This document shows, piece after piece, positions 1 to 64,000 of a stretch of 64,000 nucleotides of DNA. This stretch comes from Malurus cyaneus samueli (lineage: Eukaryota > Chordata > Aves > Passeriformes > Maluridae): assembly GCA_009741485.1 (NCBI GenBank), contig CM019227.1, forward strand, positions 18,091,038 through 18,155,037, given 5' to 3'. The translations under genes and the position numbers were made by a program. The stretch's first letter is position 1. Each line of letters begins with the position of its first letter. The notes beneath the pieces were generated by a model, which saw only the letters and a list, made by a program, of their open reading frames with translations, searched no databases and was not told where the DNA came from.

Positions 1-889
1 ACCTGAGTCTTCTATTGTATTAACTTCTCCAATTTTGTTTGGCAAGATTCATAAAAGGTACGTTACCTGCAAAGAGTGAAGGAATCGTTTACAATAGACA
101 GAACAGAAAGCAAGGCATTAATGTAACTTTTGAGGAATAATGTGTACCATTCTAGTGCTCCGTGTTCATGAAGGATGCATTAAAGCTATGGTATGTGCAG
201 GGAAAAGCTCTGAGGTTGATCGCAGGAATGGACAGCATATTATAAGAGTTCATAAAAGCTAAGTAAGCCCAACCGTCTCTTCTGGCTTAGGAGGACCATA
301 AATATGGAAGAGGATATAATATTCTACTCAGTTTGACCGTGTGAAAAACAGCCGTGGTAGCTTGTTGAAGTAGTCATTGGAGCGGAGGTCTGGGGATGAA
401 GGAGACGGCGCACGGCTGCCGCCTGCCACGGGGTGCGGGCAGATGTAGGGCCCCAGCCACCGGGGTGAGGCCCTGGCCCCCCGACGAGGGTGTGTCGCTG
501 GTTATGCTGCCAGGTATGTGGGCGTTTGAACTGAGGTTCTGGACACCCAGAAAATAATTTACGGTAAGGTTTTGATAGTCACCTAACCTTCAATTATGAG
601 ATGTAAGAGTGGAAGCCTTCATTTAAGACTGGTGTGTTTAAGAAAAACAACACTTTTACATTGAGATGATAACAACCTGGAGATGATAACCCAACCGTGG
701 CCACGATTGTAGATGATATGGCCGAAGCCCGCCTGGAGTACCCATTTCATGTGGCTTTTAGGCAGTAATAGTGTAAGAATATGGTAGCCATAGATACGGC
801 TAGCGATAGGTATCTAATCGTGTATTTCACGAATTACGAATACTGAGGTATGAAAGGAGACCCTCTGTTGTATTCCACCGTCACCTAGT
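1..889. other. Unassigned leftmost DNA
   Basis: No exon, repeat family or RNA gene is recognised here. The stretch is AT-leaning with a short GC-rich patch near 380-500. Short open frames show no family resemblance and no splice-site pairs of note. Confidence 0.5.
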
Positions 890-1240
890 TTCTAATCCCG
901 TGTGTTCAAAAGCCCGACACTGGAGGGGTGTGTCAACTAGGGCAGGTTGCTTAGGGCTGCATCCAGCTGTGTTTTGAGTACGTCCAAGGATGGAACCTCT
1001 CTTGCAACCTGGTCCATGGTTTGATCATTCACACTCACTCACAAAGAGTAATAAAAATTGTGTTTGTGCTCAAGATGAAATTTTATGTGTTTTACGTTGT
1101 GACTCAATTGGCCCTCATGACTCTGGATGTCGACCTTCTACAAACCCAGAGTCCCCTGGATTTTCACTCTTTTTGTATTCACTCATCCCTTCAATTCAAG
1201 AATTACTTACACACTTCAAAGCCCTTGGACGAGGTTCCAC
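890..1240 (-). mobile_element. CR1 LINE fragment, degraded
   Basis: The run around 935-1030 follows the CR1 pattern read on the opposite strand (AGGGCAGGTTGCTTAGGGC, then a block resembling 'tccagggatgg...' and 'caacctg'). It differs from the consensus more than the CR1 copies further right, so it is an old insertion. The ends are approximate. Short ORFs across it are not genes. Confidence 0.6.
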
Positions 1241-1599
1241 CCTGAGCCATCTTCATCCCTAGGGTCGAGAAGGAGACCTCAGGAAAAGCCTCCTCGCTCC
1301 GTCCCCCATGACAAGGCTTGCTTTTCTAGTCAGCTCCCTGAGCCTATCGCATTAGGGATAGACAGCGGGGATCACCCCTTGGTGAGTTATTACAAAGAGG
1401 CCGATTCGCTGCACGCGCCCCACTATTGCGCGTGCCCCTAGTAATTGGTGTACTAGATGAGCGTGTTGTCCCGTCCTTCTGCCGCGTTCATGTCCGGTGC
1501 GCCTGCTGGTCGCAAGGGTTGCTGTGGAAAAAGCGTGATGCCCTATGTGGAGTGGATTTAAGGCCGAAGGCGTCATGAGATCGGGCGGAGTTTTGGAAT
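1241..1599. other. Unassigned DNA
   Basis: Nothing recognisable. CpG dinucleotides are unusually frequent at 1400-1580 compared with the flanks, but no promoter elements or exon structure can be argued. Confidence 0.4.
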
Positions 1600-1779
1600 T
1601 TTATTTGTGAAACACTTCTCCGTCCAAGAGGGGAAGCTGACTGCCACACTAAGGCTTAGTGCCCCCCCGCTTCCCATCAATGCTTCATTGCATTGGCAAG
1701 TAAAAGGCCCTATTAAAGAGTTAGAAAGTAAAGCAATTAATAAAACAAAACAACCCGGAACCCGGTCCAGGGACTCGCT

Positions 1780-2002
1780 TTCCCTAGCACTGATCCCCGG
1801 GGTACACCACCTGTGTCTTGCCTCCAGCTGTACTTCATGCCACACTCTCAGCTTGGCCATTCTTGTTTTCAATCCATCTCACTGTTCACTGATAAACCCA
1901 TACATGGTTAACTTGCCTGTGAGGATATTAAACAGAGACAGTGTCAAGGGCCTTTCTAAAATCACAAAGAGTTTCAAGAAGTTTTCAAGGAAAGGCTGTT
2001 AA
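1780..2002 (-). mobile_element. CR1 reverse-transcriptase remnant
   Basis: Read on the minus strand, 1990-1920 gives a block equivalent to the CR1 reverse-transcriptase motif K-A-(F/L)-D-T-V-S. A little further on, in another frame, comes T-V-R-W-I-E-N, also a CR1 RT block. The frame change between the two and an in-frame stop show it is dead. The + strand ORF covering this stretch is an antisense shadow. Confidence 0.7.
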
Positions 2003-3040
2003 CAACACAAAGTACAGTAACATGGCAGCATCTAGGGGGGGGTGGACCGCCGTGCTGGAGTAATGGAGGCGACGAGGTCTACACCGTTTATCGAGCTGCA
2101 GCCCCGAGTTGAGAGTCCGGTGGCCCTAGGTGCCTGGGGTGACAGACCCTCACAGGGGAACCTCATATAAACATTCTGTTAAGAATCATCCGAGAACGAA
2201 GTTAAATATATTCTCTACTGCTTTCTTTCTCCCAGACTAGCAGGCGACATGGTCATGGGGAAAGCGTCTGAAAGAGAAATGTGGTCTACTGCCAAAAGTT
2301 ATCTTCCAGTCTTGTTTGTGTACAACAGCGGTTCGTCTAAAAGTGTTTGAGGTAAAGCTCCTGGTCGTAGAGGAGAGCAATGCCAGAGGCGGCCGCAAGG
2401 AATTACAGAATCCCAGACGCCTAGAAAATAAATGCACACTAACTCCACCTACGGTGGTATTTGTAGTTACAAGAATAGTTACTCTTTGAGTGGACCATCG
2501 CGCTCGTGTACAAAATAGATGATCACTCGTTGTTTGGTATTAGGCTGCTTGTCGGCCAATGTAGTTCCTGTGGAGTGTGATGTGTAGAAACAATTCAGCC
2601 CCAGCCAAGCATCCAACCCCAGGATTTCAATGCCCTTTTCCCAGATATTTTTTCTATGCTGTCAATACTACCACCACAAAAGAATTCTCTGTGTGCCTAG
2701 TGGATAAAGCTGACTTTTGGAAACAGGATTCTTGGATATTTAAATTACAGGAAGAGTGGAATCCACCACTTGATAAGAAAATTTTTTTGGAAGATATTGG
2801 TTGGTGAGCTTCAAGAGGTAGCTAGATTTATGGCCTTGTTGCGTGGGGTCTATGGATGTTTGGAAGTGCTTCCTAGGGCATGTTCTTTGCTAAGAAACTC
2901 AGTCCTTTACCGAGGATGGTGTCAAGAGTTCTGTACCAAGAGCTGCCGTCCAGTGTGTCCTTCGCCCCTCCAGGGTATACTAACTCATATCACCCCTGAA
3001 CTGATATTTCCTCCCTAACACAATATTGTAATTGGATCAG
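2003..3040. other. Unassigned DNA
   Basis: No recognisable gene or repeat. The two short + strand ORFs at 2577-3018 have no domain, no plausible splice sites and no detectable similarity to a family I know. Confidence 0.4.
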
Positions 3041-3499
3041 CAAAAATATGTTGTTTCCCATCTTTCCTTACCCAGCCATTTCCCTCACCTGTCTCTTTTC
3101 CATTTTTATTTTTATGGATTCACTTGGGTGAATTTCCTGCCAGGTTCTCAGGTTTTCCCGTCAATGGGGGGTGGACAGAGGGTGCAGAGCAGGTTCTGCA
3201 GCCCCCACCAGCCCCTATAACAAGTTTAGAACCAGTCCAATCCCAGGCAGGGAGGTTTATAACCCTGTTAACCTTTCACTGCAGTTGACACCCAAAGTGG
3301 GGCCTCAGTCCCCGACAGAGCAGATCACCCACCTCAGGGGAAGTAGGGAGGAGGAGGAGGGAAGGGTTCCTTGTGGGAGAGGTATTGCCACACCTTGGAC
3401 CTACTGGGGTGGAAATGGAAATGAAGGCACTGGTTTGAGCTTTCCTGTGGGATTGTGTTTAAATGCATTAATCCACTCAGTGGGTACATTCCAAAGGGA
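3041..3499 (+). repeat. Direct duplication, copy A
   Basis: This stretch is nearly identical to 4631-5089 in the same orientation. The differences are mainly one- or two-base indels (for example 'cccctataac' here against 'cccctaataac' in copy B) plus a few substitutions. Copy A ends about 120 bases before the first N gap. An indel-dominated difference beside a gap suggests an unmerged duplicate contig end rather than an old duplication, though a recent true duplication is possible. Confidence 0.85.
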
Positions 3500-3620
3500 T
3501 TTTGGATGTAAATGCGGTTAAGGGAACAAAAAGAACACTCTATATGTGAGAGGAAGAATATGCTTCACAAGAACCTCTCCCAAAGCCAAGATGAAAACAA
3601 ACCCCCTCTATCCTCTCTTC

Positions 3621-3668
3621 NNNNNNNNNNNNNNNNNNNNNNNNNNNNNNNNNNNNNNNNNNNNNNNN
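3621..3668. other. Assembly gap (48 N)
   Basis: A run of 48 undetermined bases. It lies between the two copies of the 459-bp direct duplication, so the copies may be alternative versions of one locus. ORFs running through it are meaningless. Confidence 0.99.
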
Positions 3669-4630
3669 CTGATGTTGTGGGGCTGTGCGGTGTGTATGGG
3701 ACCAGCACCGTCACCTCTTGTTGTCTAGACGGAACTCTTGGGGTCCCCTGGACTTCCGTGGCTCCACGGGGCTGCCAAGCGAGACAAAAATGCTCAAACC
3801 CCATTAACTACCTCACAGATCTGCACAAATGCTGGAGTTTTGGGTTGAGCCCTCCCTCGGCTTTGTTGTCTGGGCTGTGGAAGGAGAGGGGTGGTCAGCC
3901 CTGTGCCAGGGGACCGTCCCCCACATGTGACGGCTGCCAGATGTGCTGGCTGGTGTCCGGCTGTCTGCCGGCTCCGTCGGGACGCGGCGGAGGATGGCGA
4001 GCAGATGGCGGGGAGATAACACCTCGCCAGAACTCCGATAAGGATGACCCCGCTCTGCCGCTGATTAAAAGCTTAATTTTGGAGTTTGAAATAGGAATTT
4101 AATAAACAAACACGAGCCGTCAGCGGGACCTCGCCCGGCAGCATCAGGGCGGGGGGTGGTGACCGCCGCGGCTGGAGCAGCGGCTCATCCCTCACTGCCG
4201 GTTTGTCCCGGTGGCGGTGCCGGTGTGACCCCACCGGGCACTCCCGAACGGCTTTGCTCCTCCACACTGCGGCTGCTGGAAGCTCTGAGAAAGTTTTGCA
4301 GCGGTGGTTCCTGTGCAGGAGCTTTGCCAGAGCCAGCAGGGAATAAATCAGCCCTGAAGGTGCCGCCAGCGCCGGGCAGGTGTCGTGGCTGGACCACGCT
4401 CTGTGTGCTCGGGGTGGGTTTGGATTCACTGCCAGCTCCTCACCAGGCACAGCCGAGTGCAAGACTGGCCCGGCACTTCCACCAATCCTCTTGGAATTAT
4501 TGTTGCTGTGTGTTTATGGCTTGTGCTGGGGTCTGGATTGGAGCTCAGGGATGTTTGCAGCTCAGGGATGGGTCAAAGCTCTTCCCAAGAGCTGCGTTTC
4601 CAGCTCAGCAACATATCCAGAAATATTTCC
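3669..4630. other. Intergenic DNA, with one AT-rich island
   Basis: GC-rich sequence without a recognisable gene. At 4040-4110 it includes a compact AT-rich block with a 'ctgattaaaagcttaatttt' core and a nearby 'aatttaataaacaaacac' core, which stands out from its surroundings and could be a regulatory element. No exon is supported. Confidence 0.4.
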
Positions 4631-5089
4631 CAAAAATATGTTGGTTTCCCATCTTTCCTTACCCAGCCATTTCCCTCACCTGTCTCTTTCCATTTTTATT
4701 TTTATGGATTCACTTGGGTGAATTTCCTGCCATGGTTCTCAGGTTTTCCCCTGTCAATGGGGGGTGGACAGAGGGTGCAGAGCAGGTTCTGCAGCCCCCA
4801 CCAGCCCCTAATAACAAGTTTAGAACCAGTCCAATCCCAGGCAGGGAGGTTTATAACCCTGTTAACCTTTCACTGCAGTTGACACCCAAAGTGGGGCCTC
4901 AGTCCCCGAGCAGAGCAGATCACCCACCTCAGGGGAAGGGGGGAGGAGGAGGAGGGAAGGGTTCCTTGTAGGAGAGGTATTGCCACACCTTGGACCTACT
5001 GGGGTGGAAATGAAGGCACTGGTTTGAGCTTTCCCGTGGGATTGTGTTTAAATTGCATTAATTCCCATCTCAGTGGGTACATCCAAGGG
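4631..5089 (+). repeat. Direct duplication, copy B
   Basis: Partner of 3041-3499. Both copies begin with 'caaaaatatgtt' and end just after 'cagtgggtacat'. Copy B looks like the better-quality version because A carries small deletions relative to it. The 271-residue ORF that runs through here has no recognisable domain. Confidence 0.85.
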
Positions 5090-6300
5090 CTGGAGCAGAT
5101 GTTGGGGGATGTTCAGCTTGGCCGGGCTCTGGCATGAACACCTTCTCTAAAAACTTCTGGCAGACCAAGCCAAACCTCCCTTCTACCTTAAACACTCTCC
5201 CCTAATTACTTAAAGGCTAATTGAAGAGGTTCTTTTTGCGTTTTCCTCAACCAAAACCTTCTGGAGCAGCACAGAAGAGCTGTGTGTTGGTGTCCATGGG
5301 AAAACTCTGTAATCCTTGTCGTGGTTTATCCTCCTCATGCCCCAGCAGCCTCCAAGAGCAGCTCTGCCAGGCAGGTGCCCATGGATTGGCCATCTTCTCC
5401 CTGGGCAAGAGACCCCTCCAGAAAATGCTCCACCACTGTTGGCTTGATGCATAATTGTCAGGTGGCAGCAGCTTCCTTCAGGAAGTCCCTCTCTGCCTGG
5501 GGGTGGAGGTGATGGGCAGCAGAAATCTGACTTCCAGACAGCAAAGGTTCATTGGGATGAATCCCTCGTGCTGAAGAAACCCACTGGCTGAGAAGAATGA
5601 TGGCAAATGGGGTTGAAGTCTGGAGGAGGGTGATAAAAGGGGTTGAAGAACAAAAAAGCCTGGCCAGCAGTGAGAGGCAGCACCTCCACCTGCCTGAGGT
5701 CTTGGTGGGCTGGTGGTGCAGATGTTCTGGGGGGAGGAGCCTTCCTCCCTGAGGAGTGAGGATGAGCATCAGCCTCAGGTGGAGACACCCTCCTCCAGGA
5801 GAAGGGAGCAAGCTTTAGAAAACTGCCCTGGCATCAGATAGTCCCTGTCTCTCCATCTCCAGGTCTGGCCCAGGAGGGAGCGAGGGGTGACTCCCCACAA
5901 AAGGAGCCCCCTCTGACCTGTGCAGCTGGAGCGGGTCAGAGGAAATGTTTGAAGGAGTGCTGGGGTCCACACGGTCCTTGGGAGGAGAGAAGTGCTGTGG
6001 GATGTGGGACAGATTGCAGGCCTGCTGTGGGGATGAGGAGCGCAGGTCTGGAGGAGCAGTGTCACCCCCCGGGGCTGGCAGCATCCCTGCACTGCTGTCA
6101 CCCTCTGCCCACCTGCAGGGGGGTGCCCAGGAGGGGCTGAGCCCAGGGCTGGGATGGGAGCATGGAATTGCCCATCCCTGAGTGCTCTGTGCAGGACCTG
6201 CCTGCTGCCTTCACCAGTAAATCCAGCACTGTGGTTTCCTTTGGGTGCAAGCTCCTCCTGGGGTGGTTCCAGCTGGGCATGAGAGGAAATGTCTCTGATG
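5090..6300. other. Intergenic DNA
   Basis: No recognisable gene. Several short overlapping ORFs occur on both strands, as expected in GC-rich DNA, and none has a domain. Confidence 0.45.
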
Positions 6301-6475
6301 GGAACATTCAGCTGTTGGAATCACCTCCCCAGCAAAGTGTTGAATCCCCCAGTGTCGGATGCTTTCAAGATACAGCTGGGCAGGGCTCTAGGCTGTCCTA
6401 GGCCTTGCTTTTGACAAGAAAGGTTGCACCAGGTGCTCCTTGAGGCCCCTTCCACCCTGGTGTTCTGCGATTGTT
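6301..6475 (+). mobile_element. CR1 LINE 3' fragment
   Basis: The end of this stretch reads 'cttgaggccccttccaccct' then 'ggtgttctgcgatt', the degraded sense-strand 3' terminus of a CR1 element (consensus form: cccttccaacc...ttctatgattc). The 5' limit is approximate. Confidence 0.6.
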
Positions 6476-7053
6476 TGTTCCCTCTTCTGTTCAGACTTGT
6501 CTGTGACCATCCCTGATCTCCTGAGCTCATCTGAAGTGGCTTCACGGGTGTTATTACGAGAACGCCGTGGGCTGCACTGGGACCGTAGGCAGCTCCTTCC
6601 CAGCTCCAGAGCAGCTGACTGATTTTCTGATTTGTCCCCAATGCTTTGTAGCTGATCTTGCAAGCAGAAGAGTTGCATTTTCCCGTTTTCTAATCAGATG
6701 TAAAAGCCTCTGCAGCCTACACTGATTTTGTTGTGCCATGAAATGAACTCCCTCAATGATGATCCAGCACCCCTTCTGCTGCCTGGGCAGCCTGTGGCTC
6801 CCACTGCCACTCCCCCATTCGGTGGGATGATGGCAGAGACGTGACCCAGTGCCCTGCTGGGGTCAGCCCTCCCACCTGCAAGCTCCTTAATGCCACTTTC
6901 CGGAGCTGACAACCCTCAGACAGATCTCACTTCCACTGCAGGATGTCTTTCCACCTCTAATTCCCACCCACGCAAACCTACTTGGACCATGCTCCTCCTC
7001 TCAGCCGTGCACAGAGGCTCCTTGCAGGCTCAGGGATGCTGCTGTCAGAACAG
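6476..7053. other. Intergenic DNA
   Basis: Nothing recognisable; no exon or regulatory motif can be supported. Confidence 0.4.
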
Positions 7054-7150
7054 CTTCCCTTCCCTTCCCTTCCCTTCCCTTCCCTTCCCTTCCCTTCCCT
7101 TCCCTTCCCTTCCCTTCCCTTCCCTTCCCTTCCCTTCCCTTCCCTTCCCT
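7054..7150 (+). repeat. (CCCTT)n simple repeat
   Basis: About 19 uninterrupted CTTCC units. Homopurine on one strand and homopyrimidine on the other, it has the symmetry needed for triplex (H-DNA) formation. The repeated Ser/Leu/Pro or Arg/Glu/Gly/Lys peptides predicted here are products of the repeat, not proteins. Confidence 0.98.
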
Positions 7151-7824
7151 TTTTGGATGATCTGTCCTGGCTGAATCACCAGGATCACCCGGGATGGTCA
7201 CTGTGGGACCTTGGCCATGGGGTCTGGCCGTGCCTGGGCTCAGCTGCTCCTCACCCCTGGTTCCTGGCTTGGCCTTGACGTTGGGGCTGGAATAACTGGG
7301 ATGACCCCAAGTCTTGGTTCATGACAGCAATTTTTAGGCACAGCAAGATATGGAATACATCCACATTTTGGGTTACACCCACCTGAGCAGGCGGGCTGGG
7401 AGGGGCTGTTTGGCTGGGGAGAGCACTCTCTGAGCCTCTCAGTCTCAAATGGAAGTGCTTTTCACAAGAGATGAGCCTTGAGTGATGTCTTCCCATGGGA
7501 TTTTGCATTTCTGCTGGACAAGTTGACCATGTGGTGCCAACGATCCCAATGACATTAAATCCATTCCCTCCCCTTGTGGTGCAGCTGTCCCCAGCTCTGT
7601 TTGTTTGTTTTTGTCTGGCTAGGAAGTCTTTGGGTCCCCTGGACTTTGTGCCCCAACAGAACTGTTTAACCCTGAGTGAGGAAATGGTTCCCTGAGATGC
7701 AGAAATCAGGGTAGGTGCATTACTGAATTGCCAGGCAGGAAATGTTTTTGTTTTCTCTCAAATTCTGGGTTGGGCTGGCCTGGCTCCAGTGAGCTTTTTT
7801 GCAGCCCCTCTGAAACTGGTCACA
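7151..7824. other. Intergenic DNA
   Basis: No recognised gene or repeat. Confidence 0.4.
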
Positions 7825-8060
7825 GAAGTCATCCCAGAATCACAGAATGCCTTGGGTTGGAAGGGATTTGAAGGATCATCTCATTCCACTGCCTCTCTTG
7901 GGGTTGGGCCCCATCGAAGATGGCCTTGGAGATTTCCAGGGAAGGGGCAGCCACAGCTTCTCTGGACAACCTGTGCCAGAGCTTCGACTTTATGCCATTG
8001 CCATTGCCCCAGTGTTGTGCAATCCCTTTCCTCCAGCAGCACTGATTTATTCCAGCCAAG
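7825..8060 (-). mobile_element. CR1 LINE 3' fragment
   Basis: 'cagaatcacagaatgccttg' followed by 'ggttggaagggatttgaagg' is the reverse complement of the CR1 3' end. The internal block 'cagccacagcttctctgg' is also typical. The insertion is in minus orientation and truncated at its 5' end, as is usual for LINEs. Confidence 0.85.
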
Positions 8061-10225
8061 GAATCGAGGGAGTGATTGTGAGACAATGCCTTAGCAGAGT
8101 CCCAGAGGCCCTCGGGAGGCTGTGTGGGGTATTTTGGAGGTGGGATGGAAATGTCTCTTCCCATGGATGGTTCTTGGTGCATCAGAGGACTTGGAGTGTG
8201 ACCCTGAGTGTGAGTGGCAGGAGCCTCTGGGTGAGGGTGCCCAGGAAGGTCACCCCAAGCTGGGCACGGTGCCACGGTGCTCCTGACCCATGGGAGCTGT
8301 GCCCTGGTGTGGAACAACTCTGGTTCTAGAACAGGTACAGAGAGCAGGTTCCACACCCCAGCGCTGAATTTTTGTGTGTGTTCTGCCACAAAATCTCCTG
8401 GCCAGCCTTGAATGAGCCACTGAGAGCCAGAGCTGGTGGTCAGCAGGTGTTAGAACCTCCTGCCTTAATTTTGATCTCTGCTCCCCCTGTTCATTTTCTG
8501 TGGGATGGCTGGAGAAGGAGCATCTCTCTGCTGTTGGATCATGGGATGGGCAGGTTTGTGAGGGGCTGGGCAGGTTTGTGAGGCTCCTGAAGGCTGCAGC
8601 ACCAGCAGATTGGGAGGCACCACCAGGCACCACCCCTCGTGTTGTCAGCATTTTTAACTCTATGCTCCTGCTCCAAGACTTATTTCAATTCCTTTTATAG
8701 TTTCACCCATCCCTGCTTATACATGGTAATGTTAAGTAAAGCTGACTGATACAGTTTTACTCAGCTTCTATATTTTATTTTTCAAGAAAAAGTAATTTTT
8801 CCGTTGGAAAAAAAACAATTTTTCAATGAGTTTCCAAACTCATTTTTCTAGCAGTGAATGAAAAATTGGACAAACAAGTGAGGCATGTGCTTTGGTCAAA
8901 GCCTCAACATGGGCCTGAATCAGATGTGGGCACATCCTGCTGCACTGGGGTGTGCAGAGTGTATCTCCAGATGCATCTACATTTGTCAAGTTGGCATTAT
9001 TTATCCAAATATTAATTTTTCAGCTAGATTAATCAATTTTTAGGAAATCTTTGTCTACCTAAAGGTCCAATCTAGTCAGATTTCTTATTTCCTCTGAATG
9101 CCCTCAAATGGAAGCCTTTAAAAAAAGAGAGACTAAATGCAGGAGAAGTTTTCCCATTGAAGCCCCTTGCAAAGTGAGACCTCCCACAGCCATCAGGGAG
9201 CTCCTGGTGATAAAATCAGTTGTTCCCACGTGGGAACAGCAATCTCCAGCAGCATCAAACCCAAGGAATGATTTGGCGAGGAGTCTGCAGGGCCAGGCAG
9301 GCACGTCCACAGCGGAGGTTCAGACCCTGCTAACGAGGCCAAGGGAACTAATGGGGTCTGGCCAGGAGCCTGCAGAGACACTGTGGGAACAGCACCAGGA
9401 GGACACCGGTGCTGGAGTCAGGGCCAAATCTGTGACCTGAAATGTCCCCCAGGGCTGGTTGGGATGCAGGAGCTGTGTCCTCCTGAAGCTCCAGGGAGCA
9501 TGTTCCCCAGGAATTTTTCTTCTCAGGAAAGATCACCAGATCTTTTCCCCCGAGACCACATCCCTGCTCCTCCCAAACCCTGAGGTGGGTTGTGCCAGGT
9601 CCATGCCCATTCGCTGGCAAACCTTGGGTAATCTTTTCCCACCCCTACACCCCCACATCTCCCAGGACAGCATTCCTACTGCTTCCCCAGAGGGATGATG
9701 GGCATCAAGACAGGGACAGAGGAGGCTGTTCAGAGACAAATCAGGCTTCTGACCTCCCAGCACACGGGGGAGCAGCTCAACTTGCTCTGCACCAAGAAGC
9801 AAATACTGTGGGCTAGAAAAGATGTGAAAAGGAAAAAAAACGAACAGCAACCCTAAAGCCCCTAAGTGGTACAGTCTGTTATTGCTTCCAAAGCTTTGCT
9901 GTGGATTTTAATCCTTTAGGGATGGAGAGTGCACTCGTCCCGCACCGAGCGCTGCCCTTCGTCCCTGGAGGGGCCATTCCCAATGATGCATCCCAGGAAT
10001 TCCCATGTTTTGCCTGGGATGAGGGGCCAGCCCTGCCTGGGGTTGGCTGAGCTCGGCGCACCGCCAGAGGAGGGCTGTGGCGATGGGCCACGCAGGCCTT
10101 GGGCGGCTCTCCTGCGCCTGCGTCAGCTTTAATCTAAAGTTGGAGACTCTTCTTGAGCTGAATCTCGTGTAAGTTCGGGAGTAATAAACATGCATACGGG
10201 ACACTCACCCGTCGATGCCTCACGA
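8061..10225. other. Upstream DNA of the STXBP4-like gene
   Basis: No coding exon is recognised. CpG dinucleotides become more frequent at 9930-10110, so a promoter or untranslated first exon could lie there, but no TATA box, initiator or donor site can be fixed. AT-rich DNA at 8700-9080 holds nothing else identifiable. Confidence 0.35.
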
Positions 10226-10317
10226 CCTCCCCCCTTTTTCTTCCCTTCCTACTTTCTTTTCCTCCTCCATCTACTTTACACTCATCCTGCCAAATCAAAG
10301 TGGCTGGTGCCTGGCAG
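10226..10317 (+). promoter_or_regulatory. Polypyrimidine tract and likely splice acceptor before the first coding exon
   Basis: A long C/T run (10226-10285) is followed by 'gtgcctggcag' ending at 10317. This is the arrangement of a 3' splice site. It suggests that the exon with the start codon is not the first exon, and that an untranslated exon lies upstream, perhaps in the CpG-richer stretch near 10 kb or outside the window. Confidence 0.45.
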
Positions 10318-10341
10318 GGCTGGGCTGCCAGCACCAGCAAG

Positions 10342-10388
10342 ATGCCCGCGGTCTCTATCCTTTACAAGGGAGCCATCATCATCAGCAG
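10342..10388 (+). CDS. STXBP4-like, first coding exon
   Basis: Encodes residues 1-16, [15 protein letters not shown] plus two bases of an Arg codon. The ATG has A at -3, a good Kozak context. The donor is AG|gtaacc at 10389. No earlier ATG lies in this frame back through the pyrimidine tract, which is why this start was chosen. The exon itself probably begins near 10318 after a splice acceptor. Start assignment is moderate because the peptide is short; the phase (AG|G = Arg) fits exon 2 exactly. Confidence 0.6.
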
Positions 10389-13300
10389 GTAACCCTCCCC
10401 AGCCAGGGTGGGAGCAGAGAGGGGGTGCTGGGGGTCCCGTGGCTAATTCCAGCCGAGGTTCTTCCACTGTGGCTCTGCAGGAGTGGGGTTGGGAGGCAAG
10501 GATGTGCTGCAGGAGGAGCTCAGGGCACCATCCCTGGCTGGGTTTTCGCATTGGTGGCTTTAGCAGAGCTCAGGGCTGTTGGGCGTGCCTCGGAGCGGGG
10601 TGATGGTGAGAGGGCAATCAGGGGATGATGGTGAGAGGGGATGCCGGGGATGATGGTGGAGGGCATGCGGGATGATGGTCGAAAGGGGAATCAGGGAATG
10701 GGAAGTGGAGCAGGCATTGATGGTGATGCAGGGGATGATGGTGAGGGGGATGGAGGGGATGATGGCGAGAGGGGAATCAGGGGATGATGGTGATGCAGGG
10801 GATGATGGTGAGAGGGGAATCAGGGGATGATGGTGATGCAGGGGATGATGGTGAGGGGGATAGGGGATGATGGTGAGAGGGGAATCAGGGATGATGGTGA
10901 GAGGGGATGGGGATGATGGTGAGAGGGGATCAGGGGATGATGGTGAGAGGGGAATAGGGGATGATGGGAGAGGGGAATCAGGGGATGATGGTGAGAGGGG
11001 AATAGGGGATGATGGGTGAGAGGGGATGATGGGGGGATGATGGTGATGCAGGGGATGATGGTGAGAGGGATGCAGGGGATTTTGGGTCAGAGTTGATTGT
11101 ATCAAGGACCCATCTGCTCCGCTTTCCAGCCCACCCTGAGAGCCCCAGGCTCGCCCGGGGAATTTCCTCGGTGATTCACTCTAAACACCCTGAAAATCCC
11201 GGGCGGGGGATTGAAGCAGCCTGGGCCCAGGGCTACTCTGCCTTCCCAGGACACCTGCAGCTCTGTTTTCCAGCAGCCAGATGTGGCCAGCTGTTTGTTC
11301 AGTGTTGAGTACAGTGCAAGGACAGCAAGGAGCGGGATTTTAACAGGGAGAAAAAGCTCCCAGTCCAAATCTCAGAGCTGGGTGTTACTGGCTTTGCAGG
11401 GTAGCTCGATATTTTGAGATTTATTTTGGATTCCTGGGAAGTCCCTGTGGATTATTCTTGTCCTGTCTGCTGCTGCATTTCAAGCAGCCTGTTTTTTCCC
11501 ACGGTGTTGCTCCTCCTCATCTGTGTTCAGATCTGGGCCCTGATGTCGATTGGGAAACACCTTTACTCCTGTGACTGAAATTCTGGGGAATGTTTTGGGA
11601 GCTCCTCACCCCTGGTTTCCCACCTGGTACATCTGGGTCGGGTTTTCTCAGGTCAGGGGTCACCCATCCTGAGGGGCCCAAGGAGAAGCACCGGCATCCA
11701 TGGTTGGGGCAGGGTAGTTTTGGGATCATTCATTTGGGACCTGCTCTGAGAGTGTTTAGGGGGAGACTGCAAGATTTTTCAGGGAGTTACTTGGCTTGGG
11801 GGAATCTCGGGTGTGTGATGTTCTTCCACCTGCTCTGACTCATGCTAAGAAGCTCCCACCAGCCCAGGCAGGACTCGGAGCAGCACAGCAGCTGCTGCAT
11901 CCCCCTTTTCCAGACCCTCTGCCTGCATTAAAGGCCTTGGAAGTGGATTGTGCCTGGCTGTGTTGGTTACAGGCAGCCTGTGTTTGTGAGAGGGGTTTAT
12001 TCCCAGCACGCTGCTCCCAGGTCTGAGCTCATTTCCCGGAGCTGCACAGCTGTCCAGCCCCGATAATCTGGGGTAATGAAGCACAGACAGGTCCATCAGA
12101 TTTGCGGGGTGGGGAGGATGATGCTCAGCCCTGCACATGTTCTCTCCTTTATCTGTGTGAACGCCGGGGGGGCTGGCAGGGGCTGGTTTTGCCCGTGTGG
12201 GTGCAGGATGGGGGGCTGTCCCTCAGCCTGGCTGTCTGCAGTGTTTGGGGACAGTGTCTGGGCTGGGGGGGACAATGTGGCTCTGAGTGTGCCGGGCTGG
12301 CCACGCGTGCCTCAGTTCCTTTTGAAAGGAATGAGAGGGAGATGTCTTTACAAACAAACTGTGGGGTCTGCTGGGAGATAGGGCCAGATCCTGACAGGGG
12401 AGAGGAGCAACGGGAGGAACTGTAAATTCCACAGGAATTCCATCAATTGACACAGTTTGGTACTGACCCAAGGCAGGGCTAAATCCCTGGATGAGAGAAA
12501 AAGAACAGAGACACCAAGAATAAAGAAAAGGAGGGGCGGGATTTGAACATTAGATGGGGTCTGTATTAGGTGATTCGGGGATTCTGCACCTCTCAAGTAC
12601 CTCAGCAATGGGGAAAGAGAGAGGGAAATGCAGCTGGGAAATGAGGATAAAAAGGAGGCTGCATCCTCGAACAATTTGAGAGACCCTATGGAAATGCCCC
12701 ATGGCCCCTCCCTTTGTTGGAATAAAGTTCCAGAACTTCTCTGTCTCCTTTTTGGACATAAATCTCTGCTGCTTGTGGATTATTTTTAATAATTTTAACT
12801 AACAATTTTAGTGACAGAAAGATGCTGCTCTTGTCTCCCCAGGACACTCATGGGACCGTACGGGATGGACCGAACCGTGCACTGCTTTGACTTCTACGAG
12901 TGTGCAAATGGGCTGGGTAAGCACTCTTCCTCCTCTGGGTACATCGGGGAGGGCTGGGACACCTCAATAGTCCCCTCTGTCCCCCTGAGTCAGGAAGTGC
13001 CTCCCCATGTGGAGTCTGGTGCCTCACTGCTTCTGCTGTCTTGTGCCCGCCTGTGTCGAGCATCTCGGGCTCCTTTTGCAGCTGCAATATTAAAGGAATG
13101 TCAAAATACCAACTAATTCCATGGAGATGGTGAGCAGCCAGGGCTGGGAGCTGTGCAGAGCCCGGGGTCACAACCCCTGCCCTGAGCAGCATGGAGGGAA
13201 GAGACCTTTCAGAACTCCATGAATTAAATAAACTAAAATCAAATAGATAAATAGATAGAGATAGAAATAGATAGGCATGATAGATTAGATAGATATAGAT

Positions 13301-13518
13301 AGATAGATATAGATAGATAGATAGATAAGATAGATGATAGATAGATAGTAGATTCATAGATAGTAGATTAGATAGATTGATATATAGATAGATAGATAGA
13401 ATAGATAGATAGATGTAGATAGATAGAGATAGATGATAGATTATGATAGATAGATAGTAGACAGATAGATAGATAGACAGATAGATAGACAGATAGATAG
13501 ACAGATTGACAGACAGAT

Positions 13519-13576
<58 letters not shown>

Positions 13577-16500
13577 CAGATAGAATTCCAGCATTTCCCA
13601 GCTGCCTGCCCTCAGGAACCCGTCCCAAAGGGTGACAGGAGATGCTTCCTGCAGCTCTCCTGGGGACTGGGCTGCATGAACTGGGTTTGGAAAATGTGGC
13701 CCACGGGGAAGGAAATGAGTACCAAGTGAGTCAGGTGTCCTTCCACAGTGCTCTGGACTTCAAAGCATGGCAGGGAAAGGAAAAGAAAAGGTCACATCCA
13801 TCAGAACGTGAGAATGTCCCAGGTTCATGACACTCAGCCCAGAAGGATCCAGCACAGCTTTTTTTTTATGCCTTCTGTGTTATCCAGTGCTGCTCTGCCA
13901 TGGACTTCTTAAAAATCTATGATCCTGCATCAGGACTTTGCAGTTTCCCTTCTAACTCTTAATTGTGAGAGCTCACCCTCCCACAGAGTAGCTGGGGGCC
14001 CCTTGGTGAGATCCCTGAGTGGCCACTTGGGGCAACTCCTGAGAAACAAGTTCAGGTTTCCTGAGATTAATTATACATCAATTATAGATTAATTATTAGC
14101 TGTTTCCAGCTCTGGGGTAATGGGACTCTCAGCCGTGGAGGAGCAGCTTTACTGACTCTTCCCCTGGTCATGACGCTCACGGGAGCTCAGAGAAATGTCT
14201 TTATTTGACAAATATGATATTTTAATCTCCAGACGTGGATTTGCTTGACTTGATGGGATTTCAGCTGCTGGTTTAGATTAGCTCGTTAAAGGAGGAGACC
14301 TAGAAAAGCCTGACAGGGCCATCACTGACCTCTGGAAGAAGCCACAGATGTGGCAGCCCTTTGGGAAACACTTCTCAGGGTCCCAGTTCCTCTCCTTTCC
14401 CCAATCTGTGACCAGAGGGTCTTTGCAGGGTCATGCAGGCCCTCTAAAGCAAATTGTGATGAGCTGCAGGAAGCTACAATAATGTGGTTTTTCTGATGCC
14501 ATCATCAGCTGCCTTCATCCTCTCCTGTGATGCTTGAAGCACTCAAGAAAAGTGATCGTCCTCCAGAAATCATGAAATGGTTTGGGTTGGAAGGGACCTC
14601 AAAGCTCATCCCATTCCACCCCTGCCATGAGCAGGGACACCTTCCACTGTCCCAGCTGCTCAAGCCCTGTCCAGCCTGGCCTTGGACACTCCCAGGGACC
14701 AGGGGCCAGCACAGCTTCTCTGGGCACCCTGTGCCAGGGCCTCACACCTCCCAGGGAACAATTCCTTCCCAATATCCCATCCATCCCTGCCTCTGGCAGC
14801 CTAATCATCCCTCTATGATGAGTGGTCCTTGCAGCATCCCTGTACCTGCCACAGGTATAGCTGCTCAGAGCATGGGTTTTTTTTGAAACATCATGAGTTT
14901 CTCAGGCTGGATACAGGTTTGGATTACAGCAGTCTCTCAGGTTGGATGCAGGTGTTATCCCAGTTGGATTTAGGGTATTATCCCAGTTGGATACAGGCAC
15001 TATCCCAGTTGGATACAGGCACTATCCCAGTTGGGTGCAGGCTATCCCAGTTGGGTACAGGTGCTATCCCAGTTGGATGCAGGTTCTATCCCAGTTGGAT
15101 ACAGGCACTATCCCAGTTGGATGCAGGTTCTATCCCAGTTGGATGCAGGTCTATCCCAGTTGGATGCAGGCTATCCCAGTAGATGCAGGCACTATCCCAG
15201 TTGGATACAGGAGCTATCCCAGTTGGATACAGGTGCTATCCCAGTTGGGTACAGGTTCTATCCCAGTTGGGTACAGGTGCTATCCCAGTTGGATACAGGC
15301 ACTATCCCAGTTGGATGCAGGTGCTATCCCAGTTGGATGCAGGTTCTATCCCAGTCAGATGCAGGCACTATCCCAGTTGGATACAGGAGCTATCCCAGTT
15401 GGATACAGGTGCTATCCCAGTTGGGTACAGGTCTATCCCAGTTGGATGGTGCTATCCCAGTTGGATACAGGACTATCCCAGTTGGATACAGGAGCTATCC
15501 CAGTTGGATACAGGGCTATCCCAGTTGGATACAGGAGCTATCCCAGTTGGATACAGGAGCTATCCCAGTTGGATACAGGTGCTATCCCAGTTGGATACAG
15601 GCACTATCCCAGTTGGATGCAGGTTCTATCCCAGTTGGATGCAGGCGCTATCCCAGTTGGGTACAGGTGCTATCCCAGTTGGATGCAGGTTCTATCCCAG
15701 TTGGATGCAGGCACTATCCCAGTTGGATACAGGTCTATCCCAGTTGGATGCAGGTTCTATCCCAGTTGGATACAGGTGCTATCCCAGTTGGGTACAGGTT
15801 CTATCCCAGTTGGGTACAGGTGCTATCCCAGTTGGATACAGGTGCTATCCCAGTTGGATGCAGCACTATCCCAGTTGGATACAGGCGCTATCCCAGTTGG
15901 ATGCAGGCACTATCCCAGTTGGATACAGGCACTATCCCAGTTGGATACGGAGCTATCCCAGTTGGATGCAGGCACTATCCCAGTTGGATACAGGCACTAT
16001 CCCAGTTGGATGCAGGCACTATCCCAGTTGGATACAGGCGCTATCCCAGTTGGATACCAGGCAGCTATCCCAGTTGGATACAGGCACTATCCCAGTTGGA
16101 TGCAGGCCTATCCCAGTTGGATGCAGGTTCTATCCAGTTGGATACAGGCACTATCCCAGTTGGATACAGGCGCTATCCCAGTTGGATACAGGCACTATCC
16201 CAGTTGGATACAGGCGCTATCCCAGTTGGATGCAGGCACTATCCCAGTCAGATTTGGGTGTTATCCCAGCAGTTCCTTTGGAGCAGCCTCTTGGCTCGGT
16301 GCTGGCGTGGCTGGCCAGTGTTTGGCCCCGGCTCTGTTGCTCTGCAGCATCGGGTGCAGACCCACATGTGAACCTCAGGAGTTCAAAGGGGTCACCTGGC
16401 AGCTCCTCAAACCCGCACCTCGAATTACAGAATAGCATCAAAGGGAAGTGCTGATTAAGAAGCATTTCTCAGGAACACCGAGATCCCATTATCTTGACCT

Positions 16501-19500
16501 TCATCTGCTTAGGACAGGGCAGTGAGTGATTCACCTCCAATCTGTCCCTTCCTCCAGACAGAAAAAGCTGGCGGGGGCCGCAAGATCAACAGAGGGATTA
16601 AGGGAGATGTAATTGAACATTGCCAGCTTAGGCACGGAGCGGGCAGCCCCTCTGGGTGCCCTGCACGGCAGCCGGTGGGGTCAGGATGTGCCCGGGATGA
16701 TCCCAGTTGAACTAAACAACCAGATTAGCCAGGACACCCCCTGACCTGTGGGACAGGGATCTGGGAGCAGGTGAGATTACAGCCAGAGAATGCGACCGTG
16801 GCATTAGTGGGAGCGGGATTAGAGGAGCCAGAGAGGCTTGAGGGTCTTGGAGAAATTTATAGGATGGTTAAGAGCCTAAAGAAAACACAGTCTTGGTCAG
16901 TCTTACCTCTAAGTCCATCTGGAATTTTCCTGGCAAACTTTGTTCTGCAGAAGAGAGAATGCTGGGGACATGGGCATCAGCTCCAGGACCTTTGCCAGAA
17001 AGGAAAGATTAAATAGAGGGATCCAAAATAGGCTAGATTATCTGGCCCTAAGTATGACTTAATAAGCATTATACTGTGACTTTGATGCTGTGATAATTAA
17101 AGAGCCGTTATTTACCTACACTGGGTCCCAAATAGAAATTTGATTGAAGTAAGTGTTTATAAAATACATCATCAAATATCCTCCCAGGAGTGCTGCCACC
17201 ACGGCCCTGAGTGATTCAGGTTTGCTGCCATGGCTGTCCCCTGGCTTGGTCCAAGCCCTGGAAGGGGTGAGCCCTCCCTTCTCCTTCTTCCCTTCCCCAC
17301 TGGGGACTCTCCAGGGATTTGGGGGGCAGGACTGGCACCCAGAGCACCTCCCTGCTGAGGTGGGGGTGGGAGGGCAGCATGGGCAGAGCCTGGCAGTGTC
17401 CAGCTGCTTTCCCGATGAGGGAGTTCAAACTCCGGAACTTTTCCTCCCCCCTTCCAAGTTTGAGTGTGTCTGGAGCAACAATGCGAGTAATCACCGATTT
17501 TAATAACAAGATCGGATTTTCTCATGACATCGCTGGGGATAAAGGAGGATTTGGAGATACTTCAGCTATATTAAGGCATTATTACAATCGATTTGCAGGC
17601 ACAAAAGGGAAATGAGTCATTATTGATTTGATACCTCGGCACAGGCGCCTGTCCCACGCCGGGCTGCCGGGGATGCTGCGGCTGAACCTCTGCAAGGTGC
17701 AGATTTTTATATTATTTGTCTGATCAGCTGCATCATTCCTCATTCCTCATGTTCCAGACTGAAGAAAGGTGCAGGATGGGTCCTGAGTCATCCCCTTGGC
17801 TTGGGCTGGTCTTCCAGGCTCTTCCCCATCCCGGGGAACCGATGGGGCTTTGCCTCTGCAGGATCCCGTCCCACCAGGGGCTTCCCAAACCCATTCCGAG
17901 CAGACCCTGCTCCCTGGGGTGTCTCTGCAGAGCCCAGCACAGGGATCCCCTGGCTCCACAGGGAGCAGAGAAGTTTCCAGCTAAGCATCCTTGGCCACGA
18001 GCAGCTTTTAGCTTCAGCCCATGGCTGCAGCATCTCCTCCCCACTTTGGTCCCCAGGTGCCTGACCTGCCCCAAGCCTTGGTGAGGCTCACGTTGCTCAG
18101 AGATGCTTCTTTTTGGGCAATATTCCCGATTTGAGTGAACTGCTTTAAAAATGCAATGGAGAACAATGTTAGTGCCCGTTCCTGAGGTGTTCCTGTGCCA
18201 GTTCCAGTTCCAGCAGTAAAACAGCTCCTCACAGGTGCCTGGTTAAAGCATTCAGCCCAGGGAATAAACTCCAGCATTCAGACAGGGATCTGGAGCTCAG
18301 GAAAAGCAGCAACTGGTGCACGTGGGAATGAACTGGAAAATGGCAATAATCTAGTTTTAATCTAATTTAATATAAAGGTACGTTGAGAGATAAAGTCCTT
18401 CCCCAGAGGCAAATGAGAACTGTGAGGGGCCTGAGAGCAGAGCTCGGGTTATAAAAGGAAGGGAAACAGGGATGGAAACAATGATGAGTAATCCTGATCC
18501 AGAGGCTGCTCCTCTTCCCTCCTGCCTGTATAGAAAGGGCTCCCGTGTTTTGGGGAAGCAGATGTGCTCTGCTCCCCCAGATGGAGGGGTTTTTACAGCC
18601 CAGGACCCCTCCAGGGCTCAGAGCAGCCAGGGGACAGAGTTGGTGGCACTGCCTGTCCCCAGCATGCCCTCCTGCTCACAGCAGCAAAATGCCTGGGTGG
18701 CTCCCAGGAGAGATTTGTTAATTAAAGCCAGGCTTTTTAATCCTTCTCTCCACAGCCTGGATCTTCGAAGTAGGACTTAATGAGCCCAGATAAGTCTCTT
18801 GGACCTTTTCCTGCCAGGCAGCTTACGCTGGCCAGCAGGACCAACTCTGGTGGCCAGAGGGGTGGCTGTGAGGGGCAGGAGCCCTGTGCCAGGGGCACCT
18901 GAGCATTGGGGTCTCAGGGATGGATCAGAGTCACCTCGAGGGCTCAGGGATGGATCAGGGTCACCTCGAGGGCTCAGGGATGGATCAGGGTCACCTCCAG
19001 CTCCTGCCTGGGCTGCTCTTCCCAGGCCCAGCTCCATGGCAGTGGCTGCTCCTGGTCTGGCTGTGCTGTGAGTGGCACTGTCACAGGCTGAGGTGGCTTT
19101 GGCAGGTGAGCAGGGATGTCCCCAGCACTGCTGTGCCCCTGGGGCCTGGCCAGGTGTGCACAGGGGAGGGAAGGGGTCTCCTGGAGAAACACTTGTCGCC
19201 AGAGATTGTTTGATGTGCAGCAGGAGCAGATGCTTTCCCATCGGGGTGAACTTGGAGCTGCTGGAGGGAGTCCAGGGAGATGCCATGGAGATGCTCCAAG
19301 GGCTGGAGCCAGGCTGGGAGAGCTGGGGGTGCTCACCTGGAGGGGAGAAGGCTACAGGGAGAGCTCAGAGCCCCTTCCAGAGGCTAAAGGGACTCCAGAT
19401 GGACTGGAGAGGGACTGGGGACAAGGGATGGAGGGACAGGACACAGGGAATGGCTTTCCCCATTGCCAGAGGGCAGGGATGGATGGATTGGGAAAGGATG

Positions 19501-22500
19501 TTCCCTGGGAGGGTGGGAGGCCTGGCACAGGTGCCCAGGAAGCTGTGGCTGGCCCCTGGATCCCTGGCAGTGTCCAAGGCCAGGCTGGACGGGCTTGGAG
19601 CAACTGGACAGTGGAGGTGTCCCTGCCCATGGCAGGGGTGGCATTGGATGAGCTTTGAGGTCCCTTCCCAACCCAAACCCTTCCATTCCATGATTCTGTG
19701 AATTGAGGGTTGTCCTGTTCCTCCTGCCTCTGTCTCAGGGCTCTCCTTTCCCTGCAGGCATTAAGGTCATCGGTGGCATCAAGGAGCTCACTGGGGAAGA
19801 ATATGGGGTTTATGTCAAGAGGATCCTTGCAGGAGGAGTTGCTTATGCAGACGGTGAGTGAAGCCTGGGGCAGAGCGCCACGAGGTCTGACAACAGCCCA
19901 GACCCAGGGCATTTATTTCATTCATTGTCTTATTAGATATTTTGGGTGCCTGCTCTGAGATTTTCCAGGACTGGGGGTATTTTTCAGCGTGGCAGTTGTT
20001 CTGACATCTGGCAGCAGCCTTGGATTGGCTTCTCAACATCTGTACAATTGCTTTGTGTGTGTAAAGCACGGCCCATCTCTGCCACACAAGGACTTTCCCA
20101 CCCATTTCCACCTCCCCCTGGCCCCAAAATGACCCAAGATCCTTTGGCAGATTCTGCTCTGCTCTGGATCACTGATTGCACTCTGAGTATGTTCAGCTAA
20201 GCAGGTATTAGGGGTCTGCAGAGTTCACCTTTTACAACTTAAGCCAAACAGATACTTTTTCCCAGCTGTTACATCATTTTTCTATCCAATAAAGGAAAAT
20301 AAATACAGAACAGGTGGAAGTGCCTCTTGTGGTTTTCTACCTGACCTCCAACTGAACTCCTTGACCTCAACGTGCATTAAGCACAAGCTTTATTGCAGTT
20401 TTTGGTATTTGCTTTTGCAACTTCCCAGAGCAGAGGAAGTGCTGGGACATTGGCACCGGTTGTTCCAGGAGGTTGCAGAAACTCCATTTATGGACATCTG
20501 GAAAAACAGGTTGGACAAGCATCTCTGGAAGGACCAATGCGTTTTTCATCCTGTCTCTGGGCCCAGGGAGGACCTGCCCAGCCTCTCCCAGTTCCTCCAA
20601 GCTGTATTTTTCACAGTTTCTATCTGTCCATTTCCTTTTGCAGGGCGCCTGCAGCCAGGAGACCAGATCCTGGAGGTCAATGGAGAGTCCTTGATCGGGG
20701 TTACAAGCGAGAGGTACTGTATCCACAGGGGAATTTTCCATTCCTGTTACTTTTGTGGGATTCTGTGAAGTGGCTCAGGCTGTGAGCTGTGTGGAGGACA
20801 CCAGCTCTGTGCTTTTCCCCAGAACCAAGCTGGGGATTATCAGACAAAAACATTCAATATAAAAACAGACTGGTGATCCCAAATGGTATCTGTGAGACAT
20901 TCAGGCATTTCCCCCAAACACTGGGTTTTACACATCTCCTGGCACCCCCTGCAGCTGCTGCAGCTTCCCAGCACGCCCACAGCTCCCAGCACAGGAGCTC
21001 AGCTGGTGCCCAAGCCTGGCAGTGCCACTCTGTGCAGGGAATTCCCTCAGCTCCCCAGCGAGAGGACAATCACAGCTCCACAGGAGCACCAGCGCTTTGG
21101 GGCTCTCCTGTTCCATCAAACACGTTCCTGTCCTGCTGCCTGCCTCCCATTCCTGCACGAGGCTGGCTGGGAAGCAGCACGAGGAGCTGGGGCTGCTCCC
21201 AGAGCCCCAGAGCAGCTGGCTTTGGTGAGGTCCATGAGAACATCTCCATGGCTGTGGGAGGCTCTGTCTGGGGACACAGAACGGGGCTGTCCCTGAGATG
21301 GGGACTTCCCAGGGCAGGAATTACAGAACCCTGGAATGGTGTGGGTTGGAAGGGACTCAAAGGCCACCTGGTTGCATCCCCCTGCCCCGGGCCATGCAGG
21401 AGGATGTGCTCACCCCCACAGGGCTGTGTTATCAGGGACTCTCATGTGTAATGTGTTCAGCTGGGAAGGGAAGGGAAGGAAGGGAAGGGAAGGGGAAGGG
21501 AAGGAAGGGAAGGGAAGGGAAGGAAGGGAGGAGGGAAGGGAAGGGAAGGGAAGGGAAGGGAAGGGAAGGGAAGGGAAGGGAAGGGAAGGAGGAAGGAAGG
21601 GAAGGGAAGGGAAGGGAGAAGGGAGGGAAGGGAAGGGAAGGGAAGATCCTGCAGTTCCTGTACATCTTCAGCCAGAGCTCTGTGCAGGATGTGACAAACC
21701 CACACACAGCAGAGCTGGGGGAGCTGTGCCATCCTACAGCCAAGGCTGGAGCAGCCCTCGTGGTCCTGGGGGAAAATCCTGGGAAATCTGCTCAGTGCTG
21801 GAATGTCCCACAGACCCAACACAGTCAGGGCTGGAGCTGAGATTCCCCAGCTTTGGGATGTCCTACAGACCTGGCACAGTCATAGCTGAGCTGGGAGCCC
21901 CCTGCTTTGCTTCCCTCCATTGCAGCTCCACTGAATTGCCACCAGTGCAATTATCAAAGGCCCCCTGTGCCTGCCCCACGGGCCCTGAGCCTGGTCCAAC
22001 CCCAGGCTCTCAAGCTGTGGTGCCAAGGGGTACCAAAATTCCCGTCCCGGTGTGCCATGGCCCCGTACCTGGCATCGTCATCGCGGGCTATCAGCAGGCG
22101 CATGTGGCTGGTGGCCGACGCCGTCCTCAGGATGTCCACGGCCCTGGAACACCAGGACAGTGACACATCAGTCCCAGCTCCCGGTGGCTGCCCTGCTCAC
22201 CCCAAAGCTGGGCAGAGCCCCCTGGCTCAGGCAGACCCCGCTGGCAGCCGAGGTTCTGTGGAACAGCCCTGTTCCCTGCCCGGCAGTGAGGCCAAAGGGC
22301 AGCCACCCCTCAGTTTGATTCTCTGATTGTCCCACCTCTGCACCACATGAGAGTCCCTGATAACACAGCCCTGTGGGGGTGAGCACATCCTCCTGCATGG
22401 CCCGGGGCAGGGGGATGCAACCAGGTGGCCTTTGAGTCCCTTCCAACCCACACCATTCGGGGTAATTCCTGCCGGGAAGTCCCCCAGGGACAGCCCCGTT

Positions 22501-25500
22501 CTGGTCAGACAGAGCCTCCACAGCCATGGAATGTTCATGGACCACAACAGCTGCTCTGGGGCTCGGGAGCAGCCCCAGCTCCGTCTGCTTCCCAGCCAGC
22601 CTCGTGCAGGAATGGGAGGCAGGCAGCAGGACAGGAAGTGTTTGATGGAACAGGAGAGCCCCAAAGCGCTGGTGCTCCTGTGGAGCTGTGATTGTCCTCT
22701 CGCTGGGGAGCTGAGGGAATTCCCTGCACAGAGTGGCACTGCCAGGCTTGGGCACCAGCTGAGCTCCTGTGCTGGGAGCTGTGGGCGTGCTGGGAAGCTG
22801 CAGCAGCTGCAGGGGGTGCCAGGAGATGTGTAAAACCCAGTGTTTGGGGGAAATGCCTGAATGTCTCACAGATACCATTTGGGATCACCAGTCTGTTTTT
22901 ATATTGAATGTTTTTGTCTGATAATCCCCAGCTTGGTTCTGGGGAAAAGCACAGAGCTGGTGTCCTCCACACAGCCACAGCCTGAGCCACTTCACAGAAT
23001 CCCACAAAAGGTAACAGGAATGGAAAATTCCCCTGTGGATACAGTACCTCTCGCTTGTAACCCCGATCAAGGACTCTCCATTGACCTCCAGGATCTGGTC
23101 TCCTGGCTGCAGGCGCCCTGCAAAAGGAAATGAGACGATAGAAACTGTGAAAAATACAGCTTGGAGGAACTGGGAGAGGCTGGGCAGGTCCTCCCTGGGC
23201 CCAGGGACAGGATGAAAAATGCATTGGTCCTTCCAGAGATGCTTGTCCAACCTGTTTTTCCAGATGTCCATAAATGGAGTTTCTGCAACCTCCGGAACAA
23301 CCGGTGCCAATGTCCCAGCACTTCCTCTGCTCTGGGAAGTTGCAAAAGCAAATACCAAAAACTGCAATAAAGCTTGTGCTTAATGCACTTTGAGGTCAAG
23401 GAGTTCAGTTGGAGGTCAGGTAGAAAACCACAAGAGGCACTTCCACCTGTTCTGTATTTATTTTCCTTTATTTGATAGAAAAATGATGTAACAGCTGGGA
23501 AAAAGTATCTGTTTGGCTTAAGTTGTAAAAGGTGAACTCTGCAGACCCCTAATACCTGCTTAGCTGAACATACTCAGAGTGCAATCAGTGATCCAGAGCA
23601 GAGCAGAATCTGCCAAAGGATCTTGGGTCATTTTGGGGCCAGGGGAGGTGGAAATGGGTGGGAAAGAGGANNNNNNNNNNNNNNNNNNNNNNNNNAGCTC
23701 TTCCTTCCCCAGAGGTTTCCTCTTTCTCGGGGATGCTGAGCAGTTTCTCCCTGTCCCCTTGTTGTTCCCTGGGAAACCTTGCTCTCTCTGGGGAGGCTCA
23801 GAGGATTTGGAAGGGGAAGGGAAGAGCTGAGTCTTGTGTTGGGTGGATTGAAGCTGTGCGGGACCATGATGGTGCTGTGAGAGGGCAGAGCTGTGGTGAG
23901 CAGGGTAAGGATGAGTGGGGTCATTGTGCACATCCCATAGAGATCTGTCCCAGTGTGCTGGCACCTCCTCTGCTGTGTGCAGAAACAGAGGCCAGGAAAG
24001 CTGAGGTGCAGCAGGAAGTGGGGAAGGAGGGTGGGATGAGGCAGAGTGTGGCCTGGGCAGGTTCCTGGGCTGTGCTCTGTGTGGGTTGGAGGTCAGAGTC
24101 ACTCTCTCCACACGCCCACATCCCGTTAGTGTCCGAGGTGATGGATTCATTCCGTATCCGTGGAGCATTCCTGCCTTGGCAGAGGAGTGAGAGTGCTGCA
24201 ATGACAGGGTGAGACCAACTCTGACACAGCAATGCACTGAGGAAGAATTATTCGCTATTAATGACGGGCTGCTCTCAGCCAGCCTCTTGCAGGGGAAATA
24301 ACATCTCCTGTCATTACATCAAGTGCAAGTCCTCCAGCAGCTGCTGAGGAAGTGCTGGGTGGAGCAGGCAGGGATCCAGAGATCCTTTGGTCCAAGCAGG
24401 GATGCTCAGGATGCAGTTCAGAGGGTGAAGTGCCCATGGGTGTCCCACACTGTGTCCCAGAAGGAAGGATGGGATCCCTCAGCTCAGCAGCAGCAGCAGC
24501 AGCAGGGAAACAGTGCTGGAAACACTCAATTTCTCAGCCAGAGCCCCCAGCACCGGTTTTGTGCCTCCACCCCGATGTGTTTCAATCTGTTCAAGGATCT
24601 CTCTGCAGCTGCTAATATCCCGAATTGCAGCAGATGTTTCCCAAAGCGCCCGCACGCGTGGCTGCCCGGCTCCCCCCTGCTGCCAGCAGTCCCCAATCGT
24701 TCACTGTTGGTTATCTGTTAAATCTGCAAAAGGTTAGCCAGAGGGAGAGAGGGGAAGTAATCAGTTTATTTATTTTTTTTGCCGAAAGATTTGCAGAGAT
24801 TTCACTTACATAATCATCTCGCAAACTGTTTAATACACGAATACATATCTCCAGGATTAAGGGCTGTGGGAACGGGGGGAAGGATTTTCCTGCTCTCCAC
24901 TGTTTTTTTTTCTCACTTAGTTTTGTCTTTTATTATGGCCTGTTACCTTTTAAGTTCATCCTTGAGCATGGGTGAGCAGAGAGCAGGGTGGAAATAGGCT
25001 CTGCCTTGCTGGACCCACCAGCTCTGGGTGATGCCCATGGAGGTGCCATGCATGAACTGTGAGCAGCTTCCCACCTTCCCACTGCCCAGCAAAGCAGCTC
25101 ACCTGAAAGCTGAGGGGGACACAGGGCAGAGAAAATTCAGTTTATTTTCAAATCCTTCCTCACTCAGGGCACGCTGGAGGAGGAAACGTCATGGCTCTGC
25201 CTTTGGATCCAGCCTTCCTGCCAATTTTCCCAATGACTCAGCTGAGTAGCATTTTGTTGTGGTTGCCCTGGGGTGAATTTGACTCATAAATTCTATTATT
25301 TATCCCTGGAGTTAATTATAGGCCCAAATTACCTGTGCTTTTCATGGAACTCAGTCTCTGGCATGTATCAGATGCATTTTTTGGGCCTGTCGCATCAGCG
25401 GGGCTGCAGAGAGCAGCAGTAATGCCGGGCTTTAAAGCAGAAAATTCAGATTTGGAGCTGGACTCACCAGGTTTAGGTGATGCATGAATCTGATTTTTGT

Positions 25501-28500
25501 CAGCACTCACTTTCAGCTAATGAGGATAATTTTATTGCATACTGGTAATTACTGTTTATTCATTCTCATCCTGAAAGTTACGATAGTTCCTTGTTTCTCT
25601 GCGTGGCACAGGTATCAGCCTGGTCTGTCAGGTTTATCACCGGGAGAAGCCAGTTTGTGCTGCACCTCTCCATCCTGGCCTGATAAAATGCTGATTTCAT
25701 TCTGTCTCCACACAAGATGCATCCCCAGAATCCCATGAAACAAGGGATAGCAGGGCTCACACACGCAGCAGGAAGGAAAGGCTGCTTCTCTGCAAGTGCC
25801 TGGCAGTGTGGGACAGAACTGTGGGTTCACAGAGTCACTGAGGTTAGAAAAGGTCTCTGCGAAGGAGCACAACCTTTGAACAATGTCCCAGCCCAGAGCA
25901 CTGAGTGCCATGTGCAGTCCTTCCTTGGATACTTCCAGGGGTGGGGGTTCCACCACTGCTCTGGGCAGCCCCTGCCAATCCTGAGCACCCTTTCCATGGG
26001 GAAATTCCTCCTGATGTCCCCCCTGTCCAGAGCCACAAGGTCCCTCCTGAGCCTCCTTTGCTCCAGGCTGAGCCCTTTCCCAGCTCCCTCAGCCGCTCCT
26101 GGGGCTCCAGACCCTCCCCCAGCCCCATTCCCTTCCCTGGACACGCTCCAGCCCCTCAATGTACCTCTTGTCACAAGGGGCCCAGAACTGGACACAGGCC
26201 TGGAGGTCCAGGGCCAGGACCAGGGGCAGAATCCCTTCCCAGGTCCTTCTCCCCACACTGCTTTTCCCAGCAGAGGGGTTGTGGCAGGAGCTCCTACCCA
26301 CCATGGTGGAGGTGCAGGACAGTCCCTCCTGCCCTGCTAGCCTTGAGTGTGACAGGGACAGCTCAGCCCGTGGTGTTGCTGTTCTGAGCATGGCAGGGAG
26401 AGCTGGCAATGACTCCAGCAAGCCTGGGAGTGCCAGGGATATCGGCTGTGCCTGGGGAAAAGCACCCAGCCTGTCACAGAGCAGCTGAGATGCACCTGTG
26501 CTTGGCACTGCTTCCATCCCACCCTGACATGGGGAAAGGATGGAATGGGTTAGGTTGGAGGGAACCTCAACTCTCATCCCATCCCACCCCTGCCATGGGC
26601 AGGGACACCTTCCACTGTCCCAAGCTGCTCCAAGCCCCAATGTCCAGCCTGGCCTTGGACACTGCCAGGGATCCAGGGGCAGCCACAGCTTCTCTGGGCA
26701 CCCTGTGCCAGGGCCTGCCCACCCTCCCAGGGAACAATTCCTTCCCAATATCCCATCCATCCCTGCCCTCTGGCAGTGGGAAAGCCATTCCCTGTTTCCT
26801 GTCCTCCATCCCTTGTCCCAGTCCCTCTCCAGCTCTCCTGGAACCCTTTAGGCCCTGAGGGGGTCTGAGCTCTCCCTGGAGCCTTCCCTCTCCAGGTGAG
26901 CACCCCAGCTCTCCCAGCCTGGCTCCAAGGCAGAGGGGCTCCAGCCCTTGGAGCATCCGCTCCTCTACTCGCTCCAGCAGCTCCATGTCCCTCCTGTGCT
27001 GTTGTTCCCCAGGGCTGGGGCAGCTCTGCAGGTGGGGTCTCACCTGAGGGGCAGAGGGGCAGAATCTCCCCCACCCCTGCTGCCCATGCTGGCAATTCAG
27101 CCCAGCACAGGGGTGTTCTGGGTGCTCATGGCTGGGACATGTCCAGCTTCTCACCCACCAACACTCCAAGTCCTTTTCCAGGGCTGTCAGGGAGCAAATC
27201 CTTCTCCCTGGGCTTCTCTGCCCAGCCTGGATTTGTGCTTGGCATTGCCCTGATCCAGATGCAGCACCAGCACTTGGCCTTGTTGCACTTTATGAATTTT
27301 TCACGGCCCCACCTCTCCAGCTTGTCCAGGTCCCTGTGGATGCCCCATCCCTCCCTCCCCTCCAGGCTGTGACCTCCCCACAGAGCTGGGGTCAGCCCCA
27401 GGCTGGCTGAGGGTGCTCTGATTCTGCTGAGCTGTGTGTAAGAAAATCTGCCTTTGTGACGCTTTTGGAGTGCTCTGGGTTCACGGCTCCCACTCACCTG
27501 CAGGTTTGTTTTTTTTTTAGTCAAACCAGTAATTTCTGATGTCAGAGCCTCCACTTTCTCTCCCAGCTGTGGTGCAGAGCCGAGGCTTCCAGACGCTGTG
27601 TAACCTTTGATGTAGGATTCACCCTTTGTTCTCCCAGGAACAAAAGGGCAGGACAAAAAGGCATTATGAGATAAAACAACAACATTCTGTGCAGGGAGAT
27701 TGACCCCCTGCTGCTTAATCTGGAGCAAAGTCATCCTGGAGCTGGCTGCTCCTGGCAGAGACCCCATTCCACCCTGGGGCTGATGAAGGCTGTGCAGGGC
27801 CAAGCTTTGTTGCAGGCATCCTCCAGACCTCAAATGTTTGCATCCTAATGAAAAAAAAGCTGCAGAAGGGCCGGTTAAAATGAACTTTCCACCTCATACA
27901 ATGCCACAGTTGTTGTTTTTTAATAAAGCTGGGCATTTCAGTCCTGCAGGCACCTAACAATTCACAATGCTTTAGTAAGGGTCAGATTTTAAATATTAAA
28001 GACATCTTCTGAAGCCTCTCGGTGTCTGAAAGCACAAAGGAGACCTTCTGGCATTCCTTCAGTGCACTCGTTCATTAATCAGCAATGTTTGGGCATCGTC
28101 TGCCCGCGTCAAACTCCTCCAAACACTGCACCGAGCACAAAATTAATTCCCGGGAGATTGGCACCAGAAAGTGTGTTACTTTCTGCTGGGATAAGCGTGT
28201 GCCTCACGTTAGTCATGTGTTTGTGTCCCTGGTGGAACTGGGGCTGGCAGGATTGACCCACAAAGCAGGAGCTGGGATGGTGGCCTTTGGTCACATTGTC
28301 CCTGGGCTGGATCCAGTCTCACAGCTCATTCAGGCTCCTGAGCAAACAATGATAAACCTCATTTGTGGATTAATTTCAGGACACAAAATAAACAACAACA
28401 AGAAGGAATGCTGAGCCCATGCATGTCCTTGTTTATGACAGTTTGTCAGCGTGGGTCAGTGGCAGGGTTTGCAGGGTCACAGAGCACCAGTTGCATTTGC

Positions 28501-31500
28501 ATTGACTAAGAGCATTTCAGCCATTGTTTGGGAATTATAACCTGCTCTGTGCCCTGGTGGATTATTATCTGAGGAAAATGGAACAATGGATGACCACAGA
28601 AATACCCAGCTCAAGACAAAAGCCAGGTGCTGGTGGCTTGGTAACCACTGGGAATAAAACACGAGATCCCAGCGTGTTGGACCTGCCCCTGCACGGGGTC
28701 AGGGAGGGGTAAGGCCATGGCTGTGTGAGCTGCCAGTGAAACTGGTGTGAATCAGCTGCAGAAACTCAGAGGCTTTACTGGGAAACCGGAAAAATCCTGC
28801 TGAGATCTACCCAAGGCTCAGCTCAGGGATCCACACAACAGCAAACCAGGGGCTGAGTTGTCCTTCTGATTTCCCAGTGCTTGTGGAATCATTTAGGCTG
28901 AGAAAGCCCTCTGAGAGCCTCAAGTCCCTTAACACAGCACTGCCAAGGCCACCACAAAACCATGTCAGGTGTTACATCCACACATCTTTTGAACACTTCT
29001 GGTGATTCCACCACTTCCTTGACACATTTTCAGTGGAGAAACTTTTCGTAATATTTTCCATATATGTTGGTGCCTTACATTATGGAAGTGCCTCCCCTCA
29101 TACACAGTAAGGACAAATCACACAGGGCTGGCCCTACCCAGCTGTCCCTTGGTGGGCTACCAAATGCCTGCCACTGTCTGGGGGTAGATCCAATAAAAAA
29201 TTCCAGTGCTTGGAAAATGGCTTTGCTCATCTTCATGTCCCTTCCACTGTTCTATCATCAAAATAGCGTGGATGCAACAGCACCTTCTGGATGTCCTGGT
29301 GCCATCTTGGATATTCCTGGGAAGTTTGAGCCTAAGAGGTGAAAGCCAAAAGAGCTTTGTGGGAGGTGGGGTTTCTGAACAAAGTCATGGTCTTTTTTTA
29401 AGGTCATGGGTTTGGTTGATAAAGACAATAGTGGGGATTCAAATGTTGGGATTCACCAAGGCATGTCACTGAGCATTGTGTGACACTCAGGTTTTAAATT
29501 AGCATTAAATGAATGAATAAGGCATAAATTTGATGGCAATATTAGATAAGGCATGCGCTGGCCTTTGAAGTTTGTTAATGAGCTGGTTGTGACTGGGAAG
29601 ATGTAAATTACTGAGAGCACTTCCAGCAGGAACCTGAGGAGCTGATGATTCATTCATCATTTAATATTGTTGACTCTAATCTAGCCAATAACACCCAACA
29701 TCTGTCCCGGTGAGGAACGCAGGTGACGCAGCGTCTGCGAGTGTGTCACTGCAGTCTCCAGGCCCAGGGAACTTTGCTGTGGCTGGGTTCCTCCAGGTTC
29801 ACCTCTTGAGCCTGTCTGACTGTCAGGCCTGAGAGGGAGCCACTCATAGCCTGGCTTTTCCTGGGGCTATGGCATCAGGAAGGCACCTTCCCGTGGGGAT
29901 TCCCTGCTGCCTTCAAAGAGGACATCTAATGGTGTTACTGTGGCCACTGAAACAACATTTTCAGGGTCTGTCCCACTGCCTGGCTGCTTATTAGTCGGCA
30001 TGTGTGAGGAATTAGTCATCCCTGAGGATCTCTCTGCCAAAAGGTCAGATCCAGCAGGTGGGGATGGGTTATGGAGGGAGCGGACCCCCCTTGCAGAGGG
30101 ACAACTTGAGAGCTAAGATCCAGCATGGCAGGGGTGGAGCAGGAGGCTGCTGAACATGAGCGTGAACACCAACACAAACATGATTAAGATGCCTTCCCTT
30201 GCCATGCCTCCTCATCCCAAAGGATGTGAGGTCCTCACAGCAGCTCAAAGAAAGGTTACAGAAATGAGGAGGAGCTGGTGAATGTGGACAATGGTGATTC
30301 TTAATGTGGTTTAAAAATTCATAATGTCACACTTGGCAAAAAAAGCTCATGAAGCAACTCACCTGTGATGTACAGGGAGTTGCAGCTCACCAAAGGCTCA
30401 GCACATGGTGGTCAAACTCAACATGGAACAAAGCATTACTAAAGGTTTTTGGAGATCATTTTCCAGGGGATTTTGTGGATGAGATTGCACGCAGGTCTCT
30501 GTTGAGGCGTCATGCTTCAAGGGCTCGTGGAGAGCATCACCACGGATGGATTGCGAGAGTGGGCTGCTGCTTCTGCAGGTGCATCTCCCCTCTTTACTCC
30601 AGCAAGAGCTACAGGATCTGTTTTATGTTCAGGAGAGGAGGACAAACAGAATAACCCATATTTAACCCTTCTAGAAGGAGTCAAAAATAGGTTGATGATT
30701 TTTGGGTTGTGTTTGCACAGTTACAGCTCCTTCTGGCAGGGTTAAATTTGTGTGGCAAGTTTGCAAAAGTTTTCAGCCTTCTAGTTGGGGGTGGAAATAT
30801 TCCACCTGATTCCCAGGAGGGTCCATGAGATGGGGTGCAAGGCAGGGTGCAAGGCAGTGTTCATCTGATCTTCCTCAGGGATGAAAGTCCTCAGCACAGA
30901 GTCTGTCCATAGCATCATAGGATCACAAAGATTGGAGAAGACCTTTAAGGATAATTCCCTTCCTGAGCACATTCCAGAGCAGGTAAGGAGCACACTGAGG
31001 CTCCAGCCCATCGCAGGAAAGCTGTACTGCCAGGAGATTGATTATAGACCTGAAGCCTTTCACAAGCTCTCAAAACCAGGGTGTTCCCCTTGTGCATGAG
31101 GAAGCTCCGTCTGCTCCCCACAGCTGGAGGGCACCAGCTCTGTCTGCTCTCTGCAGCCTGGGTACCAAGGCACTGCCATCAGAGGCACCATTCCATAGGA
31201 TCAAGAGGGGGGAGTCCTGAGCAGCAGCTGACTGCACCATGGGTTTGTTTGCAGGAGAGAGTTCTCAGAGCTGCTGGAGAAGTTTGGTTCCCAGAGCAAC
31301 ACGGGCTCGGCACGGAGCTCGCCCATCCTGCACGGCGGCAGTGAGTAGCTCAGCAGGCTTTGGGGGGAACTGAAAGCCCCTTTCTCTGCAGAGGGACTTT
31401 CCTTTATCCCAGTGTCATTCTGGAGGAGCTGTGGTTGGATTTGGGCTGGTTTTGGGGTGGAGGTTTGATGGAAGCTTGTCCTTATTGCAGGCCTTTGGTG

Positions 31501-34500
31501 TGTGCTCAGAGCATGGGCAGGGCTGCCACGGGCTGATCAAGGGAGACTTGAGCTGGGGTCATAAGCACTCCTCAGATCCCCAGACTCTGCCTAACTGATG
31601 TGCTGGACAGGTGACCCCATCAGTATGTGCAGCTGTGGCTTTTTGCACTGGATTTCAAGGCTTTTTAGCAATAATTCATGCAAAGATCATTATTTTTTAT
31701 TTGCAAATGGGAGATGTTTAATGAGGTGCACCTAAGCCAGGTGCCAGGACACAAAGCCATGTGTGCCCAGGGAAGGAAGCCATCCCTCTGGCTTGGCAGC
31801 CCACCAGAGAGCTGCCAGCCTGTCCCCGATGGCAGAGGTGTGTAGGGTTGGCAGAGGGGTGACAGTCTATTCTGGAATTGTGCCAAGAAGGCTGAATGGT
31901 TCCTCTCCCTCAGCCCCGTCCTGATGTCTTTAACCACCATGAGGCTTTCTCAAAAATCCGGGAGTATAGCGGCAGAGTGGGGTGGGAGGGTGACTCTGGA
32001 GTGTTTGTGTGCCCTGGGCTGACTCTGATTTTGCTGCTCAGGTCGATACCTGGAGAGCACCTCCTCGGGCTCATCGTCCCGCTCGCAGAGCCCGCTGCTG
32101 CTGAGCCCTGCCAACTCACACAGCCCCTTCATCGGGAACCCGGCCCACGCCCCTCACGCACAGTACGTACAGATCCCCCCAGCCCGGCCTGGGGTCATCA
32201 GAACACCACCCAATGTCTGAGGGATTCACCCTGGCAGTCATTCCAGTGCTTGGAGAGCAGCTCTGTGCATCCTTACATCCTCTGTCCTGTTCTGTCACCA
32301 CAATGGCTGGAACGCCACCGAATATTTGGGGTGTTGTCGTGGCATCTTGGCTGCTCCTGGGGAGTTTGTTCCCAAGGGGTGAAAAGCTTCCCAGTTGAGG
32401 CACTCAGCATGTCTGCACCGTGGTTACCCATGCAGCAGCTCCTCTTCCTCCCCTCCAAACCCCAGGGAGAGGCCATGGTTTGCAGCCAGCTGAGAGGACT
32501 CTGCCCATCACCTTTATCAAGCATGAGCAGAGTGTTTCTGCAAGGCCAGTGCAGCTTTCAGGAGGTGTTTTGGGAGCTTGTTTCCCATTGTCCTGCTCCT
32601 GGCACATTAACCCCATGCTCTAAGAGCACCTCTCCATGCAAACATTCCCCATGCCCTTTCCTTTGGGGTCAACAGCCTGCAGGCACCACATCTTTGGTGC
32701 GCAGAGCATCTCCTGGGGTGAGTTTTCATGTGGTCATCTGTCCCTCTCACATTCCGCAGGGTCAGAGGTTCGGACAGGCAGAGCTGGTTTTTCTGCAGTG
32801 TTGTCTCTGGGGCCCCTGTCCAGAGGGACAGCTCGGAGGGTGTTCACAGTCATGGAACAGGGACCATCTGTCCCCAGGGCTTCCCTCCCCTGCCAGCACA
32901 AACAAGCCAAGACGCTGGTAAAGAGAATCAGCCCTCACTGCAGAACCAGTAAATCCTCTTGCTAAAACCAGCTTATTACGGATTTGCAGAGGACAAATAT
33001 TTGGCACCAGAGGTTTAAGCTGCTTGCATGGAGTGAGAGACCCACGCAGAGGAGAGACCAGATCATCTATTTGGCAGCTGCTTTGGACAAGCCATCCTTG
33101 CTGGGCTGTTAACCTGCTCCAGGCTGAGATGTAGAATCCAGAATGGGTTGGTTTGGATGGGACCTTTGAGATCATCTCATTCCAACCTCCCTGCCATGGA
33201 AAATGGGCATTTAGGCTAGAGGGGCCTGTCCTGGTGGCCTCCTCACCATGCTGTCCCAAGTTCTGCTTGTCTCCACACCAGTGCCAAGCCCCAGTGGTCT
33301 TCCCCTGGAGTCACAGACCACAGAGTGTTGGTGGTCAGCTGAGAGATGTAATTTGGACCACGGGTCTTTCCATGTGGCTGCCACCCCTTCTACTCACCAC
33401 AGACTGTCCTCAGGCTTTGCCCTCTCATCGTGGTGTCACCCAAGATCCTGCCACTCACTCCACTGAGCAATGGGGGCTGGATAAGATGCAATCTCACCAG
33501 TCAGTGTCTGAGATTTTGGGTTGAACAGAGCATTTTAATGCTGTATTTCATGGCATCATTTCCCTAAAATCATTTACTTTAAAGCAATATTTTTTTATAA
33601 GACTAAGGCACATGCACACCTTCTACTTCCCACCAGGGAACATGGGGTGTCACTGCAGGGCACAGGATGCACAGCTGCTGTTGTGTCTTAAGTTATAACA
33701 CGAGGAGCCAGTGCAGCTGCTTTGGGCAATGGCTGCTGTGGAAATAAACTGAAAAGGTGAAAAGCCAGCTGCACCCATTCCATTTGGAGGAAATGGCTCG
33801 CTGACCCTTAGACCCCAACAAATCTTTCCCCAAACCCCTCCTGTTGCAGTGCTGCCCACCAGAGCTTGGAAATCTGTGCTTCCCCAACCCTGCCACTGCC
33901 AACCCTCCCTTCTGGCACAGAGCCACTGCTGTGGCAGGGCTTTGGTGGCCTGCAGCTCTTGGAGGGAAAGGCTCAGCCTGTTTGCTGCTCCTTTTCATCC
34001 TCCACTGGCTGAGCCACCTGCCACAGCAGTAACTCCCAGTGTGGTGAGTGCTGCTGTAAAGGATGCCCATTTTTTAGGGCATCTTGCAAGATTTTGGGTC
34101 CAAACCCTGGTTAAGACACACCCATCTGTGTATCCTGAGCTTCACTTTGATGTTTGCTAAGAGCTGCTTGATAGTTGATTCATCTGTAAATTGCTGTCTG
34201 TGATTTAGCTGGATTCAAGCAACAACTGTGTCGATCCTTTGTGTGCTTTTGGCTATAAAAACCAGGAATGCCAAATATATCCTGGTTAAATGCTTAGTTC
34301 CTTAGTAGTAAATGAGTACTCCCCTAACTGGGATTAAGGGAACCAGTCACTTTCATGACACTGAGCAAACCATGCCAAAGAACAGGAGCCCTCCCATCCC
34401 CTTTCCAAGGTGGGAGGAACAAAGTATGCAAAGAAAAGGTTGGGAGAAGGCAGAAGGATCATGCATGGAAAGAAATCATGGCAGAGTTTGTTCAGGGACA

Positions 34501-37500
34501 TGGGAAGATAACCCCGATCCCCTTGAGTCACCTGCTGACTTCTCTCCCTTGCAGCTACTCCATTGACTCAGGAATCCAGAGCATTTCTATAGCAAGCTGC
34601 TCTGGCTTGGGGCTGACCATCAGTGGTGGGACCAACAGGCCTGACGGGCCCATGATTTATGTCCAAGAGCTTTTGCCAGATGGGGACTGCTACAAGGTAA
34701 GTGAGGGTGGAGACCCTGGGGGGCTCTGCCATGGAGACCTCTCCAGGGGGTGTAGCTGCTCTGTAGCAGCCTTTCTAAGAAGAGGTGGATAATTGCATGG
34801 ACTAATGAGGATTTGTGTTGCAGGAGAAGGCTTTGGGCAGAGATATCCCTTCCCAATGCTGTGTCTGTCTCTCTGTTTGTTTAGGACGGTCGGCTCCGAC
34901 CTGGAGACCAACTCATTGCTATCAACAGAGATTCTCTGGTGGGCAGCACACATGAAGAGGCCAGAAAAATAATTGAAAAAGCCAAATTCAGGTAGGCACA
35001 GAACCTATCTCCTGTCATCATCAGGGGCTGTTGAGTCTTAGCAGAACCCTTCATGTCATACCAAGGTTTGGCTTCAAAGCATTATTAATCTCAAAATGAT
35101 GCTTTAGGATGGTCCTGACTGGTGGTCACATATGGAAATTCTGAATGCGTGGATCATCCTGGGATGTAACCCAGTCCTTCCCAATGTTTTGAACCTCATG
35201 ACTACCTCCTGTCACTGCCCAGCTGAGCTCTGCAACAGAACTGAAGTTAGAAGCAGCAGAAAAAAGGAGATTTGGGAGAGACTTTATGGATCTGTACAGG
35301 AGGGTGGAGCCAGGAGGGGGTTGGGCTTTTCTCCCAAGTAACAAGGGAGAGGACAAGAGGAAACAGCCCTCAGTTGTGCCAAAGGATATTTAGATTGCAT
35401 ATCAGGAAAGATCTCTTCATGGAAAGGGTTGTAAAGCCCTTGGCACAGGCTGCCCAGGGCAGTGGTGGAATCACCATTCCTAGAAGTGTTCAAAAACCAT
35501 GGAGATATTTGGGACATGGTTTAGTGGTGGCCTTGGCAGTGTTGGATTAATGACTGGACTCGATGATTTTAGGGATATTTCCCAAATTTAAGCATTCCAT
35601 GATTCAATTGAACACAGCTGGTGGAGATCCAGCTGCACTGCCGCAGGCTACCCAGGCTTAGGTGAGCTTATCCTGGAGGCAGAACCACAAGCATGGACGC
35701 TGGGCAAATCTGTGCCTTTTGTTTTGTTAGTAAGTGTTGTGTGTTTGCTGTTTGTTGAAGACACGAGGGAAGCACAGAAGTGGCCTTTATTCCTGGGAGG
35801 GGACGCTTACATCCCGGCCTGTCCGTTCACAACAACATCCCATCCCCACCCCTGAAGGCTGTGGGAAATGGCCTGAGCTCCTGCAGGCTGAAGGTCCACG
35901 TCAGGTCCCCAGAGGTAGGTGGGAGTTCATCTCTAACAGATATCAATCCTGGGATCTTTCTTAGATCAGAGAACTCTTCTGTAAGGATTCCCTGGGAATA
36001 CTTCTGGAAGTCCAATGGAAAGTCTGTACTGTTGATGTATTTACCTACAGGCAGATGTTTTAAATCTGAAATAATTTCTTCTCTCTGAGAAGAGATGGAT
36101 CTGTGGAGGTAATGACAGGAGTTTCATCTCCAGGACCTGCATTCAGACCTGTTTCAGGAGTCTCAGGTTTCCAAAATAACAAAGCCCTTCTGTGGATAGC
36201 ACTCTGCATCTCATTCAGCACCAGTCATAGGGCTGGAAGGGATCTCTAGAGTCAGTCTGATCTCCTACCCAAAGGCAGCAGCAACTCTTTATTCTTGGAG
36301 CCCTGTGATGAGGATGAATCCCCAGCATTCTGCACAGCCCGGTCCTGCTCCTGACTCCTCTAATGATAAGCCAGGCTCATTCCTCCTGCAAAGCCAAGCT
36401 CCACACTGTGCTTGCAGAGAAGTGCTTGAGCTGTGAATGGCTGGATAGGGTTTATCCCCACAACCCTCAGGGGTCTGCAGCTGCATTCTGTGCCTTTGTC
36501 TCTCCCCTCCTGGACTGGTGCTGTGCTTGCTGTCCCTTCTGCTCTCTTCCACATGAATTTCCTTCAAAAGGGGCAGGCTGGATGTTCCTTTCATACAAGA
36601 CCATTCACAAAACATTTTTTTCTAGCCAAGTGGGGACTTGCATGAATGTCACAAATGTGTTGCCTTTGGGTGCCCCAGGCTAGAGATGTGCCATGGAAAG
36701 GTAGCAGAGCCCCTGGAGTGCTGTGGCTGAGTGCTGTGGTTAAACCCCTGACCCCCAGCTTGTGTGGTGCTGTGCACTTGTCTGAAACCACACCATTGGC
36801 TGGACTGAAGTGTCTCCTTTCCTCACTGTTGCTGAAGGATAGAATTTCTAATGGTGTCAGGGCTCCCATGCCAGGCAGAGTGCCCAGGCAGCCATGCTGC
36901 CAGTCTGTACATCCTCTCACCAGCCCTGTGCCCCTCTTGGCATCCAAGTCTTCAGCTGTGCCAGATATGTGTTGGTGGCGCTCCCCACACTTCCCCTCTG
37001 ATTGTTTTTCCCTCTTCCTTGTGCTTTCAGCCATGCCAGAGCGCTTGAGAAAGGATGTGAACTGATCTCGGCTTCCTGCCATGCTCACTGGGATAATGAT
37101 GGGTTTGGGGTGGATGTTATACCTGCCTGTGGTCAGACTCGGTACCTCCCAGCTGGGTTGGATGCAGAGCTTCAGGGAGAACCTCTGTAGGGACACCAGG
37201 CAAGGTCAAACCCAGCCTCAGCTCTCAAGCACAGTTAAGGACAGAGTCACCTGTTTGTGAGCAGAGATTTTGGGGTGGCTCAGCCTGTGCCAGGTGCTTC
37301 CAGAGAAACCCAGGAATCTCTTTAGATCCATCTGCATAAGAGGTGTATGTGGTGCCCTCACAGCTCTCTCGTGAACTCCTCTGTCTTCTGCTTGTTATTT
37401 ACACCAACAGATTCTTAGCTATTCTCTGTGCCATCTTGTCTCGTTTTTCTAGAATAGACGTGAAAATCCTTTTCCTGTGCCTTCTTTGTCACCAGACATT

Positions 37501-40500
37501 TGCCCGCCAGAGCTCACGGTCTCAGGTGAGTCCTGCTCAGCCCTTCTTGTGTGGGTGACAAGCAGCTGTGGCTCCTTGGAGCTGAGAATGGTGAAATTGT
37601 GGAATCGCAGAATCACAGAATCACAGAATCACAGAATGGTTTGGGTTGGAAGGGACCTTAAAGCCCATCCCATTCCACCCCTGCCATGGGCAGGGACACC
37701 TTCCACTGTCCCAGGCTGCTCCAAGCCCCAATGTCCAGCCTGGCCTTGGACACTGCCAGGGATCCAGGGGCAGCCACAGCTTCTCTGGGTACCCTGTGCC
37801 AGGGCCTCCCCACCCTCCCAGGAAACAATTCCTTCCCAATATCCCATCTAACCTTGCCCTCTGGCAGTGTAAAACCATTCCCCTTGTCCTATCACCACAT
37901 TTTTTTATCATTGTTTATACTGCTGTAGTGGAATTTAATGGGGTGATAACGACACTCAGCCTGTTCAGAGAGAGGGCAGGCAGCAGCTCAGTTTACTCAA
38001 GGAGCAGTATTTATGTCCATGTTTGCCCATAGTAGCAAAATCCTTTACTAAGGCATTCAGACTGAGGTATTCACAGGAGATGAATTCCTCCCCTCTCAGC
38101 CTGTGGGTGATTTGCAGAAGTGGTTTTGCTGCCTCAGACTTGCAGCAGGCTCTCCACAGGCCACATTCCCTTCTGGTGGGACAAACAGCACAAAAGCAGT
38201 CAGGTAATGATAGCTGGGATGAACACAACAATCCTGGGCTCTGAACAGGCTTTAAGGATGCCCTCAGTTGGCCAGATTGGGAAATGGCTGAGAGATATGA
38301 TTAAATCAGATTTCTCTCTAAATCCAAGGTTCAGTTTTTGCCTTTTTTCCATGCTGTGTTTCCTCTCCATGGTCTGTGTCTCCTGAGCTCTGACCTTTTG
38401 TAGAGAGACCCACTGTTCATCCAACGGTATGGCAGCAAAGGAGGGGAGCCTGAATCACCCTGCAGCTTCCTAAATCCCTTAATAATATTGAGGAAACCTC
38501 AATAACCTCCAAGACCTAGACCCCGTGGAAACAACCTCCACCAAGTTCCGTCATGTCCCTGAGATGTGAAGGTTACTCCTGCCCTGAGGGAGAGATGGGC
38601 TTTCCTAACAAATCCCAAGCAAGCACTGCCCACCACTGCTGCAGTCCCAAATCCAACAGCCCTCCCTTCCCTGAGACATTGGCCCTACTTCCAAATCCCT
38701 GTGCATTGCTGTAATTCCCCTCTGGAAGGCTAAGAGCAGGCACTGGTGGTAAATTGTGTTCAGTTCATATCTGGGATCAGCAGGAGATGGAGCATCTTCT
38801 CCCAGCGATGCTCAGCAGCTTCAGCTCTGCCTTTCACCTCCACTGCAGAGCCCTGGGACAGGGCCATGCTCTGTCCTCCCTGCCCTGAGCACCCTGCAGA
38901 TGCCAAGGTGGCTCCCAGGTTGCCACCACGGATAGCCAGTCCTGGTGATGGGGACAGAGCAATCCAGCAACAGCAGTGACCCAACTACAGCCTGACTTGG
39001 CTGGGGGATTTTATCACTCCAGGATTTTAATGTGGAATGCTGAGGAGGCTTTGTGTCAGTGTTGTCATCCATGGAAACAGAAGGGACAGCCAGGCTGGGA
39101 GCCTGGGCCAGTCAGTGCCTCTCTCTGGGTGCCTGATGGATGCCCTGGATATCTCTGTGTCCAGAGCTGACAGCAAAGCCACACGGAGCTAATCCTGATT
39201 AGCCACAGCTCCAAGGGTAACAGCTCTGCCCTTGAACTCGGAGAGGGAAGTGCTGGTGGCCGATCCAGCAAACCCATTTGTTCCCACTTGCTGCTTCCCA
39301 GCTGCTGGCCTCGGCAGAGCAGATGGATACCTGGATTAGGAGGATTATGCAGCACCTCTGCTGCTCCTTGCTGCCTTCTCCTGGCACCTGGGCTCTGTCC
39401 CAATGCTCAGAGGGTGCGGGGAGAAGTGCTCCATGGATTCTGAGGGAGCTGTGTTACTCAACAAACAGGGCTTTCCATGATGTTAAAGGCAAAAGGAATT
39501 ATTTCCTGACCAAATCCTGTGCACCTGAAGGAATTTTATCACCTGGGCTGATGGCTTGAGGGTGGGCAGAGCAGGCACAGCAACCCTGCTCCCTTCTGGA
39601 GACTGGCTGGGTTGGTCCTGAGCAGGTATCACCTTCTGCAGCCCTTTTCTCAGGGAATATCATGTTCCTTCCAGACAAGGGTTAATCATAATGGAAAAGG
39701 TGAGGTTTCCTCCAGGGATGGAGGGGCAGGGCTTGTGCTCTGGCCCTTTCCAGCTGTGCAGCTGTGCTGGCAGTGCTGAGCCAGCTGTTGGGAGCTGGAT
39801 CCTCCAGCTCATGGCAGCTTTTCACCAACACAGCAGCTGCTGCCTCTGCCCCTTTCTGCCTCTGTGGCTGCCTCACAATGCATGTGGCTCCTTCTACCAA
39901 AACAACCTCCCTGACCAGCTGAGGGCAAAAGGGTTCAAGGCTTTTTGCAGTCTTGGAAAAGGAAAAATCTCAGAGTGGTGCTTTTCCACATCACTTTTAA
40001 TCTGTCCCCATGGGTGCCATGAATTGTTTCAGTTTTGCTTAATCAGAGTAGACAAGAACCAGGCAGATTTTAATTCTTTTTTTCTCACAGTTCACCATAA
40101 CTCCAAAACTCTCTGAATGGAAATTTCCAAAGTGCTATTTTTGTAGTTCTTTGTCCCTGGATGAAACATCCCATTTTAAATCCTGAAACTGCAGAAACCC
40201 AATTTCAGGAGGATTTGCCCCAGCATACAAACTTCCCAAGAGTGTCCTAGTTCAGCCTTCCAGAGTTGGTTTTAGTAAATCCTGGACTTTGATTTTCACC
40301 CTGCTGCACACACTTTATATTTCATGCAACAACAGGTATTAATTTTGCTTTGCAGATATCTCTTTCCTCTACCCAAATGTTCCTCTATTTACATTTATTT
40401 TTTATTTTTTCAGCACCTGCTTCAGCTTCTAACTACAAAGCAGCTTCAGGCACCAAAGCCAAAGTAGCACTGGATCCCCATATCCGGCTCAAGGATGGAA

Positions 40501-43500
40501 AACTGGAACTGGTAAGTGGCAGGGTCCTTCTCCCTAAAGCAGGGTCTCCTTCTCCTCCCTGTGTACTATGCAGGAAATAATCCATTCTTCAGTTGAATTT
40601 GCTGGAGGTTGAGCCCAGCCTCTGAAGGTAAAGAGGGTGAAACATCCTGGCTGTGTCCAAAGGGGTGTTTAAACACATCTTAGCATATCTTTGTTATTTC
40701 TCAGTGCTCCATGAAGCTCCAGAAGTCTCCTGGCAGCTCACCTCCCCTGGACATCATGCCATTGACTCAGGCTGGGCTCCCCAAACTTTTTAGTGGTGCT
40801 GTTGCTGGTGGGGTGACCTCAGGCAGCCTGGTGTGGGCGAGGGAAGGCTGAGATAGGAGATACCTCCCCGAGGAGCCATCCAGAACCGCTGGATTCTCCG
40901 ATCATTTTGCGGAAAACACTTCCATGGGCATGGAGCAGAGCTGCCCATTTGTTCACCGAGACCTGGATGAGGAGCAGAGTGGCCTGGGGGCCATGTACCA
41001 GTCTGGCACCTTGGGTTCTGCTGGCTTGTGAGGGGGACAGAGCCCTTGGAGCGGGGCCGGGGCGGCCGCGGAGGCCCCGATGTGATGAACTTGTGCTGCC
41101 ACCCGACGGCAGCGCCGGCAGGAGCGGCTCTCCTGAGCCTGAGTCATTCTCCTAAAGCGGGATCCGGGATGGCACCGGCACAGCGACCTCTGCTCCTCAC
41201 GGAGACAAAGCAGCTCCTCCCGGCTGGCAGGAGGGGGACTCTTGGCTTCCCCTCTTTCAAAGCCTGTGTTAGGCGCGGCGGTGACGGGGTGCGGGGTGAC
41301 ACCGAGCCTCTCCGAGGTGGTTTTGGGGTGGCCAAACCCGCCAACATCCCAAAGTCTGGGAGCCTGCAGCACTGCCTGGCACACGGGTGGTGGGCAGAGG
41401 AGCAGGAGGTGGGACTTGAATGGGACAGCAGGTGGATCCTGGGGACTCGCTGGTGATGGAAACGAGAGGATTCCCTGTCCCAGGAATTTGAGGGAGGTGC
41501 TGTGGGCAGAAGCTGCGTGTGCAGCCCGGCACAGGTGAACGCTTCACTCGTGCTCTTTCCCAGAGTCTGCTGAGCTCGGCTTTGTCTTTTAAAAGCTTTC
41601 AGTGGCTGCTGCCAGAGGGGAAGTGGGGCTTGCACAGGTTTATCTGTTTCTGTGTGGTGCTCTGGGGTTGAACTGATAAATATCAGCAGAAGTCAGGGCA
41701 TCAGGAGTAATGAAAGAGCAAAACTTGCAGTGGAGAAGCAACATGTTTGAATGTCGCCTCTCACCATGGGAAATATTCTGTTAATGGCTTTTATCTTCCT
41801 GGTCCCAAGCACAATTCCTGGACAGTAAGAGAAAGAGGAGAGGCTGAGCTCTTCTCACCTGAGTGTTGCTAAAACCCCACTGACTTTTGACAAAAGTCCT
41901 GAAAGCTCATCAGAGCTGCAAATCTAATTGCAGATAAAATGTTCTTGGAGGGATGTGAACATGTCCCTGCCTTCAGGAGCAGACATTTCTTTTCATGTGT
42001 AGGAAAGGGGAGACTGGAAATGCAATCCAAGCCTGCTCCTTTGGGAGATGCTGCCTGGAGAAACCCAACACCAAATGTCATCCCAGCACTCACCCCAAAG
42101 AGTTGCTTTTCCAGTATTTTCCTTGTTAAAGACTCCTTGTTTCTGCTCCAGGTTCTGCAGTATCTTGGTCTGGATGTGACGGAGGAGAAGAAGAGGCAGC
42201 TCCGGCAGAGCCTGACCACGGACTCGCAGGGGACGGTGGCCTATGGAGGTGAGAGGCAGCTCTGCCCATGGGGGCTCTGACATTTCATTGGCAGCTAAAA
42301 GAGGAAAGAAGTGTCAGGTGAGACACATGCCTTGGTAGTGACAGAGCCTCAAAAGAGATCAGGAAAGTTGCAAACACAAAAGAAGGCATTCTGTAGAATC
42401 CTGGAATCCTGGAATGGCTTGGAATGGGAGGGACCTCAAAGCCCATCTCATTCCATCAGACAGCTTCCAGTGTCCCAGGCTGCTCCAAGCCCTGTCCAGC
42501 CTGGCCTTGGACACTTCCAGGAATCCAGGGGCAGCCACAGCTTTCTGTGAAAACCTGTGCCAAGGCCTCACTGCCCTCACAGGGAAGAATTTCTTCCCAA
42601 TATCCAATCTAAACCTGTTCTCTGTCAGTTTAAGGCCATTCCCATTGTCCTATCATAGGGAAAATCAGACTAAAAGAAGGTTGGTGCAAAGGCTCACCTT
42701 CCTCAATATACCAGTTTTCCTAGCAGGAACTGGCCAGAGGAGACACAGAAAATAAAAGCCAGTCTTGCTTTCTGTGGCCTTCCAGAGCATGTCTGGCCCA
42801 CAGGGTTTGTTCCCCAGAAGGTTTTTAACAAAAATCCAAAGCCACCAGCAATGTCCCCACCAGACAGAACAGACACAAGGGATCGGGGATCCCTATTTTG
42901 TGCAGAGTAAGGGGTGGGACACATGGCCCTCTCCTGTGAGTAACAGGTGTTGTAGTTTGTGGCAACAGAAATAAGGATGTTTGGGGGTATTTAGCAAATA
43001 TGCTGGCAGTGAAGAGGCTGAGCACCTGCCAAGGGACCTGGACAGGCTTTGAGTGGGTGAAACTCATAAAGCACAACAAGGCCAAGGTTCTGCACCTGGG
43101 TCAGGGCAATCTCAAGCACAAATCCAGGCTGGGCAGAGAAGGGATGGAGAGAAGCCATAGAAGAAGGACTTGGGGTGTTGGTGGGTGAGAGGCTGGACTT
43201 GTCCCAGCCATGAACACACAGAACCCCCCCTGTGCTGGGCTGAGCCCCCAGTGTGGGCAGCAGGGGAGGGGGAGATTCTGCCCCTCTGCCCCTCAGGTGA
43301 GACCCCACCTGCAGAGCTGTCTCCAGCCTGGGGAGACCTTAGAAGCCCTCCCAGTGCCTTAAGTAGCTCCAAGAGAGCTGGAGAGGGACTTGGGACAAAG
43401 GACGGAAGGACAGGACACAGGGAATATCTCCCACTGCCAGAGGGCAGGGATGGATGGGATATTGGGAAGGAATTGTTCCCTGGGAACAATTCCTTCAATT

Positions 43501-46500
43501 GTTCAAAAATCCTTCAAAAATCCAACACCCTGGCACAGTGCCCAGAGAAGCTGTGGCTGCCCCTGGATCCCTGGCAGTGTCCAAGGCCAGGCTGGACAGA
43601 GCCTGGAGCAACCTGGGACAGTGGAAGGTGTCCCTGCAAGGGATGGAATGAGATCATCTTTTTGGTCTCTTTGTGCCCAAACCATTCCATGATTCTGTGA
43701 CTGTGGAGACTCTGGGACCCTGGTGCCACCTCCCTGATGGTTCCCATCTGTCCCACACAGCCCCTTCTGCTGTGCTCTCCTTCATGTCTGAAAGCCAAAT
43801 GAATCTGGATTTTCAGACCTGTCAACTTAGCACCTTTTCTGAGTGTTTAATGACTGCGTTCTCTTTTTGTTTACATCAGCAATATGAGAAATGGCAGCAG
43901 GTGCCTTTGGTGGGGAAATGTGGGATTGGCTGAAAATTTCAAAACTTTCATAAGTGCAATCATGAAAACTCCCCTGTGAAAATATCTGGGGTTTTCTGGG
44001 TTTTAAAAGTGTAGGTTTTTTTCAGTTGGATAAGAAACTAAGGTCTAATAAAGATTGTCAGCAACTCGCTTAATCTTGATGGGATTGCTGAGGAGTGTTA
44101 GAGAAGTGTGTCTGGCATCTCTAAGCCCTGCTTGGCATCAGCAGATGGCCCCAAAATCAGTGGCATTTTCTCATAGCACACATCACTTTTCTCTTTTAGC
44201 CTGCTGAAAACTGATTGTTTCTCACAGATGTTCTCCAAGCACTCAGGGATCTGATGCAGGAGGAGCTGGACGAGGCGGGTCTGGATTTGCTGGATACATC
44301 AGCTTTTCACTCCCCGGTCAGTCACCCCAAAGCTCCTCTACCTAATCCGTGGATCTTCCATGTGAAATCCATGGAATTCTGTGATGGGAAAAGCTAAATT
44401 ACCATTTTCTGTTTGTTCTACAGTTAGAAAGACAAGGCAGAACTATTCATTAATCATTTTGATTATAGAAAATTCTAGAAAAGAGCTCAAACTTCTTGTT
44501 TTTAATAAAAAAAAAATACCTATGGGATAATATGAGGAAGCAGTCTGGCAGTTATGCAGAAGGAAAAAATAGCCATAATTAATCAATTTTAACTAATTAC
44601 ATTTGGTTCACATAATGAAAGTTCACTGTAGCTTCAGCAATGATGGGGATCAGAGAGTGAAATTCTGTGGGGCAAAAAGAATCATCCTGGAGCTGAATTT
44701 TTAACGTGCCTTTTGATCTGTTGCACAAAAATGCTGACTCCTTTTTGAGGTGATTTTGATTCGATGTGTGATGGGCCTGTCCCTCTCCTTGCAGACCTTT
44801 GACTCCCTCAACTGCAATGGCAATGAGGACCTGGAGCAGCTGCAGCTGGAGATGACGGATCTGAGGCACGAAGTCCGAAGGCTAAAGGTGGAGCCTCCCC
44901 TTGCAGCAGATTTCCTGGCTGGGGCTTTCTGCTGTAGCTCTAAATAGGGGTAATGGGGGTGGTCTGTCCCTCTACAGAAGTCCCCAGTTTGCATTCTGTT
45001 CATTCCTCGTCACACAGGAGCCTCTCACCCTCCACTCTCCTTAATTGCCTCTTTCTCACTCTCAGCCTCAAAGGAAAACTTCTTTGTACCCAAAGCATGC
45101 AAACCCTTCTCAGCAGGGAGGTAATATATTTAAAAAGCAGGTCTCATTCAGAATTCCAGTCTGTGATTAACAGAATCACCACCTGTCCTCTCACCCTCAC
45201 CTGGCCGGCAGCACCACGGCTGTGTCCAGGTGGAATTCTGCAGATCACAGCCCTAACAGCCCTCTCTGTGGGGAGGAGAATGCACCAACTTCTGTAAAAT
45301 AATATTCTGGTAGGCAGGGGCATTCCAGAGAATGTCCTATTGTTTGTTGCATCTAATCTGGTGAAAATATTTCCCATAGTCTCTCCTGAAAGAGGTGGAG
45401 AACAGCAAGAAGTCGATGGAGGATGAGCTTCAGAGACTGAACCAGGTTAGTGAAGGGATTTCTGGGGCACTTGGGATGGGTTTGGAAGCTGAGGGGAATG
45501 GGCTGTGCTCACCAGGAGCCGTGGGTGCTTGCAGAAAGCACTGGGGTTCCTGTCAGAGAACCGGACGCTGCACAGCAAACTGCAGATGGCCGAGGTGGTG
45601 CAGAGACAGGCTCACAGCGCCGAGCAGGACTACGAGGAAGTGATCCACCTGCTGGAGGCTGAGATTGCAGAACTGAAGATGCAGCTGGCGGGGAAAAAAG
45701 CAAAACACGTCTCTGAAATAGAGGTAATGCAACCCCTCAGTCTGCGGAAAACTCACAACCCTCCAGAGCTGCCTTCTGTGGGTTCATAGAGTCATGGGAT
45801 GCATTGGGGTGGGTTGGAAGGGGCCATAAAGCCCATCTCATTCCAACCCTCTGCTGTGGGCAGGGACACCTACCACTAGACCAGGTTGTTCCAAGTCCTG
45901 TCACCCCTGGCCTTGGACACTTCAAGGGAAGAGGCAGCCACAACTAAGGCTCCCCTCCTTCATTTAAACAGGAGAAAATTAAATAGCACATAGATCATTT
46001 GTGTTGTGTGGCACCAAAGGGCCAGCATGGTCTCTGGGTCTGTGTCATAAATCACAGAATTTTCACAGTCCCTTCCCAAAGGACACTGCTTCTGTTTGTA
46101 GCAAATGTCACAAACTGTTGTTTCCAAAAGCCAAGGCTGGAGCATCACCACCACCTTTCTCCTCCCCCTGTGTCCCTGCCTCAGGAGGACATCCTGGAGC
46201 TGAAGAGGCAGCTGTCCCTGGCCGATAGCCAGCTACGAAAATCTGAAGTCTCACGGAAGCGCCTGGAGATCTGCAATAGGAAATTGCTCCTGTTTGTGCA
46301 GGTGAGGGGTGGAACTGCCCTGGTGCTGCAGCACCACCATAGCCCCTTACCTTCAGGGTGGTTTTGCAAGTCCAATCAACTTCCTGCTCCATAAGCAAGA
46401 GGGGATTTTTCCCTGTCTCACCATAAAAAGTCATGGTCTGCTGGTTAGGAGGAAGCAGGGAATGACCTCAGATCTCCTCATGCCCCGGGAGCAATGCAAA

Positions 46501-49500
46501 CTCCGTGGTGCAGGTTTTGCTGGTGGTTCTGCTCCCCGTGGCTCCCCATGCTGAGGCTGCTTTGCTGTCAAAATCATCCATGTTTACCTTCCCTGGGTAT
46601 AGCTGAGGGTTGCTAATCTATAAATAGGGATCTGAAGAGTGGGTTTGCTCTTCCAGGGCTTTGTTCCCCTCGGATTTCCTGCAAAATCTCACAGTTTAGT
46701 CTCTCAATTGGCTGTTTTTCCACTTCACTCCCTATATTGGGAATACCAGTATGTGTACTTGGTAAACTGGTTAGTACAGGAAGCACTACTCAGTGTATCT
46801 GTTGTGGCTACCGGTGGCCTGTCCCAAGAACTCTTGAAATCAAGCAGAAACAGTGGAGCAGAAGGAAATGTAGATGCTGTGTCCTCTGTGGAAGAATTAA
46901 ATGCCCCCAGAGCTTCAGCACTGTGTGCTGGAGCCTGTGCAGTTTGGGGTCAGACTTTGGAAATGGATCTCACTTGACCCCACAGCCAAATATCACAGGA
47001 TTTTGAGCACTGGAGCACAATATCTTCCTTTATTCTCCACCCCTCCATAGTGTTGGGGAAGTCATGAACCGTGCATGGTAAGGAGAGTTTACACGTGCAT
47101 GTCCAGCCAGGAGCCAGGGGTTGCTGGCAGCAATGATCACTGAAGTGCAGCCTGCACAATTATTCCTTGGAAGAGGATTTTTGTGTTGCATTTCATGTAT
47201 TTTAGCACCATATTAAAATGCAGAATTCAGATGTGTCTGTAGATTCACGAATGCTGACTGAGCTGCAAAAGGCCTTGAGATATTCGCTTCAAGGGCAATG
47301 AATAAGCAGAAGCTGATTACTGTCATATTAAATCTGATCATCAGGAAAAACCCATGGGGTTTGTTCTCAGGAATTATTCATTCCTACAAGTTTGATTTTT
47401 TTTTCTTTTTTCATCTTTTTTTTCATGGCAGAATGTTCACAAGGTCCTGAGCACACACAGTCATTTACCAGATGAGAAAAGGTAGGAGATGGCTTCTGGG
47501 AATGGTGAACAGCAATACGAAATGTCCTTTTCTGACCTTTCTCAGGGGAAGGTGCTTCATATGTGACTTACCCAGAGTTTCTAAACATACCTTCACTTTG
47601 GAAGTGAAACCATGGGAGAAAGATGATCTGTAGACTGCTGGGGGTTGGTGCTCAGGGGCTTTGGCCTCTGTTCAGGCTTTTTTTGGGAGTGAGTAGCTGA
47701 AACTCTGCTCTGGCTACGTTGCTCTTGTCAGCAGAGACTCCAAGCAGGTTTTTCCAAAGCAGCAGAATTTTGATCCACCTGCTTTTCCAAACACAAACCA
47801 GGTTTTGGCTCCAGGACCACATCCTTTTTTATCAGCAGTTAGAGTAGATGGAGTGTAAACAAAGAGCTCACAAGACTCTCAGTTGCCTTAATGAAATAGA
47901 GCTCAGGCTTCTGAACTCCCCTCCAACCTTAACCTATCTCCCATCACTTGGGAATAAATGTATCATGACTCTATGTGTGTTTTTAACAGCTTAAATAATT
48001 GAAAAGTCACAATCCCATCGATTATGACCCTTAAAAAATCCGGGTTTTAGGAGGGATGGAAAACAGTTTTTAAGATTCCAAGTTGGTTATTTCTAATATA
48101 ATGAGGGGGAAATTTTGACAAATTCTGAAGAATACTTTGTCATTTGTCTGTAACAAAGCAACGCAAGTTTGTCTAGCAGACACTTGAATGCTGAGGGATG
48201 GAGATGCAACCCCTCCAAACACACAGAATTTATGTAGCACATCGTCCCTGAGAGGCTGGCCAGGATTGTCAATGACTGTTCTCTGATAGAAGTATTGATG
48301 GCACTTTCCATATTTATAAGCGTCAACCATGAAACAGAAGAGGATAAAACAGATGCAGTCTCAGACACATCTCTTCCATCTTCAGATCTTGTTGACCTTT
48401 TGCTCTCAGAAGCTAGAGAACTGTTAGCGCCAATCCTCTCCAAGGACGGTAAGTACTAAATTAACCAGAGAAACCTGAACCCCAGCAAGTATCAGGGATG
48501 TCTGTCAGTGTTACTGACAGTTTCCAGCACCTTCCATATTTTTCCATACCAGTTAAGCCTCTTTGATTCTCTCATGCTCACTGAGATGTAATTGCCCGCC
48601 CTATATCCCTGTGACTCATATTTGAATCTGCAATGCAGACTCGCAGGGTATGGAGTCAAAGACTTGTGCCCAGGGCCAGAGAAAAGGTGTTTATCCAGGG
48701 AACAAACCCTAACAGGCAGGAGGATGATTTCACAGAATCACAAAAATGCTGGTTGAAACGGACTGCTGGAGATCAGATCTTCTGCTCCAGGCAGGACCAT
48801 TCCAGTAGATGGGATCTGCAGTGGCTTTAGCCAGCTTGAGGTGTTCAGCCCCCCAGGATGGAGATCTCTCCCTGTTCTGTGACAAAGATCTTCCCAGCAG
48901 CCAGCCTGAGCTCCCCCAGGGGCAGCCTGTGGCCACTGCCCCCAGTTACACTGGCTGCCCTGCTTAGAACAGCTTGGCTCCAGCATCCTTTAATTGCTGC
49001 TGACATAGGAGTGGGTGCTGTGTAGTTGCCTCTCAGCCTCCTCTTTGCCAGGCTAAACCAGCCCAGCTCCCTCAGCCCTCTCCAGCCTCTCCTTGCAGGC
49101 CTGGGGCTCCCCTTGCTGGACCCTCTCCAGTTTCCCAATGGTTTTAAACCCAGGATCCAAACTTTCCTTACACCATCCAGGTACAACTGAGTGATGCTGA
49201 GCAGGAGGGAACAGTCAGGACCCCATTTCCTTGGAGTACAAACCAGCCATGCTCCCTTCTCTTCACATGCCTGTGAGAAAATCAAAGAACAGGCACCCAG
49301 CTCCATGGCAGTCTGGATTAACTTTCCCAGTCTGGGGCTCTGAGCTGCTCCAGGAGCCATAAACATTCCTTGGCAGTGATTATTTGACCCTGTTTGTCTC
49401 TTCCCACACAAAACGAGTGTCTCATCTCCTCTGTGTCACATCCAGGTGAATGCACAGCCCCAAACAGGTGCCCAGTCCTTCCTCTTTGATCCTATTCACC

Positions 49501-49779
49501 AACCCAACATGGCCATGGCCCAGCACTGGCTTTGTCTCAAAGCACAAGACACAAAGGAAATAATTGCAGCCTTTCAGAAGCACCTCTGATTTATGAGCGT
49601 TGCCAGCATTTTCTGATTTCCTGCCCCATTTAAATGTGCATTATCATAATGCAGCAGTACTGCTTGCATTGGGCATGTTCTCTCCACTAACACTTGGCTC
49701 TGTGCTTCCATCTGCAGCTCTGCCATGGGACAGGGACCAGTGCCTGCCTGCTGAAGGAATCCCAAATTACAAGGAGTAG
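10342..49779 (+). CDS. STXBP4-like protein with two PDZ domains (whole gene, 21 coding exons)
   Basis: Joining the exons listed below gives a 677-residue protein with every splice phase consistent. The order is PDZ1 (about residues 25-117), Ser/Pro linker (118-190), PDZ2 (191-285), second linker (286-365), EF-hand-like block (366-425), coiled coil (445-610), acidic segment (615-657) and WW remnant (658-677). From PDZ2 onward it aligns end to end with human STXBP4 (553 residues), a PDZ/coiled-coil/WW adaptor that binds syntaxin-4 and controls insulin-dependent GLUT4 vesicle docking. The extra N-terminal PDZ domain marks it as a paralogue rather than STXBP4 itself. A cytosolic scaffold role in membrane traffic is inferred from the family. 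There is no signal peptide or membrane segment. In this assembly exon 5 lies on the minus strand and exon 4 is duplicated, so the exons are not collinear here. I do not know an approved symbol. Confidence 0.85.
10592..11092 (+). repeat. GATGATGG-type minisatellite
   Basis: An imperfect tandem array of 'ggggatgatggtgagagg' units with variants 'aatca' and 'tgatgca', starting about 200 bases after the first coding exon. The + strand is almost free of pyrimidines except T. The 181-residue minus-strand ORF rich in Pro, Ser and His is simply the translation of this array. Confidence 0.95.
11093..12842. other. Intron 1, remainder
   Basis: Between the first coding exon and exon 2. No recognisable repeat family or exon; a polypyrimidine-rich acceptor ends at 12842. 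Confidence 0.6.
12843..12916 (+). CDS. STXBP4-like exon 2, start of PDZ1
   Basis: Acceptor 'cttgtctccccag', donor 'gtaagc'. Encodes [10 protein letters not shown] then [15 protein letters not shown]. It supplies the first beta strand and the G-L-G of the PDZ carboxylate-binding loop, and the loop is completed by exon 3. It enters in phase 2 and leaves in phase 1, matching both neighbours. Confidence 0.8.
13241..13584 (+). repeat. (GATA)n tetranucleotide repeat
   Basis: A long GATA/GACA array: imperfect on the left, nearly pure for about 70 bases at 13515-13575. The 248-residue and 86-residue minus-strand ORFs made of Ser-Ile-Tyr-Leu are its translation. It lies in intron 2. Confidence 0.97.
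13585..14564. other. Intron 2, part
   Basis: No exon recognised. At 14068-14100 there is a tight cluster of homeodomain-type ATTA/TAAT cores (three 'attaat' copies within 30 bases), a possible binding-site cluster but without further support. Confidence 0.4.
14565..14815 (-). mobile_element. CR1 LINE 3' fragment
   Basis: 'gaaatggtttgggttggaag' is followed by 'gccatgagcagggacacctt' and 'ccaatatcccatccatccct', the reverse complement of the CR1 3' region. ORFs in all frames here repeat the peptides seen at the other CR1 copies. Confidence 0.9.
14898..16268 (+). repeat. 22-bp minisatellite, about 60 units
   Basis: Tandem copies of a 22-base unit of the form 'tatcccagttggatacaggc' plus 'ac', with a small set of recurring variants: ATA/ATG in the middle and a variable 2-3 base joint (CACT, GCGCT, GTGCT, TTCT, AGCT). 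Some units are shortened by one to three bases. Because 22 is not a multiple of three and the unit has no forward stop in any frame, all three + frames stay open for 420-500 codons. It lies in intron 2, about 3.5 kb before exon 3. Confidence 0.97.
16269..19247. other. Intron 2, part
   Basis: No exon of the gene fits here. The AT-rich unique block at 17470-17630 and the stretch 17000-17160 look more complex and less repeat-like than their surroundings and may be non-coding regulatory DNA. The rest is unremarkable. Confidence 0.45.
18913..18999 (+). repeat. 30-bp tandem repeat, three copies
   Basis: Three near-identical 30-base units starting at 18913, 18943 and 18973 (each begins 'ctcagggatggatcag'). 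Two substitutions separate copy 1 from copy 2. Confidence 0.95.
19248..19702 (+). mobile_element. CR1 LINE 3' fragment, sense
   Basis: Sense-strand CR1: 'gatgctccaagggctggagc', then 'cccctggatccctggcagtg', ending in 'tccattccatgattctgtga'. It stops 56 bases before exon 3, so the insertion sits next to that exon's branch-point region. Confidence 0.92.
19758..19853 (+). CDS. STXBP4-like exon 3, PDZ1 core
   Basis: Acceptor 'ctttccctgcag', donor 'gtgagt'. With the preceding G it reads G-I-K-V-I-G-G then [20 protein letters not shown] and V-A-Y-A-D. This completes the G-L-G-I carboxylate-binding loop and gives PDZ strands beta-2 and beta-3 ([11 protein letters not shown] is the typical 'xVxxIxPGG' segment). 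It leaves in phase 1. Confidence 0.9.
20092..21449 (+). repeat. Inverted duplication, left arm
   Basis: The reverse complement of 22341-23670, collinear over about 1.35 kb. It carries exon 4 and an intron-borne CR1 piece (21317-21400). Identity is high, with mostly small deletions in the right arm. The arm ends at '...ctctcatgtg'; beyond it the left copy runs into the (GGGAA)n tract and the right copy into the DNA with exon 5. Confidence 0.93.
20644..20713 (+). CDS. STXBP4-like exon 4, PDZ1 (forward copy)
   Basis: Acceptor 'tttccttttgcag', donor 'gtactg'. It encodes [20 protein letters not shown] followed by T-S-E and two bases of Arg, the very conserved PDZ 'DGRLxxGDxIxxVNG' segment. The first residue of the alpha-B helix, which helps set ligand class, appears to be Ser (T-S-E-R-A). 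It enters in phase 1 from exon 3, but the following exon on this strand is missing because exon 5 is inverted. Confidence 0.9.
21461..21645 (+). repeat. (GGGAA)n purine tract
   Basis: A nearly pure GGGAA/GGGAAG repeat. It lies exactly between the left arm of the inverted duplication and the DNA holding inverted exon 5, so it marks the likely join. ORFs of Lys/Gly/Arg/Glu across it are not real. Confidence 0.97.
21646..22068. other. Spacer of the inverted duplication
   Basis: Single-copy DNA continuous with inverted exon 5. It should be read in minus orientation as intron 5. No other exon is recognised. Confidence 0.6.
22069..22143 (-). CDS. STXBP4-like exon 5, end of PDZ1, on the wrong strand
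   Basis: Read on the minus strand: acceptor 'ctggtgttccag', then G completing AG|G = Arg, then [20 protein letters not shown] and D-D-D-A plus two bases of Arg, donor 'gtacgg'. This is the PDZ alpha-B helix (A-V-D-I-L-R) and last strand (M-R-L-L-I-A-R). The phase fits exon 4 before it and exon 6 (31255, + strand) after it. It is the only copy in the window, so PDZ1 cannot be completed from the + strand as assembled. Confidence 0.88.
22341..23670 (-). repeat. Inverted duplication, right arm
   Basis: Reverse-complement copy of 20092-21449, ending directly at the second N gap. Relative to the left arm it lacks several short runs (for example around 22440-22600, in the DNA equivalent to 21180-21340), so it is about 30 bases shorter. 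The loss of bases rather than substitution suggests lower-quality sequence or a second haplotype. Confidence 0.93.
23048..23117 (-). CDS. STXBP4-like exon 4, inverted second copy
   Basis: Identical in coding content to 20644-20713 and bounded by the same acceptor and donor. On the minus strand it stands in the correct order with exon 5 (22143-22069), about 900 bases away. The inverted segment therefore contains a proper exon 4-exon 5 pair while the forward strand has exon 4 only. Confidence 0.9.
23671..23695. other. Assembly gap (25 N)
   Basis: 25 undetermined bases at the outer end of the right inverted arm. The gap position and the inversion boundary coincide. Confidence 0.99.
23696..25831. 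other. Intron 5, part
   Basis: No exon recognised. A short (CAG)n run lies at 24484-24505. The stretch 24690-24860 is an AT-rich, non-repetitive block that may be non-coding regulatory DNA. The 225-residue minus-strand ORF runs through the N gap and is not credible. Confidence 0.45.
25832..26290 (-). mobile_element. CR1 LINE fragment
   Basis: 'cagagtcactgaggttagaa' at the left is the reverse-complement CR1 3' end. It is followed by 'tccttggatacttccagggg', a 'ccaccactgctctgggcag' block and the 'ccctgtccagagccacaagg' block. It belongs to a different CR1 subfamily from the copies at 26535 and 37604, judged by these blocks. Confidence 0.85.
26535..27370 (-). mobile_element. CR1 LINE, long 3' copy with RT C-terminal part
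   Basis: About 835 bases of CR1 in minus orientation. On the minus strand 27300-27130 encodes a degraded C-terminal part of the CR1 reverse transcriptase (K-C-N-K-A-K-C, then D-L-G-V-L-V type blocks), followed by the 3' region up to the terminal 'ggttaggttggagggaacct'. Frameshifts show it is dead. Confidence 0.9.
27371..28889. other. Intron 5, part
   Basis: No exon or repeat recognised. Confidence 0.4.
28890..29345 (-). mobile_element. CR1-like fragment, degraded
   Basis: Blocks such as 'aatcatttaggctgagaaag', 'catccacacatcttttgaac' and 'ggtgattccaccacttcctt' follow the reverse complement of an older CR1 subfamily. The right end is approximate. Confidence 0.6.
29346..31254. other. Intron 5, end
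   Basis: No exon recognised. A short CR1 3' end in minus orientation lies near 30909-30960 ('agcatcataggatcacaaag'). The rest is unassigned. Confidence 0.45.
31255..31340 (+). CDS. STXBP4-like exon 6, linker
   Basis: Acceptor 'gggtttgtttgcag', donor 'gtgagt'. After completing Arg it reads [15 protein letters not shown], then [13 protein letters not shown]. It joins PDZ1 to a Ser-rich linker. The phase (1 base in, 1 base out) fits exon 5 on the minus strand and exon 7. Confidence 0.85.
31341..32041. other. Intron 6
   Basis: No recognisable element. The acceptor for exon 7 is 'ttttgctgctcag'. Confidence 0.6.
32042..32162 (+). CDS. STXBP4-like exon 7, Ser/Pro-rich linker
   Basis: Encodes R-Y-L-E then [20 protein letters not shown], ending [15 protein letters not shown]. 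Low-complexity and probably disordered, it is rich in S-P and R-S-x-S-P sites suited to phosphorylation. The donor is 'gtacgt'. The 341-residue ORF across this place is in a different frame and is a shadow. Confidence 0.85.
32163..34554. other. Intron 7
   Basis: Holds a short CR1 3' fragment in minus orientation at 33138-33205 ('gggttggtttggatgggacc'). Otherwise unassigned. Confidence 0.55.
34555..34696 (+). CDS. STXBP4-like exon 8, start of PDZ2
   Basis: Acceptor 'cttctctcccttgcag', donor 'gtaagt'. Encodes Y-S-I-D-S-G-I-Q, then [20 protein letters not shown], then [19 protein letters not shown]. The G-L-G-L loop and the 'G-P-x-x-Y-V/I-Q-E-(L/I)-(L/I)-P-x-G-D-C-Y-K' stretch match the single PDZ of STXBP4 closely, including the rare D-C-Y-K. 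Confidence 0.95.
34885..34991 (+). CDS. STXBP4-like exon 9, PDZ2
   Basis: Acceptor 'ctgtttgtttag', donor 'gtaggc'. It encodes [20 protein letters not shown], then [15 protein letters not shown]. The first residue of helix alpha-B is His (T-H-E-E-A), the class I PDZ signature, where human STXBP4 has Phe (S-F-E-E-A). It ends with two bases of Arg. Confidence 0.95.
35336..35612 (+). mobile_element. CR1 LINE fragment, sense
   Basis: The sense CR1 block 'atcaggaaagatctcttcat' leads to 'aggctgcccagggcagtggt' and ends 'tttaagcattccatgattc'. It lies in intron 9, about 150 bases before exon 10. Confidence 0.9.
35761..35914 (+). CDS. STXBP4-like exon 10, end of PDZ2 and linker
   Basis: Acceptor 'tgctgtttgttgaag', donor 'gtaggt'. 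It reads [11 protein letters not shown], the last PDZ strand (human STXBP4 has S-A-W-E-I-A-F-I at this point). A non-conserved linker rich in Pro, Leu and Ser follows, ending K-V-H-V-R-S-P-E in phase 0. Confidence 0.8.
35915..37452. other. Intron 10
   Basis: No repeat or exon recognised; ORFs on both strands are short and featureless. Confidence 0.5.
37453..37525 (+). CDS. STXBP4-like exon 11, linker
   Basis: Acceptor 'ctcgtttttctag', donor 'gtgagt'. It encodes [15 protein letters not shown] then [10 protein letters not shown] second acceptor-like 'gtcaccag' lies 43 bases inside, but using it would shift the frame and meet a stop in exon 12. The upstream acceptor is therefore the one that keeps the gene open (73 bases, phase 0 in, phase 1 out). 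Confidence 0.75.
37604..37885 (-). mobile_element. CR1 LINE 3' copy with terminal repeat
   Basis: It starts with four copies of the 8-base 'cagaatca' type end repeat (37602-37637), then 'ggtttgggttggaagggacc' and the full 3' block to 'cccaatatcccatctaacct'. This is one of the best-preserved CR1 copies in the window and so probably a younger one. It is in minus orientation. Confidence 0.95.
37886..40413. other. Intron 11, remainder
   Basis: No exon recognised. AT-rich DNA before 40413 provides the exon 12 acceptor. Confidence 0.5.
40414..40511 (+). CDS. STXBP4-like exon 12
   Basis: Acceptor 'ttttttattttttcag', donor 'gtaagt'. It encodes [20 protein letters not shown], then [12 protein letters not shown]. 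The tail matches the STXBP4 block S-L-N-P-S-V-R-F-K-A-E-K-L-E-M, so this is the beginning of the conserved region after the linker. Confidence 0.9.
40512..42151. other. Intron 12
   Basis: GC-rich, CpG-containing DNA at 40990-41300 is the most CpG-dense stretch inside the gene, but I see no exon or promoter proof. No repeat recognised. Confidence 0.5.
42152..42248 (+). CDS. STXBP4-like exon 13, EF-hand-like block
   Basis: Acceptor 'gtttctgctccag', donor 'gtgaga'. It encodes [21 protein letters not shown], then [11 protein letters not shown]. Human STXBP4 has a similar segment (L-N-Y-L-G-I then D-S-K-G-T-V-S-F-G-D). The shape is helix, loop with D-x-Q-G-x-V, helix, like an EF-hand whose first loop ligand is Thr instead of Asp. 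Confidence 0.93.
42390..42660 (-). mobile_element. CR1 LINE 3' fragment
   Basis: 'gaatcctggaatggcttgga' followed by 'tccaggctgctccaag' type blocks and 'cccaatatccaatctaaacc' identifies a minus-orientation CR1 3' end in intron 13. Confidence 0.92.
42985..43703 (+). mobile_element. CR1 LINE, sense, with RT C-terminal part
   Basis: On the + strand 43030-43190 encodes [16 protein letters not shown] and later a D-L-G-V type block, the end of the CR1 reverse transcriptase in degraded form. The usual 3' region follows, to 'caaaccattccatgattctg'. A short local duplication of 'gaacaattcctt' type sequence is at 43475-43520. Confidence 0.92.
44228..44316 (+). CDS. STXBP4-like exon 14
   Basis: Acceptor 'ttgtttctcacag', donor 'gtcagt'. 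With the G from exon 13 it reads [20 protein letters not shown] then [10 protein letters not shown]. It supplies the helix after the EF-hand-like loop and matches STXBP4 (G-D-F-V-Q-V-A-R-N-L then Q-L-D-E). Confidence 0.92.
44795..44887 (+). CDS. STXBP4-like exon 15, start of coiled coil
   Basis: Acceptor 'ccctctccttgcag', donor 'gtggag'. It encodes [10 protein letters not shown] then [20 protein letters not shown] and K. Leucines recur at heptad spacing from 'LEQLQLEM' on. Phase 0 at both ends. Confidence 0.92.
45380..45445 (+). CDS. STXBP4-like exon 16, coiled coil
   Basis: Acceptor 'atatttcccatag', donor 'gttagt'. It encodes [20 protein letters not shown] then N-Q. Phase 0 at both ends, 22 residues, continuing the heptads. 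It corresponds to the E-K-L-L-E-S-D-K-Q-R-K-Q-L-T-E-E-L-Q segment of STXBP4. Confidence 0.92.
45535..45723 (+). CDS. STXBP4-like exon 17, coiled coil
   Basis: Acceptor 'gtgggtgcttgcag', donor 'gtaatg'. It is the best conserved part of the coiled coil: [24 protein letters not shown], then [10 protein letters not shown]. In STXBP4 the equivalent has the same Q-R-Q-A-H and D-Y-E-E-V-I-x-L-L-E-A signatures. This is the strongest single evidence for the family assignment. Confidence 0.96.
45786..45960 (-). mobile_element. CR1 LINE 3' fragment
   Basis: 'catagagtcatgggatgcat' then 'ggttggaaggggccataaag' and 'gtgggcagggacacctacca', a minus-orientation CR1 3' end in intron 17. Confidence 0.9.
46185..46301 (+). 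CDS. STXBP4-like exon 18, coiled coil
   Basis: Acceptor 'tgtccctgcctcag', donor 'gtgagg'. It encodes [20 protein letters not shown], then [24 protein letters not shown]4 has D-L-K-K-R then D-C-Q-L-R-K-S-E-x-x-R-K and K-L-L-H-F-V in the same places. Confidence 0.95.
46302..47431. other. Intron 18
   Basis: No repeat or exon recognised. A T-rich tract (47398-47424) precedes the exon 19 acceptor 'tttcatggcag'. Confidence 0.55.
47432..47481 (+). CDS. STXBP4-like exon 19
   Basis: A 50-base exon with donor 'gtagga', encoding [16 protein letters not shown] plus two bases. It is the end of the coiled coil (STXBP4: E-A-I-Q-E-V-F-S-D-N-S-T). Confidence 0.8.
48321..48448 (+). CDS. STXBP4-like exon 20, acidic segment before WW
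   Basis: Donor 'gtaagt' at 48449 is clear. It encodes [20 protein letters not shown], then [15 protein letters not shown], then A-P-I-L-S-K-D. The acceptor 'catatttataag' is chosen because it is the only reasonable AG in the required phase; a weaker one at 48250 would lengthen the exon by 71 bases but break the phase unless the boundary differs. STXBP4 has E-L-V-K-S-V-R-A-L-L-D-M-D before its WW domain. Confidence 0.6.
48725..49410 (-). mobile_element. CR1 LINE fragment
   Basis: 'cacagaatcacaaaaatgct' at the left edge is the reverse-complement 3' end. Blocks such as 'ctttgccaggctaaaccagc', 'cccagctccctcagccctct' and 'ttgctggaccctctccag' then identify an older CR1 subfamily. It lies in the last intron, between exon 20 and the WW remnant. 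Confidence 0.88.
49718..49779 (+). CDS. STXBP4-like exon 21, truncated WW domain and stop
   Basis: Acceptor 'tgcttccatctgcag'. With G from exon 20 it reads [20 protein letters not shown] and then TAG (49777-49779). STXBP4 reads M-D-C-L-P-Y-G-W-E-E-A-Y-T-A-D-G-I-K-Y-F. The D-x-L-P start, the A-(D/E)-G-I block and the exon phase all match, but the first WW tryptophan position holds Arg and the frame stops where the Y-F strand should continue. The second Trp half is absent. It is either a degenerate terminal exon or, less likely, a chance match. Confidence 0.55.
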
Positions 49780-50462
49780 GTGTCAAAATTGCCATGGTCT
49801 GTAATTTGGACAGCACACATACTAAAAATTCCTGTTTGCTTTGTTAGAAATTTTTAACCGAAACTGTTGCTTCACAACTTTTGATCAGGCACTCTAGGAG
49901 AGGCCTCCAGATGGCCATGACAGAGAAATACTGTGAAATTCCTAGACAGCAAGAGACTTCCCACCTTGCACAGTGTGAATTCCTTGATTTCTCTTTTGCT
50001 TTGTAAAATGCTGGCTTTCCTTCAGACCAGATGGGAATTTGTGGTTCTGTGGCTTGTCTAGCTGGCATTTTTACAGTGAGCTCTGTGCAAGGAAAAAAGC
50101 ATCACTGAACGTGTTAATCTTCTATGTTGTGGTATCGAGATGCTGCAAAGCCCCAGACAAGGAGAACAGGATGACATGGCTTTGTTTGTACCTTGAATTC
50201 TTAAATTTTCCGGAATATAAATGGTTTATATTTAACAGAGCCATTTCCTAAAGTTATCTGAAAGGGCACTTTGAGACCTAAATATCTCCTACCACTTTCT
50301 TAGCTTAACTCAACCTGAAGATCTGCCAGCACAGTTTTTTGTTTAGGTACAAAGTACCCATTTGCAAACAATAATTTCAAGGTTATGAAAAACATTTTCA
50401 GACAAAACTGGCAGCCACCACAGTCTAACCAGGCAAGAGCTGTAGCTTCCTCTCCTTTCCTA

Positions 50463-50468
50463 AATAAA
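50463..50468 (+). terminator. Candidate polyadenylation signal (AATAAA)
   Basis: First AATAAA after the stop codon at 49779, giving a 3' untranslated region of about 0.7 kb. A second AATAAA lies at 51354-51359. Neither is confirmed by a clear downstream GT-rich element. Confidence 0.35.
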
Positions 50469-53439
50469 CACTGCTGTCTTCACATTACCCTCTGTGTCCT
50501 TCTCCCCCACCACATAAGCTGTATTTCTCCTTTTCAGCCACCTTCATCAGAAGACCACGTGGCCCCCTCCTGCAGGCCAGACCAAGAGTGACCAACCACA
50601 GCCACCAAGCCCAACGGAACTGCCTAAGAAGCCAACATAAATATCCCATGACTTGGTGGTGCTCTGAACCATGACCATCCATCGCACGGGAGATGGGAAA
50701 GACACCCCAGCAAAAGCAGACTGAGAAGAAGTTTTCTGACACAAGTCTAATTCTTCCTAATTCTCCAAGACTTTTTCAGTAACCTCCCCTGCGCGTCTAC
50801 CTCTGAGTTATTGTACAAGGCTTTTTGCTCACGGTTTTGCAGCTTTATAGGAAAAGTATTCTCAAGAGGCTACAGAGGCCTGGATTTCAGTGGCAGCCTT
50901 TTAGAGCTTGTGTTCTGGGTAGTAAGAGGAATATGAACCTACCCGAGGGACTCAGGGGTCTCCAACAGATCCCTTTTGGTATTTCAGATGAAAAACCAAA
51001 GTCTATTTAGTGACTGTAATCAAAGCAGCTTAATCTGTAGTATCCTAGCTGTCTTGGGATAGGTACTTCTCTTTTTATTCTTTTTGTATAGCTGATCCCA
51101 GCTGCAGTGCTTGAAGTGGGAAGCAGCAGCTCAGGCAGTTGCTGGCCAGAGTGCAGGACAGCCAGCGGGATGCTCCAGTCACAACGTGGCACTGGACACC
51201 GAGCCCTCCCAGGAACGTGGGGCGGGACATAGCGGCCATAGTGAACATAGCTCAGTAAAGGTCCACGGTGTCACTGGGAAATGAGATCCACATGATGCAA
51301 GACTGAGCCAGCAATGAATGGAGAGCAGATCTGAGATGGGCAGAGTCTGGAAAAATAAAATGGTAACACTCCTGGCAAGGAGTTTGCTCTCTGGGTTCTG
51401 ACTGCAGTTGCTGCGTTCAGCGTCTCACAGACAAAGACACAGCCTGAGACCATTTTTCCTCCCTCTCATTTTGTCAGCTCCTAGGGAGATGCATTGAGAA
51501 ATTGTAGGAAAATGGGATGCAATCTGGCTTTTACAAATAATTTGTTAAGATTACTTGAAATCTTTGTGGGGGTTCAAAGCATGTGTATCCTTTCTAGCCT
51601 AAATTAAAGGCTTAGGAAAAATCATGATCCTCACCAATATCTCCTGCACTCGAGGTACCACTGCTAAACTACTAAACCAGCAACTGTGTGGTGAAGCATA
51701 TCATATAAATATCCAGTCTGAAATTTTGGGGAAACTTAATTTCTTAGCTTGGGGTAAATTAAATCTTGGGAATGCATACCTCAGAATATAAATTAAAGGG
51801 CTTCTTTTAAAAGGAAACATAATCCTTTGGACTTCCCACAAGGAATATTCCCAGGAAGGAGAAAATATTCATCTTGGCAGACCCTATGATTAATAGCTCA
51901 TTCTCCAGTGCTCTCTGCTGTGATGGAATGATAGTAAATCCTGGTGATACCTGTGGGTTTGGCCCCTTGGCTTTGTTCTCATCTCCTGTGTTACACAGAC
52001 AGGTAAGAGGTACACATGGCAAAATCCAGTCTCACCAGTCTGGTGTGCTCTGACTCTGGAAAAACACCTCCAGTTCCCCTGGGGTTACCCAGCAGATCCC
52101 AATCTGCTCCTGGCAGGGTCTCTTCAAAAGTGTTTGGCTGGGGGTGGCATCCTAGGGAGATGTCTCCAGCCACTGGTTGTCACACTTGTCAGGGAACAGC
52201 ATGAACAGGATTTGGGGAAGGAGAAGGTCTTGGGCTGTGCTGTGTCATTTCAGACACCCAATGGCACCTGAGATACCTGGGAGAAAAGGGACGAGTTATG
52301 GGGAAAACACAACTATTTAGGCTGAATTTAATCAGCTGGAAAATCAACAATCTGTTGTGGAAATCAACAGAAGTTTTAAAACCAAATCAAAGAATCACAG
52401 AATATTTTTCTCAAAATAAAAGTGTTGAACTCTACCTCCTCAAGCCCTGGAAAGGCACTGACCAGTACTGCCCCAGCAAGTACCAGTTACATGGTCTGAA
52501 AAAAGAAATCCTTGATGCTGCTTCCATAGTCTGTATTATTCCATAAATTTGTATTTAAAAGTCACAAGCACGAAGGTTTTGTGTAAAAGCATCACAGTGA
52601 GTGAGGGCTTGGATGAGACAAATATTGTGCAGTTGGTGCTGCACCTGGCAAAGGGGGGAAACAGGGGGATGCTGCCCCAAGGCTGCTGTTTTGGGGTGTC
52701 CTGAGCTGTCTGTCACCAAAAGAGCTGGGAAGATCTTAACCCTTTAAAAAGCCCCAACAGCTCTGTGCTCTCAGCTTACTGGCAGCCCCTCTGGAAAGAA
52801 AGTCCTCTGTGTCCCCATCAGCCACTGGAGATCCTCATATGTCAAGCAAGGATCAAGCATTGCATGCCTGCCAAAGCTTTCACATTTCTCACATTTCCCA
52901 ATATGTGAATTTACCATGTTCCTCTTGCCTTTGCTTCTTCCCAGCACTTCCCTCTTTCTATTAATGCTGTTGTTCCTCATGCTACCTCTGCAGAGCAGTG
53001 CTCAGAGCTAAGCTCTGACAAGAGCTCTGCTCCTGGAGGTGATGCTGATTTTGGTGACCCAGAATAACAAACCTGTGTCAGGCTTTACTCCCAGGCAAGG
53101 GGAATTAGGCAGAACTCAGCAAGTCACAGGGTGACATCTCACAGAACTACCGAGAGGCAAAAGGGGAAATGCATGAAGGAACAAACAGCACAGAAAGAGA
53201 AGTTATTTAAATAGGATGTTCTTTATTCACACAAGGCACTCTACAAGAGACCTGAATTCTGGATTAATTTGCAATATTTTAGCTTGCTTGTAAGGATGTG
53301 GAGATTGCTGTCGCAATGTGCTCTGTTTGTCTCAGTATCTATCTCAGAGGGTCCCAGCTTGACTGCACAGAAATGAGGAGTATTTGAGATAAAAAATGAG
53401 ACCTGAATAATATCAGATCTTCCTGAGTGGCCTTCCAAG
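50469..53439. other. 3' UTR continuation or intergenic DNA
   Basis: No coding exon recognised on either strand. It contains AATAAA at 51354 (+). There is also a reverse AATAAA around 53222, which could be a minus-strand signal but has no associated gene. Confidence 0.4.
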
Positions 53440-53762
53440 ATCCTGAAGGGATCCTATAGGAAAGATGGAGGGGCATTTTTTACATGAGCTTGACAGGACA
53501 AAGGCTTCAAACTGACAGAGAGTAGGTTTAGATTAGATATCAGGAAAAACTTCCCTGTGAGAGTCGGGAGGTCTTGGCACAGGGTACCCAGAGAAGCTGA
53601 AGCTGACCCATGCCTGGAAATGTCCAAGACCAGGCAGGACATGGCTTGGAGGAACCTGGGACAGTGGAAGGTGACCCTGCCCATGGCACAGGGTAGAATG
53701 AGATGAGCTTTAAGGTCCTTTCCAACCCAAACCATTCTGTGTTTCCATGATTCTATGATAGG
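53440..53762 (+). mobile_element. CR1 LINE 3' fragment, sense
   Basis: 'tagattagatatcaggaaaa', then the 'gtacccagagaagctg' block, ending 'aaaccattctgtgtttccat' and 'gattctatgat'. Sense orientation, moderately diverged. Confidence 0.92.
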
Positions 53763-56760
53763 ATGGGAAATGGCAAATATTTTATGAGCCAAAATGCAGA
53801 GAGAACCCCATAAACGGAGCATGTCAACATACTACAGGTGATAAACTCAAAAAGATGCATTTTAAGAGCATCAGCAGGATTAATTGCTGAGCTGGAAGCT
53901 TTGGGGGTTAAACATCACTGATGTTTATTTTGTGTTTCTCTTATGCAAAGCAGAAATCCATTTCTTAGCTGCTGGATGGGCCAGAGGGTGGGAGACCCCT
54001 CTGCCTCACAAAATAAACCAAACCAAGATTTGAGCATCTAACAGCTGCAGAAGCAAGGAAGGTGAGGCAGGGAGCAACCTTGGCATTATCTTGGAAGGTG
54101 AATGTAGCAGAGCCACTAGCATACTGTTTATCTGCAGACCCATGGGAAAAGGAACCCAATCTGAATCTGCTGGACTCGAGCTCATTAGGGCTCCAGTTTC
54201 ATCCCTGCCAGTGATCTCTGTCATCTCACTATGACCTTGGGCAGCACATTTCATCTCAGTTTTGCACCAGAAAACAAACAGGACTGAGAGAGGCACAAGC
54301 AAGGCAAAGCCCTGGGGATCCATAGGATGTGGGGGCAACCTCCCGGCACAAGAGGAGCTGTGGTGTGGTAACAGGTATTGCTGATCTGTGTTCTCAGTGA
54401 ACAAAGCCTCAGTATTTCAACTTTTCCAGGCTCTCAGGACAGCAAAAGCTCCAGCTTTTGCTCAGCTTTGGTGAAGCAGAGTAAGGTTAAGTGCTTCAAA
54501 GCTGCGTTTGGAGAGTTGTGGAAGCAGCAGAGGTGAACTCCAGCCCAGAACAGTGCAGTGGAGTAGGCTGGTGTGTCTATCCCAACGCTGGAGGCTGTGT
54601 AGAGCCTCTTCTTTCTCCCAGCTCCACACACTGACACCTGGACTGAAGGCCAGGTTTGGAGAGTGGAATACACCTCCACACTGCTTTTAATGTGGCTCTG
54701 AAAAGCAGGTGAACTTTGCTGCTGAATTTTAAAAGCAAGTCTTTAATGTTTAAACAGTGCTGATTTTCTGAGGGTTACTGAACCCATGTGGAAGAGGGCT
54801 GGGCAGCACCTCCTCAGTGTGACACTGCAGAAAGAGCTGGGCTGGCTGTGTCAAGCTGCCTTTCCTTTTCTGCTTTTCCTCGGGGTCCCTGGGAGATCCT
54901 TCTCCTGCTCAAGTCTGAGTCTACCTCAGCACTTCACGACAGATCACAGAATTTTCTGGCCTCGCCAACTGCAGCTTTGCCACAAACCTCCTTTGCAGCT
55001 TCTTTCAGCTGCTTTCAAAATAAGGTAAATGGGAATAACAATACCATGAACAATCCCCACAAGCTTTTTTTCTGCACATGACGCACCAATGCACTTGAAT
55101 TTCTGTTGAGCTTTTTAAATTTATGCCAATAGATGAGGCATAAAAGTTCAGATAAAAGCAGAGTTTGCAGTGAAAAGCCTTTGTAATGGGGGAAGTGGAG
55201 GCTGAATGATATCTCCCAACCACATGTCCTTCCTGGAAGACATTCTTCTTTCTGACTGCAGGACTGGCAGCAGTTCCTGGGCTGCTGAGGAGTGAGAACT
55301 TCTCTCTGCACAGCTCCCATGAGAGAGATTGAGGGTCAGTGCCAGCCCTTGAGGCAAACACCCAGTGAGATAGGTGGAAGGACAGTCAAGGCCCTTGGGA
55401 ATGCCCTGGAGAGTTGGCCCTGTGTCAGGGGAAAAGGAGCCCACTGACACTGGAAAATGCCAAGGTGACCTTCGGGCAGCAGGAGAAAACAGATGTTGGA
55501 AAATGGGAATTACAGTCAGGGCTGCACAGCAGAGAAAAGGATGGGATGGGACTCACCAAAATCTCATCCAGCTTTTATGACCCGAACAAAAGAAAAACCA
55601 TCACAATTAGGGCACAAAGGAGTTACAGGCTGGTGTAAATTCTGTAGCAAGAAGATGGGAACAGTGCTTTAGTTTTTCTTCTGTTTTCTCTGAGGAAATT
55701 AAACAGTAAATGAGGAACAGGAGAGAAATACAACTTCTTTGAAAAAGGAAGTTGCATTGTGAATGGGAAATTCAGAATATTTATAGGTACATATTTTTAA
55801 TATTATGAGTATTTATTTATAAAGTAAATGTAGATATTGCAGGCCTTGGATAACTGTGTGGCTTTTGATGCCAGGTTGTGCTGTAAGGGTCTTTAGGAAA
55901 ACTGCTGCAGCCTTGGGAGCGCTGACATTCAATGGTCTGTGGGTTGGTTGTTTTTGAGCAGTGTCAGGCCAGTCTCCTCAGTCTGAGATAGCAGAACATT
56001 TCAGGAAGTATTGCTGATCAGAAATAGCACTGCAGCTTCCTGAAATGCCACAGCTGGAAGTGATAAGGAGGCAGGAAAAGACAAAGCAGCAGTAAATGTG
56101 ATGTTACTTCAATACCATCAGGCAAACAGGCAGCTAGGGAGAACCTGAAAGGAGGTTCTGAAGGTGCAAAACATCCTCCAGCTGGCCTCCCACATCCCTC
56201 TCCTGGTGTCACGTGCCCCTCCTGCCCAAGGACCAGCTGCCCAGAACTCTCTGACAATCCAAATTAGGGCAGCATTGGCACCATTTCCTCCACAGAGCCA
56301 CAGCCTCAAGGACCATCACTGGATGGTGACAACTCCCCAGCACATGGCCTGACAAACAGGGGCCACTCACCTTGAGCTCCAAAGGGTTCACCCAACACTC
56401 CACAGATTTTCAGAGCTGGTGGGAGAGGGAGGGGCTGAGAAGTGAGGAGGCATCCCAGTGTCCTTCTCAGCATAGCTTGGCTGGGTGATCACCTTGTACC
56501 TTATTAGGGAGTAATGTCTGGGGAATATTTGCTCAAGGTGTGAGTTCACAGGTGTGTAATAAGTCATGTAATAAATTAAACAATACAGTGCAGTGATAGA
56601 GTTGAGGGCCGAGGTGAGCAGGTCTCTCCGCTCCTGAAGGGCTGATCCACCCTTCAGGATGAGCAGGATTAGGTTGTTCTTGGGAGCTGTGGCTCTGCCT
56701 TCTCCAGCCCTGACCAGAGCAGGTTCCTCCTCCTCAAGGGCAGTGCCAGTTTGGGGAGAC
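53763..56760. other. Intergenic DNA
   Basis: No exon recognised. 55770-55840 is an AT-rich patch with ATTTATTTA-like motifs that could be part of an unstable-mRNA 3' end, but no transcript can be tied to it. Confidence 0.4.
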
Positions 56761-56905
56761 TCATGTAGATATGGAATATCCTGAGTGGGAAGGGACCCAT
56801 CAGGATCACCCAGTCCAGCTCCTGGCCCTGCACAGACACCCCAACAATCCCACCCTGTGCCTGACAGCATTGTCCAAGCACTCCTTGAGTTCTGGCAGGG
56901 TTGTT
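56761..56905 (-). mobile_element. CR1 LINE fragment
   Basis: 'tgggaagggacccatcagga' with 'cacccagtccagctcctggc' and 'ttgtccaagcactccttgag' is the reverse complement of a distinct CR1 subfamily end. Confidence 0.85.
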
Positions 56906-56964
56906 GCTGTGCCCAATCTGTGGGAAGGGCTGAACTTATCTCCACACACATCCTTAGTTATTCT

Positions 56965-57295
56965 CTCCCTCTGCCCTCATGAAACCCCATCTGGAGATGG
57001 GTCCGAGTCTGGAGTCCTCAGCACAGGAAGGACATGGAGCTGCTGGAAGAGGCATCAAGATAATCAGAAGAATGGAGCAGCTCTGCTATGAGAAAAGGCT
57101 GGGAGAACTGGGGGTGTTCACATGGAGAAGAGAAAGCTCCAGGGATAGCTCAGAGCCCCTTCCAGTGACAAAACGGGCTCCAGGAGAGCTGCAGAGAGAC
57201 TTGGGACAAGGCAGAGAGGGACAGGACAAGGGGGAATGGCTTCCCACTGCCAGAGGGCAGGGTTAGGCGGGATATTGAAAAGGAATTTCACCCTG
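56965..57295 (+). mobile_element. CR1 LINE fragment, sense
   Basis: Sense CR1 block 'tcagcacaggaaggacatgg', 'gagctgctggaagaggcatc' and 'cttcccactgccagagggca'. It ends directly at the left edge of the CpG island. Confidence 0.9.
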
Positions 57296-57790
57296 GGCAC
57301 AGCTTTGCCCGCTCCCCTCTCAGGGCCGGGACCCACCCTCCCCTCAGCGAAATGGCGCGGGGGGGAGGAGAGGGCCGCACGTGCGCGGGGGCGGGGCCTC
57401 CCCGCGCCCCCCCCCGCAGCACAATGGACAGCGCCCTGAGGGCGGGGCCGGCACGGGGGCGGCGCGCGGGGGCGGGGCGCTGAGGGGGGGGCGCGGCAGC
57501 CCGGGAGCCGCCGAGAGCGGGATGGGTCCGGCGGGCTCCGCCGCGACCGCGGTGAGGAGGAGCGGACGGGCGAGGGCACGGGGAGATGGGGTGTGAGATC
57601 GGGGATGTGGGTGTGGGATACGGGGGGCAGCCGCGGTGGGCAGCGCTCTCCGGGGACCTCGCGGCCGCCGTGTGAGGAGGGGCGGGGGGGTGTGAGGCTT
57701 TTTCCGCCCCGTGTGCCCGGGCCCTTCGTGAGGCGGCAGAGCGGGGGCGGTGGGTGGGTTTTGGGGCACCGGGAGTCTCTATCCTTCAGC
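57296..57790 (+). promoter_or_regulatory. SEC14L1: CpG-island promoter of the SEC14-like gene
   Basis: A sharply bounded GC- and CpG-dense stretch with several GGGCGG-type Sp1 boxes (for example at 57387, 57441 and 57470) and no TATA box. It resembles a housekeeping promoter and lies upstream of the first SEC14-like coding exon on the same strand. The 262-residue minus-strand and 71-residue plus-strand ORFs here are by-products of GC richness. Confidence 0.8.
57430..57551 (+). other. SEC14L1: Probable untranslated first exon of the SEC14-like gene
   Basis: The CpG island holds a good donor, CGACCGCG|gtgagg, at 57551/57552. The transcription start is a guess. The exon contains an ATG (57522) in strong context (G at -3, G at +4). 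If spliced directly to 63304, it opens a 30-codon upstream frame ending at 63366 that overlaps the main start codon out of frame. Confidence 0.5.
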
Positions 57791-58188
57791 CACGCGAAGC
57801 CGAGAGGGAAATTTTGGTCATAATCGTGTGGGATCAGGGAGGGAGCCGGTGAAGACCCGGGCGATGGGCTCGGAGTGGCGTGGGAACCCTTCAGGTCTGC
57901 GGACAAAATACAGCGATTGTAAAGTTGTTAGGTTTATGTCGTGCCTGAGGCCATGAGACGGACTCTGGCTGAGGGGCGGGCGGGGATCTCTTTCGGTGGG
58001 CTGAGCCATGCAGGGGCTGAGAGTGGGACCCCAGCATGAGCCCGAGCGGCTGCGGAGAGCCGGACTCGCCGAGCGCCCCGGGGGCTCGGCTTTCAACAAA
58101 TTTACCCTGAAACGAGCCCTGAAGTATTTGTAAACTCGAAGGGCGACCCTGATCAATGTCCATTAAATGTTGATGGATTTAACAGGGT

Positions 58189-58342
58189 GCTCAGAGCAGC
58201 TGTGGCTCCCCTATCCTGGAAGTATCCAAGGTGAGATTGGACAGGGCTTCCACTGGTCTAGTGGAAAGTGTCCCTGCCCATGGCAGAGGGTGGAATGGGA
58301 TGGACTTTAAAGTCCTTTCCAAACCATTCTGTGATTCCATGT
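58189..58342 (+). mobile_element. CR1 LINE 3' end, sense
   Basis: 'ctcagagcagctgtggctcc' leads to 'tccctgcccatggcagaggg' and 'ccaaaccattctgtgattcc', a 150-base sense CR1 3' terminus. Confidence 0.92.
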
Positions 58343-58621
58343 TTTCAAGTCAGCTTCTAGGTGAAGCAAGTATGTTCTCTGGGTCACTTGGCTTAAGTCC
58401 TCCAAGAAGTAAAATTGGCTTGTAGATGGTGAGAATGGGCTTGTGTTGATGGCACCACTTATCTGGTGGGGCTGATGACAGCCAGCTTTTGTTGAAAGAA
58501 AATACAGCTGCGAATTTCTCTCAAGGCAGATTGAAACAGTTTGCTGGTGATTTGTTGCACTGTCAAGTGAGTTGCTGCCTGGGTCTGCTCTTGGTTTACA
58601 TGTTAAACTGAAGCATGGTGT

Positions 58622-59030
58622 CCTTGGCACAAGGAGGGTGTGGACTTGTTGAAATAGATCCCGAGGAGGCCACGGAGATGTCCCAAGGGCTGGAGCCCCT
58701 CTGCTCTGGAGCCAGGCTGGGAGAGCTGGGAGTGTTCATCTGGAGAAGGATCCAGGGAGAGCTCAGAGCCCCTTCCAGTGCCTAAACAGGCTCCAGGAGA
58801 GCTGGAGAGGGACTTGGGACAAGGGCTGTGAGGTTGATGAGGCTCTTGCACAGGGTGCCCAGAGAAGCTGTGGCTGCCCCTGGATCCCTGGCAGTGCCCA
58901 AGGCCAGGCTGGACAGGGCTTGGAGCAGCCTGGGACAGTGGAAAGATTCCCTGCCCATGACAGGGGATGGAACAAGACAGGCTTTAAGGTCCCTTCCAAC
59001 CCAAACCATTCCAGGATTCTGTGTCTCCAT
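58622..59030 (+). mobile_element. CR1 LINE 3' copy, sense
   Basis: Sense CR1 from 'ggtgtggacttgttgaaata' through 'ccccttccagtgcctaaaca' and 'ggtgcccagagaagctgtgg' to 'aaaccattccaggattctgt'. Confidence 0.93.
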
Positions 59031-61353
59031 TCTAAAATGGTATTTGAGAATTGAACTATTTCCTGTACTGTGGATGCATAAATGTGATATGACCTCCTGT
59101 GGAGTAGCAAGAGGAATGAGGGGCTTTCCTTGAGGATTGCTTATCTCCTGCTGCAGGCTGGCAGTTATCTGGGAGTTAATGTGTTGCTGTGCATAGGAGT
59201 TCTGTGGTGAGAAAATTGCCCTGTGAGATGGAGGTGTGGAAGTACTGGGCATGGAGCTTGTTTTCATACACGCATGGAAGAGAATCAGCTCTGAGGGCAG
59301 AGTGCTGGACACAGTTCTGTTTCCTTCTTCCCCTCAGCCAAAAAGACTGTTCCTTATTGTGTGGTCAGGAATGTGTGGATGTTGTTGTTTGGATGTTTGT
59401 GTTGCTTGTCTTTGGTTTTGATCCATGCCAGGACTCCAGGCACCTCTGCCAGGTGTAGCAGCAATGCCCAGCCTCCACCTCAGCACAGTGACCTGCACCC
59501 CCTGTGCTGCTTCATGTCCTCCAGAAGTATTTCTCAGGGGGCAGGTTCAAGCCCCGCCTGAGCAGATGTCTGCTTCTAAAAGGTGGTAAAGGTTTATTCT
59601 GGCATGATTCCACCTTAAGGCTTCCTTGTATCAAACTTCAAAAGACTTGTTCTTAAGTTCTTAGGTGAAAAAACTCTAATAAATATCCTACAGCTTGGTA
59701 CTGTGTTATTATTCTGGCCATAAAGCATCAATTACAGTATCTCCCTAAGTGAAAGGCACTCCAGGCTGAGGAAATGTCACACACCTTTCTCTCCACTTTT
59801 CACTAGAAGGGGAGAGGAAGGAATACAGCCCTGTAGAGTCCTCCTTTTCTAACTGGAAATATCAGCTTAGCTGGGTGTCACAGCTGGCTTTCATGTGGCG
59901 TAATGGTATTTGAGGAAGTCAAGAATCCTGCTATTTTCAGCAGGTCTTTGTCAAAAACAAAACAGAAAAACCCTGCTCAGTTCTCTTCAAGATGAAAAGC
60001 AGCCACCGCAGGTGGGAGAAGTTAATAAAGTCACTTGCTGCCAGTTCCACATTGAAGAGGCAGCTCCAGAGTGGAAAGAGCTGACTGAGTTTTGTGCTTG
60101 GATGAGAAGCAGGGGTGGGGGGCTCTGATTCAGGGCTTTCTGGGTATTTAATTACACATTCAGTTTCTGATTGCTGACCATCTGGCTGTGTTCTGTCAGG
60201 TAAGCTGCTCCTACAAATAGTGGAATAGAAGTCAGGCATATGGAAAATCCCTCAGGTGCACAGTGGCTGATTCCAGATGAGAAGGAAACACCCAGTTGAT
60301 GTCACTGCCTGTCCCTTTGCTGTGTGTTGTGATGTGTGTTCCTCGTGGGAGCCCTCACAGACCTGGCTCAGGTGTTGGGGGAGCTTTGCACACTGGGAGT
60401 GCACCACTGCTTCTTCAAAATCTATTTCTCTGCAATGAATCTGTTTCTCCCAGAGTTGCAGCGTGTGCCTTCAGGGGTCCATATCCCTCCTCTTCCCACC
60501 TCCTCGGCTGGAAGGCCCAGCAGGTGCATCTCAAGCTTGTAATGAGCTCTCTCTGCTTCGCTCACGGGGGAGTTGCTGTGTGGGCTAGAGCAAAAGGGGT
60601 GCCCAGGGAGCTGGGGCTCTCAGGGCTCCGTGCTGTTGGCACAGTGTGTCACAGGATGCTTTGTGAAATGTGATGGCTGCTGCTGTTCTCTGTGCTCGGG
60701 TGTGCAAGAATTGAAATACTTTTAATATCTATTTGGGATTGCTTACTTTTAATATCTGTTAGGGTTGTTATTATTGGATTGTTGTTATTAGCTGGATTTG
60801 TTGCTTCAATGCATTGACATCTCCTACCTCTGAGCTTTTATCAACTACTCTGGGCTTGGCCAACTGGAATCGAGCCTCTTTCCTGGTGTTTCCCCATGGA
60901 TGCTCCAGTGTGCCTCCCTCCACCTGTGGATTGGGGTTTCTAAGTGATCACACTGCAGTTCAGTGGATTACTGCTTTGCACCTGAGGTGTCTTTCCTAAT
61001 ACACGTTTTCAGCAGATGCAAATAGGAGGTCAAGCAGGGAGCCTGGGCCACTGCAGAGCTGGATGGATGTTTGAGGAGCAGACATGCTATCTCGTTGGGT
61101 GGTTTCTTTCTGGTAGTTGAACATATCCATTTGTAATTTGAGTGTAACACAAGGTGACTTTAAAAACACGTGTGGGTTTGATGCTAAAGCCCTGGGAAGA
61201 TGCAGGTCTTGAGTTAATACAGCCCAGATGCCCAATGGTAAGACCTGAGACTCCTTGTCCTTATCAGTGCTAATCATCATTTGCAGCTGGATGCACTGTG
61301 TAGCCACCTTTCACTGCCTTTTCTGATGCTTTTTTTCTTTTTTTTTTTTTCAG

Positions 61354-61472
61354 GAATTATAGCAGGAGCCCCCGTTGCTTTGAGAAGCACAATGACCATC
61401 TCCCGGCTCTGTTTGGAGGAGAGGGTGTAGAAGGTCTGCTGCAACTGCACTCCCCCGAGGTTTCTTGGGCAG
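61354..61472 (+). other. Candidate alternative 5' exon
   Basis: A very strong polypyrimidine tract (61330-61350) and CAG precede it, and CAG|gtgtgagt follows it. The 119-base body is open in one frame (N-Y-S-R-S-P-R-C-F-E-K-H...) but shows no known domain. It would fit an alternative untranslated exon of the SEC14-like gene. It is supported by splice signals only. Confidence 0.35.
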
Positions 61473-63303
61473 GTGTGAGTTATTAGCTGTCATTTTTCCA
61501 CATCTTCCTGTGGGTGTAATAGTCACTGGGTCTTTTTCCCAGCCTCCCCTCAGCTGGAAAAGTACAGGGGCCATAAACCCAGAGCAGTCAGGTCCAGCAG
61601 CTGCCAGGGAGCACCAGGTCTGTCCAAGCAGCACAGTTAAGTCTGCTGAGCTACACCTTGTGCCGTCCTGCAGTTCCATGGCTGGTGACTTAATTTCTGG
61701 GCTGTGGGTGATCCTACACGGCTCTGTCCTGAGCTTTCCTGCTCTGGAGGTTCCTGACCTTCTGCAGAGGTGCAGGGATTCCTGCTGTAGGATGTGAGGT
61801 CAGAATAAGCAAGATCCCAGCTCAGTGCGCTTGACGAGGCTTCTCCCGCTCTATTTGTGTTCTCAGGGAGGATCCCGCCCAGCCTAATCATGTGACAGGT
61901 CGTGTTCCAAGGTGCCCTGTGCTCTTGGCTCGGGTATCTGATACCTGATATCAGCCTAGGCTTCCTGGGGTGTGCTTGTCCTGCTCCTCTCGCTGCACTC
62001 AGGTTGGATGCTCTGCTGGTAGGTTCTCTCTGCACTGACTGGCTTGGCGTGGGCTGGTTTTAGCACCAGTGGGACTGAGAGATCCAGTGAGTCCTGACCT
62101 TTGCTCCTTGGGTGATGTGATCCTCTGCAGAGGAACTGTATGATCTCTGGACTCTATTTCTCCAAAATCCCCCCATTCTCAGGTACTCAAACTTTTAAAG
62201 TCCTTTCCCCCTCTCCCTTAGATTTTACAGTGTGATGGAATTTTGCAACAGTTTTTGAGGGCAAATCTATTTCCTATTCATGTTTCACCTCTGGTTTTGG
62301 GCTGAAAATGTCAGGGATATGTTGTCTGAGTGCTCTGACTGTTGAGTTCAGCGCTACACTGCGTCATGTTGCCGATGGCTGTGTCTGCTCAGCAGTGGAA
62401 TTTGAGTGGGGTGGAATGAGCACAGTGCCTCCAACCAGCCAGCCAGCCTTTTGTGTCCCTGATGTTCATGGACAGTATTAGGAGCAGTACAAAGGAATTC
62501 CTAAAGGAATTGTGGAAAGCAACCTAATAACCCTTTTTAAAATGGTTTGTGGACTTCCCTTGGGGTGCTGGTTCCTGATGCATGTTGGAGGGTTAAAACC
62601 CTGGCAGGAGAGTCTGAGGGAGGAATCGTGATGAGAACAGTGAGAGGTGGCTGGGAGCAGGGAAATGCTGAGGACGGGGTTGTTCCTGTTGCCTGCAGTT
62701 CTTGCCTCAGTTCAGCTGGAACAGTGGGCATCCAGGCAGTGGGATGTGATTGCCAGTTTAGCATCAGGCATGTTCTTTCAGCATGCTGTTTCCTTTTCCT
62801 TCCTTTCAGTGGGCTAAAACAACTGAATCCTACTTTGTGCACAAAAGAATTTAAAACACTGAGCTATGGGAAGCTGTGGAAGCTTTCATCAAGGAGGATT
62901 TTGCCTAGTGATTAGAAATGTAATGTAGAAAAGGGGGATAGGGGGAAGAATTGCCATGTAAGCTCTGTAAGGCTTCTTCTCCTGAGTGTGATTTATTCTG
63001 CCTTTACATCTCTGTATTGTGCTTTAATTATCATGAGTTTTGTTGGAGCTCCATGTTGAATTTACTGCAGTAGTGTTGGGAAGCAGCACAGGATGGACAG
63101 GAGGACACAGCACTGAACTGGGACTGCAAAGACTTGCCTCTGTCTCCATCACTTACTAACAAAATAGTCTACCAAATAAATCTCCTTCTCTCTATTTGTA
63201 AGAAGCAGTTACAGCTTCTAGTAAGGTCTGTAAAAATTGCACGGAATGCATTGCACTGTTTGGCATGGGGGATCTAAAATGTTCCAATTTCTTTCTATTA
63301 CAG

Positions 63304-63379
63304 GTGTGTGGTAAAAATGGTGCAGAAATACCAGTCCCCGGTGCGAGTCTACAAATACCCTTTTGAGCTCGTCATGGCA
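63304..63379 (+). CDS. SEC14L1: SEC14-like protein, first coding exon (N-terminus of the PRELI/MSF1 domain)
   Basis: Acceptor 'tttctttctattacag', donor 'gtgagt'. The ATG is at 63317 with A at -3 and G at +4. The 21 codons read M then VQKYQSPVRVYKYPFELVMA, which is the conserved start of SEC14L1 and its close paralogue SEC14L5 and begins their PRELI/MSF1 lipid-transfer domain. A CRAL/TRIO and a GOLD domain follow in the family and lie outside the window. SEC14L1 is a cytosolic protein reported to restrain RIG-I signalling and to bind neurotransmitter transporters. Val at position 19 is what human SEC14L5 has (SEC14L1 has Ile), so the choice between the two is not certain; the CpG island and long 5' intron favour SEC14L1. 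Confidence 0.85.
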
Positions 63380-64000
63380 GTGAGTAACACTCAGAAATTT
63401 TCTTGCTCCAGCTGCTGAGGGCCAGTGGGAGATGGGGACTGCGGGTCTGGCTGGATGGCTGTGACAGCCCCACTGCAGGAACAGAGCCTCAGCTCTCCTC
63501 CTCCAAGTTTCCATGAAAAATAAGGATCAATATCTCAGCATTAAGAATGGTGGTTTAGTTGTTAGAAGGGGGAAAAAAAAACCCAAGAAAATCCAACCTT
63601 CTTAATTATTCTTTGACAAGGAAGGAAAAAAAATTGACATTGTTAGGCAGGGTCAGTTTGTGGCCGAACACCTTCTTTGCCATATCACCAAGTGCCACTC
63701 AGTTCAAAATCTATCCAGATGTGATCCCAATCTGCACTGTAGTATGAATGTATCTACAACTGGATTCTGAATCATACTGAGATTTTTGATTTGGTTAAAA
63801 GCTGTAAAACTTTGCAAAATTTCTTCTGTATTTTCTTCCTGGTCCTCTCTGATTGAACTGCTGGGAGATCTCTCTCCAAATCATTGTGATTTCCACTAGG
63901 ACCTTGAGAGCTGTCATTGAAATTCATTCACTGCTGATGCAGAAAGCTTCTGTTGACCATGGGAGCTGCTTTAGGCAGAGTTTCTTTGTGATATTCTGGA
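63380..64000. other. SEC14-like gene, intron running off the window
   Basis: No further exon recognised before the right edge. Confidence 0.6.

Follow-up and report, generated by a model that had tools for sequence, protein, structure and literature searches.

An inverted repeat that places an STXBP4-like PDZ exon on the opposite strand in the Malurus cyaneus samueli assembly is very probably an assembly artefact

The window (the whole stretch of Malurus cyaneus samueli DNA that was analysed, 64,000 nucleotides) holds a gene that in vertebrates carries the annotation syntaxin-binding protein 4-like (STXBP4-like), which was identified by a protein search with a stitched peptide. The gene product shows the arrangement of the two-PDZ STXBP4-like proteins, namely two PDZ domains followed by a conserved coiled-coil region. 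Mapping of three relatives placed the exons of the gene on the plus strand from 10342 to about 46307, with the exceptions of exon 5 and of a second copy of exon 4 (Table 1). This agrees, the second exon 4 aside, with the original prediction that the remaining exons lie on the plus strand. It had also been claimed that both arms of an inverted repeat carry the same 70-base PDZ exon and that exon 5 exists solely on the minus strand, in a phase fitting exons 4 and 6, and our analysis confirmed both claims: the two copies of exon 4 have matching AG and GT borders, and an R codon is split AG/G at the 4/5 and 5/6 junctions. Over a test stretch the closest of the proteins compared was one of Malurus elegans, matching at 144 of 144 residues, with 140 for the next best, which makes a fairywren the probable source of the window.

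Table 1. Coordinates of the exons, repeat arms and gap-side copies. Rows marked control are given in joined positions of the 200-kb control; all others are positions in the window.
Feature	Position	Strand	Remarks
Exon 3, start of PDZ1	19758..19853	+	
Exon 4, left-arm copy	20644..20713	+	70 bases, AG and GT borders
Exon 4, right-arm copy	23048..23117	-	70 bases, same AG and GT borders
Exon 5, only copy	22069..22143	-	75 bases, AG and GT borders
Exon 6	31255..31341	+	3' end approximate
Left arm	20093..21448	+	putative end of left contig, holds exon 4; self-comparison
Right arm	22344..23666	-	inverted second copy, poorer in bases
Block most likely reversed	21449..23670	-	minus strand reads exon 4, intron 4, exon 5; reversal suggested by geometry
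Unique spacer with exon 5	21646..22343	.	1 match in own genome
(GGGAA)n tract, at the putative false join	21463..21645	.	Tandem Repeats Finder
25-N assembly gap	23671..23695	.	
Control gap 1, inverted copy	2130-4305/10608-8470		2.2 kb
Control gap 1, inverted copy	6225-7123/14498-13596		0.9 kb
Control gap 1, direct copy	4465-6222/10608-12419		1.8 kb
Control gap 1, direct copy	4301-4464/7119-7281		0.16 kb, ends right at gap
Control gap 2 (118088-118112), direct copy	117112-118075/119336-120331		about 1 kb, ends 12 bp before gap

The exon peptides of the STXBP4-like gene and their order are alike in birds, reptiles, frogs and fish (si:dkeyp-72e1.9 in some fish records), and the window differs from these relatives in the placement of exon 5, in the second exon 4 and in a later exon that is 13 residues short. 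In this later exon (44227-44316) the residues are missing in frame; the missing stretch is present in all 111 occurrences of the motif among the fetched proteins (104 with HEVA, seven with close variants) and is carried by Malurus elegans. The loss may be genuine, or it may stem from an error in the sequence. Elsewhere in the window, self-comparison revealed a tandem minisatellite at 14919-16269 with a period near 65 bp, and an exon predicted at 63304-63379 resembles what we take to be the start of SEC14L1. Beyond 44 kb a Pfam scan of the plus strand identified no family, and a TILa match at about 24255-24353, which fell below the cut-off in a frame with stops, was dismissed as chance.

To place the unusual exon layout among relatives, the best 120 matches from each of three protein searches (of 249, 569 and 609 matches, respectively) were taken, giving 267 different proteins. 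Of these vertebrate proteins 158 include PDZ1 exons, and in 157 of the 158 exons 3-4-5-6 are contiguous and in order, the exception being that of Columba guinea, which is without exon 4 and has exon 5 adjoining exon 6. The other 109 of the 267 proteins are without the PDZ1 exon and begin after it, many of them being partial bird models. None of the 158 proteins was without exon 5, including those from a search with a query from which exon 5 had been taken out. The layout of the window is shared by none of the PDZ1-bearing proteins fetched, and no PDZ1-bearing Malurus protein was among the matches listed (the best 120 of each search). An inversion shared by all songbirds is ruled out by the normally ordered proteins of the oscines Motacilla, Ficedula, Ammospiza, Sturnus and Oenanthe.

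BLASTN comparison of the window with itself gave one long inverted pair, formed by the left and right arms and aligned over 1358 columns at 96.8%. The original prediction of about 1.35 kb recurring as its reverse complement was thereby upheld, although its end points differ from the predicted ones by a few bases. Self-comparison of 20 first-order Markov controls gave minus-strand matches of 16-70 bp at best, and none in one control, which rules out a chance inverted repeat; an old segmental duplication is likewise ruled out by the identity of the exon copies and the occurrence of only four substitutions in about 1.3 kb. The arms had been predicted to end exactly at the N gap and at the (GGGAA)n tract, and they do end near these two places, though not exactly: the right arm can be aligned only to a point 4 bp short of the 25-N gap, and 14 bases (21449-21462) separate the left arm from the tract. 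The inner end of the shared stretch is the join at 21448, where the two copies part, and the shared stretch is thus delimited by this join and by the 25-N gap. When the block is reversed, its opening 1.35 kb matches the end of the left contig and is followed by intron 4 and exon 5, and the reversed block and the left contig together form a plain dovetail overlap that puts exon 5 in place.

In the arm-to-arm alignment the two copies differ by 4 substitutions and 22 indel events (the BLASTN tally being 6 mismatches and 37 gap bases), and the right arm is without the bases in 20 of these 22 events. Fifteen of the 20 losses cluster at left-arm positions 21178-21333 (155 bp), a patch that lies in the interior of the right arm and not at its gap end, and outside which the arms differ little. 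Within the patch, the left arm retains a motif in common with a repeat copy at 58989 on the minus strand, which is absent from the right arm. Natural divergence yields mainly substitutions, and because the arms differ mainly by indels, the differences in the right arm look, from the sequence, like uncorrected read error rather than divergence. A search of the bird's own genome assembly (1,066,867,332 bases in 1295 contigs) returned a single match for the spacer containing exon 5 and at least 26 matches for the arm, two of them near full length, both within the window, and the other 24 short. A second, correctly oriented exon 5 was not found elsewhere in this 1.07-Gb assembly.

Other N gaps of the assembly were surveyed in a control of 200 kb lying roughly 0.3-0.5 Mb ahead of the window on its scaffold, which is a contiguous, non-random stretch containing only two 25-N gaps, together with two single Ns. 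Gap 1 (joined positions 7282-7306) lies amid several local copies, direct and inverted, and gap 2 follows closely on a direct copy (Table 1). The control region 2130-14498, in which direct and inverted copies are reordered around gap 1, is likely a misassembly. Each of the five control pairs has more indel events than substitutions (53 against 26, 59 against 9, 6 against 3, 1 against 0 and 29 against 12), and the split of these indels between the two copies (12/41, 41/18, 5/1, 0/1 and 16/13) is not always one-sided, unlike that of the arms in the window. Under a filter set at 400 bp, 90% and 20 kb, the other rows of the control were a tandem array at 173409-174073 (three rows) and an overlapping pair just right of gap 1 (7572-8118/7935-8482). 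Under the same filter the window gave, besides the inverted arms, one further row, a direct pair of about 0.46 kb (3041-3497/4631-5089) that straddles a 48-N gap (3621-3668) at distances of 123 and 962 bases; the copies of this pair differ by 5 substitutions and 11 indel events, and it is likely a second false duplication. Near-identical local copies thus lie beside or across all four runs of at least 25 N in the 264 kb of window and control, including both 25-N gaps of the control and the 48-N gap of the window, a small and non-random sample. This suggests that such copies are frequent at gaps in this assembly, at least as judged from 200 kb of nearby sequence.

Taken together, we consider the inverted repeat to be an artefact of assembly, with a probability of roughly 95%, most likely one in which a fragment was set in the wrong orientation and its overlap was not merged. 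The left contig would end at about 21448, and the block that follows would be a neighbouring fragment put in backwards, the first 1.35 kb of which (on the minus strand) would duplicate the closing 1.35 kb of that contig in an overlap that ought to have been collapsed. The flipped fragment would have been attached by way of the low-complexity (GGGAA)n tract, and the 25-N gap would close its other end. We infer that the whole block was turned round in one piece; scaffolding or long-read gap filling may have been the step at which the software did so. A reversed contig with a leftover overlap was also the reading favoured in the original prediction, and it is supported by the dovetail, the one-sided indels, the exon order of the relatives, the single match of the spacer and the copies at other N gaps. 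Some observations count against it: the deletion patch lies inside the right arm, whereas thin long-read extension would be worst by the gap, the 14 bases next to the left arm are unaccounted for, no N run marks the putative false join, and the control is one 200-kb stretch of one scaffold with two 25-N gaps.

That not a single N interrupts the arms or the tract and spacer between them would suit a real inverted duplication, young and either fixed or segregating in the fairywren lineage, which would leave exon 5 on the opposite strand and PDZ1 split. A chromosome carrying it would make no normal PDZ1. Low-complexity tracts are known break points, and the presence of one at the join is also in keeping with such an event. 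The position of the right arm, which stops just before an assembly gap, argues against a real duplication, as this would have no reason to end there, and so do the loss from one copy of the bases in nearly all indel events alongside so few substitutions and the occurrence of like copies at the other N gaps examined. The layout is also not common to the PDZ1-bearing relatives, although a young event is compatible with that. This alternative, which the original prediction had called the exciting one, found no support in the sequence comparisons, and we regard it as highly improbable. An artefact of another kind, in which either a palindromic (fold-back) long read or a second haplotype was built into the assembly without the flipping of any whole contig, is unlikely but deserves more weight than a real duplication. 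The arms differ so little outside the patch that they could be two haplotypes, and the part of PMC6218980 that deals with palindromic long reads documents that these make false inverted duplications. A simple fold-back read, however, would repeat the spacer too, and the spacer has a single match in the own genome, the repetition being confined to the arms.

The probable artefact has little bearing on biology, and its practical value is as a warning on this locus and on inverted repeats beside gaps. Annotation of the STXBP4-like locus in this assembly will yield gene models that miss exon 5 or are split, and false inversions beside N gaps will turn up here in searches for inverted repeats or structural variants.

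Gaps that have been overfilled are generally entered in an assembly as runs of exactly 25 N. English et al. (PMC3504050) takes runs of at least 25 N as gaps and suspects those that are overfilled after long-read gap filling of marking faults already present in the assembly, inversions among them. The relevant section of PMC9635638 links overfilling to more duplicated genes, and that of PMC7757076 records overfilled gaps in a bird too. In pattern, the window appears similar to such PBJelly-type overfilled gaps in having near-identical sequence beside a short N gap. It is also like the false duplications from palindromic reads, as these are described in the part of PMC6218980 concerned, in that the near-identical copies are inverted, but differs from them in the unique spacer of about 0.9 kb between its arms.
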